Source of the DNA: Microbispora sp. H13382
Lineage (GTDB): Bacteria; Actinomycetota; Actinomycetes; Streptosporangiales; Streptosporangiaceae
DNA length: 64,000 nucleotides
Direction: 5' to 3'
NCBI RefSeq assembly: GCF_014161445.1
Contig: NZ_JABBXA010000004.1
Location: forward strand, 368,075 to 432,074
Part shown: positions 1-64,000 of the stretch, in pieces
Layout of the letters: the number at the start of each line of letters is the position of its first letter
Numbering within the stretch: the stretch's first letter is position 1
Translations under genes and position numbers: made by a program
Notes under the pieces: model-generated
Told to the model about the DNA's origin: nothing
The model's database searches: none
The model's input: the letters and a program-made list of their open reading frames with translations, nothing else

Positions 1-450
1 CGACGCCCGGACGCGACGGAGCTGCGCCAGACGTACGATCGCGCGGGGTCGACCGTGCCCGCGCAGGTCATGGACGGAGTGACGTTCCTCGCCGGGCTCT
101 ATCTCGCCATCTCGCCGTGGGTCGTGGGCTTCGCCGGGTTCGGCGGCCTGGCGATCAACAACCTGATCATCGGGCTGACGGTCGCGGCGCTCGCGCTGAG
201 CTGCGCGTCCGCGTTCGGCCGCACGTACGGCGTGAGCTGGGTGGTGCCGGTGCTGGGCGTCTGGACGATCATCGCGCCGTGGGTGATCCGCGGCCAACCG
301 GCCACCACCGCGACCATCTGGGACAACGTGGTCACCGGAGCGATCATCTTCCTGTTCGGCCTCGGCGCGCTGGCGTTCGCCGCGAACTACCGGCAGCACG
401 AGAGTGGCGGCCGACGACGGGGGGTCGGCGCACCGGGCGGCCAGTGGTAG
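1..450 (+). CDS. SPW repeat membrane protein, 5' end outside the window
   Basis: The reading frame is open from base 1 and ends with TAG at 448-450, so about 149 codons are visible and the true start lies upstream. The first visible residues (PDATELRQTYDRAG) resemble the soluble N-terminus that normally precedes the first SPW repeat, so the GTG at 55 is probably internal. Two SPW-type motifs are visible, ISPWVVGF and IAPWVIRG, each inside a hydrophobic segment, with two more hydrophobic segments between and after them. This is a small four-helix integral membrane protein. SPW proteins have no established biochemical role. The C-terminal tail is basic and Gly-rich. Confidence 0.85.
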   Translation, partial: RRPDATELRQTYDRAGSTVPAQVMDGVTFLAGLYLAISPWVVGFAGFGGLAINNLIIGLTVAALALSCASAFGRTYGVSWVVPVLGVWTIIAPWVIRGQPATTATIWDNVVTGAIIFLFGLGALAFAANYRQHESGGRRRGVGAPGGQW

Positions 451-835
451 CCGCCGTCAGGCCAGGCCGCGTACCCGTGGTTTCCCGTCATCGGGCGCGC
501 GTACGCGTCCTGGCCGGTCGTACGAAGGCGGCGGGATAACCGGTTGCGGCCGCGCGCGGACGCGTGGGAGGGTACGACCGCTTCACAGCACGCGTACAGA
601 CGAAGGACTGAGGCCATGGCTTCGGCGACCCGCAGCGGCCGCCGCCGGCACTGAGCGGTCCGCCACCCGGCGGCACCGGCGTAGGCAGTGCCATCACCGT
701 TTCACGGCGACCCCACGCCGCGGTGCCCTGCGCACCGTCCGCGTCCCCGACGGGGACGGCCCCCGCGCGGCTCATCGCCCGCTCGACGTGGCGGGAGCGC
801 GCTCCACTTCGTCATCAACGTGAGGTCCAATCACC
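451..835. other. Non-coding stretch with no recognised feature
   Basis: About 385 bases separate the SPW gene from the acetyltransferase gene. Open frames on both strands here are GC-driven and look like no protein family. No strong hairpin or promoter is obvious. The promoter of the downstream gene presumably lies at its right end. Confidence 0.4.
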
Positions 836-1588
836 GTGGACATCGATGTCCAGAGCTTTGCCGTGGCCAACCTTCGCCGCCGCCCCGAGGTCGTCGAGAC
901 CGGCGGTTTCGTCGCCGGGTTCGATCCCGGAACCCGCAGCCCGTACGTCAACTACGCCACCCCCCTGCCCGGAGCCCGGCCGTCCGCGCGGGACGTCGCG
1001 GCGCTGGTCAGGGCGTTCCACGAGCGCGGGCTGGGGCCCCGGCTCGAGTTCGCGCCGGACGCCGCGCCCGGCGTGGAGCCCGCGCTCACACAGGCGGGCT
1101 TCGGCGTGGAGGCGGTGCACGACTACCTCGTCTGCACCCCGGACACGCTGACGCCGCGGAGCGACGGCGGTCCCCCGGTGGAGACGCCGGTCGCGGACCA
1201 GGACTACCTGTCGATCGACGCCGCCCTGTCCGAGGCGTTCGGCGCCGGGTTCGCCGCCTCGCCGGAAGGCGCGGCCCGGCTGCGCCGCCTGGAGGAGAGC
1301 GGCGGCGCGGTGCGGTTCGTCCGGGCGCAGGACGGCGGCTGCGCCGGTGCGGCCACCTGCTCCGCCCCCGCCGTCAGCACGTCGGAACTCGCCGGTGTCG
1401 GCACGCGCCCGGCCTTCCGCGGCCGAGGCGTCGCCGCCGCGGTCACCGCCGCGCTGACCGCCGAGATGTTCGCCCGAGGCGCGCGGTCGGTGTGGCTCGA
1501 GTACGGCGGCGAGGGGTCGCGGCGCGTCTACGAACGCGTCGGATACCGGCCGTGGGGCACCCGCCTGTACATGTCGCTCGACGAGTGA
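836..1588 (+). CDS. GNAT-family N-acetyltransferase
   Basis: The 250-residue protein has an unassigned N-terminal half and a GNAT fold in roughly residues 115-245. The acetyl-CoA pyrophosphate loop is seen as RGRGVA (195-200) after VGTRPAF, and the C-terminal YERVGYRPWGTR matches the last strand-helix unit of GNAT proteins. It should transfer an acetyl group from acetyl-CoA to an unknown amine in the cytoplasm. The GTG at 836 is chosen because GAGGT lies about 10 nt upstream. The gene stands alone and converges on the DUF6295 gene, so context gives no hint of substrate. Confidence 0.8.
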   Translation: MDIDVQSFAVANLRRRPEVVETGGFVAGFDPGTRSPYVNYATPLPGARPSARDVAALVRAFHERGLGPRLEFAPDAAPGVEPALTQAGFGVEAVHDYLVCTPDTLTPRSDGGPPVETPVADQDYLSIDAALSEAFGAGFAASPEGAARLRRLEESGGAVRFVRAQDGGCAGAATCSAPAVSTSELAGVGTRPAFRGRGVAAAVTAALTAEMFARGARSVWLEYGGEGSRRVYERVGYRPWGTRLYMSLDE

Positions 1589-1635
1589 CCCGTCCGGGGC
1601 CGGTCGCTGCCCGGAAATCCTCCGGCGGGCGGCTC

Positions 1636-1709
1636 GCACGGCGCGGTCAGGCGGGGGCGGGCCTCCGGGCCCGCCGCCGGTGCCGCACGGCGCGGTCAGG
1701 CGGGGGCGG
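1636..1709. repeat. Pair of 25-bp direct repeats spanning a stop codon
   Basis: Identical 25-bp copies lie at 1636-1660 and 1685-1709, 49 bp apart. The second copy contains the TGA stop of the leftward DUF6295 gene (complement of 1696-1698), and the first lies just beyond that stop. The segment between them carries a small hairpin. This looks like a local duplication of the gene's 3' end. Confidence 0.85.
1656..1675. terminator. Hairpin between convergent genes
   Basis: GGCGGGCC and GGCCCGCC form a perfect 8-bp stem around a TCCG loop between the convergent acetyltransferase and DUF6295 genes. There is no T-tract, as is common in actinobacteria. It could serve both strands. Confidence 0.5.
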
Positions 1710-1983
1710 ACCCGCGGGCGGCGGAGGCGAGCCCGGGCGGCGCCGCGGCCAGGGCCTTGTGGATCGCGTCGACCAGGGCGAGCGCCGCCTCCTCGGTGAG
1801 CTCGATCGCGACCCGGGCCGACGGGCCCTCGGCCGGGTTGGTGAAGTCGATGTTCACCGTGTGCTCCTGGCAGGCATGGTAGGGATGGTCGACGTAGACC
1901 ATGCCGTCGGTGACCGTGAACCAGCCCGACGCTCCCTTGGCGGCGCCGTCGATCCGGATCTTCTCGGTGAGATAGGTGCACAT
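1696..1983 (-). CDS. DUF6295 family protein
   Basis: A 95-residue cytoplasmic protein that I recognise as the small actinobacterial family DUF6295, from its start MCTYLTEKI, the segment GWFTVTDGMVYVDHP and the middle VNIDFTNP. Function is unknown. The His and Cys residues near position 35 (HPYHACQEH) could bind a metal, but that is a guess. It lies 10 bp downstream of the dienelactone-hydrolase-like gene on the same strand, so the two are probably co-transcribed. The last residues (PGLASAARGSAPA) are low complexity, and its 3' end is duplicated just downstream. Confidence 0.75.
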   Translation of the reverse strand: MCTYLTEKIRIDGAAKGASGWFTVTDGMVYVDHPYHACQEHTVNIDFTNPAEGPSARVAIELTEEAALALVDAIHKALAAAPPGLASAARGSAPA

Positions 1984-1993
1984 GTGGTCCTCC

Positions 1994-2737
1994 TCAGGCG
2001 GCGAGGTGGCGGCCGAAGAAACCGAAGATCTTCTTCCAGCCCTCCACCGCGGCGGCGGGTCGGTAGTTCGGCCGGTCCACGGAGAAGAACGCGTGGCCGG
2101 CGTCCGGGTAGACGTGGAACTCGTGTTCCTTGCCGAGTCTCGTCAGCTCGGCGTCGAGCACCGCGACCTCGTCCGGCGAGGGGAACCTGTCGTCCGCGCC
2201 GAAGAGCCCGAGCAGCGGGCAGGACAGGTCGGCGGCCCGGGAGATCAGCGGCTCGGCTTTGAGCGGGAAGTCGGCGGGCGGCGCGGTGACCACGAAGGCC
2301 CCGTAACAGTCGACGGCCGCGTCGATCCGGAGCGAGCAGGCGGCCAGGAACGTCTGCCGGCCGCCGGAGCAGTAGCCGATGACACCGATCCTGCCGTTGG
2401 CGTGCTCCAGGCCCTTGAGGTAGGCCGCGGCGCCCGCGACGTCGCCGACGAGCTGCTCGTCCGGGACGCCCCCCTTGGCCCGGGCCGCCGCGGCCTGGTC
2501 GTCCGGGCTGACACCGGCGCCCTCGCGGGAGTACAGGTTGGGGCAGATGGCCGCGTATCCGTGTGCGGCGAACCTGCGCACGACCTCCTTGGTGGCCTCG
2601 TCGTACCCGGGCAGGTGGTGGATCACCACAACCCCGCCGTGAGGGCCGGTATCGAGCGGCCGGGCGGCGTACGCCTCGAGATCGGCGCCTTCGTGTCCGG
2701 TGACGGCGACCGTGCCGGCCCACATCGCGTCGGTCAT
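1994..2737 (-). CDS. Dienelactone hydrolase family protein
   Basis: An alpha/beta hydrolase of 247 residues. The nucleophile elbow reads GYCSGGR, with Cys as nucleophile as in dienelactone hydrolases (G-x-C-x-G). The acid lies in LFGADDRF and the catalytic His in DAGHAFF near the C-terminus, so the Cys-Asp-His triad is complete. Family members hydrolyse dienelactones or other esters, and the substrate cannot be read from context. The ATG at 2737 is preferred over a longer frame beginning at 2800 because GGGAAGGA lies about 8 nt before it. The DUF6295 gene follows in the same direction. Confidence 0.85.
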   Translation of the reverse strand: MTDAMWAGTVAVTGHEGADLEAYAARPLDTGPHGGVVVIHHLPGYDEATKEVVRRFAAHGYAAICPNLYSREGAGVSPDDQAAAARAKGGVPDEQLVGDVAGAAAYLKGLEHANGRIGVIGYCSGGRQTFLAACSLRIDAAVDCYGAFVVTAPPADFPLKAEPLISRAADLSCPLLGLFGADDRFPSPDEVAVLDAELTRLGKEHEFHVYPDAGHAFFSVDRPNYRPAAAVEGWKKIFGFFGRHLAA

Positions 2738-3050
2738 TGGGGTCCTTCCCTGGAATCGTGTCGCGCGCGGCCGGCGGCGTGGCCGCGTCCGGAAGCTCAC
2801 GATAGTAGTTTCTTTTGCTAACTAAGTTTCCGCGGAGGCGATGTCGGGCCGCTGCGAGCGCGGCGGGGTGCGGGACTGTCGCCCGGGCGAGTGACGCCGC
2901 GCCCGGGCGCGGCGGCTCTGACCCGATCGGGCGTCCGGGCGCGCGTGCCGTACGGGGGGTGTGGCGTATCTCACCGAGGGCGGACCGCGACCGCGAGGAC
3001 CAGCGGAAGTGTCGCGCGACACCGGCCTGAATGGGGCCATTTGCCGGTTT
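2738..3050. other. Divergent intergenic region, AT-rich island at 2800-2832
   Basis: No gene is seen. An unusually AT-rich patch (2800-2832) with the near-palindrome AACTAAGTT lies about 65-95 nt upstream of the dienelactone-hydrolase-like start and probably carries its promoter or an operator. The rest is ordinary GC-rich spacer before the riboswitch promoter. Confidence 0.4.
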
Positions 3051-3080
3051 TTGGGCCGTGTCTTACTTGTTATCTACTAT
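3051..3080 (+). promoter_or_regulatory. Candidate promoter for the riboswitch transcript
   Basis: TTGGGC (3051-3056) and TACTAT (3075-3080) are spaced by 18 bp and sit in a locally AT-rich stretch just upstream of the conserved riboswitch sequence. A start near 3087 would place the whole aptamer at the 5' end of the mRNA. Confidence 0.5.
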
Positions 3081-3093
3081 GCTTCCCGTGTCG

Positions 3094-3262
3094 CGCCGGT
3101 GTGCGGTCCTCAACCCGAGGACGACCGGCGACCGCCGAATCCCGGACGTCATCCATCCCGGGAACCGGGGACCCATGTCTCTTGGGGTGAATCCGGACCA
3201 TCCGGTAGGGCTACTCCTGGCCCGAACCCGTCAGCTAACCCGGTAGGCGGCCAAGGAGAGGA
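3094..3262 (+). ncRNA. ydaO/yuaA-type c-di-AMP riboswitch
   Basis: The hallmark blocks of the ydaO aptamer appear in order: GGGAACCGGGGACCC (from about 3159), TTGGGGTGAATCC (from about 3183), a variable hairpin around GGACCATCCGGTAGGG, then GCCCGAACCCGTCAGC and TAACCCGGTAGGCGG (to about 3250), followed by a purine-rich AAGGAGAGGAG. In actinobacteria this class senses cyclic di-AMP and usually precedes genes for secreted peptidoglycan hydrolases; ligand binding generally lowers expression. Here the next gene is a CHAP protein whose probable start lies 250 nt downstream. A small GTGGAG/CTCCAC hairpin at 3269-3286 may belong to the expression platform. Edges are approximate. Confidence 0.92.
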
Positions 3263-3433
3263 GAGCGCGTGGAGTGTCGGCTCCACCTGCCGATCCGGTC
3301 CGCGTCGCATCGACGGACCGCATGCCCGCCCTGGAACGTCTCCAGGCTTCCGGGGTGATGGCGCGCCCGTGACGGGCTGCCACATCTCCCGTTTCTGATT
3401 CCGCCCCGCCGCGAGGCCGTGCCCTCGTACGGC

Positions 3434-3457
3434 CATGCCGTCATGCCGTCATGCCGT
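3434..3457 (+). repeat. Three tandem copies of an 8-mer in the CHAP leader
   Basis: CATGCCGT occurs three times without interruption (3434-3441, 3442-3449, 3450-3457), and a degenerate fourth copy follows. It lies between the riboswitch and the ribosome binding site of the CHAP gene. Such an array could vary in copy number by slippage and change leader length. Confidence 0.85.
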
Positions 3458-3511
3458 CACGCCCGGTGGGCCGGTTCGTCATGTCTCGAAGCGCGCCATG
3501 AGGAGCCTCCG

Positions 3512-4231
3512 ATTTCCAGCGATCCCATAGCTCGACAGCTGCTCGACGCCGTCCGCCCGGAACTGGGCTACCGCGAACGAGCGGGAAAACATACGAAGTT
3601 CGGCGAATGGTACGCCGACAACGTGGCCAAGGACCCCGACTTCAAGACCGCACCCTGGTGCGACATGTTCGTCTCCTGGGCGGCGAACCGGGCCGGGGTG
3701 CAGGACCACGTCGGCGAGTTCGCGCTGACCACGCGGCACGCCAAGTGGTTCAAGAAGCAGCACGCCTGGAGCGACAAGCCCGAGCCGGGCGCCGTGGTCT
3801 TCTTCGACTGGTCGGGAACCAAGAACGTCCGCGACATCGACCACGTCGGCGTGGTCGAGAAGGTCGTGGGCGGGAAGGTCCACACCATCGAGGGCAACGT
3901 CGACGGCGTCTGGCTGAAGCGGAAGGTGCGCGACAAGAGCAAGATCGTCGGGTACGGCCTGCCGCGCAAGGTCAAGGCGACGCCGAAGGCGCCGGTGACG
4001 GTCCAGCCCGTGGCCGCGGTGAACGCCAGTGTCCAGGGTCCGGCCGGGCCGACCACCAGGAACATGGCGGCGCAACAGGGGCAGTCTCCCGACGTCGTGT
4101 GGTCGCCGGGTGACGCCGTCCTGCCGGCCGGTCTGCTCTTCGCGGTGGTCTCCACCGCCGTGACCGGGCTCCGGGTCAAGGCCGCGGCGGCGCCCTCCGG
4201 CGGACGGCACCGCAGGCGCCGCACCCGGTGA
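3512..4231 (+). CDS. CHAP-domain amidase/peptidase under c-di-AMP riboswitch control
   Basis: The protein has 239 residues if it starts at the ATT of 3512-3514, which has a textbook GAGGAG at 3500-3505 and 6-nt spacing. Homology (DPIARQLLDAVRPELGY) begins within a few residues of it. The frame is open to 3419, but that extension is repeat-derived and unlike a protein. The CHAP domain covers about residues 8-135, with catalytic Cys in APWCDMFVSW (about residue 50) and His in IDHVGVVEK. CHAP enzymes cut peptidoglycan cross-bridges or stem amide bonds. No N-terminal signal peptide is visible. The C-terminus has a Pro/Ala/Gln-rich linker, one hydrophobic segment (LPAGLLFAVVSTAVTGL) and a basic tail RHRRRRTR. 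The c-di-AMP riboswitch upstream argues for a role in wall remodelling. Confidence 0.85.
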   Translation: MSSDPIARQLLDAVRPELGYRERAGKHTKFGEWYADNVAKDPDFKTAPWCDMFVSWAANRAGVQDHVGEFALTTRHAKWFKKQHAWSDKPEPGAVVFFDWSGTKNVRDIDHVGVVEKVVGGKVHTIEGNVDGVWLKRKVRDKSKIVGYGLPRKVKATPKAPVTVQPVAAVNASVQGPAGPTTRNMAAQQGQSPDVVWSPGDAVLPAGLLFAVVSTAVTGLRVKAAAAPSGGRHRRRRTR

Positions 4232-4279
4232 TCTCCCGCGAGCCCGCGTCGCAGGGGCGACGGGCGGGCGGCGGCCGCC

Positions 4280-4867
4280 TCACTCCAGGAGGCGCTTCAT
4301 CTCCTTGATCTCGGCCGACTGGCTGGAGACGACGGACGTCGCCATCCGCCGGGCCGGCTCGTACGCTCCGGCGCGCAGTTCGTCCCGTGCCATGGTCACG
4401 GCGCCCTCGTGGTGCCGGATCATCATCGTGAGGAAGGCCCGGTCGAAGGGCCGTCCGGACAGGCCTTCGAGGCGCCGCATGTCCTCGGGGGACATCATGC
4501 CGGGCATGGCGTGGTGGGCCGGCGCGGCGCTCTCATCGGGCACCCGTTCGCCCCAGGCGGTGAGCCAGCCGCTCATCGCCTGGATCTCGGCAGCCTGGGC
4601 GGCCTCGATCCGCTCGGCGAGCCGCTTGACCCGGGCGTCGGCCGCCCGGCTTTCGGCCAGCTTCGACATCTCCACCGCCTGACGATGATGCGGGATCATC
4701 ATCTGGGCGAACATGACGTCATGCTCGTTGTGGTCGGCCGCCGGCGTCGTGGCGGCCGGGGCGGCGGGCAGGGCCGGCGTGCCGGCGAAGGCGGCGGCGC
4801 CGTACCCGCCCATGCCGCTCAGCAGACCGGCCGCCAGCAGGGCCGAGGGCAGCACGCGTCCCCTCAT
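4280..4867 (-). CDS. Exported DUF305 protein
   Basis: A 195-residue protein with an N-terminal signal peptide (basic MRGR, a hydrophobic stretch, probable cleavage after AAFA near residue 29) and two DUF305 repeats. Each repeat carries the His-rich helix motif: MMIPHHRQAVEM and MMIRHHEGAVTM. DUF305 proteins are four-helix, ferritin-like extracytoplasmic proteins often found near metal-handling genes; the function is not established. The ATG at 4867 has GGAGG 8-9 nt upstream, better than the GTG at 4876. It converges with the CHAP gene and is monocistronic. Confidence 0.85.
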   Translation of the reverse strand: MRGRVLPSALLAAGLLSGMGGYGAAAFAGTPALPAAPAATTPAADHNEHDVMFAQMMIPHHRQAVEMSKLAESRAADARVKRLAERIEAAQAAEIQAMSGWLTAWGERVPDESAAPAHHAMPGMMSPEDMRRLEGLSGRPFDRAFLTMMIRHHEGAVTMARDELRAGAYEPARRMATSVVSSQSAEIKEMKRLLE

Positions 4868-5317
4868 CACAACCACCTCCGTTTTCGTCCGGACACGGTG
4901 ATCGGGCCGGAGCGGAGCGGCGGCCCGGCACGCGGAGGCACGCCGGGAGTCGCGGGGCCTGTTCCGCCGCGAGTCCCTCCGCGTGACCGGACCGCGACGC
5001 CCTCCGCTCGCCGTCCGCCTCGGGAGACGTGCCCGGCCGGATGCCGGTCATGCCTCCGGGGCCTCCTGCCGGTCGCGAGGCCGCGCGGTCCCCTGGGAAG
5101 GCGGCCGGACACACTTCTCGCCGCACTGTCGTGGCGTCCGCCGCTGGAGCGGACATGGGTCCGCTGAGCGGTCGTGTCAGAGGCTTCCGCTGCCGGGCGT
5201 CACGCAATGGCGGAGCGAACCTGGGCATCCCGGGTTCTTCCTCTCGCCGTCAGGCGGACAGCGGCACGCCGACAGGGTCTAAAGTTGACTCGGCGAGTTC
5301 GAGCGGAAGAGGCGTTC
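4868..5317. other. Divergent regulatory region between DUF305 and iclR genes
   Basis: About 450 bases contain no convincing gene. The stretch holds the promoters of the leftward DUF305 gene and the rightward iclR gene, and the operator-like cluster annotated at 5136-5163. Confidence 0.45.
5136..5163. promoter_or_regulatory. Putative IclR operator, copy 1
   Basis: Three alternating half-sites are visible: GTCCG (5136-5140), CGGAC (5150-5154) and GTCCG (5159-5163). The last two form a perfect inverted repeat around ATGG. The 17-mer GAGCGGACATGGGTCCG (5147-5163) recurs with two mismatches at 11268-11284, in front of the CoA-transferase gene. It lies 155 nt before the iclR start, which suggests autoregulation. 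Confidence 0.6.
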
Positions 5318-6115
5318 ATGGCACGAGGCGACACCGGACCCGACTTCATCGAGGCGCTGGCGCGCGGCCTCGATGTCATCAGGGCGTTCCAGCCGGGGCA
5401 TCCGGTCATGTCCCTGACCGAGGTGGCGGCCGCGACCGGACTGGCCCGGCCGACCGCGCGGCGCATCCTGCTCACGCTGCAGGAGCTGGGGTACGCCCGG
5501 GCGGAGCAGGGCGGTTTCGCCCTCACCCCGCGGGTGCTCGAACTCGGCGTCTCCTACGTCCGCTCGACGGGACTGTGGGAGGTCGCCCGGCCGCACCTGG
5601 AACGGCTGGTCGCCCAGACGCACGAGTCCTCGTCGATCGCCCAGCTCGACGGGTCCGACATCGTGTACGTCGCCCGGGTGGCCGTACCGAAGATCGTCGC
5701 CCTCTCGGTGCAGATCGGGACGCGGTTTCCGGCGCTGCAGACGTCCCTGGGCAAGGTGCTGCTCGCCGCGCTGCCGCCGGACGAGCTGGAGCGGGTGCTG
5801 GCCGAGCCGAGCCGGTCGGGCATCGAGCCGCGGTGGCGGCCCGGCCGGCAGGAGCGCGACGCGATGTTGCGCGAGGTGCGGGCGAAGGGCTGGGCGCTGA
5901 CCGACGAGCAGCTCGCCCTCGGGATCCGGTCGGTGGCCGCGCCACTGCGCGACGGCTCGGGAAAGGTCATCGCGGCGGTCAACGTGAACAGCCACGCCGC
6001 CGAGACCTCGCTGGACAAGCTCACCGGGGAGCACCTGCCCCTGCTGCTCACGACGGCCGGGGCGATCAGCGCCGACTGGGCGCTCTACGAGTCGGTCCCG
6101 CAGGTCACGGCATAG
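5318..6115 (+). CDS. IclR-family transcriptional regulator (PcaR/PcaU/PobR type)
   Basis: A 265-residue regulator with an N-terminal winged helix-turn-helix (about 10-70; recognition region VAAATGLARPTARRIL) and a C-terminal effector domain (about 85-260) with the IclR signature ALQTSLGKVLLAAL and the late segment GIRSVAAPLRD. The closest subgroup is that of the aromatic-acid regulators PcaR, PcaU and PobR. The ATG at 5318 is preferred over a frame open from 5174 because homology starts there and GGAAGAGG precedes it. It lies about 0.7 kb from the ring-cleavage gene group, with one repair gene between, and an operator-like sequence is shared between its own upstream region and that group's promoter. 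It is the likely regulator. Confidence 0.88.
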   Translation: MARGDTGPDFIEALARGLDVIRAFQPGHPVMSLTEVAAATGLARPTARRILLTLQELGYARAEQGGFALTPRVLELGVSYVRSTGLWEVARPHLERLVAQTHESSSIAQLDGSDIVYVARVAVPKIVALSVQIGTRFPALQTSLGKVLLAALPPDELERVLAEPSRSGIEPRWRPGRQERDAMLREVRAKGWALTDEQLALGIRSVAAPLRDGSGKVIAAVNVNSHAAETSLDKLTGEHLPLLLTTAGAISADWALYESVPQVTA

Positions 6116-6154
6116 CTGAGGGATGTGGCGGCACGGGCGTGAGTGCGAACCTTC

Positions 6155-6841
6155 CTACTCGGCGTGCTGCCGGCGCACCATCTCGGTGATCCAGACGGGC
6201 GCGAACGGAGAGGTGCAGCCCGGGGGTGTCGGGTAGTCCTTGAGCACCTCCAGGCGCTCACCGATGTCGATCGCACGGGCACGGTGCTCGGCGTGCTCGA
6301 TTCCGATCTGCGCCAGGCAGTGGTTCATCGCCCATTGCAGGCGATCCGGTGCGTTCTTCATCTCCGCCTCGATGACGTCGAGCAGCCCTGCGAGGTCGAG
6401 GCCCTCCGGCTTCCTCGTCACGCGTTCGGTGGTCAGCGCCCAGCCCGCACTCGCGACCACCGGATCCGAATCGGCGGACCAGGCCAGGCGCAGCTCTTCG
6501 GCGTGCGGGTTCTTCTTCACCACGTAGTTCACGAGCCAGTCATGCACCTTGGGCGTACGCGCCTCGCGCAGCATGGCGTCCAACCCGTCACGCTCGAACG
6601 CCTTCGGACGGCAGATCAGGATCGCCAGCAGTCGCGCCGCGGTGTCATCCGTCTCCCAGAGCCGGCACGCGAGTTCCTGCTGCGTCTTCAGCCGCTTGGC
6701 GAGCGCGCGCAGCTTGCCGAGGTTCACACCGTGATCGTCACCGTGTCTCTCGTTCACCTCGCGCGCCTTCGGGTCATCGAGTTCGGCCAGCTCGGCCATC
6801 ACCTCGGCCACCGTCGTCTCGGTCGGCGTCGTTCCGGCCAC
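6155..6841 (-). CDS. DNA alkylation repair protein (AlkD-like HEAT-repeat family)
   Basis: A 228-residue, helix-rich protein of the COG4912 DNA alkylation repair family. Characteristic segments are HGVNLGKLRALAKRL near residue 37, ELACRLWETDDTAARLLAILI, and DWLVNYVVKKNP. Relatives fold into HEAT-like repeats, and AlkD is a glycosylase for bulky or cationic alkylated bases; activity of this subgroup is not proven. GTG start at 6841 with AGGAGG about 5 nt upstream. It ends only 39 bp from the convergent iclR gene, and the MDR oxidoreductase gene begins its own frame to the right. It looks like an interloper between regulator and operon. Confidence 0.75.
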   Translation of the reverse strand: MAGTTPTETTVAEVMAELAELDDPKAREVNERHGDDHGVNLGKLRALAKRLKTQQELACRLWETDDTAARLLAILICRPKAFERDGLDAMLREARTPKVHDWLVNYVVKKNPHAEELRLAWSADSDPVVASAGWALTTERVTRKPEGLDLAGLLDVIEAEMKNAPDRLQWAMNHCLAQIGIEHAEHRARAIDIGERLEVLKDYPTPPGCTSPFAPVWITEMVRRQHAE

Positions 6842-6874
6842 CTCAGCCTCCTGTCCGTCGAGCTCCCCGGCCCG

Positions 6875-7858
6875 TCAGAGCGTCAGACATTCCTCAGCGA
6901 GCCGCCCAGGGATGAGGACTATTCTGCCCGAGGATGCGCCGGCGGCCTGGCGCTGCCAGGCGGCCGCGGCCTCCTCCAGCGGGACGCGCTCGTGGGCGAC
7001 GGACAGCCGCCCGGCCGCGGCCTGCTCGGCCACGAACACGATCGAGGCGGCCCGCTGCTCCGGGGTCAGCTCGTTGTTGGTGTATCCCAGCAGCCGCAGC
7101 GACCTGCCGCGCAGCGTGGAGGAGTCGATCGGGCAGGTCTCGTCCGCCGAGGAGCCGAGGTTGACCCACCGGCCTCCGGGGCGCAGGGCGCGTGCCGCGG
7201 CGGCCGCGGGCGCGCCGAAGAGCGGGTCGAGCACGAGGTCGGCGGGCCCGTCGCAGGCCTCGGCGAAGCGGGCCGCCAGTGTGACGACGTCACCGGTGTC
7301 GAGCGCCACCACGGCGTCCGCGCCCGCCTGCCGGGCACGTTCCGCGGCGGCGGGGGAGCGGGCGCCCGCCACGACCCTGCGGGCGCCGGCGATGCGCGCG
7401 ATCCGTACGGCGGCCTGCCCGACCACGCCGCCCGCGCCGAGCACCACCACCTGTTCGCCGGGGGCGAGCTCGCCGCGCCAGGTCAGCGCCATGTGCGCGG
7501 CGACGGCCGAGAGCCCGAGCGCGGCGACCGCGACCGGATCGGCCGCGGCGGGCAGCTCGACGAGGTCGCGGGCGGGCACGGCCGCCACCTGCGCCATGCT
7601 GCCGTCGCCGGGCGCCATCCCGGCCGAGGTCGCGAACCACACCGGCCGCCCGTCCGCGATTCCGGCCCCCTGCACCCCCGGCACGTACGGCGTGCGCGGC
7701 CGGCCGAAGTAGGACGTGCCGCTCGCGCACAGCAGGTCGAGCGGCGTGACGGGCGCCGCGCCGACCTCGACCAGCGTCTCGCCGGGCCCGGCGGCGGGCA
7801 CGGGCAGGTCGGCCACCAGCGGCGGCCTGCCGGGTTCCACGATCTGTGCCGCTCGCAT
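6875..7858 (-). CDS. MDR-superfamily (quinone-oxidoreductase-like) dehydrogenase
   Basis: 327 residues with an N-terminal GroES-like substrate domain and a C-terminal Rossmann domain. The nucleotide-binding motif VVLGAGGVVGQAAVRIAR is near the middle, and the late segment RPGGRWVNLGSS matches the family. The structural zinc site is absent and the usual catalytic zinc ligands are not evident, so a zinc-independent NADPH:quinone or enoyl reductase-like role is likelier than a true alcohol dehydrogenase. ATG at 7858 with AAGGTGG upstream. It is the last gene of the leftward ring-cleavage group, 143 bp after ligA, so a separate weak promoter is possible. The substrate is probably a ring-cleavage intermediate; that is inference. 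Confidence 0.8.
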   Translation of the reverse strand: MRAAQIVEPGRPPLVADLPVPAAGPGETLVEVGAAPVTPLDLLCASGTSYFGRPRTPYVPGVQGAGIADGRPVWFATSAGMAPGDGSMAQVAAVPARDLVELPAAADPVAVAALGLSAVAAHMALTWRGELAPGEQVVVLGAGGVVGQAAVRIARIAGARRVVAGARSPAAAERARQAGADAVVALDTGDVVTLAARFAEACDGPADLVLDPLFGAPAAAAARALRPGGRWVNLGSSADETCPIDSSTLRGRSLRLLGYTNNELTPEQRAASIVFVAEQAAAGRLSVAHERVPLEEAAAAWQRQAAGASSGRIVLIPGRLAEECLTL

Positions 7859-8001
7859 GGTCCACCTTTCGCCGAAGCACGTCTGGTCGTGGCACATCTG
7901 GGGAAAGCTCGTCGTCATCGGCGAGCGCCGCCGGACACGCCCCGCACGGCCTGCCCGGCGCCTCGCCGCCCCGGCCCGCTCTCGACGGCGGGCAGGTCCG
8001 A

Positions 8002-8361
8002 TCAGGTCGCGATGTCGGGGTACGGCATGGCCATGTGGGCCAGCCGCCGGGCGTACTCGGTCTGGAAGCCCAGCGGCTCGTGGTCGCGCTCGAACATCGC
8101 GATGAACAGCGTGAGCGTGAGGAAGGGGTGCGCGCCCAGCTCGAACAGCTTCGGGTAGTCGTGGCCGGCCAGGGCCTCGCGCTCGGCGTCCTCGAAGCGC
8201 AGCCAGGTGGACGCCTCCCCGCCGTGGCAGCTCAGCAGCCGGTTGGCGTACTCGGCCTCCCACCACTCGACCGTGCCCCGGGGGTCCTCGCGGTAGCGCT
8301 CGACCAGGCCGGGGTCGCGGTCCACGGTGAACAGGAACTTGTTCAGCAGGTACTTGCTCAC
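8002..8361 (-). CDS. ligA: LigA-type (alpha) subunit of a class III extradiol dioxygenase
   Basis: 119 residues, all-helical, matching the small alpha subunit of protocatechuate 4,5-dioxygenase (KYLLNKFLFTVDRDP near the start, ERYREDP, then HDYPKLFELGAHPFL). In LigAB this subunit closes over the active site of LigB. The GTG at 8361 overlaps the ligB stop by 4 bp (GTGA), so the two subunits are translationally coupled; a longer open frame into ligB is an artefact. The symbol is used for family membership, and the substrate is unknown. Confidence 0.85.
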   Translation of the reverse strand: MSKYLLNKFLFTVDRDPGLVERYREDPRGTVEWWEAEYANRLLSCHGGEASTWLRFEDAEREALAGHDYPKLFELGAHPFLTLTLFIAMFERDHEPLGFQTEYARRLAHMAMPYPDIAT

Positions 8362-9221
8362 GCCACGCCTCCGTTGGGGTACCAGGTGAAGTAGGCCTCC
8401 ATGGTGTGGAACAGGTCGTAGGTGTCGACGTAGTCGGCCTTGGCGCCCTCGCCGGCCACGCCCATCATCAGCATGAAGTCCATGAAGCCGTGGGTGGCGT
8501 TGCCGGGCAGGTGCAGGCTGTCGAGGGTGACCTCCGACAGGCACCCCTCGATGTCGCCGGAGGAGATCCACTCGACCGCCCTGCGGTCGAACTCGGGGTC
8601 GGGCCCGTGCGGGCCGAACTGGCGCGGCCCGCCGAGCTCCAGCGACAGGTGCCCGGTGCCGATCACGGCCACCCGCCTGTCGGCCGGCCACGACTCCACC
8701 AGCTCCCGGATCGCGCGGCCGAGCTGCACGAACCGCTTCGGCCGCGGCAGCGGCGGGGCGAAGATGTTGGTGTAGATCGGCACGATCGGCAGGTCGTTCT
8801 GCGGCCGCAGCGTGATGATCGGGCAGGTGATCGAGTGGTCGATCCGCAGCTCGTTGGAGAAGGCCAGGTCGAAGCCCGCGTCCAGGCCCTCCCGCAGGAT
8901 GTACGCCGACAGGTCCTCCTGGCCGGTGAAGAACATCCGGGGCAGGCCGAACTCGCGTTCCTCGTTGTACCAGTTCGCGTCGTAGAACGGCGCCTTGCCG
9001 ACGAGGAACTGCGGCATGTTGTCGAGCCAGAGCTGGTGGAAGTGGTCGGAGCCGACCATGACCAGCACGTCGGGCCGCGCCTTCGTCAGCGTCTCCCGGA
9101 ACGCCTCGACCTTGCGCACCCACTCGTCGGCGAACGGCGGGCGGTCCTCGCCGGTGGCCGTGCTGGCGCGGTAGTAGAACGGGTGATGGGTGGACGCGAT
9201 CACCGCGACCAGTTCAGCCAT
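8358..9221 (-). CDS. ligB: LigB-type catalytic (beta) subunit of a class III extradiol dioxygenase
   Basis: 287 residues of the LigB superfamily, which opens catechol-type rings with non-haem Fe(II). Candidate iron ligands are His12 in STHHPFYY and His60 or His62 in GSDHFHQLW; IGTGHLSLEL corresponds to the conserved catalytic-His block. The length fits LigB proper (about 300). The gene follows the citryl-CoA-lyase-like gene with an 8-bp overlap and precedes ligA with a 4-bp overlap. Usual partners of the protocatechuate 4,5-cleavage route (ligC, ligI, ligJ, ligK) are not in the window, so the substrate need not be protocatechuate. Confidence 0.88.
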   Translation of the reverse strand: MAELVAVIASTHHPFYYRASTATGEDRPPFADEWVRKVEAFRETLTKARPDVLVMVGSDHFHQLWLDNMPQFLVGKAPFYDANWYNEEREFGLPRMFFTGQEDLSAYILREGLDAGFDLAFSNELRIDHSITCPIITLRPQNDLPIVPIYTNIFAPPLPRPKRFVQLGRAIRELVESWPADRRVAVIGTGHLSLELGGPRQFGPHGPDPEFDRRAVEWISSGDIEGCLSEVTLDSLHLPGNATHGFMDFMLMMGVAGEGAKADYVDTYDLFHTMEAYFTWYPNGGVA

Positions 9222-10059
9222 GCGAACCTCCAGTGGCGTCAGGGGCGTAGGGCTCGGGGTCGACGGACCGGTTGTTGAGGTCCACCGACAGGAAGATCTC
9301 GTTCGCCACCGGGCGGCGCAGCTCCTCGGCGAGCTGCCCGATCAGGCCGGCCGTACGGGCGAGCAGGGCGAAGCCGCGCAGCAGTTCGAGCGGCAGGCCG
9401 AGGTCGGCGAGCGCCGCGCCGCACACGCCCGCGCCGTTGAGCGGCAGCTTCTTGCCCAGCACCTCGGGATGCACGCGGCCGATCGCGGTGAACAGCGACA
9501 GGTGCGGCCCGACCAGGTTCTCCTCGGCGGCGATTCGCAGCAGCCGGGGCGTGCGGGGGTCGCCCTCCTTGTGCACGTGGTGGCCGAGGCCGGGGATGAA
9601 GCGCCCCTCCTGCCGCCGGGCCCGTACGGTCTCCAGGGCGAGGGCGTCCCAGCCGGCGTCGTCGGACGGCGGCGGCCCTTCGTGGGCCGTCAGCACCTGG
9701 TGCAGGAACCGGCCGCAGTCCTCGGTCACGCCGAGGAAGCGCGACCCGCCGCCGAGCAGCCCGGCCGCGAGCGCGCCCTGGATCGAGTCGGGCGCGGACA
9801 GGTACGTCAGCCGGGTGACGATCGCGGTCGGGGTGAACCCGTGGTCGGCCAGCGCGGCGAGCACGGCCTCGAACACCCGGGTCTCACCCGGCGTGGGCCG
9901 CCGCTGGGCGGCGAGCCAGAACGCGAGCTCGCCGAACCCGACCTTTCCCATCACGTCCTCGGCGAGGTCGCAGCCGAGCAGGGTGATCGACCTGAGCGAG
10001 GACGCTCCCAAGGCCGTGGGGTACGACGGCCGCTCGATCATCTCGGGCCGGTCAGACAT
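9214..10059 (-). CDS. Citryl-CoA lyase-like protein (short citrate-synthase fold)
   Basis: 281 residues, much shorter than citrate synthase (about 430), with the family motif GLGHHVHKEGDPRTPRL (compare GFGHRVYK..DPRA in citrate synthase) and the C-terminal VNEIFLSVDLNN region. Such short members act as citryl-CoA lyases, splitting citryl-CoA to acetyl-CoA and oxaloacetate, or cleave related 3-hydroxy-3-carboxy acyl-CoAs. It overlaps the CoA-transferase stop by 8 bp and the ligB start by 8 bp. The pairing with a CoA-transferase suggests that a ring-cleavage product is activated as a CoA thioester and then split; this is inference. Confidence 0.78.
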   Translation of the reverse strand: MSDRPEMIERPSYPTALGASSLRSITLLGCDLAEDVMGKVGFGELAFWLAAQRRPTPGETRVFEAVLAALADHGFTPTAIVTRLTYLSAPDSIQGALAAGLLGGGSRFLGVTEDCGRFLHQVLTAHEGPPPSDDAGWDALALETVRARRQEGRFIPGLGHHVHKEGDPRTPRLLRIAAEENLVGPHLSLFTAIGRVHPEVLGKKLPLNGAGVCGAALADLGLPLELLRGFALLARTAGLIGQLAEELRRPVANEIFLSVDLNNRSVDPEPYAPDATGGSHG

Positions 10060-11230
10060 CCTCGTTCTCCTCCCGCGTCAGCCATTCGCGCAGCTCGTCT
10101 CCGTGCTCGTCCAGCTCCGGCGGCGGCAGCCGGTAGGCGGCGGGGGTCGCGGAGAACCGGATCGGGTGGCGGGTGGTCGGGACGGCCCGGTCGCCCTGGC
10201 CCACCTCCACGACCGGGTCGAGCCCGAAGCGCTCGGCCATGGCGAACCCGCCGTCGATGGTGTTGATCGGCCCGCACGGCACCCCCGCCGCGACCAGCAG
10301 CTCGAACCACTCCAGCGCGCCGCGCGTGGCCAGCCTCTCGACCAGGATGGGCCGCAGCTCCTCGCGGCGCGCGGTCCGGTCGGCGTTGCGCGCGAAGCGC
10401 GGGTCGCCGGCGATCTCCGGGATGCCGAGCACCTCGCACAGCTTGCGGAACTGGCCGTCGTTGCCGGCCGCGACGATGAGGTCGTTGTCGGCGGTGGGCA
10501 GCGGCTCGTAGGGGAACACGCTCGGGTGGGCGTTGCCCATGCGGTAGGGGACGACGCCGCCGGCGACGTACGCGGAGCTGTGGTTGACCAGGCCGGTCAG
10601 CGCCGAGGACAGCAGGTTGACCTCGACGTGCTGGCCCTGCCCGGTGGCGTCGCGGTGGCGCAGGGCGGCGAGGACGCCGATGGCGGCGTGGTTGCCCGCC
10701 ATCACGTCGAAGACGGAGATCCCCGCGCGGTACGGCGGTCCCTCCGGGTCGCCGGTGAGGCTCATCAGGCCCGACATGGCCTGCACCATGAGGTCGTAGC
10801 CGGGCACGTCACGGCCCGCGCCCGAGCCGAACCCGCTGATCGAGGCGTACACCACGCCGGGGTTGGCCGCGTTCACCGAGGCGTAGTCGAGGCCGTACTT
10901 GGCGAGCCCGCCCGGCTTGAAGTTCTCCACCAGCACGTCGGCACGGCGGGCCAGCTCCCGGGCCACCCGGGCGTCCTTCTCGTCACGCAGGTCGAGCGCG
11001 ATCGAGCGTTTGCCCCGGTTGACCCCCAGGTAGTACGTGGACACGTCGCCGCGTACGGGCGGCGTCCAGGTGCGGGTGTCGTCTCCCCTGGGCCCTTCGA
11101 CCTTGACGACCTCGGCGCCCATGTCGGCCAGCAGCATCGTGGCGTACGGCCCGGCCAGGACCCGCGAGAAGTCGGCCACCAGCACGCCGGACAGCGGCCC
11201 GCCTCCCCGCTCGGGCGCGGTGTCTGTCAT
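10052..11230 (-). CDS. CaiB/BaiF-family (family III) CoA-transferase
   Basis: 392 residues. Family III hallmarks are present: LADFSRVLAGPYATMLLADMG near the N-terminus, KVEGPRGDDTR, RGKRSIALDL, the region ADVLVENFKPG, and GYDLMVQAMSG, followed by the dimer-threading C-terminal part. The catalytic Asp expected after GYD in this family is visible. These enzymes move CoA between carboxylic acids. The ATG at 11230 has GGGGGAG upstream and is preferred to the frame extending to 11320. It is the first gene of the leftward group, and an operator-like sequence lies 38-54 nt before it. Confidence 0.88.
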   Translation of the reverse strand: MTDTAPERGGGPLSGVLVADFSRVLAGPYATMLLADMGAEVVKVEGPRGDDTRTWTPPVRGDVSTYYLGVNRGKRSIALDLRDEKDARVARELARRADVLVENFKPGGLAKYGLDYASVNAANPGVVYASISGFGSGAGRDVPGYDLMVQAMSGLMSLTGDPEGPPYRAGISVFDVMAGNHAAIGVLAALRHRDATGQGQHVEVNLLSSALTGLVNHSSAYVAGGVVPYRMGNAHPSVFPYEPLPTADNDLIVAAGNDGQFRKLCEVLGIPEIAGDPRFARNADRTARREELRPILVERLATRGALEWFELLVAAGVPCGPINTIDGGFAMAERFGLDPVVEVGQGDRAVPTTRHPIRFSATPAAYRLPPPELDEHGDELREWLTREENEDV

Positions 11231-11260
11231 CCGGCTCCCCCTTCTTGCTGTGACTGCAGT

Positions 11261-11284
11261 GTCCGCTGAACGGACATCGGTCCG
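11261..11284. promoter_or_regulatory. Putative IclR operator, copy 2
   Basis: Half-sites GTCCG (11261-11265), CGGAC (11271-11275) and GTCCG (11280-11284) alternate as at 5136-5163. The 17-mer GAACGGACATCGGTCCG (11268-11284) differs from copy 1 at two positions and keeps the perfect 5-4-5 inverted repeat. TGTCCG/CGGACA (11260-11276) gives a second overlapping dyad. It lies between the divergent CoA-transferase and amidohydrolase genes. Confidence 0.65.
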
Positions 11285-11483
11285 TGACGCCGATTCTGGC
11301 ACAGGCGTCTCTCTGGTCAAACGGGGTGGCGGCTACTTCGTCGCAGGATGCAGGGGAAAACGCATGGTTGACAGCGGGGACGGCGCTCGGGAAAGTAACA
11401 GCGGATGCGGCACTGACCGTATGGCGGACAACTGTTCGCCGGATGCGGCCGTGCTCGGCCATGTGAGGGTGAGGAGTTCGACG

Positions 11484-12932
11484 ATGAACGAGCCGACCGA
11501 TTTCGGGCCGGAACGGCCCGTGCTGCTGCGCGGCGGGACGGTGCTGCCGATGGACGACGGGCACAGTGTGCTGCCGGGCACCGACGTCCTCGTCGTCGGC
11601 GACCGGATCGCGGAGGTGGGGCCGGACCTGCCCGCGCCGGACGGCGCCGTGGTCGTCGACGCCACCGGCGGCATCGTCATGCCCGGCATGATCGACACTC
11701 ACCGCCACATGTGGCAGACGGCGATGCGCGGCTACGGCGCCGACTGGACGCTGACGCAGTACTTCGTCTGGTACTACCTGGAGTACGGCAAGCTGTGGCG
11801 GCCGGAGGACGTGCACGCCGGCAACCTGCTGGCCGCGATCGAGGCGATCGACGCCGGTGTCACGACGGTCGTGGACTGGTCGCACGGGCTGCGGACCGTC
11901 GACCACGCCGACGCGGCCGTCGACGCTCTGCGGGCGGTGCCCGGCCGGTTCGTGCTGGCCTACGGCAACATCCAGGCGCCGCCGGCCGAGTGGACCGGCG
12001 CGCCGGAGTTCCGCGACTTCGTCGACCGCCGCATCACAGGCGACGACATGCTGGGCTTCCAGATCGCCTTCGACGTCACCGGCGACCCGGCCTTCCCCGA
12101 GAAGCCGGCCTTCGAGGCGGCCCGCGACCTCGGCGTCCCCGTCACGACCCACGCGGGCGTGTGGGGCGCGACCAGCGACGACGGCATCCGGCTCATGTAC
12201 GAGCACGGCTTCATGACGCCCGAGACGGTCTACGTCCACGCAGCCTCGCTGTCGGCGGACTCCTATCACCGCATCGCCGCCACCGGTGGTTCGATCTCGG
12301 TCTCCACCGAGAGCGAGCAGAGCGCGGGCCAGGGCTACCCGCCCACCTGGGCCATCCGCGCGCACGACATCCCGGTCTCGCTGTCGATGGACACGAGCGT
12401 CTGGTGGAGCGGTGACCTGTTCTCGGCGATGCGCACCACGCTCGGCGCCGACCGCTCCCGGGAGCACATGGAGGCGCACGCCAGGGGGGAGACGATCACC
12501 CACTGCAGCCTGCGCGCCGACCAGGTGGTGGACTGGGCGACGCGCGGCGGCGCCCGCGCCATCGGCCGCGCCGACGACCTCGGCAGCATCGAAGCGGGCC
12601 GGAAAGCCGACATCGTGCTCATCAAGAACGACGCGTCGCCCGTGTCGTTCCCGCTGCTCAACCCCTACGGGCACGTCGCGTTCCAGGCGCAGCGCGGCGA
12701 CGTGCACACGGTGCTCGTGAACGGCCGGGTGGTCAAGCACGAGCACCGTCTGGTCGGCGTGGACCTCGCCGCGGCCCGCCGCGAGGTGGAGCGGACGGTC
12801 GAGTACCTGCGCTCGACCCTGGGTGAGGAGGCATGGCAGAAGGGGATGAACCCGGACATCCCCGAGACGAAGATCCTCGACAACCCCTACACGTACACCG
12901 ACTACCACAGCGCGGCGACGCACAGCCGCTGA
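11484..12932 (+). CDS. Atz/Trz-type metal-dependent amidohydrolase
   Basis: 482 residues of the amidohydrolase superfamily, cytosine-deaminase/atrazine-chlorohydrolase branch. Metal-site motifs are in order: the first-strand HxH as DTHRHMW (about residue 75), TTHAGVW, VHAASLS, and the metal-binding Asp in SMDTSVWW. The tail KADIVLIKNDASPV closes the composite beta-sandwich. The family removes amino or other groups from heterocycles. GAGGAG at 11471-11476 fixes the ATG at 11484. It is divergent from the ring-cleavage group and shares its operator region, so it may supply or process the same compound, possibly an N-heterocycle; this is inference. Confidence 0.85.
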   Translation: MNEPTDFGPERPVLLRGGTVLPMDDGHSVLPGTDVLVVGDRIAEVGPDLPAPDGAVVVDATGGIVMPGMIDTHRHMWQTAMRGYGADWTLTQYFVWYYLEYGKLWRPEDVHAGNLLAAIEAIDAGVTTVVDWSHGLRTVDHADAAVDALRAVPGRFVLAYGNIQAPPAEWTGAPEFRDFVDRRITGDDMLGFQIAFDVTGDPAFPEKPAFEAARDLGVPVTTHAGVWGATSDDGIRLMYEHGFMTPETVYVHAASLSADSYHRIAATGGSISVSTESEQSAGQGYPPTWAIRAHDIPVSLSMDTSVWWSGDLFSAMRTTLGADRSREHMEAHARGETITHCSLRADQVVDWATRGGARAIGRADDLGSIEAGRKADIVLIKNDASPVSFPLLNPYGHVAFQAQRGDVHTVLVNGRVVKHEHRLVGVDLAAARREVERTVEYLRSTLGEEAWQKGMNPDIPETKILDNPYTYTDYHSAATHSR

Positions 12933-12997
12933 CCTGGTACGCAGTGCGATCGAACCGGGGGAAACCCTGGGAGATTCATGATTGTTTGCGGTTCTTT

Positions 12998-13012
12998 GTG
13001 AGATTGGCTCAC
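12998..13012. promoter_or_regulatory. Inverted repeat upstream of the Gly/Ser-rich protein gene
   Basis: GTGAG-N5-CTCAC is a perfect 5-bp dyad in an AT-richer stretch about 80 nt before the start at 13090. It could be a small operator; no specific regulator is indicated. Confidence 0.35.
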
Positions 13013-13089
13013 TCCTGGGGTTAATGTGGGCAGCCACCCGCGGAAGCCGTGGAGCTTTCCCCCGTAACGACCGCTGGGAGTTGTCTCAC

Positions 13090-13695
13090 ATGCAAGGGCG
13101 CGTCCCGTCGCAGACGAGCCAGGATGATCATTTCGGGCAGGAGATCCTCTCCAGCCGGGATGAGCCGTCGGCCACGACCAAGAACAGGAAGCCTCTCGTC
13201 ATCGCCGCCGCGGCCCTGGTCGCCGTACTGGCCGCCGGGGGAGCGGGCTACGCGCTGCGCGACGGCTCGGGCCCGGCGGACCCGCCCGCCGCGGGCGGCG
13301 TGCAACAGTCGGCCCCCGCCCAGGACGGCGGCTCCGCCGGTGACGGCACCGGCGACCAGGCCGGGGCGGAGGGCGGACAGGACTCGCAGGGCTCGGCGGA
13401 TCAGGGCTCCGGGGACCAGAGCGCGGGGGACCAGAGCGCGACGGGGTCCGGCGGAGACGGCTCCGGTGGCGGCCAGGCGCCCGCCGGAGGCGGCGCGGGC
13501 GCCGCGGCCGGGTCCTCGGGCGGCGGCTCCTCCTCCGGGCGGCAGGGCTCCGGCGCGGACCGGGCCGGGACCGGCTCGTCCAAGACGGGCGGTGTCTCGA
13601 AGGGCGGTTCGAGCCAGGACCAGGGCGAGGTGCCTGTGGGCGCCGACGGAGCCCCCGGGGTCATTCCCGGCGCCTGCGCCGACTCCGGCTGCTGA
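13090..13695 (+). CDS. Single-pass membrane protein with a Gly/Ser/Gln-rich extracytoplasmic tail
   Basis: 201 residues. A polar N-terminus of about 37 residues is followed by one hydrophobic segment (LVIAAAALVAVLAAGGAGYAL, roughly 38-58) and a long disordered tail of Gly, Ser, Ala, Gln and Asp repeats such as SGDQSAGDQSATGSG. The end, VIPGACADSGC, has two Cys residues. The ATG at 13090 is favoured because GGGAG lies 10 nt upstream and the residues before it look random. No family is recognised. Topology suggests an inside-out anchor with a flexible tail reaching into the cell wall. Confidence 0.65.
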   Translation: MQGRVPSQTSQDDHFGQEILSSRDEPSATTKNRKPLVIAAAALVAVLAAGGAGYALRDGSGPADPPAAGGVQQSAPAQDGGSAGDGTGDQAGAEGGQDSQGSADQGSGDQSAGDQSATGSGGDGSGGGQAPAGGGAGAAAGSSGGGSSSGRQGSGADRAGTGSSKTGGVSKGGSSQDQGEVPVGADGAPGVIPGACADSGC

Positions 13696-13782
13696 CCCCC
13701 TGCCCGGCCGGCCTCTTCTTGACGGGGTCGCCCTCGCAGGCTGCCGTGCGCGTGATGGCGGCCGGACGGCTGCGCGATGTGG

Positions 13783-14286
13783 TCAGGAGGACGGGCCGGG
13801 CCAGCCGAGCGGGAAGGCGATGCGGGCGGGCGGTTCGCCCGCCGCCTCGTTGAACTCCCTCATGGCGACGATGAGGGCCTGCCGCCGGGACGCCGGCATC
13901 CGCGTGAGGATCGCGGCGATCTCCTCCTTGCGCCGGGCGGTGACCTCGTCCACGATGCGCCGCCCGGTGTCGGTCAGCCGCAGCAGGGTCTCCCGCCGGT
14001 TGTGCGGATTGACCTCACGCTCCAGCAGGCCGGTGACGGCGAGGCGGTCGGCCATGCGCATGGCGGTCGACGGGTTCACGCCGAGCTTGTCGGCCAGCGT
14101 CACCAGCTTGGTCTCCCCTTGTCCGACCACCAGCAACATGCGGAACTGCGGCAGGGTGACGCGGTCCTCCGCGGCGGCGAGGGACCGCGCGGAGACCGCG
14201 ACGAGCACGCGAGAGGCGGTGAGCACGGCGACGGTGACGGCCTCCAGGTCGTCGCCGGTGGGCTCCTCGTCCGCTTCCTTTGCCAT
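13783..14286 (-). CDS. MarR-family transcriptional regulator
   Basis: 167 residues with a winged helix domain: LPQFRMLLVVGQGETKLVTLADKLGVNPSTAMRMADRL holds the recognition helix, followed by the wing VNPHNRRETLLRLTDTGR. No Shine-Dalgarno is visible before either candidate start; the ATG at 14286 lies 8 nt after a TAAAAA -10-like hexamer, so the mRNA may be leaderless. A perfect dyad, TTGCA-CCC-TGCAA, lies 40-52 nt upstream and is the expected type of site for an autoregulating MarR dimer. The next gene upstream on the same strand encodes a Cys-rich four-helix protein whose 3' end is 12 bp from the dyad. Confidence 0.85.
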   Translation of the reverse strand: MAKEADEEPTGDDLEAVTVAVLTASRVLVAVSARSLAAAEDRVTLPQFRMLLVVGQGETKLVTLADKLGVNPSTAMRMADRLAVTGLLEREVNPHNRRETLLRLTDTGRRIVDEVTARRKEEIAAILTRMPASRRQALIVAMREFNEAAGEPPARIAFPLGWPGPSS

Positions 14287-14325
14287 AGGCACCGTTTTTA
14301 CACGCTCGCTCGCGCCCCCATGTCA

Positions 14326-14338
14326 TTGCACCCTGCAA
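14326..14338. promoter_or_regulatory. Candidate MarR operator
   Basis: TTGCA-CCC-TGCAA is a perfect 5-3-5 inverted repeat in the 63-bp gap upstream of the marR gene and next to the end of the Cys-rich protein gene. Position and symmetry suit negative autoregulation. Confidence 0.55.
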
Positions 14339-14349
14339 ATAAACGAGTG

Positions 14350-14757
14350 TCAGCCGAGCGAGGCCAGCAGCTCGTTGCAGGCCTGGGCGCAGCGGCGGCA
14401 CGCTTCGGCGCACACCCGGCAGTGCTCGTGCACGTGGGCGTGCTGACCACACTCGTCACCGCAGCTGCGGCACGCCTGCGCGCAGGCCTCCAACTGGGCG
14501 CGGGTCAGGTTCGCGTCGTAACCGGTGTGCCGCGACAGCACCCGGCCCGTCGTCGCGCAGATGTCGGCGCAGTCGAGGTTGGTGCGGATGCAGCGGACCA
14601 GTTCCGCCACCGCGTGCTCGCTCAGACAGGCGTCCGCGCAGGCCGTGCAGGTCTGCGCGCAGTCGAAGCAGGCCTCGATGCAGTTCGCCAGCACCTGCCT
14701 GTCCACGCCGCCGAGGTCGGCGGGGTAGGTCTCCAGCATCACTCCGGCGTGTCCCAT
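14350..14757 (-). CDS. Cys-rich four-helix-bundle copper-binding protein (Csp/DUF326-like)
   Basis: 135 residues with about 18 Cys, most in CxxxC or CxxC spacing along helices (ACFDCAQTCTACADAC, ACAQACRSCGDEC, CRVCAEACRRCAQAC). This is the pattern of cytosolic copper storage proteins (Csp3-like), which bind many Cu(I) ions inside a four-helix bundle. A His cluster (CGQHAHVHEHC) adds possible metal ligands at the mouth. No signal peptide is seen, so it is cytosolic. GGAAGGAG lies 7 nt before the ATG. The adjacent MarR gene is a candidate partner, though MarR proteins are not the usual copper sensors. Confidence 0.85.
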   Translation of the reverse strand: MGHAGVMLETYPADLGGVDRQVLANCIEACFDCAQTCTACADACLSEHAVAELVRCIRTNLDCADICATTGRVLSRHTGYDANLTRAQLEACAQACRSCGDECGQHAHVHEHCRVCAEACRRCAQACNELLASLG

Positions 14758-14996
14758 GGCATCGCTCCTTCCGGTCTCGAACGAGCGGCTCCGTGAAGCG
14801 GCGAAGACCCCGGCCGGTGCGGCCGGGCCCGTCGAGCCCCGGCGCCCGGCCGGCTGTCCGATCGGGGTCGTGACGGCCGAAAAGCTCGTTCAGCTCTGGG
14901 CCATACCCGCCGGCAGAGACGTAAACGGAGAAGATCCCGTGTGCTGATCGTCTTCCGGGGTAGTCGTGGGGGCACCGGAAATCGTGGAGGGACACC

Positions 14997-15176
14997 ATGG
15001 GCTGGAGCTATCGAAAAGCGATCAAGATGGGACCGTTCAGGCTCAACCTCTCACGCGGCGGCGTCGGGCACAGCTTCGGCGGACGCGCATTCCGCGTCAC
15101 GAAGACGGCGGACGGGCGCCGTACCCTCACCGTGAACCTGCCCGGCGGCTTCCACTGGAGGAAGACGCTCAACTAG
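14997..15176 (+). CDS. DUF4236 small protein
   Basis: A 59-residue gene easily missed because of its size: ATG at 14997 with GGAGGG about 4-5 nt upstream, stop TAG at 15174-15176. The protein begins MGWSYRKAIKMGPFRLN, the hallmark of DUF4236 (G-W-x-Y-R-K then GPFR-N), and continues LSRGGVGHSFGGRAFRV with a basic end. The function of the domain is unknown; it is usually the N-terminal piece of small bacterial proteins, and here it stands alone. It is divergent from the Cys-rich protein gene. Confidence 0.85.
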   Translation: MGWSYRKAIKMGPFRLNLSRGGVGHSFGGRAFRVTKTADGRRTLTVNLPGGFHWRKTLN

Positions 15177-15333
15177 CCGTGGGCGGCCGGCGCCTCGGGC
15201 GCGCCCCCCGGCGCGCGCCCGCGGGCCCGGGCTCCTCCGATGCCTCTTTGGTCGTGGCTCTGGATACCCGGTGAAACGGCGTCGGCGACCGCCCGGCCGG
15301 ACGGGGCCGCCATCCGCGCTCGGCGGACGGCAC

Positions 15334-15561
15334 TCACTCCTTGGGGTGCAGGGCCGACGGCTTATGCACCGCGGCCCCGCCGCTCTTCTCGCTGCGTACG
15401 AGGAACTGCGGGTCCTCGGGCGAGGCGGCCACGGTGCGGCCCGCCTCCTCCGTGCGCTCGGTGATCTTCTTTTCGACCTTGCCGGTCGCGGTGCCGCCGT
15501 GGCTCTTCCAGGTGACCTCGTCTCCGACCGACAGCTCTTCCTTCTTGTCTTTCTCACTCAT
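15334..15561 (-). CDS. Small Tudor-like protein (DUF2945 / hypervirulence-associated type)
   Basis: 75 residues, starting MSEKDKKEELSVGDEVTWKSHGG and continuing TATGKVEKKITERTEEAGRTV. The core (GDEVTWKSHGGTATGKV) matches the DUF2945 Tudor-like fold, a small SH3-like barrel found in many bacteria with no settled role. The frame continues upstream to 15654, but that part looks random. The Shine-Dalgarno before the ATG at 15561 is weak. It faces the HicB-like gene divergently. Confidence 0.7.
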   Translation of the reverse strand: MSEKDKKEELSVGDEVTWKSHGGTATGKVEKKITERTEEAGRTVAASPEDPQFLVRSEKSGGAAVHKPSALHPKE

Positions 15562-15737
15562 ACGCCCGGCCCTACCCGGGGAAACGCGCCGTCCTCCCGG
15601 CATCGCCCCCAAAGGGTTCTTATTCCGGCAAAGCTCCCGTGCTAACCCGCACACGAGCGAGAGCCGGTTGGGGTGATCTCCGTATTGTTGCCACTTCGGC
15701 GGGATTACCCCGGTGCCCTCCCGCGCACGGTGGGAGC

Positions 15738-15962
15738 ATGGGGCGGACCGTGCGGCTGACCGCGACCGTCACTTCGGGGGACGGTGGCCTGTACTGCGCG
15801 CGGTGCGTCCAGGTCGAGATGGCCTGCGAAGGGCGCACGGTCGACGAGGCGCTGGATCGGCTCCGCCGGGCCCTGGAACATCACTTCACGCATCGGCCGG
15901 CGCCGCACCCGCCCCCGAACCCGCCGATCGTGGTGCCGATCGACGTCAGGCTGCCGGACTGA
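15738..15962 (+). CDS. HicB-like antitoxin-fold protein, no toxin partner
   Basis: 74 residues with the HicB-type beta-beta-beta-alpha core: VRLTATVTSGDGGLYCARCVQVEMACEG followed by TVDEALDRLRRALEHHF. A Pro-rich stretch (PAPHPPPNPP) and a final beta strand (VVPIDVRLPD) complete it. HicB proteins neutralise the HicA RNase, but no HicA (about 60 residues, dsRBD-like) is encoded on either side, and there is no C-terminal DNA-binding domain. It may be an orphan with another role. Its stop codon is duplicated in a 14-bp tandem repeat (15956-15983). Confidence 0.7.
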   Translation: MGRTVRLTATVTSGDGGLYCARCVQVEMACEGRTVDEALDRLRRALEHHFTHRPAPHPPPNPPIVVPIDVRLPD

Positions 15963-15983
15963 GCCTGCTGGACTGAGCTTGCC
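15956..15983 (+). repeat. Imperfect 14-bp tandem repeat spanning the HicB-like stop
   Basis: GGACTGAGCCTGCT (15956-15969) is followed directly by GGACTGAGCTTGCC (15970-15983), 12 of 14 bases identical. The stop TGA (15960-15962) is in the first copy. Confidence 0.8.
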
Positions 15984-16105
15984 GGGTCGCGCCTGCCCGG
16001 CTGGGCCTTCCGCGCTCCTCGGGGCTCACCGCACACCAGGCTCAGCGCGGCGCGCGCTTGCGGGTGCGATGGGATCTTTGCGGGTGAAGCGCCCGATCAT
16101 CATGC

Positions 16106-16196
16106 TTGACCGGACATTGGTCGTCGGATGCGTGATCACTCCCCGGTGCGGCCCTTACCGTCGTGCTCGTACCATCCATGACCTCGGGGGAGTCTC
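16106..16196 (+). promoter_or_regulatory. Conserved leader of secreted paralogue 1
   Basis: This 91-nt stretch before the ATG at 16197 aligns with 17970-18063 before the second paralogue. Shared blocks in order are TTGACCGGACA, CGTGATC, CTTACC, TCGT, GTACC, TCCA and TCGGGGGA, followed by TCTCATG. TTGACC resembles a -35 element. The conservation far exceeds that of a ribosome binding site and implies common regulation or a recent duplication. Confidence 0.7.
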
Positions 16197-16805
16197 ATGC
16201 CTCTCTGCACAGCCGCTGTGCTGGCCGCCGCCCTGCTGTCGGGGCCGGCCGCCGTGCCGCCGGACCCGGCCCCGCCCGGAACGAGGGCCACCACAGACAA
16301 GAACAACGCCACGACGCCGTCCACGGGCCGGCCGCAACTCGCGTCGCTGCCCGGAATGGCGCCCCAGGCCGGGGAGTTTCCGTTCCCCATCCCCCAGGCG
16401 CCGCCATGGATGGCTCCCAGCGGGACGGACGGCAGGCGGAACGACACGGGCGCCGCTCCTGAATCGCCGGCCGCTCCGAGCTCGACCGGAGCCTCCGGAA
16501 CGGACGCCGGAAGTCCCGCCCAGACGTCGGGCGACAGGGCGGCCGGAGGGGAGAACACGACCAAGTTCGTTCCGGTGATCGATCCCACGACACGCGACGT
16601 CTTCATCCAGCCCGTCCTCGCTCCCGGCGAGGCGCCGAAGCCGTTCACCTTCCGCCCCGTGCAGGGGGTCCAGAACACCAAGTCCTACCCGATGCCCAGG
16701 GGACAGCAGAAGACGGCGCAGCAGAAGGCGCCGCGCCACAAGACGGTCACCCGCCCCGGTCGGCACCAGTCGCCGCGGCTGGTGACCCCGCCCCGGACGG
16801 CCTGA
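16197..16805 (+). CDS. Secreted Pro/Ala-rich disordered protein, paralogue 1
   Basis: 202 residues. The N-terminus (MPLCTA, then VLAAALLSGPA) is a short hydrophobic signal-like segment that lacks the usual basic residues; cleavage is likely around residue 18-20. The rest is predicted disordered and rich in Pro, Ala, Thr and Gly, with a motif DVFIQPVL near residue 139 and a very basic C-terminus (KTAQQKAPRHKTVTRPGRH). The start peptide, leader and DVF(I/L)xP motif recur in the gene at 18064. No known domain is recognised. The basic tail could hold it to anionic wall polymers; that is inference. Confidence 0.75.
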   Translation: MPLCTAAVLAAALLSGPAAVPPDPAPPGTRATTDKNNATTPSTGRPQLASLPGMAPQAGEFPFPIPQAPPWMAPSGTDGRRNDTGAAPESPAAPSSTGASGTDAGSPAQTSGDRAAGGENTTKFVPVIDPTTRDVFIQPVLAPGEAPKPFTFRPVQGVQNTKSYPMPRGQQKTAQQKAPRHKTVTRPGRHQSPRLVTPPRTA

Positions 16806-16839
16806 CGGAAGAGGCCCGTGTGAGCGGCCCGTCTGATCG

Positions 16840-16874
16840 GCCCGCCACACCGGTGCTGAGCCGGTGTGGCGGGC
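16840..16874 (+). terminator. Strong hairpin after paralogue 1
   Basis: GCCCGCCACACCGG and its perfect complement CCGGTGTGGCGGGC form a 14-bp stem with a 7-nt loop 35 bases after the stop codon, followed by CTCTTCC. Confidence 0.8.
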
Positions 16875-17042
16875 TCTTCCGGTGTCGCCGTCCGCAGGGG
16901 TCGGTAGGCGCGGGCGGTCGTGCGGGTGGCACGCCGCGCCCCGCGTCCGGTCCCGGGACCGATCGGTGCGTTCGCTCCGTGTCCCGTCACGCACCCGACC
17001 GCCACCCAGCAACGACCTTTCCACGACTAAGGAAGCACGATC

Positions 17043-17705
17043 ATGAATACCCGTCTGCTCGCCCTTGCCGCCCTGACCGCGGCGCTCTCGATGTCCGCGG
17101 CCTGCGGCAGTCAGGGCGGCAATTCCGCGGCTCCGGTCGCGGCCAACGAGACCGCCACGGACATGACCACCGAGACTCCCAGCGCGGAGGCGAGTGAGAG
17201 CGTCACCCCGTCCCCGTCGGCGTCACCGGCGGTATCCGGGACGCCCGTCGGCGCGGGCTGCTCCTCGCTGCCGGCCTCGGGCAAGGGCAGTCCCGCCGAA
17301 CTGGCCAAGGTGCCGGTCGGCACCGCGCTCGCCGACATCCCGTCGTTGTCCACGCTGGCGCGTGTGGTGAAGAAGGCCGGACTGGCCGAGACGCTCAACT
17401 CCGCCCAGGACATCACGGTGTTCGCGCCCACGAACGACGCGTTCAGCAAGATCCCCAAGAGCCAGCTCGACCAGATGATGTCGAACCGCAAGTCGCTCAG
17501 GGGACTGCTGGCCTACCACGTGGTGAAGGGACGCAAGGCGCCGGCGGACATGCACGGCGAGCTGACCTCCCTCGAGGGCCGCAAGCTCACGGTCTCCGGG
17601 TCCGACTCCAGCCTCAAGGTCAACGACGCCGCGGTGACCTGCGGGAACATCGCGACGAGCAACGCCACCGTCTACACGGTCGACAAGGTCCTCATGCCGA
17701 GGTGA
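17043..17705 (+). CDS. Fasciclin-domain lipoprotein
   Basis: 220 residues. Residues 1-20 form a lipoprotein signal peptide ending in SMSAAC, with Cys21 the lipidated residue. A Thr/Ser/Pro-rich spacer (about 22-75) is followed by one FAS1 domain (about 85-218). The H1-type motif is ITVFAPTNDAFSKIP and the H2-type region is LLAYHVVKGR, ending in ATVYTVDKVLMPR. FAS1 domains mediate adhesion or surface binding, and mycobacterial MPT70/MPT83 are relatives. GGAAG lies before the ATG. It is flanked by two disordered secreted paralogues, each unit with its own terminator. Confidence 0.9.
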   Translation: MNTRLLALAALTAALSMSAACGSQGGNSAAPVAANETATDMTTETPSAEASESVTPSPSASPAVSGTPVGAGCSSLPASGKGSPAELAKVPVGTALADIPSLSTLARVVKKAGLAETLNSAQDITVFAPTNDAFSKIPKSQLDQMMSNRKSLRGLLAYHVVKGRKAPADMHGELTSLEGRKLTVSGSDSSLKVNDAAVTCGNIATSNATVYTVDKVLMPR

Positions 17706-17732
17706 CCGTACGTCGCTCCGCGACAGTCTTGT

Positions 17733-17761
17733 GGGGGTGAGCCGCACCGCGGCTCACCCCC
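17733..17761 (+). terminator. Perfect 13-bp terminator hairpin after the fasciclin gene
   Basis: GGGGGTGAGCCGC (17733-17745) pairs exactly with GCGGCTCACCCCC (17749-17761) around a 3-nt loop, 27 bases after the stop. Confidence 0.85.
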
Positions 17762-17969
17762 GTTCCGTTTACGGGGCCGTTCTGCGGCCTCGCCAATGGA
17801 GGCGGTTCGTCCGGAATCCCGCGCGAATTCCGCGGGCCGTGCGACGGACATACGGTCTTATTTCACGTTTTATCGTCGCTGGCCATGGTGATTCGGCTCG
17901 GTGCGTTTCCGGAGCCGGCGAGTAGTGCGTGACCTGCGGCCTATGTCCTGAAGCGGCTGATCCTCTTAT
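17762..17969. other. Lower-GC non-coding spacer
   Basis: With the terminator and the leader on either side this completes a 358-bp gene-free stretch. It is less GC-rich than its surroundings (for example TTATTTCACGTTTTATCG near 17859). I see no gene or clear regulatory site in it. Confidence 0.4.
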
Positions 17970-18063
17970 TTGACCGGACACTGAGCCTCGGGTCCGTGAT
18001 CGCCCGGCATCGTGCGCTTACCTTCGTTCTTGTACCGTCCACCAGATTTCGGGGGAAATTCTC
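17970..18063 (+). promoter_or_regulatory. Conserved leader of secreted paralogue 2
   Basis: TTGACCGGACA opens this 94-nt stretch, and the blocks CGTGATC, CTTACC, TCGT, GTACC, TCCA and TCGGGGGA follow at nearly the same spacing as in 16106-16196. Confidence 0.7.
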
Positions 18064-18795
18064 ATGCCTCTATGTACTGCCGTACTCGCCGCCGCTCTCC
18101 TTTCGGGTCCCGCGGGTGCGCCCGCCGACCCGGCTCCGCTGTCCGCCAAGGAGCCGATGTCACCCGGCAAGCAGATCGCCGCGCTGGCGATGAACAACCC
18201 GGAGGAGCCCGGCTTCGTCGCGTCGAAGGCCCTGGACATCCTGGACAAGGGCGCGAAGGTCGGCCCGTTCATGGCGGCCGACGACGAGGCCGAGAACCGG
18301 GCGAACGGCCCGGCGGCGAACGGCCGTCCCGCCAACCGGCCGGCGGCCGGTGAGCAGGCGAACGCCGGTGCGGGCGCCGGGGCCCAGCGGGGCGACGGCC
18401 CGACCGGCGCCGGGCCGAACATCCCGATGATCAGCCGGCCGGGCAACCAGGCGAACGGCACGCAGCCGGCCAACGGCTCCATGTTCACGATGCCCGCCAC
18501 CGGCAGGAACAACAGCAACGGCGGCGGCGCGCCTCAGGACGTCTTCCTGCACCCCACGTCCAATCAGCCGACGTACTCCAAGATGTCCGGCAACGACTTC
18601 ACCCGTAAGCCGTCGAGTCGGCAGACCGACGACGAGGACGCCGGCGCCTGGGTGCGGGAGATGCAGGGCTGGGGCATGCAGAAGCCGGGCAAGGCGAAGG
18701 CCGCCAAGTCCCAGGCCAAGCCCAAGGCCCAGCCCAAGGCCCAGTCCAAGGCGCCCGTCTCCGACGACTTCTGGAACATGCCGGGCTGGGACTGA
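18064..18795 (+). CDS. Secreted disordered protein, paralogue 2
   Basis: 243 residues. It opens with MPLCTA then VLAAALLSGPA, nearly identical to the protein at 16197, and the first codons are unusually AT-rich for the region (CTATGTACT). The mature part is disordered and rich in Asn, Ala and Gly (NGPAANGRPANRPAAG), with DVFLHPTS matching DVFIQPVL of paralogue 1. Near the C-terminus a Lys-Ala-Gln-Pro repeat (AKPKAQPKAQSKA) precedes an acidic aromatic end, DDFWNMPGWD. No catalytic domain is recognised. Together with paralogue 1 and the fasciclin lipoprotein it probably acts at the cell surface. Confidence 0.75.
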   Translation: MPLCTAVLAAALLSGPAGAPADPAPLSAKEPMSPGKQIAALAMNNPEEPGFVASKALDILDKGAKVGPFMAADDEAENRANGPAANGRPANRPAAGEQANAGAGAGAQRGDGPTGAGPNIPMISRPGNQANGTQPANGSMFTMPATGRNNSNGGGAPQDVFLHPTSNQPTYSKMSGNDFTRKPSSRQTDDEDAGAWVREMQGWGMQKPGKAKAAKSQAKPKAQPKAQSKAPVSDDFWNMPGWD

Positions 18796-18834
18796 GCGCC
18801 CGCGCCGTCGTGAGGCGGGGCGGTGACCCGACGG

Positions 18835-18861
18835 AGGGGTGAGCCGGACCGGCTCACCCCT
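18835..18861. terminator. Bidirectional hairpin between convergent genes
   Basis: AGGGGTGAGCCGG-A-CCGGCTCACCCCT is a perfect dyad (13-bp arms; a few central bases must stay unpaired) touching the stop codon of the leftward small gene and following paralogue 2. Confidence 0.75.
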
Positions 18862-19061
18862 CACCCGTGTGCGCGGGCCCTGGCGGCCCGGCGCAGGTCG
18901 ACGACCTCCACCAGATCGGCGAGATCGAGGTGGCCCGCCACCTCCTCGACGGAGGCGCAGTAGCCCACGTGGTAGCCCAGGTGACGGACGCGCAGCAGCC
19001 GGCGGCCCTCGATGACGACCAGGTCCACCTCGTGCCCTTCCGAACTCACCCACCTGCGCAC
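18861..19061 (-). CDS. Unrecognised 66-residue protein
   Basis: The frame reads VRRWVSSEGHEVDLVV at its start and continues IEGRRLLRVRHLGYHVGYCASVEEVAGHLDLADLVEVVDL, ending in RAARARAHG. I do not recognise a family. The VEEVAGHLDLADLVEV helix and short strands suggest a small compact alpha/beta protein. The GTG at 19061 is preferred to the longer frame (to 19151) because a TACTGT hexamer ends 8 nt before it and no Shine-Dalgarno exists, as for a leaderless mRNA. It is divergent from the glycosidase gene at 19220. Confidence 0.55.
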   Translation of the reverse strand: MRRWVSSEGHEVDLVVIEGRRLLRVRHLGYHVGYCASVEEVAGHLDLADLVEVVDLRRAARARAHG

Positions 19062-19074
19062 GGGGGGAACAGTA
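19062..19074 (-). promoter_or_regulatory. Candidate -10 element for a leaderless mRNA
   Basis: On the minus strand TACTGT (complement of 19069-19074) is followed by 7 nt and then the GTG at 19061. No good -35 hexamer is seen. Confidence 0.4.
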
Positions 19075-19219
19075 GGCAACGACGGGTCATGGGCCGGTAA
19101 AGCGGCCCTGGTCGAGCCGGCATGCCGACCAACACGGACATAAGACTGCACGTGCGGGCTCGGTCTCCGGGTATGAGGGCAACCGTCGGGGATCGGGGGA
19201 CCGGGCCGGGGTGATCGGC

Positions 19220-21376
19220 ATGACGAGCGGATGGACGTTCGAGGGACAGCCCAGCGCCATCGGCGGGGGCGCCATGACGCTCGTGGCCGGGGGATCGTTC
19301 TGCGTCTCGGCCCGCAACGGCGACATCCTGCCCGGGTCGGCGCAGGGGATCTACTACGCCGACACCCGGCTGCTGTCCCAGTGGGAGCTGCGCGTCGACG
19401 ACGGCCCGGTCGAGGAGCTCCAGGTCCTCGCGGGCGAGCCGTACCACGCGACCTTCGTCGGCCGGGCGGCGCCCCGGCCGGGGCAGGCGGAGAGCACGCT
19501 GCTGATCGTGCGCGACCGGTACGTGGGCGGTGGGCTGTCGGAGGACGTCACCATCCGCAACATGTCCCACGAGCCGGCCGGCTGCATGGTGACCCTGCAC
19601 ATCGGCTCCGACGTGTGCGACCTGTTCGAGGTGAAGACCCACCGGGTGCACTGGGTGGCCGACGTGACCACTGTGGCGGAGGAACGGTCGCTGCGCATGT
19701 TCTCGGTCAGCAAGGCCAGGGGGGTGCGGGTGGCGGCCAAGGCCGACGGCACCCCGGTGATGCCGGTGGTCAACCCTCGCCTGCTCATCTTCCGCGTGGT
19801 GGTGCCGCCGCGCGGCGAATGGACGACCTGCGTCAAGGCCAACCCGATCATCGACGGGGTCGAGACCGAGCCGTGGTACTCCGAGAAGCGGCTGTCGCCC
19901 GCGCTGGCGCAGCGGGCGGGACAGCTGTTCGAGTGGGACAAGCGCTTGCCCAAGGTCACGGTGACCAACACCGCTCTGGCGGGAATCCTGCGCCAGTCGC
20001 ACGACGACCTCGGCGCGCTGCGGCTCTTCGATCCCGAGCATCCCGAGCTGCCGCCCACCGTCGCGGCGGGGGCGCCCTGGTTCATGACGCTGTTCGGCCG
20101 CGACTCGCTGCTCACCTCCTGGATGGCCCTGCCGCTCGACCCCGAACTGGCGCACGGCACGCTGGGCCGGCTTGCCGCCCTGCAGGGCACCAAGGTCGAC
20201 CCGCTGACCGAGGAGGAGCCCGGCAAGATCATGCATGAGCTGCGCTACGGCGCCCGGCAGGACGACACGTCGGCCGGCGGGCACGCCTACTACGGCTCGG
20301 TCGACGCCAGCCCGCTGTTCGTCATCCTCCTCGGCGAGCTGCGCCGCTGGGGCCTGCACCGGGCGGCGGTGGAGCGGCTGCTCCCGCACGCCGACGCCGC
20401 GCTGGAGTGGATCGAGCGGTACGGCATGCGTGACGGGTTCCTGTGGTACCAGCGCAAGACCGACCAGGGCCTGCTCAACCAGGGCTGGAAGGACTCCTTC
20501 GACGGCATCAACTTCGCCGACGGCACGATAGCCCGGCCGCCCATCGCCCTGGCCGAGGTGCAGGGATACGTCTACGCCGCCTGCATCGCCCGCCACTACT
20601 TCGCCCAGGAGGCGGGCGACACCGAGACCGAGCGGCGCTACCGGGAGCGGGCAGCCGCGCTGCGCGCCCGGTTCAACGAACGGTTCTGGCTGCCCCACCG
20701 CGGCTACTTCGCCATCGGGCTCGACCACGAGGGCCGCCCGATCGACGCGTGCGCTTCGAACATGGGCCACTGCCTGTGGTCGGGGATCGTCGACCGCGAC
20801 AAGGCCGCCGCCGTGGCCGAGCACCTGCTGTCACCCCGGATGTTCACCGGCTTCGGCATCCGCACCCTCGCCTCCGACATGGGCAGCTACAACCCGATGA
20901 GCTATCACAACGGGTCCGTCTGGCCCCACGACAGCGCGCTCGTCGCGGCCGGGCTCATGCGCTACGGATTCGTGGACGGGGCCCAGCGCGTCGCCACCGG
21001 CCTGCTCGACGCCGCCCGGGCCTTCGGCGACCGGTTGCCCGAGCTCTTCTGCGGGTTCGACCGGGGGGAGTTCGACGTGCCGGTGCCGTACCCGACCTCG
21101 TGCTCGCCGCAGGCCTGGGCCTCGGCCACCCCGATCCAGCTCGTACGGCTCCTGCTGCGCATCGACCCGTGGGTGCCGTACGGCAAGGTGTGGATCGCGC
21201 CGGCGCTGCCGGAGGGGTTCGGGGACCTGCGCATCTCCGGAATGCCGCTGGCGGGTACGCGGGTCGACCTGGAGGCCAGGGAGGGCAGCGGCGCGGTGCA
21301 CGTGTGCGGCCTGCCCGAGGGGGTGCGCCTCATCCCGGAGCCGCGCCCGGCGGGGACGTCCGGCGCCCGCTCCTGA
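19220..21376 (+). CDS. Glycogen-debranching-type glycoside hydrolase (amylo-alpha-1,6-glucosidase family)
   Basis: 718 residues. The N-terminal part (about 20-205) is the glycogen-debranching N-terminal domain (GSFCVSARNGDI, GIYYADTRLLSQWELRVD). From about residue 270 an (alpha/alpha)6 barrel follows, with PWFMTLFGRDSLLTSWMAL, QGWKDSFDGINF and NGSVWPHDSALVAAGL, where the acidic residues of the barrel active site sit. Relatives act on alpha-glucans, rhamnosides or trehalose-type oligosaccharides, so the exact substrate is open. No signal peptide. The ATG at 19220 has GGGGTG at 6-nt spacing; the GTG at 19211 is an alternative. The gene stands alone. Confidence 0.82.
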   Translation: MTSGWTFEGQPSAIGGGAMTLVAGGSFCVSARNGDILPGSAQGIYYADTRLLSQWELRVDDGPVEELQVLAGEPYHATFVGRAAPRPGQAESTLLIVRDRYVGGGLSEDVTIRNMSHEPAGCMVTLHIGSDVCDLFEVKTHRVHWVADVTTVAEERSLRMFSVSKARGVRVAAKADGTPVMPVVNPRLLIFRVVVPPRGEWTTCVKANPIIDGVETEPWYSEKRLSPALAQRAGQLFEWDKRLPKVTVTNTALAGILRQSHDDLGALRLFDPEHPELPPTVAAGAPWFMTLFGRDSLLTSWMALPLDPELAHGTLGRLAALQGTKVDPLTEEEPGKIMHELRYGARQDDTSAGGHAYYGSVDASPLFVILLGELRRWGLHRAAVERLLPHADAALEWIERYGMRDGFLWYQRKTDQGLLNQGWKDSFDGINFADGTIARPPIALAEVQGYVYAACIARHYFAQEAGDTETERRYRERAAALRARFNERFWLPHRGYFAIGLDHEGRPIDACASNMGHCLWSGIVDRDKAAAVAEHLLSPRMFTGFGIRTLASDMGSYNPMSYHNGSVWPHDSALVAAGLMRYGFVDGAQRVATGLLDAARAFGDRLPELFCGFDRGEFDVPVPYPTSCSPQAWASATPIQLVRLLLRIDPWVPYGKVWIAPALPEGFGDLRISGMPLAGTRVDLEAREGSGAVHVCGLPEGVRLIPEPRPAGTSGARS

Positions 21377-21426
21377 CCCCCGGCCGCCCCGGGCCGGCCG
21401 CCGATCGATCGGGGCATAGTGGAGCC

Positions 21427-21891
21427 ATGGCCGAGGATCTCAACTATTACTCGACGCTCATCGCGGTCGCCGACGACTGCCCGGTGGACGCCGCGGAGGT
21501 GCCCAAGCCCAGGGGCGGCAGGCCCACCGTCGCCGTCCTGCAGTACGAACTGATCTCCGGCGCGCCGTACGGCCTGACGCAGGAGGACGTGCTGTTCGAG
21601 ACCTGGCTGCGCCGGCAGGATCCGCCGCCGGAGGACCTGTCCGAACAGCGGCGCGCGGAACTCAGGAAGGAGTTCTTCTCCCGTTCCCAGGCCTGCCTGC
21701 GGGCCTCGCCCCTGCCCAAGAAGCACGGCTGGGGGCTGCTGTTCGACCGGGACGGCCGGATCGCGCTGTGCCCGATGGAGTCGGAGGAGTACCGGCGCCT
21801 GGTGGAGGGCCGGGCCGGCGGCCCGGGAGACAGCGATACGGGTGACGGCGGCGTGCGCGTGCTCAAGGCGATGCGCTCGCGCCGCTCCTGA
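21427..21891 (+). CDS. DUF6157 family protein
   Basis: 154 residues. Starts MAEDLNYYSTLIAVADDCP and contains GRPTVAVLQYELI, YGLTQEDVLFETWLRR and the late KKHGWGLLFDRDGRIAL, which I recognise as DUF6157, a widespread small cytoplasmic family of unknown function. Only a GGAG at 2-nt spacing precedes the ATG, while CATAGT ends 6 nt before it, so a leaderless mRNA is more plausible than Shine-Dalgarno initiation. The residues after VEGR are a variable, disordered tail. Confidence 0.8.
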   Translation: MAEDLNYYSTLIAVADDCPVDAAEVPKPRGGRPTVAVLQYELISGAPYGLTQEDVLFETWLRRQDPPPEDLSEQRRAELRKEFFSRSQACLRASPLPKKHGWGLLFDRDGRIALCPMESEEYRRLVEGRAGGPGDSDTGDGGVRVLKAMRSRRS

Positions 21892-21961
21892 CGCCGTCCG
21901 TCCCCACGGGCGGGCCGCGCGGGTTTGCCGGGACCGGCCGGGGGTACGCCCGGTTGTTCCG

Positions 21962-22024
21962 CAGAGGTCGGCAGAGTCGGCAAAGGTCAGCAAAGGTCGG
22001 CAGGCAAAGGTCGGCAAAGGTCGG
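21962..22024 (+). repeat. Degenerate decamer array
   Basis: Six units of CARAGGTCRG (one of 9 nt) run from 21962 to 22024, interrupted by a 4-nt CAGG at 22001-22004. Three units are exactly CAAAGGTCGG. The array lies in the leader of the hydrolase gene at 22083. Confidence 0.85.
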
Positions 22025-22082
22025 CGGAGTTCATTGGAGTTCAGCGCGGTTCAGCCGGGCGCGGCCGGGGAGGGCGGGCGTC

Positions 22083-22751
22083 ATGAGCGGAGTCGAACTC
22101 AGCGTGCGGATCCCCGTCGGCGGGGTCGTGCTCGACGCGGACGTCGTGGTTCCCGGGGAGGCCAGGGGGGCGGTGCTGTTCGCCCACGGCAGCGGCAGCG
22201 GCCGGCACAGCCCGCGCAACCGCTACGTCGCGGGGGAGCTGCAGCGGGCCGGACTGGCCACCGTCCTGGCCGACCTGCTCACAGTGGAGGAGGAGCGCGC
22301 CGACGCCGTCACCGGCCACCTCCGCTTCGACATCGGCCTGCTGGCGGAAAGGGTGGGCGGGCTGGCCGACCGGCTGCCCGGGGACGAGGGCGTCGGCGGC
22401 CTGCCCGTCGGGCTGTTCGGCGCGAGCACGGGCGCCGCCGCCGCGCTCGTCGCCGCGGCGGCGCGGCCCGGCGGCGTCGGGGCGGTGGTGTCCAGGGGCG
22501 GCAGGCCCGACCTCGCGGGGGACGCGCTCCGCTCGGTGCGCCAGCCGACGCTGCTGATCGTGGGGGAGCGCGACTCCGTCGTCCTCGACCTCAACAGGAC
22601 GGCGATGCGGGCGATCACCGCGCCGGTGGAGCTGGAGATCGTGCCCAGGGCCACGCATCTGTTCGAGGAGCCGGGCGCCCTGGAGACGGTGGCGCGGCTC
22701 GCCCGCGACTGGTTCCTGCGCCACCTTGCGGGTGGAGCGCCCCCCGCCTGA
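22083..22751 (+). CDS. Alpha/beta hydrolase (dienelactone-hydrolase-like)
   Basis: 222 residues. VLFAHGSGSGRHSPRNRYVAGEL provides the oxyanion-hole region, FGASTGAAAAL the nucleophile elbow with Ser, LIVGERDSVV the acid and ATHLFEEPG the catalytic His, so the triad is complete. Members often sit beside phosphoribosyltransferase domains, but none is present here. The ATG at 22083 has GGAGGG nearby; the in-frame extension to 21954 would translate a decamer repeat array and is rejected. The aldo/keto reductase gene follows 24 bp downstream, apparently with its own promoter. Confidence 0.8.
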   Translation: MSGVELSVRIPVGGVVLDADVVVPGEARGAVLFAHGSGSGRHSPRNRYVAGELQRAGLATVLADLLTVEEERADAVTGHLRFDIGLLAERVGGLADRLPGDEGVGGLPVGLFGASTGAAAALVAAAARPGGVGAVVSRGGRPDLAGDALRSVRQPTLLIVGERDSVVLDLNRTAMRAITAPVELEIVPRATHLFEEPGALETVARLARDWFLRHLAGGAPPA

Positions 22752-22775
22752 GCTGCCCCGCTACGATCTGACCTC

Positions 22776-23753
22776 ATGGAACAGCGCGTGTTGGGCAGGA
22801 CGGGCAGGCAGGTTGGCGTCGTCGGGCTGGGAGCCTGGCAGCTCGGGGCCGACTGGGGCGAGGTGAGCGAGGCGGACGCCCTGGCCACGCTCAACGCCGC
22901 GGTCGACGCCGGGACCACCTTCATCGACACGGCCGACGTTTACGGCGACGGCCGCAGCGAGAAGATCATCGGGAAGCTGCTGAAGGAGCGGTCCGGCCTG
23001 ACCGTGGCCACGAAGATGGGCCGCAGGGTGCAGCAGACGCCCGACGTCTACACCCTCGACAACTTCCGCGCCTGGACCGACCGATCCCGGGCCAACCTGG
23101 GCGTCGACACGCTCGACCTGGTGCAGCTCCACTGCCCGCCGAGCGCCGTCTTCGACACCGACGAGGTCTTCGACGCGCTCGACACGCTGGTCTCCGAGGG
23201 CCGCGTCGCTGCGTACGGCGTGAGCGTGGAGACGGTGACCGAGGCCCTGACCGCGATCGCGCGGCCCGGCGTGGCCACCGTGCAGATCATTCTCAACGCC
23301 TTCCGGCTGAAGCCGCTGGACGAGGTCCTGCCCGCCGCGGAGAAGGCCGGTGTGGGCATCATCGCCCGGGTTCCGCTGGCCAGCGGCCTGCTGTCGGGCA
23401 AGTACGGCCCGCAGACGGTCTTCTCCGAGGACGACCACCGCAACTTCAACCGTCAGGGCGAGGCGTTCGACGTCGGCGAGACCTTCTCCGGCATCGAGTA
23501 CGGCGTGGGCCTCCAGGCCGTCGACCGGCTGCGCGGCCTCGTGCCCGAGGGCATGACGATGGCGCAGTTCGCACTGCGCTGGATCATCGACCAGCCCGGG
23601 GTCAGCGTCGTGATCCCCGGCGCCCGCAACCCCGGCCAGGCCGAGGCGAACGCGGCGGCGGCGCGGTTCCCGGCGCTGCCGGCCGAGACGCACGACACGG
23701 TCCGCGAGGTCTACGACGACCTGATCCGCCCGCAGGTGCACCACCGCTGGTGA
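22776..23753 (+). CDS. Aldo/keto reductase
   Basis: 325 residues of the AKR superfamily TIM barrel. The catalytic tetrad can be read as Asp in FIDTADVYGDG with Tyr a few residues on, Lys in VATKMGRR, and His in LVQLHCPP. NADPH-binding residues lie in the C-terminal VVIPGARNPGQAEAN. It should reduce an aldehyde or ketone, with unknown substrate. TACGAT (22762-22767) ends 8 nt before the ATG and no Shine-Dalgarno is present, which points to a leaderless transcript. Confidence 0.88.
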   Translation: MEQRVLGRTGRQVGVVGLGAWQLGADWGEVSEADALATLNAAVDAGTTFIDTADVYGDGRSEKIIGKLLKERSGLTVATKMGRRVQQTPDVYTLDNFRAWTDRSRANLGVDTLDLVQLHCPPSAVFDTDEVFDALDTLVSEGRVAAYGVSVETVTEALTAIARPGVATVQIILNAFRLKPLDEVLPAAEKAGVGIIARVPLASGLLSGKYGPQTVFSEDDHRNFNRQGEAFDVGETFSGIEYGVGLQAVDRLRGLVPEGMTMAQFALRWIIDQPGVSVVIPGARNPGQAEANAAAARFPALPAETHDTVREVYDDLIRPQVHHRW

Positions 23754-23839
23754 CCCCGCCGTCGCGGCGTGCCCGCGGCGGATGAGTCCCGCGTGGGCCG
23801 GGGGCATCCGATCAGGGGGATCCGCTCGAATCACCCTGT

Positions 23840-24793
23840 GTGGAGACGTGGGATGCCACAGAGAAGAGGGCGGCCGAGGCTGACGGCACGCCCGCCGGGC
23901 GGCGCGGATCACGCCGGCCGCGACTGACGGGCCCGTGGCAGGCCCGGCCGCGCCTCAGCAGGCTGAGGCAGGCCCGGCCGCCCGGCGGGTCGCGGCCGAA
24001 CGCGGCCGGCATGGCCGGGGCGGACGGCGTGGTCGGCATGGCCGGCGCGGTCCGCATGGTCCGCCTGGTCGGTGTGGTCGCGCTGGCCGCGATGACGGCC
24101 GCCCAGATCGCGACGGGGCTGCGGCCCCACGACCTGCGCCTCACCACCGTGGTCGTGGTCCTGCTCGCGGTGAGCGCGCTCGCCTTCGCCGCGGCGGCGT
24201 ACGGCCCGGGCAGGGCGGCGGGCGCGTTCGCGGCGGCGGTGACGGCGGGCTTCGCCGCCGAGTGGGCCGGCACCAGGACGGGGCTGCCCTTCGGCGACTA
24301 CCGCTACACCGACGCCCTGTGGCCGCGGCCCGGGGGCGTCCCGCTGGTCGTCGCCCTCGCGTGGGGCGGCATGGGCCTGGCCGCCCACGCCGTCGCCCGC
24401 CGCGTGGCGCCGCGCGGCCGGCTGATCCCGATCCTCGCGGGCGCCCTGGCGCTCACCGCCTGGGACCTGTTCCTCGACCCGCAGATGCTCCGGCTCGGGC
24501 TGTGGGTCTGGGCGGAGCCCGGGCCGTACCGCGGTGTGCCGCTCGGCAACTTCGCCGGGTGGCTGCTGGTGTCCCTCCTGGTCATGACGCTCATTGACCG
24601 CCTCACGGGCCGTACGGACGGCGGCCGGGCGGGGGCCACCGGGCTGGTCGTCCTCTACACGGTGATGGCGGCGATGGAGACCGTCGGCTTCGCCGTGGTG
24701 TTCCGGCCGCCCGATCCGTTGGTGGCCGCCGCCGGAGGGCTCGCGATGGGCACGTTCGCCCTGCTCGCCTGGGGGCGCGCATGGCGGAGGTGA
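23840..24793 (+). CDS. cruF: CruF-like carotenoid 1,2-hydratase
   Basis: An integral membrane protein of up to 317 residues with about seven hydrophobic segments after residue 70. The segment FAAEWAGTRTGLPFGDYRYTD is the signature of CruF/bisanhydrobacterioruberin hydratase (DUF422), followed by TAWDLFLDPQMLRLGLWVW. CruF adds water across the psi end of lycopene-type carotenoids to give a 1-hydroxy end group. The GTG start at 23840 has no clear Shine-Dalgarno, and the first 55 residues are basic and unlike the family, so initiation near the ATG codons for MAGADG or MAGAVRM is possible. It overlaps the next gene by 13 bp and opens the rightward carotenoid operon. Confidence 0.8.
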   Translation: METWDATEKRAAEADGTPAGRRGSRRPRLTGPWQARPRLSRLRQARPPGGSRPNAAGMAGADGVVGMAGAVRMVRLVGVVALAAMTAAQIATGLRPHDLRLTTVVVVLLAVSALAFAAAAYGPGRAAGAFAAAVTAGFAAEWAGTRTGLPFGDYRYTDALWPRPGGVPLVVALAWGGMGLAAHAVARRVAPRGRLIPILAGALALTAWDLFLDPQMLRLGLWVWAEPGPYRGVPLGNFAGWLLVSLLVMTLIDRLTGRTDGGRAGATGLVVLYTVMAAMETVGFAVVFRPPDPLVAAAGGLAMGTFALLAWGRAWRR

Positions 24794-26325
24794 TCGTGGT
24801 CGGGGGCGGCGTCGGCGGCATGGTGGCCGCCCTGCTGCTCGCACGGGACGGGCACGAGGTGCGCGTCTACGAGCGGCTGCCCCGTCTGGGCGGCAAGCTG
24901 GCCGAGCACAGGCGGGACGGCTTCACGTTCTCGATCGGCCCCTCGCTGCTCACGCTGCCCGGCCTCTTCCTGGACCTCGGCGTCCCGCTCGACCTGCTCG
25001 AACTCGACGAGCTGTGCCGCTATCGCTGGCCGGACGGCTCGGCACTGTCCACCTACCGCGACCCGGAGCGTACGGCGGAGGCGGTGGACCGGCTCGCGCC
25101 GGGCGAGGGCCGCCACTGGCGGGCCTACCACCGCTGGGCCGGGCGCTGCCTGGACGCCTCGATGCGCACCTTCTTCGCGGGACCGCTGTCCGGACCCGTC
25201 GTCGAGCCGCCGATCCCGTGGTCCGGACGGCGGGCCGCCGGGATCACGGGCGGACGGCCGGGCGCCGGGCGGCGCGGCCCCGTCCCGCGGCCCCGGCCGG
25301 GCGACCTGCTCGCGGTCGCGCCCGGCCGCACCCTGGACGCGCTGGCCGGCCGGTTCTTCCGGGACGCCCGCCTGCGTCAGTACGTCGGCCGCTACGCCAC
25401 CTACGCCGGGTCGAACCCCTACCGCGCGCCCGCCGCGCTGGGCTGCGTCCCCGCCATCGAGCACGGAGACGGCGGGTGGTACGTGCGGGGCGGGCTGCCC
25501 CGCCTCGCCGACGCGCTGGCCGCGTCGCTCGACAAGGCGGGCGTCGACGTTCACCTGGAGACCGAGATCACCGAACTGATCCCGGGCCCGGGGCGGGTCG
25601 GCGGCGTCCGCACGGCCCGGGGCGAGGCGGTCCGGGCCGACATCGTGATCGTCAACGCCGACGCGGCGGCCCTGTACGGGCGGCTCCTGCCCGACCGCGC
25701 CCGGCTTCGCCGGATCGCCGGGCTGGGCCTGTCGTCGTCCGCCTTCCTGCTGCTCGCCGCGGTGGAGGGGCGGACCGAGGGCATGCCGCACCACTCGGTG
25801 GTGTTCTCCGCCGACTACCGGCGCGAGTTCGGCGACATCTTCGACCGGCGGCGGCCGCCGGAGGACCCCACGGTGTACATCGCCTGCCCGGTGGCGGACG
25901 ACCCCACCCAGGCTCCCGCGGGCGCGGAGAGCTGGAGCATGCTGGTGAACGTTCCCGCCGGCGACCCCGCGCGCTGGCCGCTGCCGCCCGAGGCGTACGC
26001 GGAGCTCGTCCTCGGCCGTCTGGCGAGCAGGGGCCACGACCTGTCCGGACGGCTGCGCTTCCTCGACCTGCTGACCCCGGCCGACCTGCGCGACCGGTAC
26101 GGCGCGTGGGGCGGGGCGATCTACGGCGGCGCCTACGGCGGCCCGCTGGCCCCCTTCCGCCGTCCCGGCAACCGGGGGCCGCTGCGCGGCCTGTACCTCG
26201 TCGGGGGGTCCGCGCATCCGGGAGGCGGGCTGCCGCTGGTGGCGATGGGCGGCCGGATCGTGGCCGCGCTGGTGCGCCGCGACTTCCCCAGCTCCGCACG
26301 TCGCCCGGGGAAGGCACACCCGTGA
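24781..26325 (+). CDS. crtD: CrtD/CrtI-type carotenoid desaturase
   Basis: 514 residues. The FAD dinucleotide-binding motif VIVVGGGVGGMVAALLLARDG is at the very N-terminus, followed by RLPRLGGKLAEH; the C-terminal FAD motif reads LYLVGGSAHPGGGLPLVAMGGR, typical of phytoene-desaturase-related enzymes. Because a separate crtI (30809-32311) sits with crtB, this copy next to cruF is more likely the 3,4-desaturase of 1-hydroxycarotenoids (CrtD). It starts inside the cruF stop region and its own stop overlaps the GT2 start by 4 bp. A Pro/Arg/Gly-rich insertion (GGRPGAGRRGPVPRPRPGD) near residue 160 is unusual. Confidence 0.82.
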   Translation: MAEVIVVGGGVGGMVAALLLARDGHEVRVYERLPRLGGKLAEHRRDGFTFSIGPSLLTLPGLFLDLGVPLDLLELDELCRYRWPDGSALSTYRDPERTAEAVDRLAPGEGRHWRAYHRWAGRCLDASMRTFFAGPLSGPVVEPPIPWSGRRAAGITGGRPGAGRRGPVPRPRPGDLLAVAPGRTLDALAGRFFRDARLRQYVGRYATYAGSNPYRAPAALGCVPAIEHGDGGWYVRGGLPRLADALAASLDKAGVDVHLETEITELIPGPGRVGGVRTARGEAVRADIVIVNADAAALYGRLLPDRARLRRIAGLGLSSSAFLLLAAVEGRTEGMPHHSVVFSADYRREFGDIFDRRRPPEDPTVYIACPVADDPTQAPAGAESWSMLVNVPAGDPARWPLPPEAYAELVLGRLASRGHDLSGRLRFLDLLTPADLRDRYGAWGGAIYGGAYGGPLAPFRRPGNRGPLRGLYLVGGSAHPGGGLPLVAMGGRIVAALVRRDFPSSARRPGKAHP

Positions 26326-27566
26326 GAACCAGCGCGGCCAGGACGGTCGGGTGCACTCGGGCCGGACGGGCCGGTTGGGCCGGGACCGCCGCGCGGGTGC
26401 TCGCCGCCGCCCAGGCCGTGGCGGCCCTCGTCGTGGTGGCGCGGCTCGCCCGCGGCCGCCGGCGGCTCCCGCCGCTCACCGCGCCCCTGCCGGACCCGCC
26501 TCCCGGCGCCGGCGGCCCGCCTGGTGGCGGGTGTCCGGGCATCTCGGTGGTCATCCCCGCCAGGGACGAGGAGCGGAGGCTCGGGCCCTGCCTGCGGGCG
26601 GTGCTGGCCGACCCCGCCGTCACCGAGGTCATCGTGGTGGACGACGAGTCCTCGGACGGCACCGCGCGGATCGCCGCCGCCTGCGGGGCGACGGTGGTGC
26701 GCGGACGCCCGCTGCCGGACGGCTGGGTGGGCAAGCAGTGGGCGCTGCACCAGGGGCTGTCGGAGGCGCGCGGCGAGATCGTGGTCACCCTGGACGCCGA
26801 CACCCGGCCCCGGCCGGGCCTGTTCGGCGCGCTCGCCGCCGCCCTCCGGGACCACGACCTGGTCAGCGCGGGCCCCCGTTTCGTCTGCGAGGGACTCGCC
26901 GAGCAGGCGCTGCACGCGTCGTTCCTCACCACGCTGGTCTACAGGTTCGGCCCCATCGGTCCTCCCGCCCCGCCGCCGCCCCACCGCGTGGTGGCCAACG
27001 GCCAGTGCCTGGCCTTCCGGCGGGAGGCGATGCGGCGGGCCGACGGCTTCGCCCGGGTGCGCGGGCACATGACCGACGACGTCGCCCTCGCCAGAGCCCT
27101 CGCCGCCTGCGGCTGGAGGGTCGGCTTCCTCGACGCGGGGGGCCTGCTGGAGGTCGATATGCACGAGTCGGCGGCCGACGTGTGGCGGGAGTGGGGGCGC
27201 TCGCTGCCGCTGCGCGACGTCACCCGCCCCGCCTGGCAGGCGGCCGACCTCGCCGTCGTCTGGCTCACCGCCGCGTTGCCGGCGCTCCGCCTGGCCGCCG
27301 GGCGGCCGACCCGGCTCGACCTGGCGCTGCTCGCCGTACGGGTGCTGCTCACCACCGCGCTGCGGCGCAGCTACGCCCGGCCGGGCGCGGGCGTGGCGCT
27401 GTCGTTCCTGCTCGACCCGGCCACGGCCGTACGGCTGACGCAGGCGACGCTGCGGCCCGTCAGGACCTGGCGGAGCCGCGCCTACCCCGTCTACCCCGCG
27501 GCGGGGGCCGGCGCCGTCAGGCGCGGCGCGCGGCCAGCGCCGCCTGCCCGAAGCGCAGCCCGATGA
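26322..27566 (+). CDS. Family 2 glycosyltransferase, CrtQ/CruC-like
   Basis: 414 residues: an N-terminal membrane helix (about 15-45), a GT-A domain, and C-terminal hydrophobic segments (about 305-350). The nucleotide-sugar site is seen in ISVVIPARDEERRLGPC, VIVVDDESSDGTA and VTLDADTRP (DxD), with the acceptor-side VANGQCLAFRREAM and the acidic HMTDDVALA. This layout is that of carotenoid glycosyltransferases such as CrtQ. It should glycosylate the 1-hydroxyl made by CruF. GTG at 26322 overlaps the crtD-like stop (GTGA). The last 50 bp overlap the end of the opposite-strand plsY-like gene. Confidence 0.82.
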   Translation: MRTSAARTVGCTRAGRAGWAGTAARVLAAAQAVAALVVVARLARGRRRLPPLTAPLPDPPPGAGGPPGGGCPGISVVIPARDEERRLGPCLRAVLADPAVTEVIVVDDESSDGTARIAAACGATVVRGRPLPDGWVGKQWALHQGLSEARGEIVVTLDADTRPRPGLFGALAAALRDHDLVSAGPRFVCEGLAEQALHASFLTTLVYRFGPIGPPAPPPPHRVVANGQCLAFRREAMRRADGFARVRGHMTDDVALARALAACGWRVGFLDAGGLLEVDMHESAADVWREWGRSLPLRDVTRPAWQAADLAVVWLTAALPALRLAAGRPTRLDLALLAVRVLLTTALRRSYARPGAGVALSFLLDPATAVRLTQATLRPVRTWRSRAYPVYPAAGAGAVRRGARPAPPARSAAR

Positions 27567-28131
27567 GGCACATGAGCGCGCCGGTCGCGGCGACGTGGCC
27601 GATCGGCGCGAACGGCAGTTGCAGCAGCGGGATCGCGAACACCCCGGCCCGGGCCCCGGCCGCGAACGACCGGGTGAGCAGGAAGACCACCCCGAGAACG
27701 GCGAGCGCGAGCCCGAACGCGGGCGGGCAGATCACCGCGATGCCGCCGGCGAAGGTCAGCACCGACCGCCCGCCGCGGAACCCGGCGAAGACCGGCCAGG
27801 CGTGCCCGATCATCGCCGCCCCCACCGCCAGGTACGCCGTGGGGACGCTCGGGCCCGCGACCACCCCCGGCCCGGTGGTGTGGGCGCCGCCGGCCAGCAG
27901 GCCGAGCAGCCCGGCGAGCACGCCCTTGGCCATGTCCCCGGCGAAGACCGGCGCCGCCGTCCGGCCGCCGAGCCGTTCGCGCACGTTCCAGAAGCCGGGG
28001 TTGCGGTCGCCGATCTCCCGGGGATCGACGCCCCGCCGCCCCGCGACCAGCACCGCGACCGGAACCGAGCCGAGAAGGTAACCGCCGATGAGCGCCACCA
28101 GCAGGGGGATGAGCGGCGGGAGCGTCGTCAC
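27517..28131 (-). CDS. PlsY-like acyltransferase with altered signature motifs
   Basis: 204 residues with five or so hydrophobic segments. The overall match is to PlsY, which transfers acyl groups from acyl-phosphate to glycerol-3-phosphate. Motif 1, normally around GNxGATN, reads DRNPGFWNV; motif 2, normally FKGGKGVAT, reads FRGGRSVLT; the C-terminal motif 3 with conserved Asn and Glu is missing, and the protein ends FGQAALAARRA. This argues for a different acceptor or loss of activity. The GTG at 28131 has GGAGG at about 6-nt spacing. It lies inside the carotenoid cluster, overlapping GT2 by 50 bp (3' ends) and the crtA-like gene by 23 bp (5' ends). Confidence 0.8.
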   Translation of the reverse strand: MTTLPPLIPLLVALIGGYLLGSVPVAVLVAGRRGVDPREIGDRNPGFWNVRERLGGRTAAPVFAGDMAKGVLAGLLGLLAGGAHTTGPGVVAGPSVPTAYLAVGAAMIGHAWPVFAGFRGGRSVLTFAGGIAVICPPAFGLALAVLGVVFLLTRSFAAGARAGVFAIPLLQLPFAPIGHVAATGALMCLIGLRFGQAALAARRA

Positions 28132-28858
28132 GTTCCACCTCCAGCGATACGCGGACCGGGGGGCCATGCGTCACATGGCCTTCGACCGCCCGGTGCTGCG
28201 CCGCACCGGGGGGCTGCTGTTCTGGCGGCTGCTCGGCTCGGGCCGGGGAGCGTCGACGACCCTCGGCGCCGACCTGCGCCGCTGGGCGCTGCTCGCCGTC
28301 TGGCGGGACGAGCGGGCGCTCGAGGAGTTCCTGGCACGCTCGCCGATCCCCGCCAGGTGGCGGCGCGAGGCCGTCGAGGCCTGGCACGTACGGCTCGCGC
28401 CGATCGCCTCGCGCGGGCGCTGGAACGGGGTCGAGCCGTTCACACCCGTGTCCCGGCTGCCCGGGCCGCCCGGCCGCGCGGGGTCCCACGCCACGGCGGG
28501 GCCGGAGGACGGCCCCGTGGCGGTGCTGACCCGGGCGTCGATCCGGCCGTCGCGCCTGGTCGCGTTCTACCGGTCCGTGCCCGCCGTCGAGCGGTGGCTG
28601 CGGGCCCAGGAGGGCTGCCTCGCCTCCGTCGGGCTGGGGGAGTGGCCGCTGGCCCGGCAGGCCACCTTCTCCCTGTGGCGCGACGCCGCCGCCGTCCGCG
28701 CGTTCGCCTACGCCGGGCGGGCCCACCGCGAGGTTGTCGAACGGGTCCGCGCCCACGACTGGTACTCCGAGGAGCTGTTCGCCCGGTTCATTCCCTATGC
28801 GAGCGTGGGCACCTGGGGCGGCGCCGACCCCCTCGCCGGTCGTCGAACCGCACAGTGA
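28109..28858 (+). CDS. crtA: Spheroidene monooxygenase-like protein (CrtA)
   Basis: 249 residues. Segments matching CrtA are HMAFDRPVLRRTGGLLFWRLLGSGRG, WALLAVWRDERAL, the middle VAVLTRASIRPSRLVAFY and the C-terminal HDWYSEELFARFIPYASVGTW. CrtA introduces a 2-keto group at the end of acyclic 1-methoxy or 1-hydroxy carotenoids. The ATG at 28109 follows AGGGGG; the frame extends to 28088 without homology. Its first 23 bases overlap the first bases of the divergent plsY-like gene, so both promoters lie inside the neighbour's coding sequence. The stop lies in a 12-bp tandem repeat. Confidence 0.8.
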   Translation: MSGGSVVTFHLQRYADRGAMRHMAFDRPVLRRTGGLLFWRLLGSGRGASTTLGADLRRWALLAVWRDERALEEFLARSPIPARWRREAVEAWHVRLAPIASRGRWNGVEPFTPVSRLPGPPGRAGSHATAGPEDGPVAVLTRASIRPSRLVAFYRSVPAVERWLRAQEGCLASVGLGEWPLARQATFSLWRDAAAVRAFAYAGRAHREVVERVRAHDWYSEELFARFIPYASVGTWGGADPLAGRRTAQ

Positions 28859-28875
28859 ACCGCACAGTGAACCGC
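28845..28875 (+). repeat. 12-bp tandem repeat spanning the crtA-like stop codon
   Basis: GAACCGCACAGT occurs at 28845-28856 and 28857-28868, with a partial third copy to 28875. The stop TGA (28856-28858) straddles the junction of copies 1 and 2. Confidence 0.85.
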
Positions 28876-28890
28876 CCCGGTCTCCTCGTG

Positions 28891-28910
28891 GGCCGGGGCG
28901 GCGCCCGGCC
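28891..28910. terminator. Hairpin between convergent crtA-like and plsX genes
   Basis: GGCCGGG (28891-28897) pairs with CCCGGCC (28904-28910) in the 62-bp gap between the two convergent genes. Confidence 0.5.
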
Positions 28911-28920
28911 GAGCGGGAGG

Positions 28921-29892
28921 TCACGGCGCCGGCTGGACGGCGAGACGGTCGCCGAGCCGGGCCACGACCTCGCCCTCGGCGAGGTCGCGCGCCACCACGC
29001 AGGCCCGGGCGACGGTGCCGGCCCGGGAGGAGCCGTGCGCCACGACGACGGTGCCGGTGAGCCCGAGGAGGGCCGCGCCGCCGTGCGTCTCGGGGTCGTA
29101 GCGGGCCGCCACCCGGCGGAGGCCGGCCGGGCCGGCCACGCCCTCCGCCGCCGCGAGGGCGAGCGTGGCGCGCACGGTCCCCTCCACGTTCTTCAGCACG
29201 ACGTTGCCGGTGAACCCGTCGGTGACGATCACGTCGACGACCCCGGTGAGCACGTCGCCGCCCTCCACGTTGCCGTGGAAACGCAGCGGCAGGCCGCGCA
29301 GCAGGGTCTCGGCCCGGCGGGTCAGCCGGTTCCCCTTGCCGGGCTCCGCGCCGATCGACAGCAGCCCGACGCGAGGGTCGGCCACGCCCAGCACGAGCTG
29401 CGCGTACGACGCCCCGAGCAGTGCGAACTGGGCGATCATCTCGGGCATCGGGTCCACGGTCGCGCCGGCGTCGACCAGCACGGTGACCCCGCCCGCCGTG
29501 GTCGGGAGCGCGACGGCCAGCGCGGGGCGCAGCACGGCGGGCGCGGTGCCGAGCCGGTCGGCCGCGCAGGCGACCACGGCCCCGGTGGACCCCGCCGACA
29601 CGAATGCCGCGCCGGCTCCCTCCCGCAGGAGGTCGAAGCCGACGGACAGGCTGGAGCGGACCATGCGGACCGCGCCCGCGCCCCGCTCGGTCATCGGCAC
29701 GACCTCGGCGGCGTGCACGACGTCGATCTCGCCCGCCGCCCCGAGCCGGGCCAGTTCCCCGCGTACGACCCCGGCCCGGCCGACGAGGACGACCGGCACG
29801 CCGTGCTCCCGCCACGCCTCGACCGCCCCCCGGACGATCTCCGCGGGCCCGTGGTCGCCGCCCATGGCGTCCACCACGACCGGGCGGGACAT
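28921..29892 (-). CDS. plsX: PlsX, acyl-ACP:phosphate acyltransferase
   Basis: 323 residues with intact family motifs: VVVDAMGGDHGP at the start, SAGSTGAVVA, VLVDAGATVDPMPE, and TDGFTGNVVLKNVEGTVR. PlsX makes acyl-phosphate from acyl-ACP for use by PlsY. The ATG at 29892 has GGAGG at 7-nt spacing and overlaps the crtB stop by 1 nt (TGATG), so it is co-translated with the carotenoid genes. A housekeeping plsX normally sits with rpmF and acpP, so this is probably a second, pathway-dedicated copy. It may supply acyl-phosphate to the nearby PlsY-like protein; that is inference. Confidence 0.88.
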   Translation of the reverse strand: MSRPVVVDAMGGDHGPAEIVRGAVEAWREHGVPVVLVGRAGVVRGELARLGAAGEIDVVHAAEVVPMTERGAGAVRMVRSSLSVGFDLLREGAGAAFVSAGSTGAVVACAADRLGTAPAVLRPALAVALPTTAGGVTVLVDAGATVDPMPEMIAQFALLGASYAQLVLGVADPRVGLLSIGAEPGKGNRLTRRAETLLRGLPLRFHGNVEGGDVLTGVVDVIVTDGFTGNVVLKNVEGTVRATLALAAAEGVAGPAGLRRVAARYDPETHGGAALLGLTGTVVVAHGSSRAGTVARACVVARDLAEGEVVARLGDRLAVQPAP

Positions 29893-30812
29893 CACGCCAC
29901 CTCCACCCGGCGTTCGGCGCGGGCGGCGGCACGCGCGGCGAACAGGTGCCGGGTGAAGATCGCGAGCCTGCGCCGCCGGGAGACCCTGGCCCGCCTCGCC
30001 AGCACGTCGTGCCCGGCCGCCCCGATCTCGTCCAGGATGCCGCCGTACAGCTCGTACGCCGCCCTGATGCAGGGCCGGGACGACGGCGCGAGCAGCGCGA
30101 TCCCGTCGCGGGCCCGCCGGTAGTGGTCGCGGGCGCGGTCGCACTCGTAGGCCACCAGCTCCCGCACGGCCGGCGCGGCGTACGGCGCGGCCAGGTCGGC
30201 CTCCGTCACGCCGAACTTGTCGAGGTCGGCGAGCGGCAGGTAGACGCGACCCCGCGTCAGGTCCTCGCGCACGTCGCGGATGAAGTTGGTGAGCTGGAAG
30301 GCCAGCCCGAGCTGGCGGGCGGGCTCGCGGGCCCGCCCCTCCTCGCCCGGCAGGGCCTCCAGCACCGGCAGCATCATCGTCCCGATGACCGCCGCCGACC
30401 CTTCCATGTATCCCAGCAGGTCGTCGTAGGTCGCGTACCGGTCCACGGTGAGGTCGGCGCGCATGGACGCGAGGAACGCCCGCACGTCGGCCTGGTCGAT
30501 CCCGAACGCCCGCACCGTGTGCGTGAACGCGGGGAGCACCGGATCGCGGACGTGCTCGCCGTCCAGCGCGGCGGCGAGCCGGGAGGACAGGCGCTCCAGC
30601 GCCGCGGCCCGGTCGCCGGTCACCGCGAACGAGTCCACGATCTCGTCGGCGTAGCGGGCGAAGCCGTACAACGCGTGGACGTGCGGCCGTTTCCACGCGG
30701 GCAGCAGGCGGGTGGCCAGGTAGTACGAGCGGCCGTAGCTCGCGTGCAGCCTGCGGCACCGCTCGTAGCCGGCCGTCAGCGTCGCGGCCGGCGTCTGTGG
30801 TGGCGCGCTCAT
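29892..30812 (-). CDS. crtB: Phytoene synthase
   Basis: 306 residues of the squalene/phytoene synthase family. The two Asp-rich sites are RYADEIVDSF near residue 55 and QLTNFIRDVREDLTRGRVYLP near residue 165; the latter is the family signature. It condenses two geranylgeranyl diphosphates to phytoene. The ATG at 30812 overlaps the crtI stop by 4 bp (ATGA) and the stop overlaps plsX by 1 nt. It is the third gene of the leftward crtE-crtI-crtB-plsX operon. Confidence 0.93.
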   Translation of the reverse strand: MSAPPQTPAATLTAGYERCRRLHASYGRSYYLATRLLPAWKRPHVHALYGFARYADEIVDSFAVTGDRAAALERLSSRLAAALDGEHVRDPVLPAFTHTVRAFGIDQADVRAFLASMRADLTVDRYATYDDLLGYMEGSAAVIGTMMLPVLEALPGEEGRAREPARQLGLAFQLTNFIRDVREDLTRGRVYLPLADLDKFGVTEADLAAPYAAPAVRELVAYECDRARDHYRRARDGIALLAPSSRPCIRAAYELYGGILDEIGAAGHDVLARRARVSRRRRLAIFTRHLFAARAAARAERRVEVA

Positions 30813-32311
30813 GGGGTGCTCTCCAGGATGCGTTCGGCGGCCAGGCGGCCGGAGATCAGCACGGGCGGCACCCCGACGCCGGGCGCCGTGTACATGCCCG
30901 CGAAGTGGAGGCCGGGGACCCGCCGGGCCGCGCCGGACGGGCGGAACCACGCCGTCTGGGTGAAACGGGCGTCGAGCGCGAAGGGCGTGCCGGCCGAGTG
31001 GCCGCGCCGCCGCCACGCGGGGGGATCGAACACCAGCCGGGGCGTGCCGGACAGGTCGCCGTACCCGAGGCCGGCGAGCCGGCCCAGCATGCGGTCCACG
31101 AGGCGGGGGGTGAGCGCGGTCCAGTCGGCGCCGCCCCGCGTGTTGGGGGCGGGCTCCAGCACGCTGAGCACGGCGGGCCCCCCGCCGCCGGGCCCGTGGT
31201 CGCCGGGCCCGTGGTCGTCAGGGCCAGGACAGGTCACGAGCAGGCTCGGGTCCGGCTGCGGCCTGCCCGCCTCCAGCTCCGCGAACGTCGTCTCCCATTC
31301 ACGCCCGAAGTGCAGGGTGTGGTGGGCCTGGCCGTCCGGGCGCCGGTCCAGCGCGAAGTGCGCGACCAGGCACGAGGGGGACAACCGGGGCCGGCGCAGC
31401 CGCCAGTCGGCCGCCTCCTCGGGCAGCAGGCCGTCGCCGTCCCGCCGCCCGTGGGCCCGGAGCAGGTCGCAGGCCACCACGGCGTGCCGGGCCGCCAGCC
31501 GCTCCCCGGTGTCGAGGCGGACGGCGACCACCCCCGCCCCGTCGGTCTCGATCCGCGTGGCCCGCACGCCGTAGCGGAAGACGGCCCCGGCCTTCTCGGC
31601 GGCGGCGGCCATGGCCCGCGGGACGGCGTGCATGCCGCCCTCACGGGGGAAGTAGACCCCGCCGACCGTGTCCATGTGGGCGATCACGGCGTACACGCCG
31701 AGGGCGCGGCGCGGCGACAGGCCGACGTACAGCGCCTGGAACGTGTGCGCCCTGATCAACCGCTCGTCGGTGAGGTGGCGCCGCACGAGCCCGTCCAGCC
31801 GGCGGAAGCCGCCGAGCGCGGCCAGCCGCACCAGCGCGTACGGCCGGGCCAGCGCGCGCAGCCGGGTCATGTCGCGGTCGATGAACGCGCTCCACTCGGC
31901 CTCGAACATCTCGCCCAGCAACTGCCGGAACCGCCGGTAGCGCACGGCCTCGGCGGGCCCGCACAGCGCCCGCACCCGCTCGGCCATGGCGTCGGCCCCC
32001 GCCACCACGTCCAGCCGCGACCCGTCGTGGAAGGTCAGCCGGTAGTACGGATCGAGCCGGCGCAGCGGCAGCCAGCGCTCCAGGTCCTGCCCGGCGGCGG
32101 CGAAGGTGTCGGCCAGCACCCCCGGCATGGTCAGCACCGAGGGCCCGATGTCGACCCGGTGGGAGCCCAGGGCCGCCGTGCCGCAGCAGCCGCCCGGCAC
32201 GTCGGCGGCTTCCACGACCGTCACCTCGCGGCCCGCCCCGGCCAGGCGCATCGCGGCGGCCAGGCCGCCCAGCCCGGCGCCGACGACCACGACCGGCCCG
32301 CCCGCGGTCAT
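30809..32311 (-). CDS. crtI: Phytoene desaturase
   Basis: 500 residues. The N-terminal FAD motif PVVVVGAGLGGLAAAMRLAGAG is followed by DVPGGCCGT and DIGPSVLTMPG; the C-terminal motif FAGMYTAPGVGVPPVLISGRLAAERIL completes the CrtI pattern. It introduces double bonds into phytoene to give lycopene or neurosporene. A low-complexity insertion of Gly, Pro, Asp and His (PGPDDHGPGDHGPGGGG) lies near residue 368, probably a surface loop with a short duplication. Its start overlaps the crtE stop by 4 bp. Confidence 0.92.
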   Translation of the reverse strand: MTAGGPVVVVGAGLGGLAAAMRLAGAGREVTVVEAADVPGGCCGTAALGSHRVDIGPSVLTMPGVLADTFAAAGQDLERWLPLRRLDPYYRLTFHDGSRLDVVAGADAMAERVRALCGPAEAVRYRRFRQLLGEMFEAEWSAFIDRDMTRLRALARPYALVRLAALGGFRRLDGLVRRHLTDERLIRAHTFQALYVGLSPRRALGVYAVIAHMDTVGGVYFPREGGMHAVPRAMAAAAEKAGAVFRYGVRATRIETDGAGVVAVRLDTGERLAARHAVVACDLLRAHGRRDGDGLLPEEAADWRLRRPRLSPSCLVAHFALDRRPDGQAHHTLHFGREWETTFAELEAGRPQPDPSLLVTCPGPDDHGPGDHGPGGGGPAVLSVLEPAPNTRGGADWTALTPRLVDRMLGRLAGLGYGDLSGTPRLVFDPPAWRRRGHSAGTPFALDARFTQTAWFRPSGAARRVPGLHFAGMYTAPGVGVPPVLISGRLAAERILESTP

Positions 32312-33600
32312 CGGCGGGCTCCGCCGGTCGAGGGCCCCGCGGATTCGGACAGGGGAGCGGGGCCGGGTCGAGCGGGGTCGGGTTGAGCTCGGCAGGTGCG
32401 GGCGAGGAGGCCTGTGGGATCGGGGTGGGTGAGGCGGCGGGCGAGGTCGAGCAGGGCCGACCGGGCGTCCGCGGGCATGTCCGCCCCGGACAGCGCCCCG
32501 GCCGCGGCCTCCGTCAGGTCGCCGATGCGCCGCTCGACCGTCTCCAGCGCGCCGGTCGCGACGATCACCTCCCGGGCCGCCGCCACGAGGTCCGGCGGCG
32601 CCTCGCCAGGTTTCGGCAGCGCGTCCGGCCGCGCCTCGCCCGGCCTCGGCAGCGCGTCCAGCAGCGCCGCGCCCGGGCCGTCCGCCCGTTCGCGGGCCAG
32701 CGCCAGCAGGTAGGTCCGCTTGCCCTGCAGCAGGTCGGCCCCGGCGGGCTTGCCGGTCCGCGCCGGGTCGCCGAAGACGCCGAGGACGTCGTCGCGGAGC
32801 TGGAAGGCCTCGCCCAGCGGCAGCGCGTACGCGCTGAGGACCCGGCGCAACCCGGGCTCGCCCCCGGCGATGGCGTGACCGAGGTGCAGCGGCCGCTCAA
32901 CCGTGTATTTGCCCGACTTGTACGTCGAGATCAGCAGGGCCTCCCGGCGCCCGCCCCCGCCCCGGGCGGCGCAGGTCAGGTCGAGGTACTGCCCGGCGGC
33001 CAGTTCGACGCGCAGCTGGGTGAGAACCTCCAGGGCATCGGCCAGCCTGCGGCGGTCGGCCAGCAGTGCGGAATCGGCCCAGGTGAAGGCCAGCATGCCG
33101 AGCAGGACGGCGGCCGACTCCCCGAACCGCCGCGACGACCCGGCCCAGCCGCCCTCCCGATGCCGCTCGGCGAGCGCCACGTGGGCGGTGACCCGGCCGC
33201 GCCGCAGCGGCGACTCGTCCATCACGTCGTCGAGGATCAGCGCGCACGCGTGGAGGAGCTCGATCGAGCAGCCGGCCGCCAGCACGGCGTCGAGGTCGTC
33301 GGGGGAGCCGCCGGAGGCCCGGTGGCCCCAGTAAACGAAAGCCGGCCGCAGCCGCCTGCCACCGCGCGCGACGAAGCCGGCGAGGTGGCGCCGCAACGTC
33401 TCCCGGTCCTCGGCCCCGAGGAAGGACAGCCGGTCCATCTCACGCCGGAGCAGCTCGTCCAGGGCCCGGTCGAAGAGGGTGCGGTCGAACGACAGGGTGC
33501 GGTCGAACAGGGCGCCGTCGGACGGGCCGGACAGGTGATGATCGGACGGCTCCCGCGTCTCGTCCCGAACGCCGCCGGTCTCGCGGGTCAACGTCACCAT
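32308..33600 (-). CDS. crtE: Geranylgeranyl diphosphate synthase (polyprenyl synthetase)
   Basis: 430 residues, longer than usual (about 350) because of an N-terminal extension with FDRTL repeats and a Pro/Ala-rich C-terminus. The first Asp-rich motif is LILDDVMDES and the second is FQLRDDVLGVFGD; GGRRLRPAFVYWG matches the substrate-binding Arg/Lys region. It makes the C20 precursor for phytoene. A short in-frame duplication (LPRPGEARPD / LPKPGEAPPD) lies in the C-terminal third. The ATG at 33600 has AAGGAG 8 nt upstream; the frame to 33744 is unsupported. First gene of the leftward carotenoid operon, divergent from litR. Confidence 0.92.
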   Translation of the reverse strand: MVTLTRETGGVRDETREPSDHHLSGPSDGALFDRTLSFDRTLFDRALDELLRREMDRLSFLGAEDRETLRRHLAGFVARGGRRLRPAFVYWGHRASGGSPDDLDAVLAAGCSIELLHACALILDDVMDESPLRRGRVTAHVALAERHREGGWAGSSRRFGESAAVLLGMLAFTWADSALLADRRRLADALEVLTQLRVELAAGQYLDLTCAARGGGGRREALLISTYKSGKYTVERPLHLGHAIAGGEPGLRRVLSAYALPLGEAFQLRDDVLGVFGDPARTGKPAGADLLQGKRTYLLALARERADGPGAALLDALPRPGEARPDALPKPGEAPPDLVAAAREVIVATGALETVERRIGDLTEAAAGALSGADMPADARSALLDLARRLTHPDPTGLLARTCRAQPDPARPGPAPLSESAGPSTGGARR

Positions 33601-33913
33601 GCGCACTGCTCCTTCGATCGTTACGGTGATCGGCGGCGCCGTCAGTAGAGTTTTCGCGCCCGCCCGCTCCGGCGGTTGCATCCGTGCCGGGCTCCCCCGT
33701 CGAAACAAGGCCAGGGGGCGGCCGAAAGGGGCGGAGGCGGCCACGAGGACCGTGCGCGTGCGGCTCCCGGTGTGCCGTGCCCGGCCGTGGTCGTGCCCGG
33801 TGCTCGCGAGGCGCGCGCCGGCGGGCTGAGAGGCTGGTCGCAGGGACGCGTACGGGCGGCCGGAGCACGGCGAGTGGCCGGGACGACCGGCCGGACGGAC
33901 ACGGGGTGAGCGG
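33601..33913. other. Divergent crtE-litR regulatory region
   Basis: A 313-bp gap. By analogy with actinobacterial lit loci it should hold the LitR-repressed and/or LitS-dependent promoter of crtE. The only AT-richer patch (CGAAAACTCTACTGA on the minus strand, near 33637-33655) is a candidate crtE promoter, about 40-55 nt upstream of the start. No palindromic operator is obvious by eye. Confidence 0.4.
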
Positions 33914-34945
33914 GTGGCAGACGAGGACGCACCGGGGGCCGGCGAGAACGCGGCCGCCGAGGAGGAGCCGGGCTACGGCATCGGGGCCGTCTCCCGGCGG
34001 CTCGGCGTGCCCGCGTCCACGCTGCGCACCTGGAACCTCAGGTACGGCATCGGCCCGAGCAGGCGCAGCCCCGGCGGGCATCGCCGTTACGACGACGCGG
34101 ACCTGCGCCGCCTGGAGGAGATGAACCGGCTGATCCGGGCCGGGATGCCGCCGGCCGACGCCGCCAGGCAGGCGCTGCGGCCGCGGTCCGCACCGGGAGA
34201 GCGGGCGGCGCCCCCGGCCGGGCCGGGCGCCGCCGCGCCCCCGGAGTCCCGTGCGGGGTCGTCCGCGCCCTCCGAGTCTCATGAGTCCCCGGAGCCGCGC
34301 GTGGCGCCCGCGCCCGCCGTACGGCAGGCCCCGGAACCCGGGCTGCTGTCGGCGGTGATGCTGGCCCGCGCGGTGACGGCGCTGGACGCCCCGACCGTGA
34401 GCGTGGGACTGGACACGGCGCTGACCACGCACGGCGTGGTGTGGACGTGGGAGCGGCTCGTGCTGCCGGTGTTCGCGGCCGTCAGCCGCAGGCAGCAGGA
34501 CACGTGCGCCGGGATCGACGTCGAGCACCTGTTCTCCGAGCGGCTCCAGGTCGCGCTCGCGCGGTTCGCCGCCCGTGCGCCCGCGCCCGTGCATCCCCGT
34601 CCGGTCCTGCTGGCCGCCGCCGAGGAGGAGCAGCACGCGCTGCCGGTCCACGCCCTGGCCGCGGCGCTCGGCACGCTCGGGGTGGAGACCCGCGTGCTCG
34701 GGGCGCGCACGCCGTACCGGGCGCTGGCGGACGCGATGCGCCGCCTCGGTCCCGCGGCGGTGTTCGTGTGGTCGCAGATGCGGGAGACCGGCGATCCGGC
34801 GCCGCTGGCCGATCTGCCGCGGCTCCGCCCCGCCTGCCGCGTCGTGGCCGGCGGGCCCGGGTGGGGGGACCACCTGCCCGCGGAGGTCGTCCGGGTGACG
34901 ACGTTTCGCGACGCCATCTCGGCGGTAATGACCACTCTGCGGTGA
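33914..34945 (+). CDS. litR: MerR-family regulator with cobalamin-binding domain (LitR/CarH type)
   Basis: 343 residues. MerR DNA-binding domain at about 20-90 (YGIGAVSRRLGVPASTLRTWNLRYGIGPSRRSPGGHRRY), a Pro/Ala/Ser linker (about 91-142), a helical cap domain (about 145-225, with EH at 204-205) and a B12-binding Rossmann domain (about 228-343) in which His241 of EEEQHALP is the likely cobalt ligand. In the CarH cap the residue that stacks on adenosyl is a Trp nine residues before EH; here that position does not look like Trp. Such proteins repress carotenoid genes in the dark with adenosylcobalamin and release DNA in light. It is divergent from crtE and followed by a LitS-type sigma factor. 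Confidence 0.87.
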   Translation: MADEDAPGAGENAAAEEEPGYGIGAVSRRLGVPASTLRTWNLRYGIGPSRRSPGGHRRYDDADLRRLEEMNRLIRAGMPPADAARQALRPRSAPGERAAPPAGPGAAAPPESRAGSSAPSESHESPEPRVAPAPAVRQAPEPGLLSAVMLARAVTALDAPTVSVGLDTALTTHGVVWTWERLVLPVFAAVSRRQQDTCAGIDVEHLFSERLQVALARFAARAPAPVHPRPVLLAAAEEEQHALPVHALAAALGTLGVETRVLGARTPYRALADAMRRLGPAAVFVWSQMRETGDPAPLADLPRLRPACRVVAGGPGWGDHLPAEVVRVTTFRDAISAVMTTLR

Positions 34946-35019
34946 ATTCGCGCTCTTTGGCACTTTTTGAAGCCAGAGTTCGGCCCCCCATGGTTGCCCT
35001 CTTCCGGCGCGGGCAGCTA

Positions 35020-35041
35020 TGAATAGGTTTTGAATAAGTTT
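35020..35041 (+). promoter_or_regulatory. Tandem TGAATARGTTT repeat before the sigma factor gene
   Basis: TGAATAGGTTT (35020-35030) and TGAATAAGTTT (35031-35041) are adjacent 11-bp copies, one mismatch apart, in a strikingly AT-rich patch 19 nt before the start codon. They are probably part of the litS promoter or an operator read by the adjacent regulator. Confidence 0.6.
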
Positions 35042-35059
35042 TGGGGTCAAGGGGGGCCG

Positions 35060-35581
35060 ATGGAGGAGACGCTGGAGTTCCGCCTCGCCGCGGGAGACGC
35101 GGGCGCCCTGGGGGAGTGCTACCGCGCCCACTCGCCGGCCGTGCGCTCCTACCTGCGCAGACTCGTGCCGCCCCAGGACGTCGAGGACGTCCTGCAGGTC
35201 GTCTTCACCGAGGTGTGGCGCTTCCGGCACCGCTTCGACCCGGGTCGCAGCCTGTCGGCCTGGCTGTTCGGCATCGCGCGCAACCGCGCGGTGGACCACC
35301 TGCGGGCGCGCACGCCCACGACGGTGCCGCTGGAGGCGGTGCCCGACCCGGCGGGGCACGACGGCCGGCTGGACGGCGACGAGCTCGCCGACCGCGACCG
35401 CGTCCGGCGCGCGCTGGCCGCCCTGCCCCATGTGCAGCGCCAGGCGATCGAGCTGGCGTACTACGGGGACCTGACCCAGCGGGAGATCGCCGAGCACCTG
35501 CGCGTCCCGCTCGGCACGGTCAAGGCGCGTACGGCGCGCGGCCTGCACCGCCTGTCCACGCTGCTGCGGACGGCGGCCTGA
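35060..35581 (+). CDS. litS: ECF RNA polymerase sigma factor, LitS type
   Basis: 173 residues. Region 2 spans about 10-80 (YRAHSPAVRSYLRRLVPPQDVEDVLQVVFTEVWRF, then SLSAWLFGIARNRAVDHLRAR) and region 4 about 115-170 (LPHVQRQAIELAYYGDLTQREIAEHLRVPLGTVKARTARGL). No anti-sigma gene adjoins. Location between litR and ybgA beside crt genes matches the light-induced ECF factor LitS of streptomycetes, which transcribes crt genes. The ATG at 35060 follows AGGGGGG; the frame upstream to 35030 runs through the repeat and is rejected. Confidence 0.87.
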   Translation: MEETLEFRLAAGDAGALGECYRAHSPAVRSYLRRLVPPQDVEDVLQVVFTEVWRFRHRFDPGRSLSAWLFGIARNRAVDHLRARTPTTVPLEAVPDPAGHDGRLDGDELADRDRVRRALAALPHVQRQAIELAYYGDLTQREIAEHLRVPLGTVKARTARGLHRLSTLLRTAA

Positions 35582-35583
35582 CC

Positions 35584-36549
35584 ATGGAACCGGCGGAGGA
35601 GATCAGGCCCAGGGTGGCCGTGTCGAGCTGCCTGCTCGGCGCTCCCGTACGGTTCAACGGCGGCCACAGCCGTGACCGGTTCCTGACCGGCGATCTGTCG
35701 GAGTACGTGAACTGGGTGCCGGTCTGCCCCGAGATCGAGATCGGCCTCGGCGCCCCGCGTGAGACGCTCCGCCTGGAGCGCTCCGCGCAAGGGGCACGAC
35801 TGATGACCCGACGGACGCGCGAGGACCTGACCGCCCCGATGACCGCCCTCGCCGCCGAGCGCGCGGCCGGTCTGGGCGACGTCGACGGGTACGTGTTCAA
35901 GTCGAGGAGCCCGAGCTGCGGGCTCCACGGGATCCCCGTGTACGCGGGAGAGAGCGGGCCGGCCGACCGGCGCGGCAGGGGGATCTTCGCCGCCGCGATC
36001 GCCGGCGCCCGGCCGGAGCTGGCGGTCGAGGACGAGGGCCGGCTGCACGACGCCGTGCTGCGCGAGGCGTTCGTCGAGCGGATCTTCGCCTCGGCCCGTC
36101 TGCGGGCCCTGCTGGCCGGCGACTGGCACCCCCGTGACCTGGTCGCCTTCCACGCCCGGCACAAGATGCAGATCCTCGCCCACGCGCCCGCGGCGTACCG
36201 GGAGATAGGGCGGCTCGTGGCGGCGGCGGGCGAGCGGCCCAGGGACGCGCTCGCGGGGGAGTACGCCCGGGCGTTCCGGACGGCCCTCGCCGCCCGGGCC
36301 ACGGTCGGGCGCCACGTCAACGTCCTGCACCACTGCCTCGGCATGATCGGCCGGGAGCTCGACCCGGTCCGCCGGGCCGACCTGGCCGAGGTGATCGCGT
36401 CGTACCGGGCCCGCAGGGTCGCCCTGACGGTGCCGCTCGCCCTGCTCCGGCACCACGCGAGGGGGGCGGGGGTCGATTACGTCCGCGACCAGACCTACCT
36501 GTCCCCCTATCCCGACGCGCTGCGCCTGCGCAACCACGTCCCCGCATGA
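35584..36549 (+). CDS. YbgA-like protein (DUF523 + DUF1722)
   Basis: 321 residues. The N-terminal DUF523 (about 8-155) has AVSSCLLGAPVRFNGGH and KSRSPSCGLHG, with Cys residues likely to bind a metal or cluster. The C-terminal DUF1722 (about 190-310) has DLVAFHARHKMQILAH and YLSPYPDALRLRNHV. DUF1722 proteins are recurrent partners of photolyases and light-inducible carotenoid genes; biochemical function is unsettled. It begins 2 bp after the sigma factor stop, so it belongs to the same light-regulated unit. Confidence 0.87.
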   Translation: MEPAEEIRPRVAVSSCLLGAPVRFNGGHSRDRFLTGDLSEYVNWVPVCPEIEIGLGAPRETLRLERSAQGARLMTRRTREDLTAPMTALAAERAAGLGDVDGYVFKSRSPSCGLHGIPVYAGESGPADRRGRGIFAAAIAGARPELAVEDEGRLHDAVLREAFVERIFASARLRALLAGDWHPRDLVAFHARHKMQILAHAPAAYREIGRLVAAAGERPRDALAGEYARAFRTALAARATVGRHVNVLHHCLGMIGRELDPVRRADLAEVIASYRARRVALTVPLALLRHHARGAGVDYVRDQTYLSPYPDALRLRNHVPA

Positions 36550-36577
36550 ACGCGCCCCGCGGGGCAGGAGAGGACCC

Positions 36578-37084
36578 ATGAGATCCACATCGACGAAGAC
36601 GCTGCTGCGCACGGCCCTCGCCGTGACCGCCGCCGCCGCGGTCGGCGGCCTGTCCACCGACGCCCGCTCCGGCTGGTACCGCCGGCTGCGAAAGCCCTCA
36701 TGGCAGCCGCCGCCGCAGGCGTTCGGCCTGGTCTGGACGCCGTTGTACGCGACGATCGCCTACGCGTCCGCCCGCGCGCTGTCGCGGGCCGGCGACGGCT
36801 CCCGGCCGGCCCTGCGGCGGGCGCTCGCCGTGAACCTGGCGCTCAACGCGGCCTGGCCGCCGCTGTTCTTCAAGGCGCGCAACCCCCGCCTCGCGCTCGC
36901 GGAGATCCTCGCCCTCGACGTGTCGAACGCGCTGTTGACCCGCCGCCTCCTGCGCGAGGACCGCACGGCCGGGCTCCTGCTGCTGCCGTACGCCGGGTGG
37001 ACGGTCTTCGCCACCGCACTCAACGCCGCCATCGCCCGGCACAACCCGCAGGCGCGGCGCGACCCCGGCGCCCAAGGAGCCTGA
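36578..37084 (+). CDS. TspO/MBR family protein
   Basis: 168 residues, five hydrophobic segments. The family signature KPSWQPPPQAFGLVWTPLYATIAYASARAL is at about 38-70, and a later AAWPPLFFKARNPRLALAEI matches transmembrane helices 3-4. TspO proteins bind tetrapyrroles and cholesterol-like ligands and modulate photosynthesis and carotenoid genes in Rhodobacter. Position 28 bp after the ybgA-like gene places it in the light-response group. The stop codon sits in a 9-bp tandem repeat (37075-37096). Confidence 0.88.
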   Translation: MRSTSTKTLLRTALAVTAAAAVGGLSTDARSGWYRRLRKPSWQPPPQAFGLVWTPLYATIAYASARALSRAGDGSRPALRRALAVNLALNAAWPPLFFKARNPRLALAEILALDVSNALLTRRLLREDRTAGLLLLPYAGWTVFATALNAAIARHNPQARRDPGAQGA

Positions 37085-37096
37085 GGAGCCTGAGGA
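37075..37096 (+). repeat. 9-bp tandem repeat at the TspO stop
   Basis: AGGAGCCTG occurs at 37075-37083 and 37084-37092 with a partial third copy; the stop TGA (37082-37084) spans copies 1 and 2. Confidence 0.8.
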
Positions 37097-37161
37097 TCAG
37101 CCGACCGCGCGGCGGAACCGCTCGCCGAGCGGCGCGTCGGGGACGGTGGGCCCGCGCGGGT

Positions 37162-37935
37162 TCACACGGTGGCGACCCGCGAGGCGGGCGGCGCCTTCAC
37201 CGTGATCCGGGCACCCCAGCGAGCGTAGTACGTGTCGGTCCACTCACCGCCGCCGGCCACGCCCTTGCGGCTGTCGCTCCTCCGCGACCACTGCGTGGTC
37301 AGCCGCACTACCCGGCCCTTGCCGTCCAGCCACAGGCTCCAGCCGATCTTCACCGGGCTCGACTTGCCGAAGGCCTCCCGGCACGCCGCCGACACCGTGC
37401 ACAGGGCCTTCGCGGTGACGGTGCCGCTGTAGCGCGTGGCCGGGACGCCATTGACGCTCTGGTGCACCGCCCCGCCGCTCCGGGTGGCGTACACCGCGCG
37501 CAGCGTCGCGGGTTCGAAGACGTCGATCGCCTGGCCGGACGCTTGGTACGGCTCGAGACGGAGGTCCCGGCTGCGTACCCAGCTCTTGCCCGCGGGCAGG
37601 CTGTCCGACCAGAGCCCGCCCTGGGCGTAGGTTCTGCCGCCTACGATGAGGAACCTGAACGTCTTCCCGGACGTGGTCACCCGCTTGACGGACGCGGCCG
37701 CGAGCCTTCCCCTGCCGAAAGCGAGAACGCCGCTGTTCCGGAAGACCGTCGCGTCCGATCGGTCGTCGCCGATCCAGGATTTCGAGGTCTCGGTGAACGC
37801 CACTCCGCGTCCCTGGACCAGCGCCTTGCTCATGACGGCCGCAGGGCCGGGTGTTCCCGCGCTCGCCTGCGCCGTGGGGACGAGAACCGCGGTTCCCGCG
37901 ACAGCGATGGCCAGGCAGACGCGGGTACATGACAT
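37162..37935 (-). CDS. Secreted protein, probable LolA/LppX-like fold
   Basis: 257 residues with a signal peptide (MSCTRVCLAIAVAGTAVLVPTAQASAG, cleavage about residue 26; the Cys residues are too early for a lipobox). The mature part alternates short beta strands: VAFTETSKSWI, TFRFLIVGGRTYAQGG, KIGWSLWLDGKGRVVRL. This resembles actinobacterial proteins with a half-barrel, LolA-like lipid-binding fold, but I cannot assign a family firmly. Two Cys in the C-terminal half (ALCTVSAACREAF) may form a disulfide. The ATG at 37935 has AAGGGG upstream. An AAGCGCTT palindrome (37993-38000) about 60 nt upstream could be an operator. Confidence 0.6.
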   Translation of the reverse strand: MSCTRVCLAIAVAGTAVLVPTAQASAGTPGPAAVMSKALVQGRGVAFTETSKSWIGDDRSDATVFRNSGVLAFGRGRLAAASVKRVTTSGKTFRFLIVGGRTYAQGGLWSDSLPAGKSWVRSRDLRLEPYQASGQAIDVFEPATLRAVYATRSGGAVHQSVNGVPATRYSGTVTAKALCTVSAACREAFGKSSPVKIGWSLWLDGKGRVVRLTTQWSRRSDSRKGVAGGGEWTDTYYARWGARITVKAPPASRVATV

Positions 37936-38110
37936 TGAGGGGCCCCTTTCACGCAATGTCCAAAAATCTTGGTCTTCATCGCATGGTCGCGCAAGCGCTT
38001 TCCGGGCGCCTTCGGGACTGGGCGGGCGGCGGCACGACGCCCGGGCGAGCAGCGACGCCGGGTGGGGACCTCGGGGTGAACGGCTCTGGCGAACCCCCGT
38101 CAGGGGTCGT

Positions 38111-38614
38111 TCACTGGGCTGCGGTGTCGAGTTCGCGCGGAAGCTCGGACTCGTCGGCCCGGTGTTCGAAGGCCGCGAGGATCGTGGCGAGGATCTCGCG
38201 GAACTGCCGTACCTGACCGGGGGTGAGGGGGTCGAACAGCACCCGCCGGACCTCGTCGACGTGGCCCGGCGCCGCCTTCACGATCGCGGCGAAGCCCTCG
38301 TCCGTGAGCTCGGCGACGGTCGTGCGCCGGTCCTCCGGCCGCTTGAGCCGCCGCACCCAGCCCTTCTCCTCCAGCCGGGAGACGGCGTGGGACAGGCGGC
38401 TGACCGAATACTGGAGGATGGCGGACAGTTCCGTCATCGTCATGGTCCGCCCGGGAGACTCGGAGAGGACCACCAGGATCATGTAGTAGGCGTGCGGCAT
38501 GCTCGAGTCGCGCTGCAACTGCCGTTCGAGAGCCTCCTGGAGGAGCTGGCTCGTCCGCAGGTATGCGCGCCAGGTGCGCTGCTCCTCCTCGTCGAGCCAT
38601 CGGGTGCCGGGCAT
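38111..38614 (-). CDS. MarR-family transcriptional regulator
   Basis: 167 residues; winged helix core RTMTMTELSAILQYSVSRLSHAVSRLEEKGWVRRLKRPEDRRTT. It begins LDEEEQRTWRAYLRTSQLL, typical of the actinobacterial subgroup whose members lie next to small-molecule resistance or metabolism genes. The ATG at 38614 has no Shine-Dalgarno, but TAGTCT on the minus strand ends 7 nt before it, so a leaderless mRNA is likely; the frame to 38719 would overlap the phosphoketolase start. Divergent from the phosphoketolase gene with 79 bp between, so cross-regulation is possible. Confidence 0.85.
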   Translation of the reverse strand: MPGTRWLDEEEQRTWRAYLRTSQLLQEALERQLQRDSSMPHAYYMILVVLSESPGRTMTMTELSAILQYSVSRLSHAVSRLEEKGWVRRLKRPEDRRTTVAELTDEGFAAIVKAAPGHVDEVRRVLFDPLTPGQVRQFREILATILAAFEHRADESELPRELDTAAQ

Positions 38615-38693
38615 GGCGCCAAGACTACCGCCGTGAGCAGCTTGATCTTGGGGCGAAAGACCCTGGTTCGGCCGCCGCCGTTGGGAAAGTGTC

Positions 38694-41000
38694 ATGGGCA
38701 TGAACGCATACGGGAACATCGACGCCTACTGGCGGGCCGCGAATTATCTGTCCGTCGGCCAGATCTACCTGATGGACAACCCGCTGCTGACCGAGCCGCT
38801 CAGGCCCGAGCACGTCAAGCCGCGACTGCTCGGCCACTGGGGGACCACCCCCGGGCTCAACTTCTGCTTCGCCCACCTCAACCGGATCATCCGGGAGCGG
38901 GGCCAGGACATGATCTACATCGCCGGCCCCGGTCACGGCGGCCCGGCGGCGGTCGCCCACGCGTGGCTCGAAGGCACCTACACCGAGCGCTACCCCCACA
39001 TCACGCGGGACGCCGAGGGCATGCGCCGGCTCTTCCGGCAGTTCTCCTTCCCGGGCGGCATCCCCAGCCACGTCGCCCCCGAGACTCCGGGCTCCATCCA
39101 CGAGGGCGGCGAGCTCGGCTACGCCCTCTCCCACGCGTACGGCGCGGCCTTCGACAATCCCGGCCTGGTCGTGGCCTGCGTCGTCGGCGACGGCGAGGCC
39201 GAGACCGGCCCGCTCGCCACCGCATGGCACTCCAACAAGTTCCTCAACCGGGACACCGACGGGGTGGTCCTGCCGATCCTGCACCTGAACGGGTACAAGA
39301 TCGCGAACCCGACCGTGCTGGCCAGGATCCCCGAGGAGGAGCTGGTCAAGCTCTTCGAGGGGTACGGCTACCGCCCGCACATCGTCTCCGGCCACGAACC
39401 GGCCGAGATGCACGAGCTGATGGCCGGCACCCTCGACACGGTCTTCGGCCAGATGGCCGACGGCGGCCCGCTGCCGATGATCATCCTGCGTACGCCGAAG
39501 GGCTGGACCGGGCCGCGCGAGGTCGACGGGCTCCCGGTCGAGGGCACCTGGCGCGCCCACCAGGTGCCGCTGACCGACGTACGGGACCGGCCGGACCGGC
39601 TGGAGTACCTGGAGGAGTGGATGCGCTCCTACCGCCCGGAGGAGCTGTTCGACGCCGACGGGCGGCCGGTCGAGACGATCACGGGGACCGTCCCTGACGG
39701 GCCGCTGCGGATGAGCGCCAGCCCGCACGCCAACGGCGGGGAACTGCTGCGCCCGCTCGTGCTGCCCGACTTCCGCGACTACGCGGTCGAGGTGAAGGCC
39801 CCGGCGACGGCCTCCAGCGAGCCGACCCGCGTCCTCGGGGCGTTCCTGCGCGACGTCATCGCGGCCAACCCTGCGAACTTCCGGCTGCTCGGCCCGGACG
39901 AGACCGCCTCCAACCGCCTGTCGGCCGTCTTCGAGGCGACCGGAAAGGAGTGGGAGGCCGCCCTGCTGCCGACCGACGAGAACCTCGGCCCCGGGGGCAG
40001 GGTCATGGAGGTGCTCAGCGAGCACCAGTGCCAGGGCTGGCTGGAGGGCTACCTGCTGACCGGCCGCCACGGGCTGTTCAACTGCTACGAGGCCTTCATC
40101 CACATCGTCGACGCGATGTTCAACCAGCACGCCAAATGGCTGGAGTCCTCCCGCAAGATTCCCTGGCGGCGGCCGGTCGCCTCGCTGAACTACCTGCTGT
40201 CGTCCCACGTGTGGCGCCAGGACCACAACGGCTTCAGCCACCAGGACCCCGGCTTCCTCGACGTCGTCGTCAACAAGAAGGCCGAGGTCGTGCGCGTCTA
40301 CCTGCCGCCGGACGCCAACACCCTGCTGTCGGTCGCCGACCACTGCCTGCGCTCGCGCGACTACGTCAACGTCGTCGTGGCGGGCAAGCAGCCCGTGCTC
40401 GACCTGATGAGCATGGACGAGGCGGTCGTCCACTGCACCCGCGGCCTGGGCATCCTCGACTGGGCCTCCACCGACGAGGGCGCCGACCCCGACGTCGTGC
40501 TCGCCTGCGCCGGCGACGTGCCCACGCTGGAGACCCTGGCCGCCGCCGCGCTGCTCCGCGAGCACCTGCCCGAGCTGCGGATCCGGGTGATCAACGTGGT
40601 CGACCTCATGCGGCTGCAGCCGGCCTCCGAGCACCCGCACGGCCTGCCCGACGTCGAGTTCGACGCGCTGTTCACCACGGACAAGCCGATCATCTTCAAC
40701 TTCCACGGCTACCCGTGGCTGATCCACCGGCTCACCTACCGGCGTACGGGGCACGACAACCTGCACGTGCGCGGTTACAAGGAGGAGGGCACCACGACCA
40801 CGCCGTTCGACATGGCGATGCTCAACGACATCGACCGCTTCCACCTGGTGATGGACGTGATCGACCGGGTGCCCGGCCTGGGCAGCCGCGCCGCCCACCT
40901 GCGCCAGCGCATGGCCGACGCCCGGCTGCGCGCCCGCGCCCACACCCGCGAGTTCGGCGAGGACCCCGCCGAGATCCGCGACTGGACGTGGCCCTTCTGA
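38694..41000 (+). CDS. xfp: Phosphoketolase (xylulose-5-P / fructose-6-P)
   Basis: 768 residues, slightly shorter than the usual 790-830. The thiamine diphosphate motif is [19 protein letters not shown] (about 165-183). Other family blocks are [58 protein letters not shown] and [17 protein letters not shown]. It cleaves xylulose-5-P or fructose-6-P with phosphate to acetyl-phosphate and an aldose phosphate. The usual partner acetate kinase is not adjacent. GGGAAAG precedes the ATG at 38694; the ATG two codons later is an alternative. Confidence 0.93.
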
Positions 41001-41175
41001 GTCCCCGGGCCCGGTTAATCCCGGCACCTCTCGCTCCGGGGCGGGGACCCGGGCGCGGCGCATCTCCGCCATTCGGGGGCGGCGGCACCGGTAGCATCGG
41101 AGGCGACCGGAGCCGCCGCCTCGCGTGCGCGCGGCCACCGAGATCCACGCATCGAACCTGTCCTAAGGAGCCACC

Positions 41176-43152
<1,977 letters not shown>

Positions 43153-43168
43153 CGGGCGGAAGACAGCG

Positions 43169-43198
43169 GATCGGGCGTCCCCTCCGGGGCGCCCGATC
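43169..43198. terminator. Terminator after thrS
   Basis: GATCGGGCG (43169-43177) pairs with CGCCCGATC (43190-43198); inner CCC/GGG pairs extend the stem past one mismatch. It lies between convergent thrS and the Asp23-family gene. Confidence 0.8.
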
Positions 43199-43222
43199 TC
43201 GCATGACCGGCCCAGTGCCGTC

Positions 43223-43702
43223 TCAGGAGGCCGGCGCCGCCTCGGCGGGGGAGCCCTGACCGGGGAGGCGGACGTCGTCCACGGTCACGTTGACCTCGAC
43301 CACGCGCATGCCGAGCATGCGGCCCACCGACCGGGCGACGTTGACCTTGACCTCGGTGGCGACGTCCATGACCACATGGCCGTACACGATGACGATGGTC
43401 ACGTCGACGGAGACCTGCTCATCCTGGATCTTCGCCTGCACGCCCTGCGTCGCCCGCTTGGCCCCCACGCCGATGAGGTCGCGTACGTTCTCGAAGGCGC
43501 GCTCGAGGTCGCCGCCCAGGTCGGCGACGCCGGGGATCTCCAGTGCGGCCAGGGCGGCGACCTTCTCCACCACCTCGTCGGCGACCTTGATGCGGCCCTT
43601 GAGGACGTCCGCGGTCGGGGCGTCGGGCCGGGGTGTCACCGCGAGCGGTTCTGCGTCGATCTGCTCTTCCATCCGCTCCTCGGCGGCGGCGGCCTCGCTC
43701 AT
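43223..43702 (-). CDS. Asp23/Gls24 family envelope-stress protein
   Basis: 159 residues. The Asp23 core (about 35-145) is GRIKVADEVVEKVAALAALEIPGVADLGG followed by VSVDVTIVIVYGHVVMDVATEVKVNVARSV. Gls24/Asp23 proteins are alkaline- or envelope-stress proteins that attach to the membrane via small partner proteins in Firmicutes; in actinobacteria they often come in sets, but this one is alone. GGAG lies 7 nt before the ATG at 43702. Confidence 0.88.
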   Translation of the reverse strand: MSEAAAAEERMEEQIDAEPLAVTPRPDAPTADVLKGRIKVADEVVEKVAALAALEIPGVADLGGDLERAFENVRDLIGVGAKRATQGVQAKIQDEQVSVDVTIVIVYGHVVMDVATEVKVNVARSVGRMLGMRVVEVNVTVDDVRLPGQGSPAEAAPAS

Positions 43703-43953
43703 GTGACGGCTCCATAGGGTGGGGGCGTCCGGCAGGTGCATTCTGCCCGACGATCAGACGGGCCGTCCGCCGCCCGCGCATATCGGCACACCGACCGGAC
43801 CAAGGCCCCGAGCTCCTCGCCGCTCCCGGTCAACCCGGCGGGCGGGGAGAGATCCCCGGGGTCATATGCTGCTGCCGTGCCGTTGCTGTGCCGTCGTGCG
43901 GGCGGAAGCGGCGGCGGCCTGGCACAGGGGACGAACCGGAGGGAAGCGCGACC

Positions 43954-44505
43954 GTGGATTCAGAGCCGATCGAGCAGGCCGGCGCCGGGGTTCCCGACAG
44001 CTTCCAGCGCCTGTGGACCCCGCACCGGATGGCCTACATCAAGGGCGAGAACAAGCCCAGCGGGTCCGGGGTGGACGACGGCTGCCCGTTCTGCGAGATC
44101 CCCAAGCTGCCCGACGAGGACGGGCTGATCGTGGCGCGGGGGTCGGCCGTGTTCGCCGTGCTCAACCTCTACCCGTACAACTCCGGGCACCTGATGGTCT
44201 GCCCCTACCGCCACGTGTCGGACTACGCCGACCTCGACGGACCGGAGACGGCCGAGCTGGCCGAGTTCACCAAGCGCGCGACGCAGGCGCTGCGCAAGGC
44301 GAGCGGGGCGCAGGGCTTCAACGTCGGCATGAACCTGGGCGGCGTGGCGGGCGCGGGCATCGCCGCCCACCTCCACCAGCACGTCGTGCCCCGGTGGGGC
44401 GGCGACACCAACTTCATGCCGGTGGTCGGGCGCACCAAGGTGCTGCCGCAGCTGCTGCGCGACACGCGCGACCTGCTCGCCGACGCCTGGCCCGCCTCCT
44501 CCTGA
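43954..44505 (+). CDS. HIT-domain protein, Ap4A phosphorylase-like
   Basis: 183 residues. The HIT triad HLHQHVVPRW is near residue 141; a zinc-type CPFCEIP and LNLYPYNSGHLMVCPYRHV are also present, as in mycobacterial Rv2613c, an Ap4A phosphorylase that lies upstream of pgsA. The GTG at 43954 follows GGAGGGAAG. In most actinobacteria this gene lies directly before pgsA; here about 6.5 kb of opposite-strand genes intervene. The 3' end carries a stop-spanning repeat: GCCTCCTCCTGA at 44494-44505 and again at 44508-44519. Confidence 0.9.
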   Translation: MDSEPIEQAGAGVPDSFQRLWTPHRMAYIKGENKPSGSGVDDGCPFCEIPKLPDEDGLIVARGSAVFAVLNLYPYNSGHLMVCPYRHVSDYADLDGPETAELAEFTKRATQALRKASGAQGFNVGMNLGGVAGAGIAAHLHQHVVPRWGGDTNFMPVVGRTKVLPQLLRDTRDLLADAWPASS

Positions 44506-44519
44506 GCGCCTCCTCCTGA
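44494..44519 (+). repeat. 12-bp repeat that duplicates the HIT gene's stop
   Basis: GCCTCCTCCTGA at 44494-44505 (ending in the stop) recurs at 44508-44519 after a 2-nt spacer. Confidence 0.85.
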
Positions 44520-44583
44520 CCGGGCCGTACGCCGCGCGAAGACCGGCCGGCGCCGCGGCGGCGCGAACCCGGGGCGGCGACCG

Positions 44584-46686
44584 TCAGGCCGCCGGGGCCG
44601 GCTCGCCGTGCTGCAGGGCGCGGATGCCCGCGCTGAGGACGAGCGGCACGGCCAGGGCGAGGGCCATGGACAGCACCGCGGCCCCCGAGTCGTTGACGAG
44701 CATGCCGACCAGCCCGCTGACGAGCGCGCCGAGCAGGCCCGCCCTGAGCATGGGCGCCCGTTCGAACGCGATCGGCAGGACCCCGGCGCTCGCCGCTCCC
44801 GGCCGCAGCAGCGCGAAGACGAGGAACGCGAAGGCGGCGATCACCACGGGCATCAGGTTGGGGCTGAGCAGCGTGGACAGCATCGCCCCGAGCTTGCGGG
44901 AGATCACCGGCAGGAACGTGCCGTCGGCCACCTGCCCCACGAACCGGCCGAGGTGGGTCTGGCTGGCCGGGGGACGCAGGTAGTCGAGGTAGGCGATGGC
45001 CATCACCAGCACGCCGCCCGCGACGCAGAAGGCGCCCAGCTTCACGATCGACACCCGCCTGCCCGCCACGATCAGCGCGGTGACCGCGATGCCCGGCACG
45101 AAGGCGATGACGCCGCCGAAGTCGCTGCCCACGCCCGGCCAGCCGTCGAGCAGCATCGCGAAGGCCCCGAGCGTGGCGACCAGTGCCACCGCGACACCCT
45201 TGCGGCCGGCCCTGACCAGCCGGTCGGCGGCGGCCGTGGTGACGAGCAGCACGGCCGTGGCGAGCAACGCGAAGGGGATGTTCCCCAGGCCGTAGTAGCG
45301 GGCGCCGACCACGCCCGTGTAGCCCATCAGGCTGTTGAGCTGCAGGGGGGTGCCGGTCAGCAGGTCGCCGAGCAGCACGGCCGAGGTCACCGCGGCGATC
45401 ACGGTCAGCGGTCCGAGCACGCCGCGCCGCCACGGGCCCGCGAGGGCCGCCACGGTGAGCGCCGCCGCGATCACCGCGATGGACGCGAAGAGCGTCAGCG
45501 CGGGCTGTGCCGCACGGGCCCACGGCGTGAGGTTGACGAGGTAGGTCGAGACGGGGATCGCGGCGAGCGCCACGGCGGCGGCCCGTACGGCGGGCAGCCC
45601 GTCGCGGCGGCGCAGCAGCACGAACGCGATGACGTAGAAGAGCACCTGGAGCACGGCGAGCGTGGTGAAGAAGACGCCGGTCATGTCGCGGATCGTCTGC
45701 CCGGCCACGTCGGCGGTGCGCAGGGCCGCGACACGCTCGTCCAGTGTTCCGCCGGCCGCGTGGGTCTCGACCGGCACGCCGACGACGTTCGCGGGAGCGG
45801 CCACCCCGGCCCTCGCCAGGATCGTGGCGGTGAGATCAGGAAGGATGATCATGTCGTCCCGGTGCGTGGAGCGGGCGCCGAGTGTGCCCGCCATCCCACC
45901 GCCATGGAGCATCGCGGCCCTGAGGTGGGGGACCGAACCATGGTCGGAGAGCCCGGCGACCAGCACCGTCGCCGATCCGAGCCGCGGCAGGAACGACCCG
46001 AGCCTCGTGTCGGCCGCCCGCGCCGCGGCCCGCCGCGCGCCGGCGGCCAGGAGTTCGGGCGCGTCGGTGAGCCGGTCGCCGGAGATGTAGGGCGCGACGA
46101 GGTCGGGGATCTCCACGGCGACCACGTCGCCACCGGACCACTGGGTGACCTCGGCCGGTGAGGAGGCGTAGACGTCCACCCGGCCCTCGCGGTCGGCCAG
46201 CGCGAGCGCGGCTCCCGGGCCGACGGCCATCGTCGTCCGCCCGGCCGCGTGCAGGGCCTGCCCGAGCGTGCCCGCGTCGCGCTGCCCCCGCGCCTCCCAC
46301 AGCCAGGAGAACTCGGGGATCGCCGCCCCCGCGCCGTCCGCCTCGGGAGCGGGCGCCATGCCGCACCCGCCGCCCACCGCCGACCGCACCCCGGCCGAGA
46401 CCGTGAGCCAGGCGTCGTACGGGCAGGTGTCCTTGCGCACGGCCCGCACGGACAGCGAGCCGAGGGCCGAGTCGCCGGCGAGCCGCCAGAGGTTCGGCGT
46501 GTCGTCCGGGGTGACGTCGCTCCACATCAGCCCGGGAATCCCGACGAGCACCACCCGCTCCCCGGCCGCCGTCCCGCTCGCACCCGGCCCGGCCGTGACT
46601 CCCGCGGACGCCGCCGGGGCGAGGGCCACGACCGACACGCCGAACACGACGGCGACGAGCGCGCGCTTCACCCACGTGCCTCTCAC
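44584..46686 (-). CDS. Multi-pass membrane protein with an extracytoplasmic alkaline-phosphatase-superfamily-like domain
   Basis: 700 residues. A signal peptide (VKRALVAVVFGVSVVALAPAASAG) is followed by an outside domain (about 30-320) containing VVLVGIPGLMWSDVTPDDTPNLWRLA and STHRDDMIILPDLTATILARAG, features of the alkaline phosphatase/sulfatase fold as in phosphoethanolamine or glycerophosphate transferases. From about 330 to 690 there are roughly nine to eleven hydrophobic helices. No enzymatic assignment can be made, but a lipid- or wall-polymer-linked transferase role is plausible. GTG at 46686 follows GGGGGTC; GTG at 46707 is possible. It lies on the strand opposite to the surrounding thrS-HIT and pgsA blocks. 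Confidence 0.7.
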   Translation of the reverse strand: MRGTWVKRALVAVVFGVSVVALAPAASAGVTAGPGASGTAAGERVVLVGIPGLMWSDVTPDDTPNLWRLAGDSALGSLSVRAVRKDTCPYDAWLTVSAGVRSAVGGGCGMAPAPEADGAGAAIPEFSWLWEARGQRDAGTLGQALHAAGRTTMAVGPGAALALADREGRVDVYASSPAEVTQWSGGDVVAVEIPDLVAPYISGDRLTDAPELLAAGARRAAARAADTRLGSFLPRLGSATVLVAGLSDHGSVPHLRAAMLHGGGMAGTLGARSTHRDDMIILPDLTATILARAGVAAPANVVGVPVETHAAGGTLDERVAALRTADVAGQTIRDMTGVFFTTLAVLQVLFYVIAFVLLRRRDGLPAVRAAAVALAAIPVSTYLVNLTPWARAAQPALTLFASIAVIAAALTVAALAGPWRRGVLGPLTVIAAVTSAVLLGDLLTGTPLQLNSLMGYTGVVGARYYGLGNIPFALLATAVLLVTTAAADRLVRAGRKGVAVALVATLGAFAMLLDGWPGVGSDFGGVIAFVPGIAVTALIVAGRRVSIVKLGAFCVAGGVLVMAIAYLDYLRPPASQTHLGRFVGQVADGTFLPVISRKLGAMLSTLLSPNLMPVVIAAFAFLVFALLRPGAASAGVLPIAFERAPMLRAGLLGALVSGLVGMLVNDSGAAVLSMALALAVPLVLSAGIRALQHGEPAPAA

Positions 46687-46830
46687 CGGTGACCCCCAGC
46701 CCCGCACATGATCTTGGGAAAACTCGCGACCACGCTACCGGACCCGTCGGCGCCCCCGCAGCCGCACAAGCAACGGATGAGGCTGGAGGACATGCGGAAT
46801 CTGGGACCGGAGAGCGGGGAGTGACCGGGG

Positions 46831-48435
46831 TCAGCCCGCCCGGGTCGCCGGGCTCTCGTTGCCGAGGCGGTCGACGGTGGTGACGTAGTAGGTGCCGGAG
46901 GCGCCGGCGGCGTACGACGGGGCGCCGGAGGCCGGCACGACCGCCACCAGGTTGCGCGCGTCCGCCGTCGCGCAGGAGGCGTCCTTGTCCGCCACCCGGT
47001 AGATCCCGTACGCCTGCGCGCCCGGCTGGGCCTGCCAGGTCAGCGTCCCGCCGGAGGCCTTCACCACGCGCGGGGCGACGGGCGGCGTGGCGCTCGCCCT
47101 GAGCACCGGCGGCAGCGCCGGGCGGGCGTAGTGGCTCTTCACGATCCGGTCGAGCACGCCGAGCGGGTTCTTCACCAGCTGCGCCGCGCTGAAGTAGACG
47201 TCGCCCGAGATCTCGGGATGCTTGCGGTTCAGCGTGAGATGGGCGGGCAGCTCGCCCGCCTTGGTCCAGGCGGGGGTGTCGGCGGCCCCCACCCGGTAGA
47301 GGGCCTGCCCGATGTAGAGGTCGACGGCGGTGCCCTTCACCGCGTCGGCCCACCACCTGGCGAGCACGGAGTAGTCGGCCGCGGCGAACCCGCGGGGCCA
47401 GTAGAGCTGGGGCATCACGTAGTCGACCGAGCCCGCCTTGATCCACGCCCTGGCGTCCGCGTAGATCGAGTCGTAGGCCGACATGCCCTTGGTGGCCGAG
47501 CCCGCCGGGTCCTCGGTCTTGTTGCGCCAGATGCCGAACGGGCTGATCCCGAAGACGGTGTGCGGCTTCGCCGAGTGGACCGCCTGCGAGACCTCGGCGA
47601 CGAGCTGGTTCACGTTGTGCCGCCGCCAGTCGGCCAGCGTCAGGCCCTTGCCGTACTTCTTGTACGCGGCCTGGTCGGCGAACCGCGTGCCCTGCCCGGG
47701 GTAGGGGTAGAAGTAGTCGTCGAAGTGGACGCCGTCCACGTCGTAGCGCTTCACGACGTCGGTCACGACCTTGGTGACCCAGCCGCGCACCTGCGGCAGG
47801 CCGGGGTTGTAGTAGAGCTTGCCCTCGTGCTTGACGGTCCAGTCGGGATGGAGCCGCGCCGGGTGCCCGGCGGGCAGCCTCGAGGAGGCGGAGTCGGCCG
47901 CCCGGTAGGGGTTGAACCACGCGTGGAACTGCAGGCCACGCTTGTGGGCCTCGTCGACCAGGAACGGCAGCGGGTCCCAGCCCGGGTCCTGGCCCGCCGT
48001 GCCGGTGAGCCACTGGGACCACGGCTCCAGCGACGAGCGGTAGATGGCGTCCGAGGCGGGCCGGACCTGGAAGAACACCGCGTTCAGGCGTCGTTTCACG
48101 GCGTTGTCGAGGATTTTCACGTATTCGGCCTTCTGCCGCTCGGGCGGCAGCCCCGGCTTCGACGGCCAGTCGAGATTGTGCACGGTGGCCACCCAGACGC
48201 CGCGTAGCTGGCGCTTGGGATATTTCTCGTTGACGGCGCAGGTGTCGGCCGCCGTGAGCGTCTCCGCCCTGACCTGCTGCCGCTGCGCCTTCGGGGCCAC
48301 CGTACGGCCGGCCTTCTCGGCGCCGACCTTCTCGGCCTGGGCGCCGGGGCCGAACGTGTAGGCGGCTCCGACCGCGACCGCGGCGATGACGGTGGTCGCG
48401 ATCAACGGACGGATGACCTGTCCCCGCTCGGTCAC
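46831..48435 (-). CDS. GHL10-family (glycosyl hydrolase-like 10) exported protein
   Basis: 534 residues. N-terminal anchor or signal segment (about 9-33), then the GHL10 TIM-barrel domain (about 75-400): RQLRGVWVATVHNLDWPSKPG, NAVFFQVRPASDAIY, FHAWFNPYRAA, YDVDGVHFDDYFYPYPG, FGISPFGIWRN and VDYVMPQLYWPRGFA. A C-terminal Fn3-like module (about 440-534) carries Cys residues. Homologues (YngK-like, DUF187) are thought to act on envelope glycans; some cleave peptidoglycan lacking stem peptides. The acidic residues in HFDDYFY and near QLYW are likely catalytic. The GTG at 48435 follows GGAGGGG. Confidence 0.87.
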   Translation of the reverse strand: MTERGQVIRPLIATTVIAAVAVGAAYTFGPGAQAEKVGAEKAGRTVAPKAQRQQVRAETLTAADTCAVNEKYPKRQLRGVWVATVHNLDWPSKPGLPPERQKAEYVKILDNAVKRRLNAVFFQVRPASDAIYRSSLEPWSQWLTGTAGQDPGWDPLPFLVDEAHKRGLQFHAWFNPYRAADSASSRLPAGHPARLHPDWTVKHEGKLYYNPGLPQVRGWVTKVVTDVVKRYDVDGVHFDDYFYPYPGQGTRFADQAAYKKYGKGLTLADWRRHNVNQLVAEVSQAVHSAKPHTVFGISPFGIWRNKTEDPAGSATKGMSAYDSIYADARAWIKAGSVDYVMPQLYWPRGFAAADYSVLARWWADAVKGTAVDLYIGQALYRVGAADTPAWTKAGELPAHLTLNRKHPEISGDVYFSAAQLVKNPLGVLDRIVKSHYARPALPPVLRASATPPVAPRVVKASGGTLTWQAQPGAQAYGIYRVADKDASCATADARNLVAVVPASGAPSYAAGASGTYYVTTVDRLGNESPATRAG

Positions 48436-48581
48436 GTGGCTACCCCTCCGATTTGCCAGTAAGTCCGGCCATAAGTCTTACACCGGCAAAAGAATGGTTT
48501 AGCCAGAAAAACGAAATGAACTTGTGATGCGCATGTGACGCCAGGCACCTATCGGGACTCCCCGTACGGCGCGAATACGAA

Positions 48582-48663
48582 ACCCGGCCCCCGGAAAAGG
48601 GCCGGGTGAGCTGCGCGGACATGGCGGGGCCCCGGCGGCGGGAGGCGGGCCGCCGGGGTCCCC
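48582..48663 (-). terminator. Two hairpins downstream of the EF-G2 gene
   Basis: Going leftward from the stop at 48674, the first hairpin pairs 48626-48639 with 48649-48663 (about 14 bp, one bulge), and the second pairs ACCCGGCCC (48582-48590) with GGGCCGGGT (48599-48607), a perfect 9-bp stem. They should end the EF-G2 transcript before the GHL10 gene. Confidence 0.7.
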
Positions 48664-48673
48664 GGTGGGGCTG

Positions 48674-50803
48674 CTACTCGCCCGCCGCGGCCACCTTGCC
48701 GGCCAGGTGCGCGGGCAGGGGCTCGTACCGCAGGAAGGAACGGGTGAACGTGCCCGCCCCGTGGGACAGCGAGCGCAGGTCGATCGCGTACCGTGTGATC
48801 TCCAGCTGTGGCACCTCGGCGCGCACCAGCGTGCGGCCGGTGCCGACCGGTTCGGTGCCGAGCACCCTGCCCCGGCGGGAGGACAGGTCGGACATCACGG
48901 CCCCGACGTAGTCGTCCGCCACGAGGACCGACACCTCGTCCACCGGTTCGAGCAGGTGCGTCGCCACCTTGGACGCGGCGTCCTTGAGCGCGAGCTGACC
49001 GGCGATCTGGAAGGCCATGTCGGACGAGTCGACCGAGTGGGCCTTGCCGTCGTAGAGCGTGACGCGGACGTCGACCATCGGATAGCCGGCGACGACCCCG
49101 CGTTCCATCTGCGCCCGCACGCCCTTCTCCACGGACGGGATGAACTGCCTCGGGACCACCCCGCCCACGATCTTGTCGACGAACTCGAACCCGCCGCCCG
49201 ACGGCAGCGGCTCGACCTCGATGTGGCAGATCGCGTACTGCCCGTGGCCGCCGGTCTGCTTGACGTTGCGCCCCATGCCCTGCGCCTTGCCGGCGAACGT
49301 CTCCCGCAGCGGCACCCGCAGGTCGATCTTCTCGACCTCGACCCCGTGCCGCTTGGCCAGGCGGTCGAGCAGGACGTCGGCGTGCGCCTCGCCCATGCAC
49401 CACAGCACGAGCTGACGGGTCTCGGCGTTGTTCTCCAGCCGCAGGGTCGGGTCCTCCGCGACCAGACGGCTCAGGGCCTGGCTGAGCTTGTCCTCGTCGG
49501 CTTTCGACCTGGCACTGATCGCCACCGGCAGGAGCGGTTCCGGCATGGTCCACGCCTCGACCAGCAGCGGGTCGTCCTTGTCGGAGAGCGTGTCGCCCGT
49601 CTCGGTCCGCGACAGCTTGGCGACCGCGCAGATGTCCCCGGCGACGCACTTGCCCACGGTCCGCTGGACCTTGCCCAGCGGCGACGACAGCGTGCCCACC
49701 CGCTCGTCGACGTCGTGGTCCTCGTGCCCCCGTTCCGCCAGGCCGTGGCCGGAGACGTGCACCGTCATGTCCGGCCGCAGGGTGCCGGAGAAGACCCGGA
49801 CCAGGCTGATCCGCCCAACGTACGGGTCGCTCGTGGTCTTCACGACCTCGGCCACGAGCGGGCCGTCCGGATCGGCGGTGATCTCCCTGCACGGCTTGCC
49901 GTCGATCCCGGTGATCTTCGGCAGCGGGTGCTCCAGGGGCGACGGGAAGCCCTGGGTGACGATCTCCAGGAGCTCCAGCATGCCGACGCCGGGAGCCGTG
50001 GCGAGGACCGGGTAGAAGCCGGCCCGCGCGACCGCCTTCTCCAGGTCGTCGATCAGCACCTTGGTGTCGATCGTCTCGCCGGAGAGGTAGCGGTCCATGA
50101 GGGTCTCGTCCTCGCTCTCCTGGATGATCCCCTCGATGAGGTCGCCGCGGTACTGCTCGATGACCGCGAGCTGGTCGGCGTCAGGCTCCCGCTCGGCCCG
50201 GCGGCCGCCGCCGTAGTCGAACAGCCGCTGTGAGAGCAGCCCGAGCAGCCCGGTGCCGTTCACCGGCAGATAGAGCGGCGCGACGCCGTCGCCGAACGCG
50301 TCCTGGCAGGTGGCGAGGACCTCGTCGAAGTTGGCGCGCTGATGGTCGATCTTGGTGATGACCACGGCGCGGGGCATCCCGACGAGCGCGCACTCCTCCC
50401 AGAGCATGCGGGTGAGCCCGTCCACGCCGTCGGCCGCCGAGACGACGAACAGCGCCGCGTCGGCCGCGCGCAGCCCGGCCCGCAGGTCGCCGACGAAGTC
50501 GGCGTACCCGGGGGTGTCCAGGAAGTTGATTTTGATGCCGTTGTAGACGACGGGGGCGACCGACAGGTTCACCGAGCGCTGCTGGCGCACCTCCACCTCG
50601 TCGAAGTCGCTGACCGTGGTGCCGTCCTCGACCCGGCCGGGCCGCTGGATGGTGCCCGTCTCCCCGAGCAGCGCCTCGATCAGCGTGGTCTTCCCGGCCC
50701 CGGAATGGCCGACCAGCACGACATTGCGCACCATGTCCGGCCGATCGGCCGCGGGTGCCCTGCCCGCGGCCCCTGTTGTCGCGCCGGTTGATCTTTCGGC
50801 CAC
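48674..50803 (-). CDS. Elongation factor G-like protein EF-G2
   Basis: 709 residues with full EF-G domain order: GTPase domain with P-loop VGHSGAGKTT (about 31-40), DTPGYADF (G3) and TKID (G4), then domain II, III, IV (GMGRNVKQTGGHGQYAICHIEVEPL) and V. It matches the actinobacterial EF-G2 paralogue (Rv0120c/MSMEG_6535 type), which binds GTP but lacks clear ribosome-dependent translocation activity. The housekeeping fusA lies elsewhere, with rpsL/rpsG. The GTG at 50803 has GGGAGG at 4-5-nt spacing and is preferred to the frame to 50851. Divergent from pgsA. Confidence 0.88.
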   Translation of the reverse strand: MAERSTGATTGAAGRAPAADRPDMVRNVVLVGHSGAGKTTLIEALLGETGTIQRPGRVEDGTTVSDFDEVEVRQQRSVNLSVAPVVYNGIKINFLDTPGYADFVGDLRAGLRAADAALFVVSAADGVDGLTRMLWEECALVGMPRAVVITKIDHQRANFDEVLATCQDAFGDGVAPLYLPVNGTGLLGLLSQRLFDYGGGRRAEREPDADQLAVIEQYRGDLIEGIIQESEDETLMDRYLSGETIDTKVLIDDLEKAVARAGFYPVLATAPGVGMLELLEIVTQGFPSPLEHPLPKITGIDGKPCREITADPDGPLVAEVVKTTSDPYVGRISLVRVFSGTLRPDMTVHVSGHGLAERGHEDHDVDERVGTLSSPLGKVQRTVGKCVAGDICAVAKLSRTETGDTLSDKDDPLLVEAWTMPEPLLPVAISARSKADEDKLSQALSRLVAEDPTLRLENNAETRQLVLWCMGEAHADVLLDRLAKRHGVEVEKIDLRVPLRETFAGKAQGMGRNVKQTGGHGQYAICHIEVEPLPSGGGFEFVDKIVGGVVPRQFIPSVEKGVRAQMERGVVAGYPMVDVRVTLYDGKAHSVDSSDMAFQIAGQLALKDAASKVATHLLEPVDEVSVLVADDYVGAVMSDLSSRRGRVLGTEPVGTGRTLVRAEVPQLEITRYAIDLRSLSHGAGTFTRSFLRYEPLPAHLAGKVAAAGE

Positions 50804-51055
50804 ATCGCCTCCCGAATCTCGGAGCGGTCGGGATGGGCGCGTGGCACGCACCCCGCGCCGGCCGCTCGTGCCGTCGCTGTCCGCGCCCGGGGGCCCGCCC
50901 TTCTCCGGGACCGCACGAAGATCTCCGAGACACCTCCGGGCGGCCCTGCGGGCGCGTGCTCTTCACCCTTTACCCATGTGGCGCATATCACAAGACTTTT
51001 CGGCCAATGTGCTTGCGAGGTGCGGCAGCCCTGGATGGCCTACGATCGAACGGCG

Positions 51056-51661
51056 ATGTTGAACATCCTGCGCCCCGCCGTCACCCGAGTCATGACCCCC
51101 CTGGGGCGAGCCCTCGCCCGATGGGGGATCTCGCCCGATGTGATCACGACGATCGGCACGCTCGGAGTGGTGGCCTCGGCCCTCGCCTTCTACCCGCCCG
51201 GGCATCTGTTCGCGGGAACGCTCGTCATCACGTTCTTCGTGCTCGCCGACCTCCTGGACGGCGTGCTGGCCCGCATGACGGGCAAGGGGAGCACGTGGGG
51301 CGCCTTCCTCGACTCCACGCTCGACCGTCTCGGCGACGCCTCGATCTTCTCGGGGCTGATCCTCTACTTCGTCCTCAAGGACGAGCCCGAGATCGTCCTC
51401 GCGGCAGTCGCGCTTTTCTGCCTCGTCGCGGGAGCATTGGTCTCCTACGCCAAGGCCAGGGCCGAGGGTCTCGGCATGACCGCGAACGTCGGCATCGCCG
51501 AACGGGGGGAGCGTCTCGTGGTCGTGCTCGTCGCGGCCGGACTGTCCGGCCTCGGCGTGCCTTACGTCCTGGCGGCCGGGCTCTGGCTGCTCGCCGCCGC
51601 CAGCGCCGTCACGGTGGTCCAGCGGATGGTGCACGTGTACAGACAGGCGGTGGTCAGATGA
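51056..51661 (+). CDS. pgsA: Phosphatidylinositol phosphate synthase (CDP-alcohol phosphatidyltransferase)
   Basis: 201 residues, about six membrane helices. The CDP-alcohol phosphotransferase signature is complete: DLLDGVLARMTGKGSTWG, then AFLDSTLDR, with all Asp residues of the D(x)2DG(x)2AR(x)8G(x)3D(x)3D pattern. Neighbours patA and pimA identify it as the PI-phosphate synthase that joins CDP-diacylglycerol and inositol-1-phosphate. The ATG at 51056 lies 9 nt after TACGAT (51041-51046) with no Shine-Dalgarno, so a leaderless mRNA is likely. Its stop overlaps the patA start by 4 bp. Confidence 0.92.
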   Translation: MLNILRPAVTRVMTPLGRALARWGISPDVITTIGTLGVVASALAFYPPGHLFAGTLVITFFVLADLLDGVLARMTGKGSTWGAFLDSTLDRLGDASIFSGLILYFVLKDEPEIVLAAVALFCLVAGALVSYAKARAEGLGMTANVGIAERGERLVVVLVAAGLSGLGVPYVLAAGLWLLAAASAVTVVQRMVHVYRQAVVR

Positions 51662-52677
51662 AGGGCACGGCCGGCCCACCCCAGGGGCGGTCCGGAAGAC
51701 CCGGTGCGGCGCCGGACGACCCGTCCCCCGCACGGCCGGGGCGCCCCGGCGCGGCGCCGCTCGCCGACCGGCTGGTCGCGGCGGCGTACACCGTCGGCTG
51801 GGCCGTGGTCCGCCACGTGCCGGGACGGCTGGCCGCCTGGTTCTTCCAGGTCCTGGCCGACTGGCTGTGGCGCAGGCGGGGCAGGTCCGTACGCCGCCTG
51901 GAGGCCAACCTGGCCCGCGTCGTCGGCGGCGACTCCGCGGATCCCGCCGTACGCGACCTGAGCCGGGCCGGCATGCGCTCCTACTTCCGGTACTGGATGG
52001 AGTCGTTCCGCTTCACCGCCTACACCCGCGAGCGCATCCTCGACGGCACCCGGGTCACCGGGGGCGAGCACATCTTCGACAACATCGCCAGGGGCAGGGG
52101 AGTGGTGGTCGCGCTGCCCCACATGGGCAACTACGACCTCGCCGGGGCCTGGCTGGTGCACACGGGCCACCCCTTCACCACCGTCGCCGAGCGGCTGAAG
52201 CCGGAGTCGCTGTTCGAGCGCTTCGTGACCTACCGCGAGCGGCTCGGCATGGAGGTGCTGCCGCTGACGGCCAAGGGCGGCGGCAGCGCGATGGCGTTCG
52301 GCACGCTCGCCAAGCGGCTGCGCGAGGGCAGGCCGGTGTGCCTGCCCGCCGAGCGCGACCTGACCGCCTCCGGCGTCGAGGTCGACTTCTTCGGCGCCAG
52401 GACGCGCATGGTCGCCGGGCCCGCGCTGCTGGCGGTCCAGACGGGCGCCGCGCTGCTGCCCGCCGTGCTGTGGTTCGAGGACGACGGCTGGGGCATCCGG
52501 ATCCACGAGGAGATCCCCGTGCCGTCCGAGGGGACGCGGCAGGAGAAGGTCGGGGTGATGACCCAGGCCATGGCGGCGGTGTTCGAGAAGGGCATCGCCG
52601 AGCACCCGGAGGACTGGCACATGCTCCAGCGCCTGTGGCTCGACGACCTGGAGCCCCGGGCCGGGGCCGGGTCGTGA
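51658..52677 (+). CDS. patA: Phosphatidylinositol mannoside acyltransferase (PatA/HtrB family)
   Basis: 339 residues. The acyltransferase HX4D motif is HMGNYD near residue 158, followed by AERLKPESLFERFVTYRERLGMEVLPL and PAERDLTASGVEVDFFGA. PatA acylates the mannose at position 2 of PIM on the cytoplasmic face. The N-terminal 40 residues are Pro/Ala/Gly-rich and disordered. The usual ADRDL block reads AERDL, a mild change. ATG overlaps the pgsA stop (ATGA), and its stop overlaps pimA (GTGA). Confidence 0.9.
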   Translation: MKGTAGPPQGRSGRPGAAPDDPSPARPGRPGAAPLADRLVAAAYTVGWAVVRHVPGRLAAWFFQVLADWLWRRRGRSVRRLEANLARVVGGDSADPAVRDLSRAGMRSYFRYWMESFRFTAYTRERILDGTRVTGGEHIFDNIARGRGVVVALPHMGNYDLAGAWLVHTGHPFTTVAERLKPESLFERFVTYRERLGMEVLPLTAKGGGSAMAFGTLAKRLREGRPVCLPAERDLTASGVEVDFFGARTRMVAGPALLAVQTGAALLPAVLWFEDDGWGIRIHEEIPVPSEGTRQEKVGVMTQAMAAVFEKGIAEHPEDWHMLQRLWLDDLEPRAGAGS

Positions 52678-53807
52678 ACATCGGCATCGTCTGCCCGTAC
52701 ACCTGGGAGGTTCCCGGGGGCGTGCAGGCGCACATCAGGGACCTCGCCGAGGCGCTCATCGACGACGGGCACAAGGTGTCGGTCATCGCCCCCGCCGCCG
52801 ACGACGCCGAGCTGCCGCCGTACGTGACCCCGGCGGGCCGCGCCGTGCCCGTGCCGTACAACGGGTCGGTCGCCCGCCTGGCGTTCGGCTTCCTGTCGGC
52901 GAACCGGGTGCGCAAGTGGATCAGGGAGGGCGGGTTCGACGTGCTGCACGTGCACGAGCCCGCGGTGCCCTCCCTCGGCGTGCTGGCCTGCTGGGTCGCC
53001 CGCGGGCCGATCGTGGCGACGTTCCACGCCTCCTACGAGAGGTCGCGGGCGATGTCCGTGGCGGCGCCGATGCTGCAGAGCGCGCTGGAGAAGATCACGG
53101 GCAGGATCGCGGTCTCCGACGCCGCCCGTAAGACGCTGGTGGAGCACCTCGGCGGTGACGCGGTGCTGATCCCGAACGGCGTCACGGTGCGCAGGTACGC
53201 CGAGGGCGAGCCGCTGCCGGGCTGGGGTCCGGACGGCGGCGTGATCGGCTTCCTCGGGCGGATGGACGAGCCGCGCAAGGGCCTGGCCGTGCTGCTGGAG
53301 GCGTTCGCGCTGCTCGCGCCCGAACGGCCGCGGCTGCGGCTGCTGATCGCCGGTCCCGGCGACCCCGACGACGTGCTCGACCGGGTGCCCAAGCCGTACC
53401 GGGACAGGGTCGGGCTGCTCGGCATGGTCAGCGAGGCCGACAAGGTGCGCGCCTACCACTCCGTGGACGTCTTCTGCGCGCCCAACCTGGGCGGCGAGAG
53501 CTTCGGCATCGTGCTCACCGAGGCCATGTCGGCGGGGGCGCCGATCCTCGCCAGCGACATCCCCGCCTTCCGGCGCGTGCTGGGCGACGGCCAGGCCGGG
53601 GCGTTGTTCACGACCGGGGACCCCGCCGCCCTGGCCGGGGAGGCCGCCCGGCTGCTCGACGACCCCGGACGCCGCGCCAAGCTCTCCGACGAGGCCCGCC
53701 AGGCCGTGTGGAAGTACGACTGGTCGACGGTCGCGCGGGAGGTCGTGCGCGTCTACGAGACCGTCACCCACGCCAGCGCGGGAGTCGTGGAGGACGCGCT
53801 GCCGTGA
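52674..53807 (+). CDS. pimA: Phosphatidylinositol alpha-mannosyltransferase PimA
   Basis: 377 residues, GT4 family GT-B fold. The N-terminal half starts IGIVCPYTWEVPGGVQAHIRDLA and includes VLHVHEPAVPSLG and TFHASYERS; the C-terminal nucleotide-sugar domain has FLGRMDEPRKGLAVLLEAF and NLGGESFGIVLTEAMSAGAPILASD, with the EX7E motif. It adds the first mannose from GDP-mannose to phosphatidylinositol. Starts and stops overlap both neighbours by 4 bp, giving one tightly coupled operon. Confidence 0.93.
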   Translation: MNIGIVCPYTWEVPGGVQAHIRDLAEALIDDGHKVSVIAPAADDAELPPYVTPAGRAVPVPYNGSVARLAFGFLSANRVRKWIREGGFDVLHVHEPAVPSLGVLACWVARGPIVATFHASYERSRAMSVAAPMLQSALEKITGRIAVSDAARKTLVEHLGGDAVLIPNGVTVRRYAEGEPLPGWGPDGGVIGFLGRMDEPRKGLAVLLEAFALLAPERPRLRLLIAGPGDPDDVLDRVPKPYRDRVGLLGMVSEADKVRAYHSVDVFCAPNLGGESFGIVLTEAMSAGAPILASDIPAFRRVLGDGQAGALFTTGDPAALAGEAARLLDDPGRRAKLSDEARQAVWKYDWSTVAREVVRVYETVTHASAGVVEDALP

Positions 53808-54343
53808 CCACCACTGTCATCCTCGTGGCGGCCGTGGTCGTCGTGCTGTTCGCCGTCTACGTCTCCTGGCGGGCCGGGCGGCTCGACCGCCTCCACATCC
53901 GCCTGGAGACCGCGCAGGCCGCGCTCGACGCCGCGCTGCTGCGCCGCGCCGCGGTCTGCCTGGAGCTCGCCGGCTCGCGCATCCTCGACCCCGCCACCTC
54001 GCTGGTGCTCGCCGCGGCCGCCCACGAGGCCCGTACGGCGGGGCCGGACGAGCGCGAGCACGCCGAGAGCGACCTGTCGAGGACGCTGCGGGCGGTGGTC
54101 GACCAGGAACGGTTCAGGGAGAAGCTGGCCGAGCATCCCGCGGGGACGGCGCTGCTGGAGGAGCTGGACACGGCGGTGGCCAAGGTCGTCTACTCGCGCC
54201 GGTTCTACAACAACGCCGCCGGCGTCACCCGTACGGCACAACGGCGCTGGCTGGCCCGCACGCTGCGCCTGGCCGGGCACACCGACCCGCCCCGGTTCTT
54301 CGACATCGACGACGAACCGCCCGAATCCCTCGCTACTGGATAG
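53804..54343 (+). CDS. LemA-like membrane-anchored helical protein
   Basis: 179 residues: one N-terminal transmembrane helix (ILVAAVVVVLFAVYVSWRAG), then a helical domain resembling LemA (LDRLHIRLETAQAALDAAL, ELDTAVAKVVYSRRFYNNAA). In mycobacteria the gene after pimA (Rv2609c) has such a part fused to a NUDIX hydrolase; here only the first part is present and the frame ends at FDIDDEPPESLATG. It overlaps the pimA stop by 4 bp, so it is the last member of the pgsA-patA-pimA operon. Function unknown. Confidence 0.75.
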   Translation: MTTTVILVAAVVVVLFAVYVSWRAGRLDRLHIRLETAQAALDAALLRRAAVCLELAGSRILDPATSLVLAAAAHEARTAGPDEREHAESDLSRTLRAVVDQERFREKLAEHPAGTALLEELDTAVAKVVYSRRFYNNAAGVTRTAQRRWLARTLRLAGHTDPPRFFDIDDEPPESLATG

Positions 54344-54477
54344 TCACTTTTTGTCGGGTATTTCGGGCTGATCCCGGTAAGCTCATGCCGTTTCATAGCC
54401 ATGCTGGTCAACGGGTCCGCATGGGCCAGGTCCGTCGTGCCTGGTGTCGGGGGCTTTCCACCGGGAGGAGCGGTACG

Positions 54478-55479
54478 GTGCGGGCAGGGATCGGCTTCAC
54501 GCTGGCCATGGCGGTCATCCTGACCGGAACCGCGTGTTCCGGCGACGACAAGCCGGCCGCCCAGTCCCAGGGAGCGAGCCCGCTGGCGTCCCCGTCGCCG
54601 ACGCCGCCTCCCGAGCACCCGTTCACCGGCCGCCCGGTCGCCTCCCGCAGGCCCGTCCTCGCCGTGAAGATCGAGAACACCCACGCGGGCAAGCCGCAGA
54701 TGGGCGTGCGCAGCGCCGACATCGTCTACGTCGAGCAGGTCGAGGGCGGGCTCACCCGGCTCATGGCGATCTTCTCCTCGAAGCTGCCCGCGCAGGTGGG
54801 ACCGGTCCGCAGCGCCCGCATCTCCGACCTGCACATCCTCCCGATGTTCGGCAAGCCCGCCCTGGCCTACTCCGGGGTGCAGACGAAGATGATCCCCTTC
54901 GTCCAGAAGGCCTCGCTGTTCGACGTGTCCGACAGCCGCGTTCCCGGCGCGTACACCCGCGCCCAGGGCCGCGTCGCGCCGTACAACCTGGTCGGCAGCC
55001 CCAGGCAGCTGCTCGCCAAGGCGCCGCAGGCGAGCAAGGCGAAGGACATCGGATTCGTCTTCTCCGACGAGCCGCCCGCCGGGGGCACGCCGCAGAAGAG
55101 CGTCAGCGTGCGCTATCCGGCGGCGCGCTTCACGTTCACCTGGTCGGCGGCGCAGAAGCGCTGGCTGGTCACCCAGGACGGCGAGAAGGACATGGCCGCC
55201 GAGGGCGGCCAGCAGGGCGCCCCCACGATCGTCATCCAGTGGGTGAAGACCGAACGCTCGGAGTTCCACGACTTCACCGGTAGCTACACCCCGCTCGTGC
55301 ACACGGTGGGCAAGGGCACCGGCGTCGTGCTCAGGGACGGCCAGGCCTACCGGGTGAAGTGGTCGCGCGCCTCGGAGAAGGAGGGCACCGCCTACACCAT
55401 GGCCGACGGCACGCCCATGCCGTTCGCCCGCGGCCAGGTCTGGGTGGTGCTCGCCTCGCGCAAGCCCGTCGCGCCGTGA
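54478..55479 (+). CDS. DUF3048 (YerB-like) lipoprotein
   Basis: 333 residues from the GTG at 54478, which has GGGAGGAG at 7-nt spacing (54463-54470). The signal peptide ends in VILTGTAC, a lipobox with lipidated Cys near residue 20. The two DUF3048 halves follow: PVLAVKIENTHAGKPQMGV, ADIVYVEQVEGGLTRLMAIF and VGPVRSARISDLHILPMFGKP, then the C-terminal VSVRYPAARFTFTWS to GQVWVVL. YerB-like proteins are surface lipoproteins of unknown activity. The frame is open to 54385, but that extension would spoil the signal peptide. Confidence 0.88.
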   Translation: MRAGIGFTLAMAVILTGTACSGDDKPAAQSQGASPLASPSPTPPPEHPFTGRPVASRRPVLAVKIENTHAGKPQMGVRSADIVYVEQVEGGLTRLMAIFSSKLPAQVGPVRSARISDLHILPMFGKPALAYSGVQTKMIPFVQKASLFDVSDSRVPGAYTRAQGRVAPYNLVGSPRQLLAKAPQASKAKDIGFVFSDEPPAGGTPQKSVSVRYPAARFTFTWSAAQKRWLVTQDGEKDMAAEGGQQGAPTIVIQWVKTERSEFHDFTGSYTPLVHTVGKGTGVVLRDGQAYRVKWSRASEKEGTAYTMADGTPMPFARGQVWVVLASRKPVAP

Positions 55480-55586
55480 TGGACAAAAGACATGATCGAC
55501 TCTGCCATGTGGGAGCGTCGGGTGCGGGATCGGCCAGCACCTACCATGGAGAGGAATCCGTAGGCCCGCCGTCGTGAGGTAGCACC

Positions 55587-56501
55587 GTGTCCAGCAGCAC
55601 GCCCGAAGTCAACGAGACCACCGCCGTCGGCACCGCCCGCGTGAAGCGCGGCATGGCCGAGATGCTCAAGGGCGGTGTCATCATGGACGTCGTCACCCCG
55701 GAGCAGGCCAAGATCGCCGAGGACGCCGGAGCCGTCGCCGTCATGGCGCTCGAGCGCGTCCCCGCCGACATCCGCGCCCAGGGCGGAGTGTCCCGGATGA
55801 GCGACCCCGACATGATCGAGGGCATCATCAGCGCCGTGTCCATCCCCGTGATGGCCAAGGCCAGGATCGGCCACTTCGTCGAGGCCCAGGTGCTCCAGGC
55901 GCTCGGCGTCGACTACATCGACGAGTCCGAGGTCCTGACCCCGGCCGACTACGCCAACCACATCGACAAGTGGCAGTTCACCGTTCCCTTCGTGTGCGGG
56001 GCCACCAACCTCGGCGAGGCGCTGCGCCGCCTCACCGAGGGCGCCGCGATGATCCGCTCCAAGGGTGAGGCCGGCACCGGCGACGTCTCCAACGCCACCA
56101 CCCACATGCGCAAGATCCGGGGTGAGATCAAGCGCCTCACCTCGCTGCCCGAGGACGAGCTGTACGTCGCCGCGAAGGAGCTGCAGGCGCCGTACGAGCT
56201 GGTGGCCGAGGTCGCCAAGACCGGCAAGCTGCCGGTGGTGCTGTTCACCGCGGGCGGCATCGCCACTCCCGCCGACGCCGCGATGATGATGCAGCTCGGC
56301 GCCGAGGGCGTGTTCGTCGGCTCGGGCATCTTCAAGTCCGGCGACCCCGCCAAGCGCGCCGCCGCCATCGTCAAGGCCACCACGTTCTACGACGACCCCG
56401 ACGTGATCGCCAAGGTCTCGCGCGGCCTGGGCGAGCCCATGGTCGGCATCAACGTCGACGACATCCCCGTGCCGCACCGCCTCGCCGAGCGCGGCTGGTA
56501 G
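55587..56501 (+). CDS. pdxS: Pyridoxal 5'-phosphate synthase subunit PdxS
   Basis: 304 residues, a TIM barrel with almost full family conservation: [31 protein letters not shown], the catalytic Lys in [39 protein letters not shown] with a second Lys in [10 protein letters not shown], and [27 protein letters not shown]. With PdxT it makes PLP from ribose-5-phosphate, glyceraldehyde-3-phosphate and ammonia. pdxT lies 2.5 kb downstream, separated by phoD and a marR gene, whereas in most actinobacteria they are closer. GAGGTAG precedes the GTG. Confidence 0.96.
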
Positions 56502-56534
56502 ACGGCCCCGCGAGCTCGGCACACGGGGGAGACA

Positions 56535-56562
56535 CGCTCGGCTGGGACATCCCAGCCGGGCG
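56535..56562 (+). terminator. Terminator after pdxS
   Basis: CGCTCGGCTGGGA pairs with TCCCAGCCGGGCG (one wobble) around a 2-nt core, followed by TTCTTGCTGTT, 34 bases after the stop. Confidence 0.8.
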
Positions 56563-56712
56563 TTCTTGCTGTTCGTGCATCGGAGGTCGGGATGACCGCT
56601 TGGTGATGCCGCCTTTCGGGTGACCGATATCGTTCCGCCGGTCTTTACTCTCCTGTCACGATCGATCGTCAGGCTGCGGGCGTCCCGCCTCTGATCGTCA
56701 CAGGGAGCCCAA

Positions 56713-58389
56713 TTGCCCGGCCTCGATCGTCGTTCCTTCCTCGTCACCGGACTCGCCGCGGGGGCCGTCGCCGCGGTCCCCGGCGCCGCCCTGGCGGCTC
56801 CGACGCCCACGCCCGGGGCGGCGGGCGAACTCGCCTCCCGGGACCTGCGTTCCGACCCGTTCACCCTCGGCGTGGCCTCAGGAGACCCCGACCACGCCGG
56901 CTTCGTGATCTGGACCCGCCTCGCCCCGCAGCCGCTCGCCGAGGACGGGCTCGGCGGCATGCCGCGGCGCGCGTTCACCGTGCAGTGGCAGGTCTACGCC
57001 GACGAGAGCTGCCGCCGAGTGGTGCGGGCGGGCGTGGCCGAGGCGAGCCCGGAATGGGGGCACAGCGTCCACGTCGAGGTGGACCACCTGCAGCCCGGCA
57101 GGGAGTACTGGTACCGCTTCCGCGTCGGGCCGTACGTCTCACCGGCCGGCCGGGCCCTGACCGCGCCGGACCCGCTGTCGTTCGGCGGCCCGCTGACGAT
57201 GGCCTTCGTGTCCTGCGCGCAGTACGAGCACGGCTACTTCACCTCCTACCGCCGCCTCGCCGAGGACCACCCGGACCTGGTCCTCCACCTGGGCGACTAC
57301 CAGTACGAGTACACCAGGAACACCTACGTCGCCCCCGGCGGCAACGTGCGCGACCACGAAGGGCCGGAGACGATGACGCTGGCGAACTACCGCCAGCGGC
57401 ACGCGCAGTACAAGACCGACCCCGACCTGCAGGCCGCGCACGCCGGCGCGCCGTGGCTGGTCGTCTTCGACGACCACGAGGTGGACAACAACTGGGCCGA
57501 CGAGATGCCGGAGCGCCCGGAGGAGCAGCCCACCTTCCTCGAGCGCCGGGCCGCCGCCTTCCGCGCCTACTACGAGAACATGCCGCTGCGCCGCACCTCC
57601 GTACCGCGCGGCATCGACATGCAGCTCTACCGGCGCGTCAGGTGGGGGGCGCTGGCGAACTTCCACATGCTCGACACCCGGCAGTTCCGCGACGACCAGG
57701 GCTGCGGCGACGGCTACAAGGACTGCCCGGAGGCGGTCGACCCGGCCCGCTCGATCATGGGCTTCGAGCAGGAGGCGTGGCTGCTCGACGGCTTCCGGCG
57801 ATCGCGGGCGCGCTGGGACGTCATCGGCCAGCAGGTCTTCTTCGCCCAGCGCGACAACAACGCCGGGCCGGCGAAGATCACCAGCCAGGACGCCTGGGAC
57901 GGTTACGTCGCCTCGCGGCAGCGTGTCACCCAGGGCTGGATCGACGCCGGCGTGCGCAACCCCGTCGTTCTCACGGGAGACGTGCACGCGCACTGGGCCA
58001 GTGACCTGAAGCTGGACTACGACGACCCGACCGGCCCCACGGTCGGGTCCGAGCTGGTGACGACCTCCATCAGCACCACCGGCGACGGGGCCGACTCCGA
58101 CCCGGCGGCGCACCCCTTCCTGAAGATCAACCCGCACCTGAAGTTCTACAACAACCAGCGCGGCTACGTCCTCACGAAGATCGACAGGCACGCGCTGACC
58201 GCCGACTTCAGGGTGGTGCCCGTGGTCTCGGCCCCCGGCTCCGAGGTGCGCACCAGGGCGACGTTCGTGATCGAGGACAGGGTGCCCGGCGTGCAGCAGA
58301 CGTACCTGCGCCCGCTCGACCCCTCGATCGCGGCGCGGCGTGCGATCACGGTCGAGGACACCGTGCGGCAGGAGACCGAGCGCCCCTGA
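56713..58389 (+). CDS. phoD: Tat-exported PhoD-type alkaline phosphatase
   Basis: 558 residues from a TTG start with GGGAG in front. The twin-arginine signal is DRRSFLVTGLAAGAVAAVPG, with cleavage near AALA. A PhoD N-terminal domain (about 45-150) is followed by the metallophosphatase core: FVSCAQYEHGYF, LHLGDYQYEY, VFDDHEVDNNW and LTGDVHAHWAS, which carry the usual metal ligands (Cys, Asp, Asn, His). It hydrolyses phosphomono- or diesters, including wall teichoic acids, outside the cell. A 'PHO box' was not recognised upstream. A terminator follows. Confidence 0.93.
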   Translation: MPGLDRRSFLVTGLAAGAVAAVPGAALAAPTPTPGAAGELASRDLRSDPFTLGVASGDPDHAGFVIWTRLAPQPLAEDGLGGMPRRAFTVQWQVYADESCRRVVRAGVAEASPEWGHSVHVEVDHLQPGREYWYRFRVGPYVSPAGRALTAPDPLSFGGPLTMAFVSCAQYEHGYFTSYRRLAEDHPDLVLHLGDYQYEYTRNTYVAPGGNVRDHEGPETMTLANYRQRHAQYKTDPDLQAAHAGAPWLVVFDDHEVDNNWADEMPERPEEQPTFLERRAAAFRAYYENMPLRRTSVPRGIDMQLYRRVRWGALANFHMLDTRQFRDDQGCGDGYKDCPEAVDPARSIMGFEQEAWLLDGFRRSRARWDVIGQQVFFAQRDNNAGPAKITSQDAWDGYVASRQRVTQGWIDAGVRNPVVLTGDVHAHWASDLKLDYDDPTGPTVGSELVTTSISTTGDGADSDPAAHPFLKINPHLKFYNNQRGYVLTKIDRHALTADFRVVPVVSAPGSEVRTRATFVIEDRVPGVQQTYLRPLDPSIAARRAITVEDTVRQETERP

Positions 58390-58403
58390 CAAACGCGGCC
58401 CCG

Positions 58404-58435
58404 GCGGGCGGCGTCCCTTCCGGGGCGCCGCCCGC
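58404..58435 (+). terminator. Terminator after phoD
   Basis: GCGGGCGGCG (58404-58413) pairs with CGCCGCCCGC (58426-58435), with further CCC/GGG pairs inside, and is followed by TTCGTCTGTT. Confidence 0.8.
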
Positions 58436-58475
58436 TTCGTCTGTTCCGGCCCGGCCACCGTTATCGTGACCTGCT

Positions 58476-58901
58476 ATGACGACCGACGACACCGGGCGGC
58501 TAGCCGAGGCCCTGTCGCGCGAGCTGCGCCACATCGTGATGCTGCTGCGCCGTACGACGGCGGGGCAGCCGGTCACCAGCCAGCAGTACTCCGTGCTCGG
58601 CTCCCTGGAGGACGGCGCGCGCCGGATGACCGAGCTGGCCGAGGAGCACGGCGTGCAGCTCCCGACGATGACCGTGCAGGTCAACCGTCTGGAGGAGGCC
58701 GGCCTGGTCGCGCGGGGCACCGACGCCTCCGACGCGCGGGTGCGCACCGTCGAGCTGACCGGCGAGGGCCGCGACCGCCTCCGGGCCGTACGGCGGGCGC
58801 GGGTCGCCTACCTGTCCGGCCGGCTGGGCGCGCTGACGCCCGAGGAGCGCTCCGCCATCGCCCGCGCCCTTCCCGCCCTGGCCAAGCTGGGCCGTGTCTG
58901 A
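58476..58901 (+). CDS. MarR-family transcriptional regulator
   Basis: 141 residues; winged helix core ARRMTELAEEHGVQLPTMTVQVNRLEEAGLVARGTDASDARVRTVELTGEGRDRL. It resembles the small actinobacterial MarR proteins that start LAEALSRELRHIVMLLRR. No Shine-Dalgarno precedes the ATG; TATCGT (58462-58467) ends 8 nt before it, as for leaderless genes. It stands between phoD and pdxT. The stop is in a 14-bp tandem repeat. Confidence 0.87.
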   Translation: MTTDDTGRLAEALSRELRHIVMLLRRTTAGQPVTSQQYSVLGSLEDGARRMTELAEEHGVQLPTMTVQVNRLEEAGLVARGTDASDARVRTVELTGEGRDRLRAVRRARVAYLSGRLGALTPEERSAIARALPALAKLGRV

Positions 58902-58918
58902 TTTGTCGTGTCTGATTT
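58893..58918 (+). repeat. 14-bp-period tandem repeat spanning the marR stop
   Basis: CGTGTCTGATTT occurs at 58893-58904 and 58907-58918. The stop TGA (58899-58901) is in the first copy. Confidence 0.85.
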
Positions 58919-58981
58919 ATCGTTTTGGGCGCGCAAGACCGCGGCCATACCCTGAACAGGGTCACCACAGGAAGGGAAACC

Positions 58982-59572
58982 GTGACGTCCGCACCCAAGA
59001 TCGGCGTGCTCGCCCTGCAGGGCGACGTGCGCGAGCACATCCGCGCTCTGGAGGAGGCGGGCGCGACCGCCGTGCCGGTGCGCAGGCAGGAGGAGCTCGC
59101 CGCGGTGGACGCGCTGGTCGTCCCGGGCGGCGAGTCGACCACGATCTGGAAGCTCGCCACCGCCTTCGAGCTGATCGAACCGCTGCGGCTGCGGATCAAG
59201 GAGGGCATGCCCGCCTACGGCTCGTGCGCCGGCATGATCATGCTGGCCGACCGCATCCGGGGCGGCATCGAGGGCCAGGAGACGCTGGGCGGCATCGACA
59301 TGGTTGTCCGCCGCAACGCCTTCGGCCGCCAGGTCGACTCGTTCGAGGCCGACCTCGACTTCGCCGCGCGCGGGACGATCAGGGCCGTCTTCATCCGCGC
59401 GCCCTGGGTCGAGTCCGTGGGGCCCGACGTGGAGGTGCTGGGCCGCACCGAAGCTGGGGATAGGATCGTCGCGGTCCGACAGGGACCGTTGCTCGCGACG
59501 TCCTTCCATCCGGAGCTGACCGGCGACGCGCGGGTGCACTCGTATTTTGTCGAAATGGTGAGGGAGCTCTAG
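58982..59572 (+). CDS. pdxT: Pyridoxal 5'-phosphate synthase glutaminase subunit PdxT
   Basis: 196 residues, class I glutamine amidotransferase. The nucleophile is in [13 protein letters not shown] (about residue 79), the His-Glu pair in [17 protein letters not shown], and [15 protein letters not shown] gives the oxyanion strand. It releases ammonia from glutamine for PdxS. The GTG at 58982 has GGAAGGG upstream. It runs 3 bp before yebC, so the two are co-transcribed. Confidence 0.95.
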
Positions 59573-59575
59573 GCG

Positions 59576-60328
59576 ATGTCCGGCCACTCCAAATGGGCGA
59601 CGACGAAGCACAAGAAGGCGGCGCTGGACTCCAAGCGCGGCAAGCTTTTCGCCAAGCTCATCAAGAACATCGAGGTCGCGGCCAGGACCGGCGGGCCCGA
59701 CCCGGACGGCAACCCCACGTTGTTCGACGCCATCACCAAGGCCAGGAAGAACTCGGTCCCGATCGACAACATCGAGCGGGCCCGCAAGCGCGGCGGCGGC
59801 CTCGAGGCCGGCGGCGCCGACTGGCAGACGATCATGTACGAGGGCTACGCCCCGGGCGGCGTCGCGGTCCTCATCGAGTGCCTCACCGACAACCGCAACC
59901 GCGCGGCGTCCGAGGTGCGCGTGGCGCTGACCCGCAACGGCGGCTCGCTCGCCGACCCCGGTTCGGTGTCGTACATGTTCAACCGCAAGGGCGTCGTGAT
60001 CGTCCCCAAGGGGTCGCTGACCGAGGACGACGTGCTCATGGCCGTCCTCGACGCGGGGGCCGAGGAGGTCAACGACCTCGGCGACAACTTCGAGGTGGTC
60101 TGCGAGGCCTCCGACCTCATCCCGGTGCGCAAGGCGCTGCAGGACGCGGGGATCGACTACGAGTCGGCCGAGATGAGCTTCGTCCCCACGCTCAACGTCC
60201 CCCTCGACGAGGACGGCGCCCGCAAGGTCTTCAAGCTCATCGACGCGCTCGAGGACAGCGACGACGTGCAGAACGTCTGGGCGAACTTCGACGTGAGCGA
60301 CGAGGTCATGGAGAAGGTCGAGGCCTGA
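59576..60328 (+). CDS. yebC: YebC/PmpR family regulatory protein
   Basis: 250 residues, beginning [40 protein letters not shown] and continuing [25 protein letters not shown], highly conserved in the family, with acidic domains 2-3 (DEEGAR-type block as [31 protein letters not shown]). Members are described as DNA-binding regulators and, for the YeeI/YebC type, as factors acting on ribosomes stalled at proline stretches. It usually precedes ruvC; here an acetyltransferase gene intervenes. Confidence 0.95.
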
Positions 60329-60398
60329 CGCCGAAGTCGGACAGAGGGGCGGAAAACCGGTGGCAGCAGCCGACGGCGCCCGCATAGCCTGGCCTGCT

Positions 60399-61562
60399 GT
60401 GGAAATCCGTCATCTCACGAGCGACGACCTTGACGCCGTCCTCGACTCCCGCAGGCGCGCCTTCGGCCCGTTGTCCGGCGACGGCGCGCAGATGTGGCGC
60501 AAGCTCGTCACCCCGATGCTGCCCGAGGGCCGTTACCTGGGCGCCTTCGACGGCACCCGCCTCGTCGGCACGGCCAGGATCAACCCGTACGTCCAGTGGT
60601 GGCACGGCCGCCCGCAGTCGATGGGCGGCGTGGCGGGCGTGACCGTGGCGCCGGAGGACCGCGGCAGGGGAGTGGGCCGGACGCTCATGGACGCGGTGAT
60701 CGAGCGCTGCACGCAGCTCGGCCACGCCGTCTCCGCGCTGTACCCGGCCACCACGCCGCTGTACCGGAGCGCGGGCTACGAGCACGCCGGCGTGCTCCAG
60801 CGGATCACCCTGCCCGCCGAGGCGCTGCGTACGGTGGGCGACCCCGGCGGCGTGGTCAAGCTGCGCCGGATGGGCCCGTCCGACGCGGCCGAGCTCGTGG
60901 CCCTGATCGGCAGGGTGCACGCCGCCACGCGCGCGAGCGGGCCGCTGACCTTCGACGAGCGGACCTGGCGCCTGTGGCTGGAGGACGACGACGACTTCTG
61001 CTACCTGGCCGAGGACGGGTTCGTCGTCTACCGGTGGAACGACGGCGACATCGAGGTCGACAACCTGCTCGCGGAGTCGGAGGCGACGGCCCGGGCGCTG
61101 TGGTCGATGGTCGGCAGCGCCTCGTCCGTCGCGAAGTCGGTGACCGCCTGCCTCGACCCGGCCGACCCGGTGCTCTGGATGCTGCGGGAGCGGTCGAAGG
61201 ACGAGGTCACCCAGACCCGGTGGATGTTCCGGCTGATCGACCTGCCCGCCGCGGTCGGGGGGCGCGGCTTCCCCGCCGGGCTGTCCGTCGAGATCCCCGT
61301 CGAGGTGACCGACTCCCGGCGCGCCGGCAACACGGGTGCGTGGCTGCTGCGGGTGGACGGGGGCTCCGGCTCCGCGACGCGCCGGGACACCGCGCCCGGG
61401 GAGAGCACCCGGCTCACGATCGGCGGCATGTCCGCGCTGTTCGCCGGTGTGCCCACGGCCACGCTCCGCCGCGCCGGCCTGCTGACCGGCGGCTCTCCCG
61501 AGGCCGACGACGCGCTGGACGCGGCCTTCGGCTGCGCCGCGTACATGATCGACTACTTCTGA
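60399..61562 (+). CDS. Eis-family GNAT acetyltransferase
   Basis: 387 residues in three parts: an N-terminal GNAT (about 1-145; acetyl-CoA loop VTVAPEDRGRGVGRTLM), a second GNAT-like region (about 155-275) and an SCP2-like C-terminal domain ending in YMIDYF, whose terminal carboxylate is the general base in Eis. The Tyr in ALYPATTPLYRSAGYE fits the general acid. Eis proteins acetylate aminoglycosides and protein lysines at several sites. The GTG at 60399 lies 8 nt after TAGCCT (60385-60390) with no Shine-Dalgarno, so it is probably leaderless; the longer frame from 60360 is not supported. Confidence 0.88.
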   Translation: MEIRHLTSDDLDAVLDSRRRAFGPLSGDGAQMWRKLVTPMLPEGRYLGAFDGTRLVGTARINPYVQWWHGRPQSMGGVAGVTVAPEDRGRGVGRTLMDAVIERCTQLGHAVSALYPATTPLYRSAGYEHAGVLQRITLPAEALRTVGDPGGVVKLRRMGPSDAAELVALIGRVHAATRASGPLTFDERTWRLWLEDDDDFCYLAEDGFVVYRWNDGDIEVDNLLAESEATARALWSMVGSASSVAKSVTACLDPADPVLWMLRERSKDEVTQTRWMFRLIDLPAAVGGRGFPAGLSVEIPVEVTDSRRAGNTGAWLLRVDGGSGSATRRDTAPGESTRLTIGGMSALFAGVPTATLRRAGLLTGGSPEADDALDAAFGCAAYMIDYF

Positions 61563-61671
61563 CCCGCCCGCGCCGCCGCTGATCGCGATAGAGTGACCGG
61601 CCGAACAGGTGTTCGGCGTAGTGGCGGTGAGGTGCGGTGGCTGCGCCGGCCGGGATCAGGGAGGCGTGCCG

Positions 61672-62307
61672 GTGCGGTTGCCCCAGATGCGGGTGATGGG
61701 CGTGGACCCGGGGCTGACGCGGTGCGGTCTCGGCGCCGTGGAGGGCCGTCCCGGCGCGCCGCTGAGCCTGCTGTCGGTGGGGGTGGTCCGCACCCCGGCC
61801 GACGACGACATCGGGTCCCGGCTGGTCGTCATCGAGGCGGAGATCGAGCGCTGGCTCGACGAGATCAGGCCGGACGCGGTCGCCGTCGAGCGGGTCTTCG
61901 CCCAGCACAACCTCCGCACGGTCATGGGGACGGCCCAGGCGTCGGCCGTCGCGATCGTCTGCGCGGCCCGGCGGGGGCTGCCGGTCGCGCTGCACACGCC
62001 GAGCGAGGTCAAGGCCGCCATCACGGGCAACGGCAACGCCGACAAGAAGCAGGTCGGCATGATGGTCACCCGGCTTCTGCGGCTCGACGCCATGCCCAAG
62101 CCGGCGGACGCCGCCGACGCGCTCGCCCTGGCCATCTGCCACGTCTGGCGCGGCGGCGTGCAGCACCGCCTGGCCGACGCCCTGGCCAGGGCCCGTCACG
62201 GCGGTGCGGGCGCCACTGGCACTGGGGGCTCTGGGGCCTCTGGTAGGACTGGGACGCCCGGCGAAGTCGCGGCCGGGCGTACGGACCGGGGAGGGAGCAC
62301 GCGGTGA
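61672..62307 (+). CDS. ruvC: Holliday junction endonuclease RuvC
   Basis: 211 residues, of which the first 170 or so are the RuvC nuclease: [14 protein letters not shown] with the first catalytic Asp, [23 protein letters not shown] with Glu, and [14 protein letters not shown] with two Asp. The 35-residue tail ([14 protein letters not shown] and onward) is low complexity and absent from most RuvC proteins. GTG at 61672 has GGAGG at 7-nt spacing; the ATG at 61687 is an alternative closer to the conserved core. It overlaps ruvA by 4 bp (GTGA). Confidence 0.94.
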
Positions 62308-62924
62308 TCGCATCCGTTGCGGGGCAGGTGGCGGCGATCGGGGCCGACAGCGCCGTGGTCGAGGTGGGCGGCGTCGGGATGCTCGTCCACTGCACCCCGG
62401 GGACCCTGGCCGGGCTGCGGGTCGGCGAACCCGCCCGGTTGTCCACCTCGCTCGTCGTCCGCGAGGACTCGCTCACGTTGTACGGCTTCGCCTCCGACGA
62501 CGAGCGCACGGTCTTCGGACTGCTCCAGACGGCCAGCGGGGTCGGGCCGCGCCTGGCCCTGGCCATGCTCGCGGTCCACGCGCCCAACGCCCTGCGCGTC
62601 GCGGTGGCGAGCGCCGACATCAAGGCCCTGACGATGGTGCCGGGCATCGGCCAGAAGGGCGCGCAGCGCATCGTGCTCGAACTCAAGGACAAGCTCGGCA
62701 CGCCGGCCGGGGCCGTCGACGCCGCGCTAAACGGCTCGGCCGCCGCGCCGGCCTGGCGCGACCAGGTCCACTCCGGGCTGGTGGGGCTGGGCTACTCGTC
62801 CCGCGACGCCGACGAGGCGGTGGCGGCGGTGACCGCGGAGGCCGAGGCGGAGGTCGCGGCCGGCCGCGCCCCGCAGGTGGCCGTGCTGCTGAAGTCCGCC
62901 CTGCGCGCGCTGAGCGTGCGGTGA
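62304..62924 (+). CDS. ruvA: Holliday junction branch migration protein RuvA
   Basis: 206 residues: domain I OB-fold (about 1-63; [29 protein letters not shown]), domain II with two HhH motifs ([17 protein letters not shown] and [22 protein letters not shown]) and domain III (about 150-206; [23 protein letters not shown]) that contacts RuvB. Forms tetramers on four-way junctions. Start overlaps ruvC; ruvB follows 79 bp later. Confidence 0.95.
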
Positions 62925-63003
62925 CCGTGTGACGGGCTGATGGTTCGATGAAATTTTCACCGGGAAGCGGACAGGTCCCGGCAGGCCGAGCGGATGGTGT
63001 CGA

Positions 63004-64000
63004 GTGAGCTTCGAGCGGGATCTCGTGTCGCCCGAACCGGAGGGCGACGAGCGGGCGATCGAGGCCGCGCTGCGTCCCCGGCGTCTGGAGGAGTTCATCG
63101 GGCAGGGCCGGGTGCGCGAGCAGCTCTCGCTGGTGCTGGAGAGCGCCCTGCGCCGCAACCGCCCGCCCGATCACGTCCTGATGAGCGGGGGTCCCGGGCT
63201 CGGCAAGACGACGCTGGCCATGATCATCGCTTCCGAGCTGGGCGCGCCGCTGCGGATGACCTCGGGTCCGGCGCTGGAGCGCGCGGGCGACCTCGCCGCG
63301 ATCCTGTCCACGCTGACCGAGGGCGAGGTCCTGTTCATCGACGAGATCCACCGCATGGCCCGCCCTGCGGAGGAGATGCTCTACCTGGCCATGGAGGACT
63401 TCCGGGTCGACATCGTGGTCGGCAAGGGCCCCGGCGCCACCTCGATCCCTCTCGACATCGCCCCGTTCACGCTGGTCGGGGCCACCACGCGGGCGGGGCT
63501 GCTGCCCGCGCCGCTGCGCGACAGGTTCGGCTTCACCGCGCACATGGACTTCTACGAGGTGGCCGAGCTCGAGCAGGTGCTGCGGCGATCCGCCCGGCTG
63601 CTGTCGGTGGAGCTGCCGGACGAGGGCGCCCATGAGATCGCCCGCCGGTCACGGGGCACGCCCCGGATCGCCAACCGCCTGCTGCGGCGGGTGCGCGACT
63701 TCGCCGAGGTACGCGCCGAAGGCGTGATCACCACGGACGTCGCGGCGGCGGCGCTCAACCTGTACGAAGTCGACGCCGAGGGGCTGGACCGGCTCGACCG
63801 GGCCGTGCTCGACGCGTTGCTGCGCAAGTTCGGCGGCGGCCCGGTGGGCCTGTCGACGCTCGCGGTGGCCGTGGGGGAGGAGCCGGAGACCGTCGAGGTC
63901 GTGGCCGAGCCCTTCCTGGTGCGGCAGGGGCTGCTGGCCCGCACTCCGCGGGGCCGCGTCGCCACCGCCGCGGCCTGGGCGCACCTCGGCCTGACTCCGC
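63004..64000 (+). CDS. ruvB: Holliday junction DNA helicase RuvB, 3' end outside the window
   Basis: About 332 codons are visible from the GTG at 63004, and the frame runs off the window end. AAA+ motor: Walker [11 protein letters not shown] (the usual GPPGLGKT has Pro replaced by Gly), Walker [10 protein letters not shown], sensor 1 [19 protein letters not shown], and the arginine-containing block [22 protein letters not shown]. The C-terminal winged helix has begun. RuvB drives branch migration with RuvA. The Shine-Dalgarno is weak. Only about the last 15-30 residues should be missing. Confidence 0.95.

Follow-up and report, generated by a model that had tools for sequence, protein, structure and literature searches.

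A divergent PlsX/PlsY pair in the carotenoid gene cluster of Microbispora sp. H13382 and its likely role in carotenoid glycoside acylation

Introduction

Why should a carotenoid gene cluster carry both a PlsX and a divergent PlsY, and what would such a pair acylate? To our knowledge, acyl-phosphate has no role as a donor other than in the acylation of glycerol phosphate by PlsY, and no fatty acid is known to be attached to a pigment by acyl-phosphate chemistry. Several acyltransferases acting on carotenoid glycosides have been reported, i.e. CruD (Chloroflexus; proposed in Rhodococcus), CrtO (staphyloxanthin), and Orf9 (Myxococcus) (PMC4155588, PMC7502451, PMC9598406, PMC8156234). In the literature that we searched, no PlsX/PlsY pair of this sort is described for carotenoid acylation, and the carotenoid structures of the genera considered here are not reported, Microbispora papers included. 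Based on comparative analyses, we propose that the crt PlsX/PlsY pair likely acylates a carotenoid glycoside via acyl-phosphate, although neither enzyme nor pigment data are available for this reading.

Organization of the crt cluster

The window, the whole 64,000-nucleotide stretch of Microbispora sp. H13382 DNA that was analysed, contains the genes listed in Table 1. A sequence-only reading of it had described plsX as the last gene of a crtE-crtI-crtB-plsX operon with a 1-nt overlap with crtB; this held, the crtB stop and plsX start having one base in common (TGATG), and crtB and crtI also overlap (ATGA). The same reading had placed a PlsY-like gene between a GT2 and a crtA-like gene, which held as well and is refined by the overlaps of the PlsY ORF with both neighbors: it shares 50 bases (27517-27566) with the convergent GT2 and also covers the start of the divergent CrtA ORF. 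The description of the GT2 as CrtQ-like had to be corrected, as the protein resembles the 2'-O-glycosyltransferase CruG instead, with NF045692 as its highest-scoring NCBIfam model (247.7 bits) and the cut-off of 600 unmet.

In profile searches, no NCBIfam model scored above its cut-off for CrtE or CrtB, the best one for CrtB being HpnD (203 vs a cut-off of 279 bits). The true start of CrtE is probably internal to its ORF, and comparison with relatives suggests a GTG near 28131 as the start of crt PlsY. The MerR/B12-binding regulator may put the cluster under light control, and the adjacent ECF sigma factor lies in the position of LitS.

Table 1. Genes of the crt cluster, with coordinates given as positions in the window.
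Feature	Coordinates	Strand	Evidence
CruF-like carotenoid hydratase	23840..24793	(+)	PF04240 133 bits; TIGR03460 104.5 bits, below cut-off 154.7
CrtD-like 3,4-desaturase	24781..26325	(+)	TIGR02734 283 bits, above cut-off; CrtD NF045637 304 bits, below cut-off
GT2 glycosyltransferase, CruG-like	26322..27566	(+)	PF00535; top NCBIfam match CruG, below cut-off
Divergent PlsY (crt PlsY), ~204 aa	27517..28131	(-)	PF02660 102 bits; ORF reaches 28167
CrtA-like spheroidene monooxygenase homologue	28088..28858	(+)	NF045923 176 bits, below cut-off 300; head-to-head with PlsY
crt PlsX, final gene of crtEIB operon	28921..29892	(-)	TIGR00182 263 bits, above cut-off
CrtB phytoene synthase	29892..30812	(-)	PF00494 250 bits; name from domain and context
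CrtI phytoene desaturase family	30809..32311	(-)	TIGR02734 378 bits, above cut-off
CrtE prenyl diphosphate synthase	32308..33744	(-)	PF00348 149 bits; name from domain and context
MerR/B12-binding regulator, CarH/LitR-like	33914..34945	(+)	PF13411; CarH NF052513 66 bits, below cut-off
ECF sigma factor	35030..35581	(+)	TIGR02937 91 bits, above cut-off

Fold and active site of the crt PlsY

PF02660 is the sole Pfam match of crt PlsY (102.3 bits, cut-off 24.1), and the PlsY equivalog model TIGR00023 is not met (75.2 bits, cut-off 137.2). An AlphaFold2 model (pLDDT 93.1, pTM 0.90) predicts the PlsY fold: Foldseek retrieved the aaPlsY entries 5xj5-5xj8 (E 2.8e-7 to 1.9e-6, TM over query 0.71-0.74) and, beyond aaPlsY, no match in the PDB at E <1.

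We compared 81 crt with 31 canonical PlsY proteins, using the aaPlsY residue numbering (PMC5700162). The canonical set consists of the protein of L071 and the 30 top-scoring matches, and it leans towards the canonical because these 30 were picked by best score. The five residues of the glycerol-3-phosphate (G3P) site, Ser35, Arg45, Lys104, Asn180, and His177, are all present in 31/31 canonical proteins. In all 81 crt PlsY proteins, Ser35 is exchanged for Asp and Lys104 for Arg, position 45 is Glu (69), Gln (6), Asp (3), Arg (2), or Gly (1), and the motif 3 residues His177 and Asn180 have no counterpart in the alignment. Single aaPlsY mutants at these positions retained 4.8% (S35A), 1.1% (R45A), 4.6% (N180A), and 0.3% (H177F) of the activity (PMC5700162 table 2), and Lys104 to Arg alone was mild (25% activity, Km 1.4-fold); among 7,288 homologues counted in that study, Asp35 occurs in 2.7% and Arg104 in 2.6%. 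Gly34, Asn37, Gly39, Asn42, His92, Gly102, and Gly103 are retained in 81/81 crt proteins. Trp replaces Thr41 in every one of them, position 105 is Ser (73) or Cys (8) and position 107 invariably Leu, both in the phosphate hole, Ser142 has become Ala (63) or Thr (16), and Ile143 is always Arg, a residue that adjoins the former active-site positions. At the residue level, the G3P clamp of aaPlsY is thus replaced, and of the acyl-phosphate side (His92, Thr41, loop 102-107, and the oxyanion residue Asn37) much is retained but not Thr41, while the activity itself is inferred. The two motifs earlier read in the H13382 protein, DRNPGFWNV and FRGGRSVLT, were confirmed, as was the lack of motif 3.

With so many canonical active-site residues replaced, crt PlsY might be catalytically dead and merely act as a membrane scaffold for pigment enzymes. 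We consider this very unlikely: D35, N37, W41, H92, and R104, all at active-site positions, and the adjoining R143 are invariant in the 81 proteins, the gene is coupled to plsX (see below), and in five comparisons its dN/dS (0.26-0.38) was similar to that of CrtB (0.20-0.36), showing comparable purifying selection.

Distribution of crt PlsY and of a second PlsX

In a species-level scan, the best 80 of 124 relatives were kept, the other 44 remaining outside the counts. The retained loci belong to genera of the Streptosporangiales, to two Acidimicrobiia, and to some MAGs. A survey of crt loci with alignment of the PlsY motifs had been suggested as a check; it found crt PlsY adjoining the GT2 and CrtA in 80/80 loci, a PlsX within the cluster in 70/80, and the G3P site replaced. 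A PF02660 gene of any kind occurs in 33 family genomes (H13382 included), and 30 of them show the crt arrangement; because of this recurrence, together with that in the 80 loci, the placement of PlsY is not a matter of chance.

One could still suppose that this is an ordinary PlsX/PlsY pair for phosphatidate synthesis, residing in the cluster by accident and perhaps supplying membrane for the pigment. In its favor are the PF02660 score, the PlsY fold, and the observation that crt PlsY is the only PlsY of the H13382 genome. However, 117/150 family genomes searched contain no PF02660 gene at all, the Acidimicrobiia genome G545 holds a canonical PlsY beside the crt one, crt PlsY occurs without the GT2 in 0/150 genomes, and the G3P residues critical in aaPlsY are replaced or without counterpart, the Lys104 exchange alone being milder. 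We therefore regard this explanation as very unlikely. That this was the only PlsX/PlsY pair of the genome and served ordinary phosphatidate synthesis had been named as a refutation of the sequence-only reading; it is half met, since PlsY is a sole copy, but fails overall on account of the PF02660-free genomes, of G545, and of the two PlsX in H13382, of which the crt copy is the second. PlsX without any PF02660 gene is found in 112/150 family genomes, which raises the question of why PlsX persists there.

At least two PlsX are present in 26/30 genomes with crt PlsY vs 2/120 other family genomes, and crt PlsX forms a clade of its own, apart from 31 housekeeping PlsX. Concerning the earlier statement that it keeps all family motifs, the protein passes the TIGR00182 equivalog cut-off (243.4 bits), and among the columns conserved in the housekeeping proteins it keeps 91, with 61 changed or variable. 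As for the ten loci without a cluster PlsX, one (L182) is truncated by the end of its contig, another (L170) also lacks a detected CrtB, and the eight that were checked have exactly one PlsX per genome. Thus the pairing is not absolute, and a PlsX encoded elsewhere must serve there.

These absences, together with the Thr41 to Trp exchange and the altered positions 105 and 107 in the phosphate hole, would suit an alternative in which the glycoside is acylated from acyl-ACP or acyl-CoA and crt PlsX has another role. In aaPlsY the Thr41 hydroxyl touches the acyl-phosphate carbonyl (PMC5700162); the donor site is therefore incompletely preserved, and another donor in place of acyl-phosphate remains possible. 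Nevertheless, we deem this unlikely, as His92, Asn37, and Gly102-Gly103 are invariant, the second PlsX tracks crt PlsY, and crt PlsX vanished along with PlsY in both natural losses described below. We propose instead that crt PlsX is a dedicated maker of acyl-phosphate from acyl-ACP, an activity that is inferred.

Co-occurrence with the glycosyltransferase and natural losses

Among 150 family genomes, the GT2 (cut at E 1e-40) and crt PlsY occur together in 30, the GT2 alone in one, and crt PlsY alone in none, so that their presence is concordant in 149/150. When only the 72 genomes with CrtB were considered (E 2.5e-57 or better, a cut set at a gap in the match table), crt PlsY was found in 30/31 with the GT2 and in 0/41 without it, which supports a link to glycosylation and not simply to carotenoid production. 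Fisher values for this co-occurrence ignore shared ancestry.

Two genomes have lost part of the cluster, and a tree built from five shared enzymes nests both among genomes that own it. G012 retains CruF, CrtD, GT2, CrtA, CrtB, and CrtI, with PlsY and PlsX gone from its cluster, and G066 retains CruF, CrtD, CrtA, CrtE, CrtI, and CrtB, with GT2, PlsY, and PlsX gone from the cluster. Both losses fit an order of GT2 first and PlsX/PlsY after, though this order is inferred and rests on two cases only.

It is also conceivable that the acyl group goes not to the sugar but to a hydroxyl on the carotenoid, or that the acceptor is some other product of the cluster. CrtA is as constant a neighbor as the GT2 (80/80), so linkage alone cannot single out the sugar, and sequence cannot reveal an acceptor. 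Against this, G066 keeps the hydratase, the desaturase, and CrtA and yet has neither GT2 nor the pair, and no CrtB genome without the GT2 has crt PlsY. The partial losses do single out the sugar, albeit in only two instances, and a non-sugar acceptor appears unlikely. The recruitment of the pair for carotenoid glycoside acylation, as claimed in the sequence-only reading, is hence supported by the GT2 tracking, the extra PlsX, the active-site pattern, and the two nested losses, with acceptor, position, and donor inferred.

Proposed pathway and comparison with known systems

In the proposed pathway, whose order, like the PlsX/PlsY activities, is inferred from comparative evidence only, CrtE, CrtB, and CrtI would build the C40 chain, CruF would introduce a tertiary hydroxyl as the site for glycosylation, CrtD would desaturate the chain, and CrtA would then add a keto group. 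The CruG-like GT2 would form the carotenoid glycoside that serves as acyl acceptor. The crt PlsX would convert acyl-ACP to acyl-phosphate, from which crt PlsY, a membrane enzyme with a rebuilt G3P pocket, would transfer the acyl group to a sugar hydroxyl of the acyclic carotenoid glycoside, giving a membrane-anchored carotenoid glycosyl ester.

The pair resembles the aaPlsY phospholipid pathway (PDB 5xj5-5xj9; PMC5700162) in its PlsY fold, in His92, Asn37, and Gly102-Gly103, and in a PlsX above cut-off. It differs in the replaced G3P clamp, in the missing counterpart of motif 3, and in the setting of its PlsY, which lies within a carotenoid cluster, co-occurs with a carotenoid glycosyltransferase, and is missing from most family genomes. 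CruD, CrtO, and Orf9 share the step proposed for crt PlsY, in which a carotenoid glycoside is esterified with a fatty acid; none of them is known to us as a PlsY protein. The CrtO family PF18927 has no match in the H13382 genome, but as 14 control genomes gave none either (0/14, no positive control), the absence of CrtO is not proved.

If the proposal is true, PlsY would be the founder of a family with a changeable acceptor, acyl-phosphate would serve more generally as an acyl donor in membranes, and a named gene could be assigned to the fatty-acyl step in a whole group of actinobacterial pigments. The exchanges of Ser35 to Asp and Arg45 to Glu, with the loss of motif 3, would then offer a natural specificity switch on a solved fold. 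A bolder reading, towards which we lean only slightly, is that of a second biological use of acyl-phosphate: specialised metabolism would have a PlsX/PlsY pair of its own, in which a PlsY with its phosphate pocket turned sugar-recognising acylates carotenoid glycosides in the membrane. This would apply to many genera of the Streptosporangiales and to no fewer than two Acidimicrobiia.

Cyanobacterial synthesis of myxol glycosides, which are not known to be acylated, has a CruF/CruG branch. The crt cluster likewise combines a hydratase with a GT2 glycosyltransferase whose top NCBIfam model is CruG, but has PlsX and PlsY in addition. The light-controlled crt locus of Streptomyces is crtEIBV-litR-litS. 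As in that locus, MerR/B12-binding and ECF sigma factor genes adjoin crtE in H13382, whereas plsX takes the place of crtV and an acyclic glycoside branch that of crtYTU.

Organization and spread of the crt cluster

The host genome of the Microbispora crt cluster comprises 8.7 Mb in 70 contigs. The sequence-only reading had reported a PlsX/PlsY-like pair in this cluster, had read divergent motifs in the PlsY-like protein (crt PlsY), and had interpreted the pair as recruited to acylate the carotenoid glycoside. Both the observation and the motif readings held, and the interpretation is now well backed by comparative evidence and appears likely, while its chemistry remains an inference. CrtI, the CrtD-like protein, and PlsX passed the curated NCBIfam cut-offs; the names of CrtE, CrtB, CrtA, CruF, and the CruG-like glycosyltransferase GT2, the proposed maker of the glycoside, rest on Pfam domains, best models below cut-off, and context. 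An ATGA overlap joins CrtI and CrtB, and a one-base overlap (TGATG) joins CrtB and PlsX. The 3' end of the PlsY ORF falls within the end of GT2 and its 5' end within the start region of CrtA; coding sequence is probably the setting of the promoters and start codons at both overlaps.

Features of the Microbispora window and of relatives' loci (L, locus; G, genome)
Feature	Position	Strand	Remark
CruF		+	first block
CrtD-like		+	first block
GT2	window 26322-27566	+	first block
PlsY-like (crt PlsY)	window 27517-28167	-	first block
PlsY/GT2 overlap	window 27517-27566		tail-to-tail
PlsY/CrtA overlap	window 28088-28167		head-to-head starts, overlapping frames
CrtA-like		+	first block
PlsX (crt PlsX)	window 28921-29892	-	second block
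CrtB		-	second block
CrtI		-	second block
CrtE		-	second block
MerR/B12-binding regulator		+	beyond CrtE
ECF sigma factor		+	after the regulator
Phosphoketolase (xylulose-5-phosphate/fructose-6-phosphate; PF09364/PF09363/PF03894)	window 38694-41000		downstream of pigment locus
Divergent PlsY pair, G079	L068:8990-9553 and 10314-10997	-	flanks unidentified ORF
Divergent PlsY, G117	L069, about 9763-10179	-	within ~1 kb of the ORF below
ORF, G117	L069:11103-12173		by eye resembles DAK/FakA-type kinase
Two small membrane ORFs, Acidimicrobiia cluster	L180:7329-7989		by eye like CrtYc/CrtYd lycopene cyclase halves

A one-genome-per-species scan turned up 124 relatives. The analysis retained the best 80; the other 44 were not retrieved and stand outside the locus counts. 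Judged by crt PlsY, Microbispora species are the nearest named relatives. The kept loci include Microbispora, Nonomuraea, Streptosporangium, Sphaerisporangium, Planobispora, Planomonospora, Planotetraspora, Actinomadura, Actinocorallia, Thermomonospora, and Thermoactinospora, as well as two Acidimicrobiia and a few other MAGs. Next to PlsY, tblastn (E 1e-6, part of the contigs being short) detected GT2 and CrtA at 80/80 loci, CrtD at 76, CrtB and CrtI at 75 each, CruF at 71, and PlsX at 70. A chance neighbourhood was rejected on the basis of this recurrence across 80 loci, and of the PF02660 (PlsY family) gene sitting in the crt cluster in 30 of the 33 family genomes that have one.

A proposed rebuilt acceptor site in crt PlsY

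The AlphaFold2 model of crt PlsY, predicted with 66 of the 81 crt PlsYs, reached a pLDDT of 93.1 and a pTM of 0.90, and the only Foldseek hits at E < 1 were aaPlsY entries. In aaPlsY, whose numbering we follow, Ser35, Arg45, Lys104, and Asn180 hold the phosphate of glycerol-3-phosphate (G3P), Ser142 and His177 hold its 2-OH, His92, Thr41, and the 104-107 backbone bind acyl-phosphate, and the oxyanion is probably stabilized by Asn37 (PMC5700162). The 81 crt PlsYs were aligned with 31 canonical PlsYs, a reference picked among the best-scoring and hence canonical-leaning. His92, Asn37, and Gly102-Gly103 are invariant in 81/81 crt PlsYs, all of which also carry Ser35 to Asp, Lys104 to Arg, Thr41 to Trp, and Ile143 to Arg exchanges; Arg45 is replaced by Glu in 69 and retained in 2. 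Motif 3 (His177, Asn180) has no counterpart in the MAFFT alignment, which gaps the crt C-terminus at this point, so that deletion and substitution of these two residues cannot be told apart. Among 80 C-terminal windows around an LRF motif, 72 contain neither His nor Asn; a His lies among the final three window residues in L114, L132, L133, L134, L144, and L182, and a pattern search did not find the motif in L145 and L153.

Not all of these changes are drastic, as aaPlsY with Lys104 exchanged to Arg keeps 25% activity, and 2.7% and 2.6% of 7,288 homologues naturally carry the rare residues Asp35 and Arg104, respectively (PMC5700162); these homologues might be the crt PlsY group itself. The acidic residues replacing Ser35 and Arg45 would repel phosphate and could contact sugar hydroxyls, the sugar contact being an inference. 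For aaPlsY, a mechanism has been proposed in which no protein base takes part and the nucleophile is activated by acyl-phosphate (PMC5700162). This would ease a change of acceptor: with activation supplied by the donor, rebuilding of the acceptor pocket would be enough. The change at Thr41, together with residues 105 and 107, implies that the donor side is altered as well, and a donor other than acyl-phosphate cannot be excluded; His92 is kept throughout. Under the favoured reading, in which crt PlsX makes acyl-phosphate for crt PlsY, the fold and probably the donor are known, while acceptor and context are likely new, donor and acceptor both being inferred.

Is the pair an ordinary phospholipid pair?

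The Microbispora genome itself holds two PlsX, one PlsY, and seven PF01553 acyltransferase matches. As a PF02660 gene is present in only 33 of the 150 family genomes (own counted), the majority must rely on something other than a PF02660 PlsY for phospholipid synthesis. PlsX is found in 145/150 and occurs without a PF02660 gene in 112, where the consumer of acyl-phosphate is not evident. The three PF02660 genomes outside the crt pattern carry other PlsY kinds, canonical in G114 (on a 3.4 kb contig) and divergent in G079 and G117. In the Acidimicrobiia genome G545, crt PlsY occurs alongside a canonical PlsY that retains Ser35, Asn37, Arg45, His92, Lys104, His177, and Asn180. Ordinary phosphatidate synthesis by the crt pair was rejected on the distribution of PF02660, the active-site residues, and this joint presence in G545.

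Link to glycosylation and probable natural losses

GT2 (E 1e-40) was detected in 31/150 family genomes: G012 and the 30 genomes that carry crt PlsY. CrtB, read down to E 2.5e-57 at a gap in the match table, is present in 72/150, and crt PlsY is absent from all 41 CrtB genomes that lack GT2, G114 with its canonical PlsY among them. Linkage to carotenoid synthesis in general, instead of glycosylation, was rejected on this co-occurrence; its Fisher values ignore shared ancestry and cannot be read as probabilities. Acylation of a non-sugar hydroxyl by crt PlsY is still possible.

Regarding acylation of the glycoside, two family genomes are informative. The G012 cluster retains the pathway including GT2 but lacks both PlsY and PlsX, and the genome has no PF02660 gene and one PlsX, outside the cluster. 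The G066 cluster retains CruF, CrtD, CrtA, CrtE, CrtI, and CrtB and lacks GT2, PlsY, and PlsX; its genome has no GT2 match (E 1e-40), no PF02660 match, and one PlsX. In a FastTree built from five enzymes that the clusters share, with the root placed on Acidimicrobiia (39 tips: 40 chosen loci minus L063 and L066, where a marker gene is missing, plus the window), G012 was sister to L054 (support 0.97) and G066 fell within a group of eight (support 1.0). Because both are nested among cluster owners, both look like losses. They fit an order, itself inferred, of GT2 first and PlsX/PlsY after.

A separate clade of crt PlsX

In a midpoint-rooted FastTree, 69 crt PlsX (70 minus L114 and L173, removed for length, plus the window copy) split from 31 housekeeping PlsX (the own copy and best-scoring matches), with support of 0.86 and 1.0, respectively. 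Among columns conserved in housekeeping PlsX, 91 are kept and 61 are changed or variable in crt PlsX. Eight of ten clusters without PlsX were checked, six from Streptosporangiales that contain CrtB and CrtI and two from Acidimicrobiia, and each genome held exactly one PlsX; two control genomes whose clusters include PlsX held two each. The dN/dS of PlsY and PlsX resembles that of CrtB, at about 0.2-0.4 (four Microbispora comparisons and one Planotetraspora comparison).

Known systems and other PlsY types

Carotenoid glycoside fatty acid esters are known from Chloroflexus and Rhodococcus, where the acyltransferase is named CruD (PMC4155588, PMC7502451), from staphyloxanthin-type pathways with CrtO (PMC9598406), and from Myxococcus with the putative acyltransferase Orf9 (PMC8156234). 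A PF18927 (CrtO) search gave no match in the host genome, though it had no positive control. A 2024 paper on wider PlsX/PlsY roles concerns E. coli envelope balance (PMC11633183). In the open-access literature searched (titles and abstract openings; coverage is partial and not proof), PlsX/PlsY in a carotenoid cluster is undescribed, and neither pigments nor crt clusters with PlsX/PlsY were found for these genera, Microbispora papers included.

The divergent PlsYs of G079 and G117 read GTGTVS or GSGTVS in motif 1 and GGRG in motif 2, and could represent another acyl-phosphate system. A third type, distinct from the canonical and crt types, occurs in the Acidimicrobiia genomes G545 and G546 (L221, L222): the L221 copy (GSGNPGGANAAAVLG) has a normal GGKG loop and Ala in place of Thr41 and Arg45, and the L222 copy is a fragment. 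The PlsY tree including these types, from which L145, L153, L182, L132, and L144 were left out, suffered from fragmentary sequences, with a support of 0.0 at the crt node, and served for reading residues, not branching. Finally, the CrtYc/CrtYd-like ORFs in L180 raise the possibility that the Acidimicrobiia glycoside is a cyclic carotenoid.
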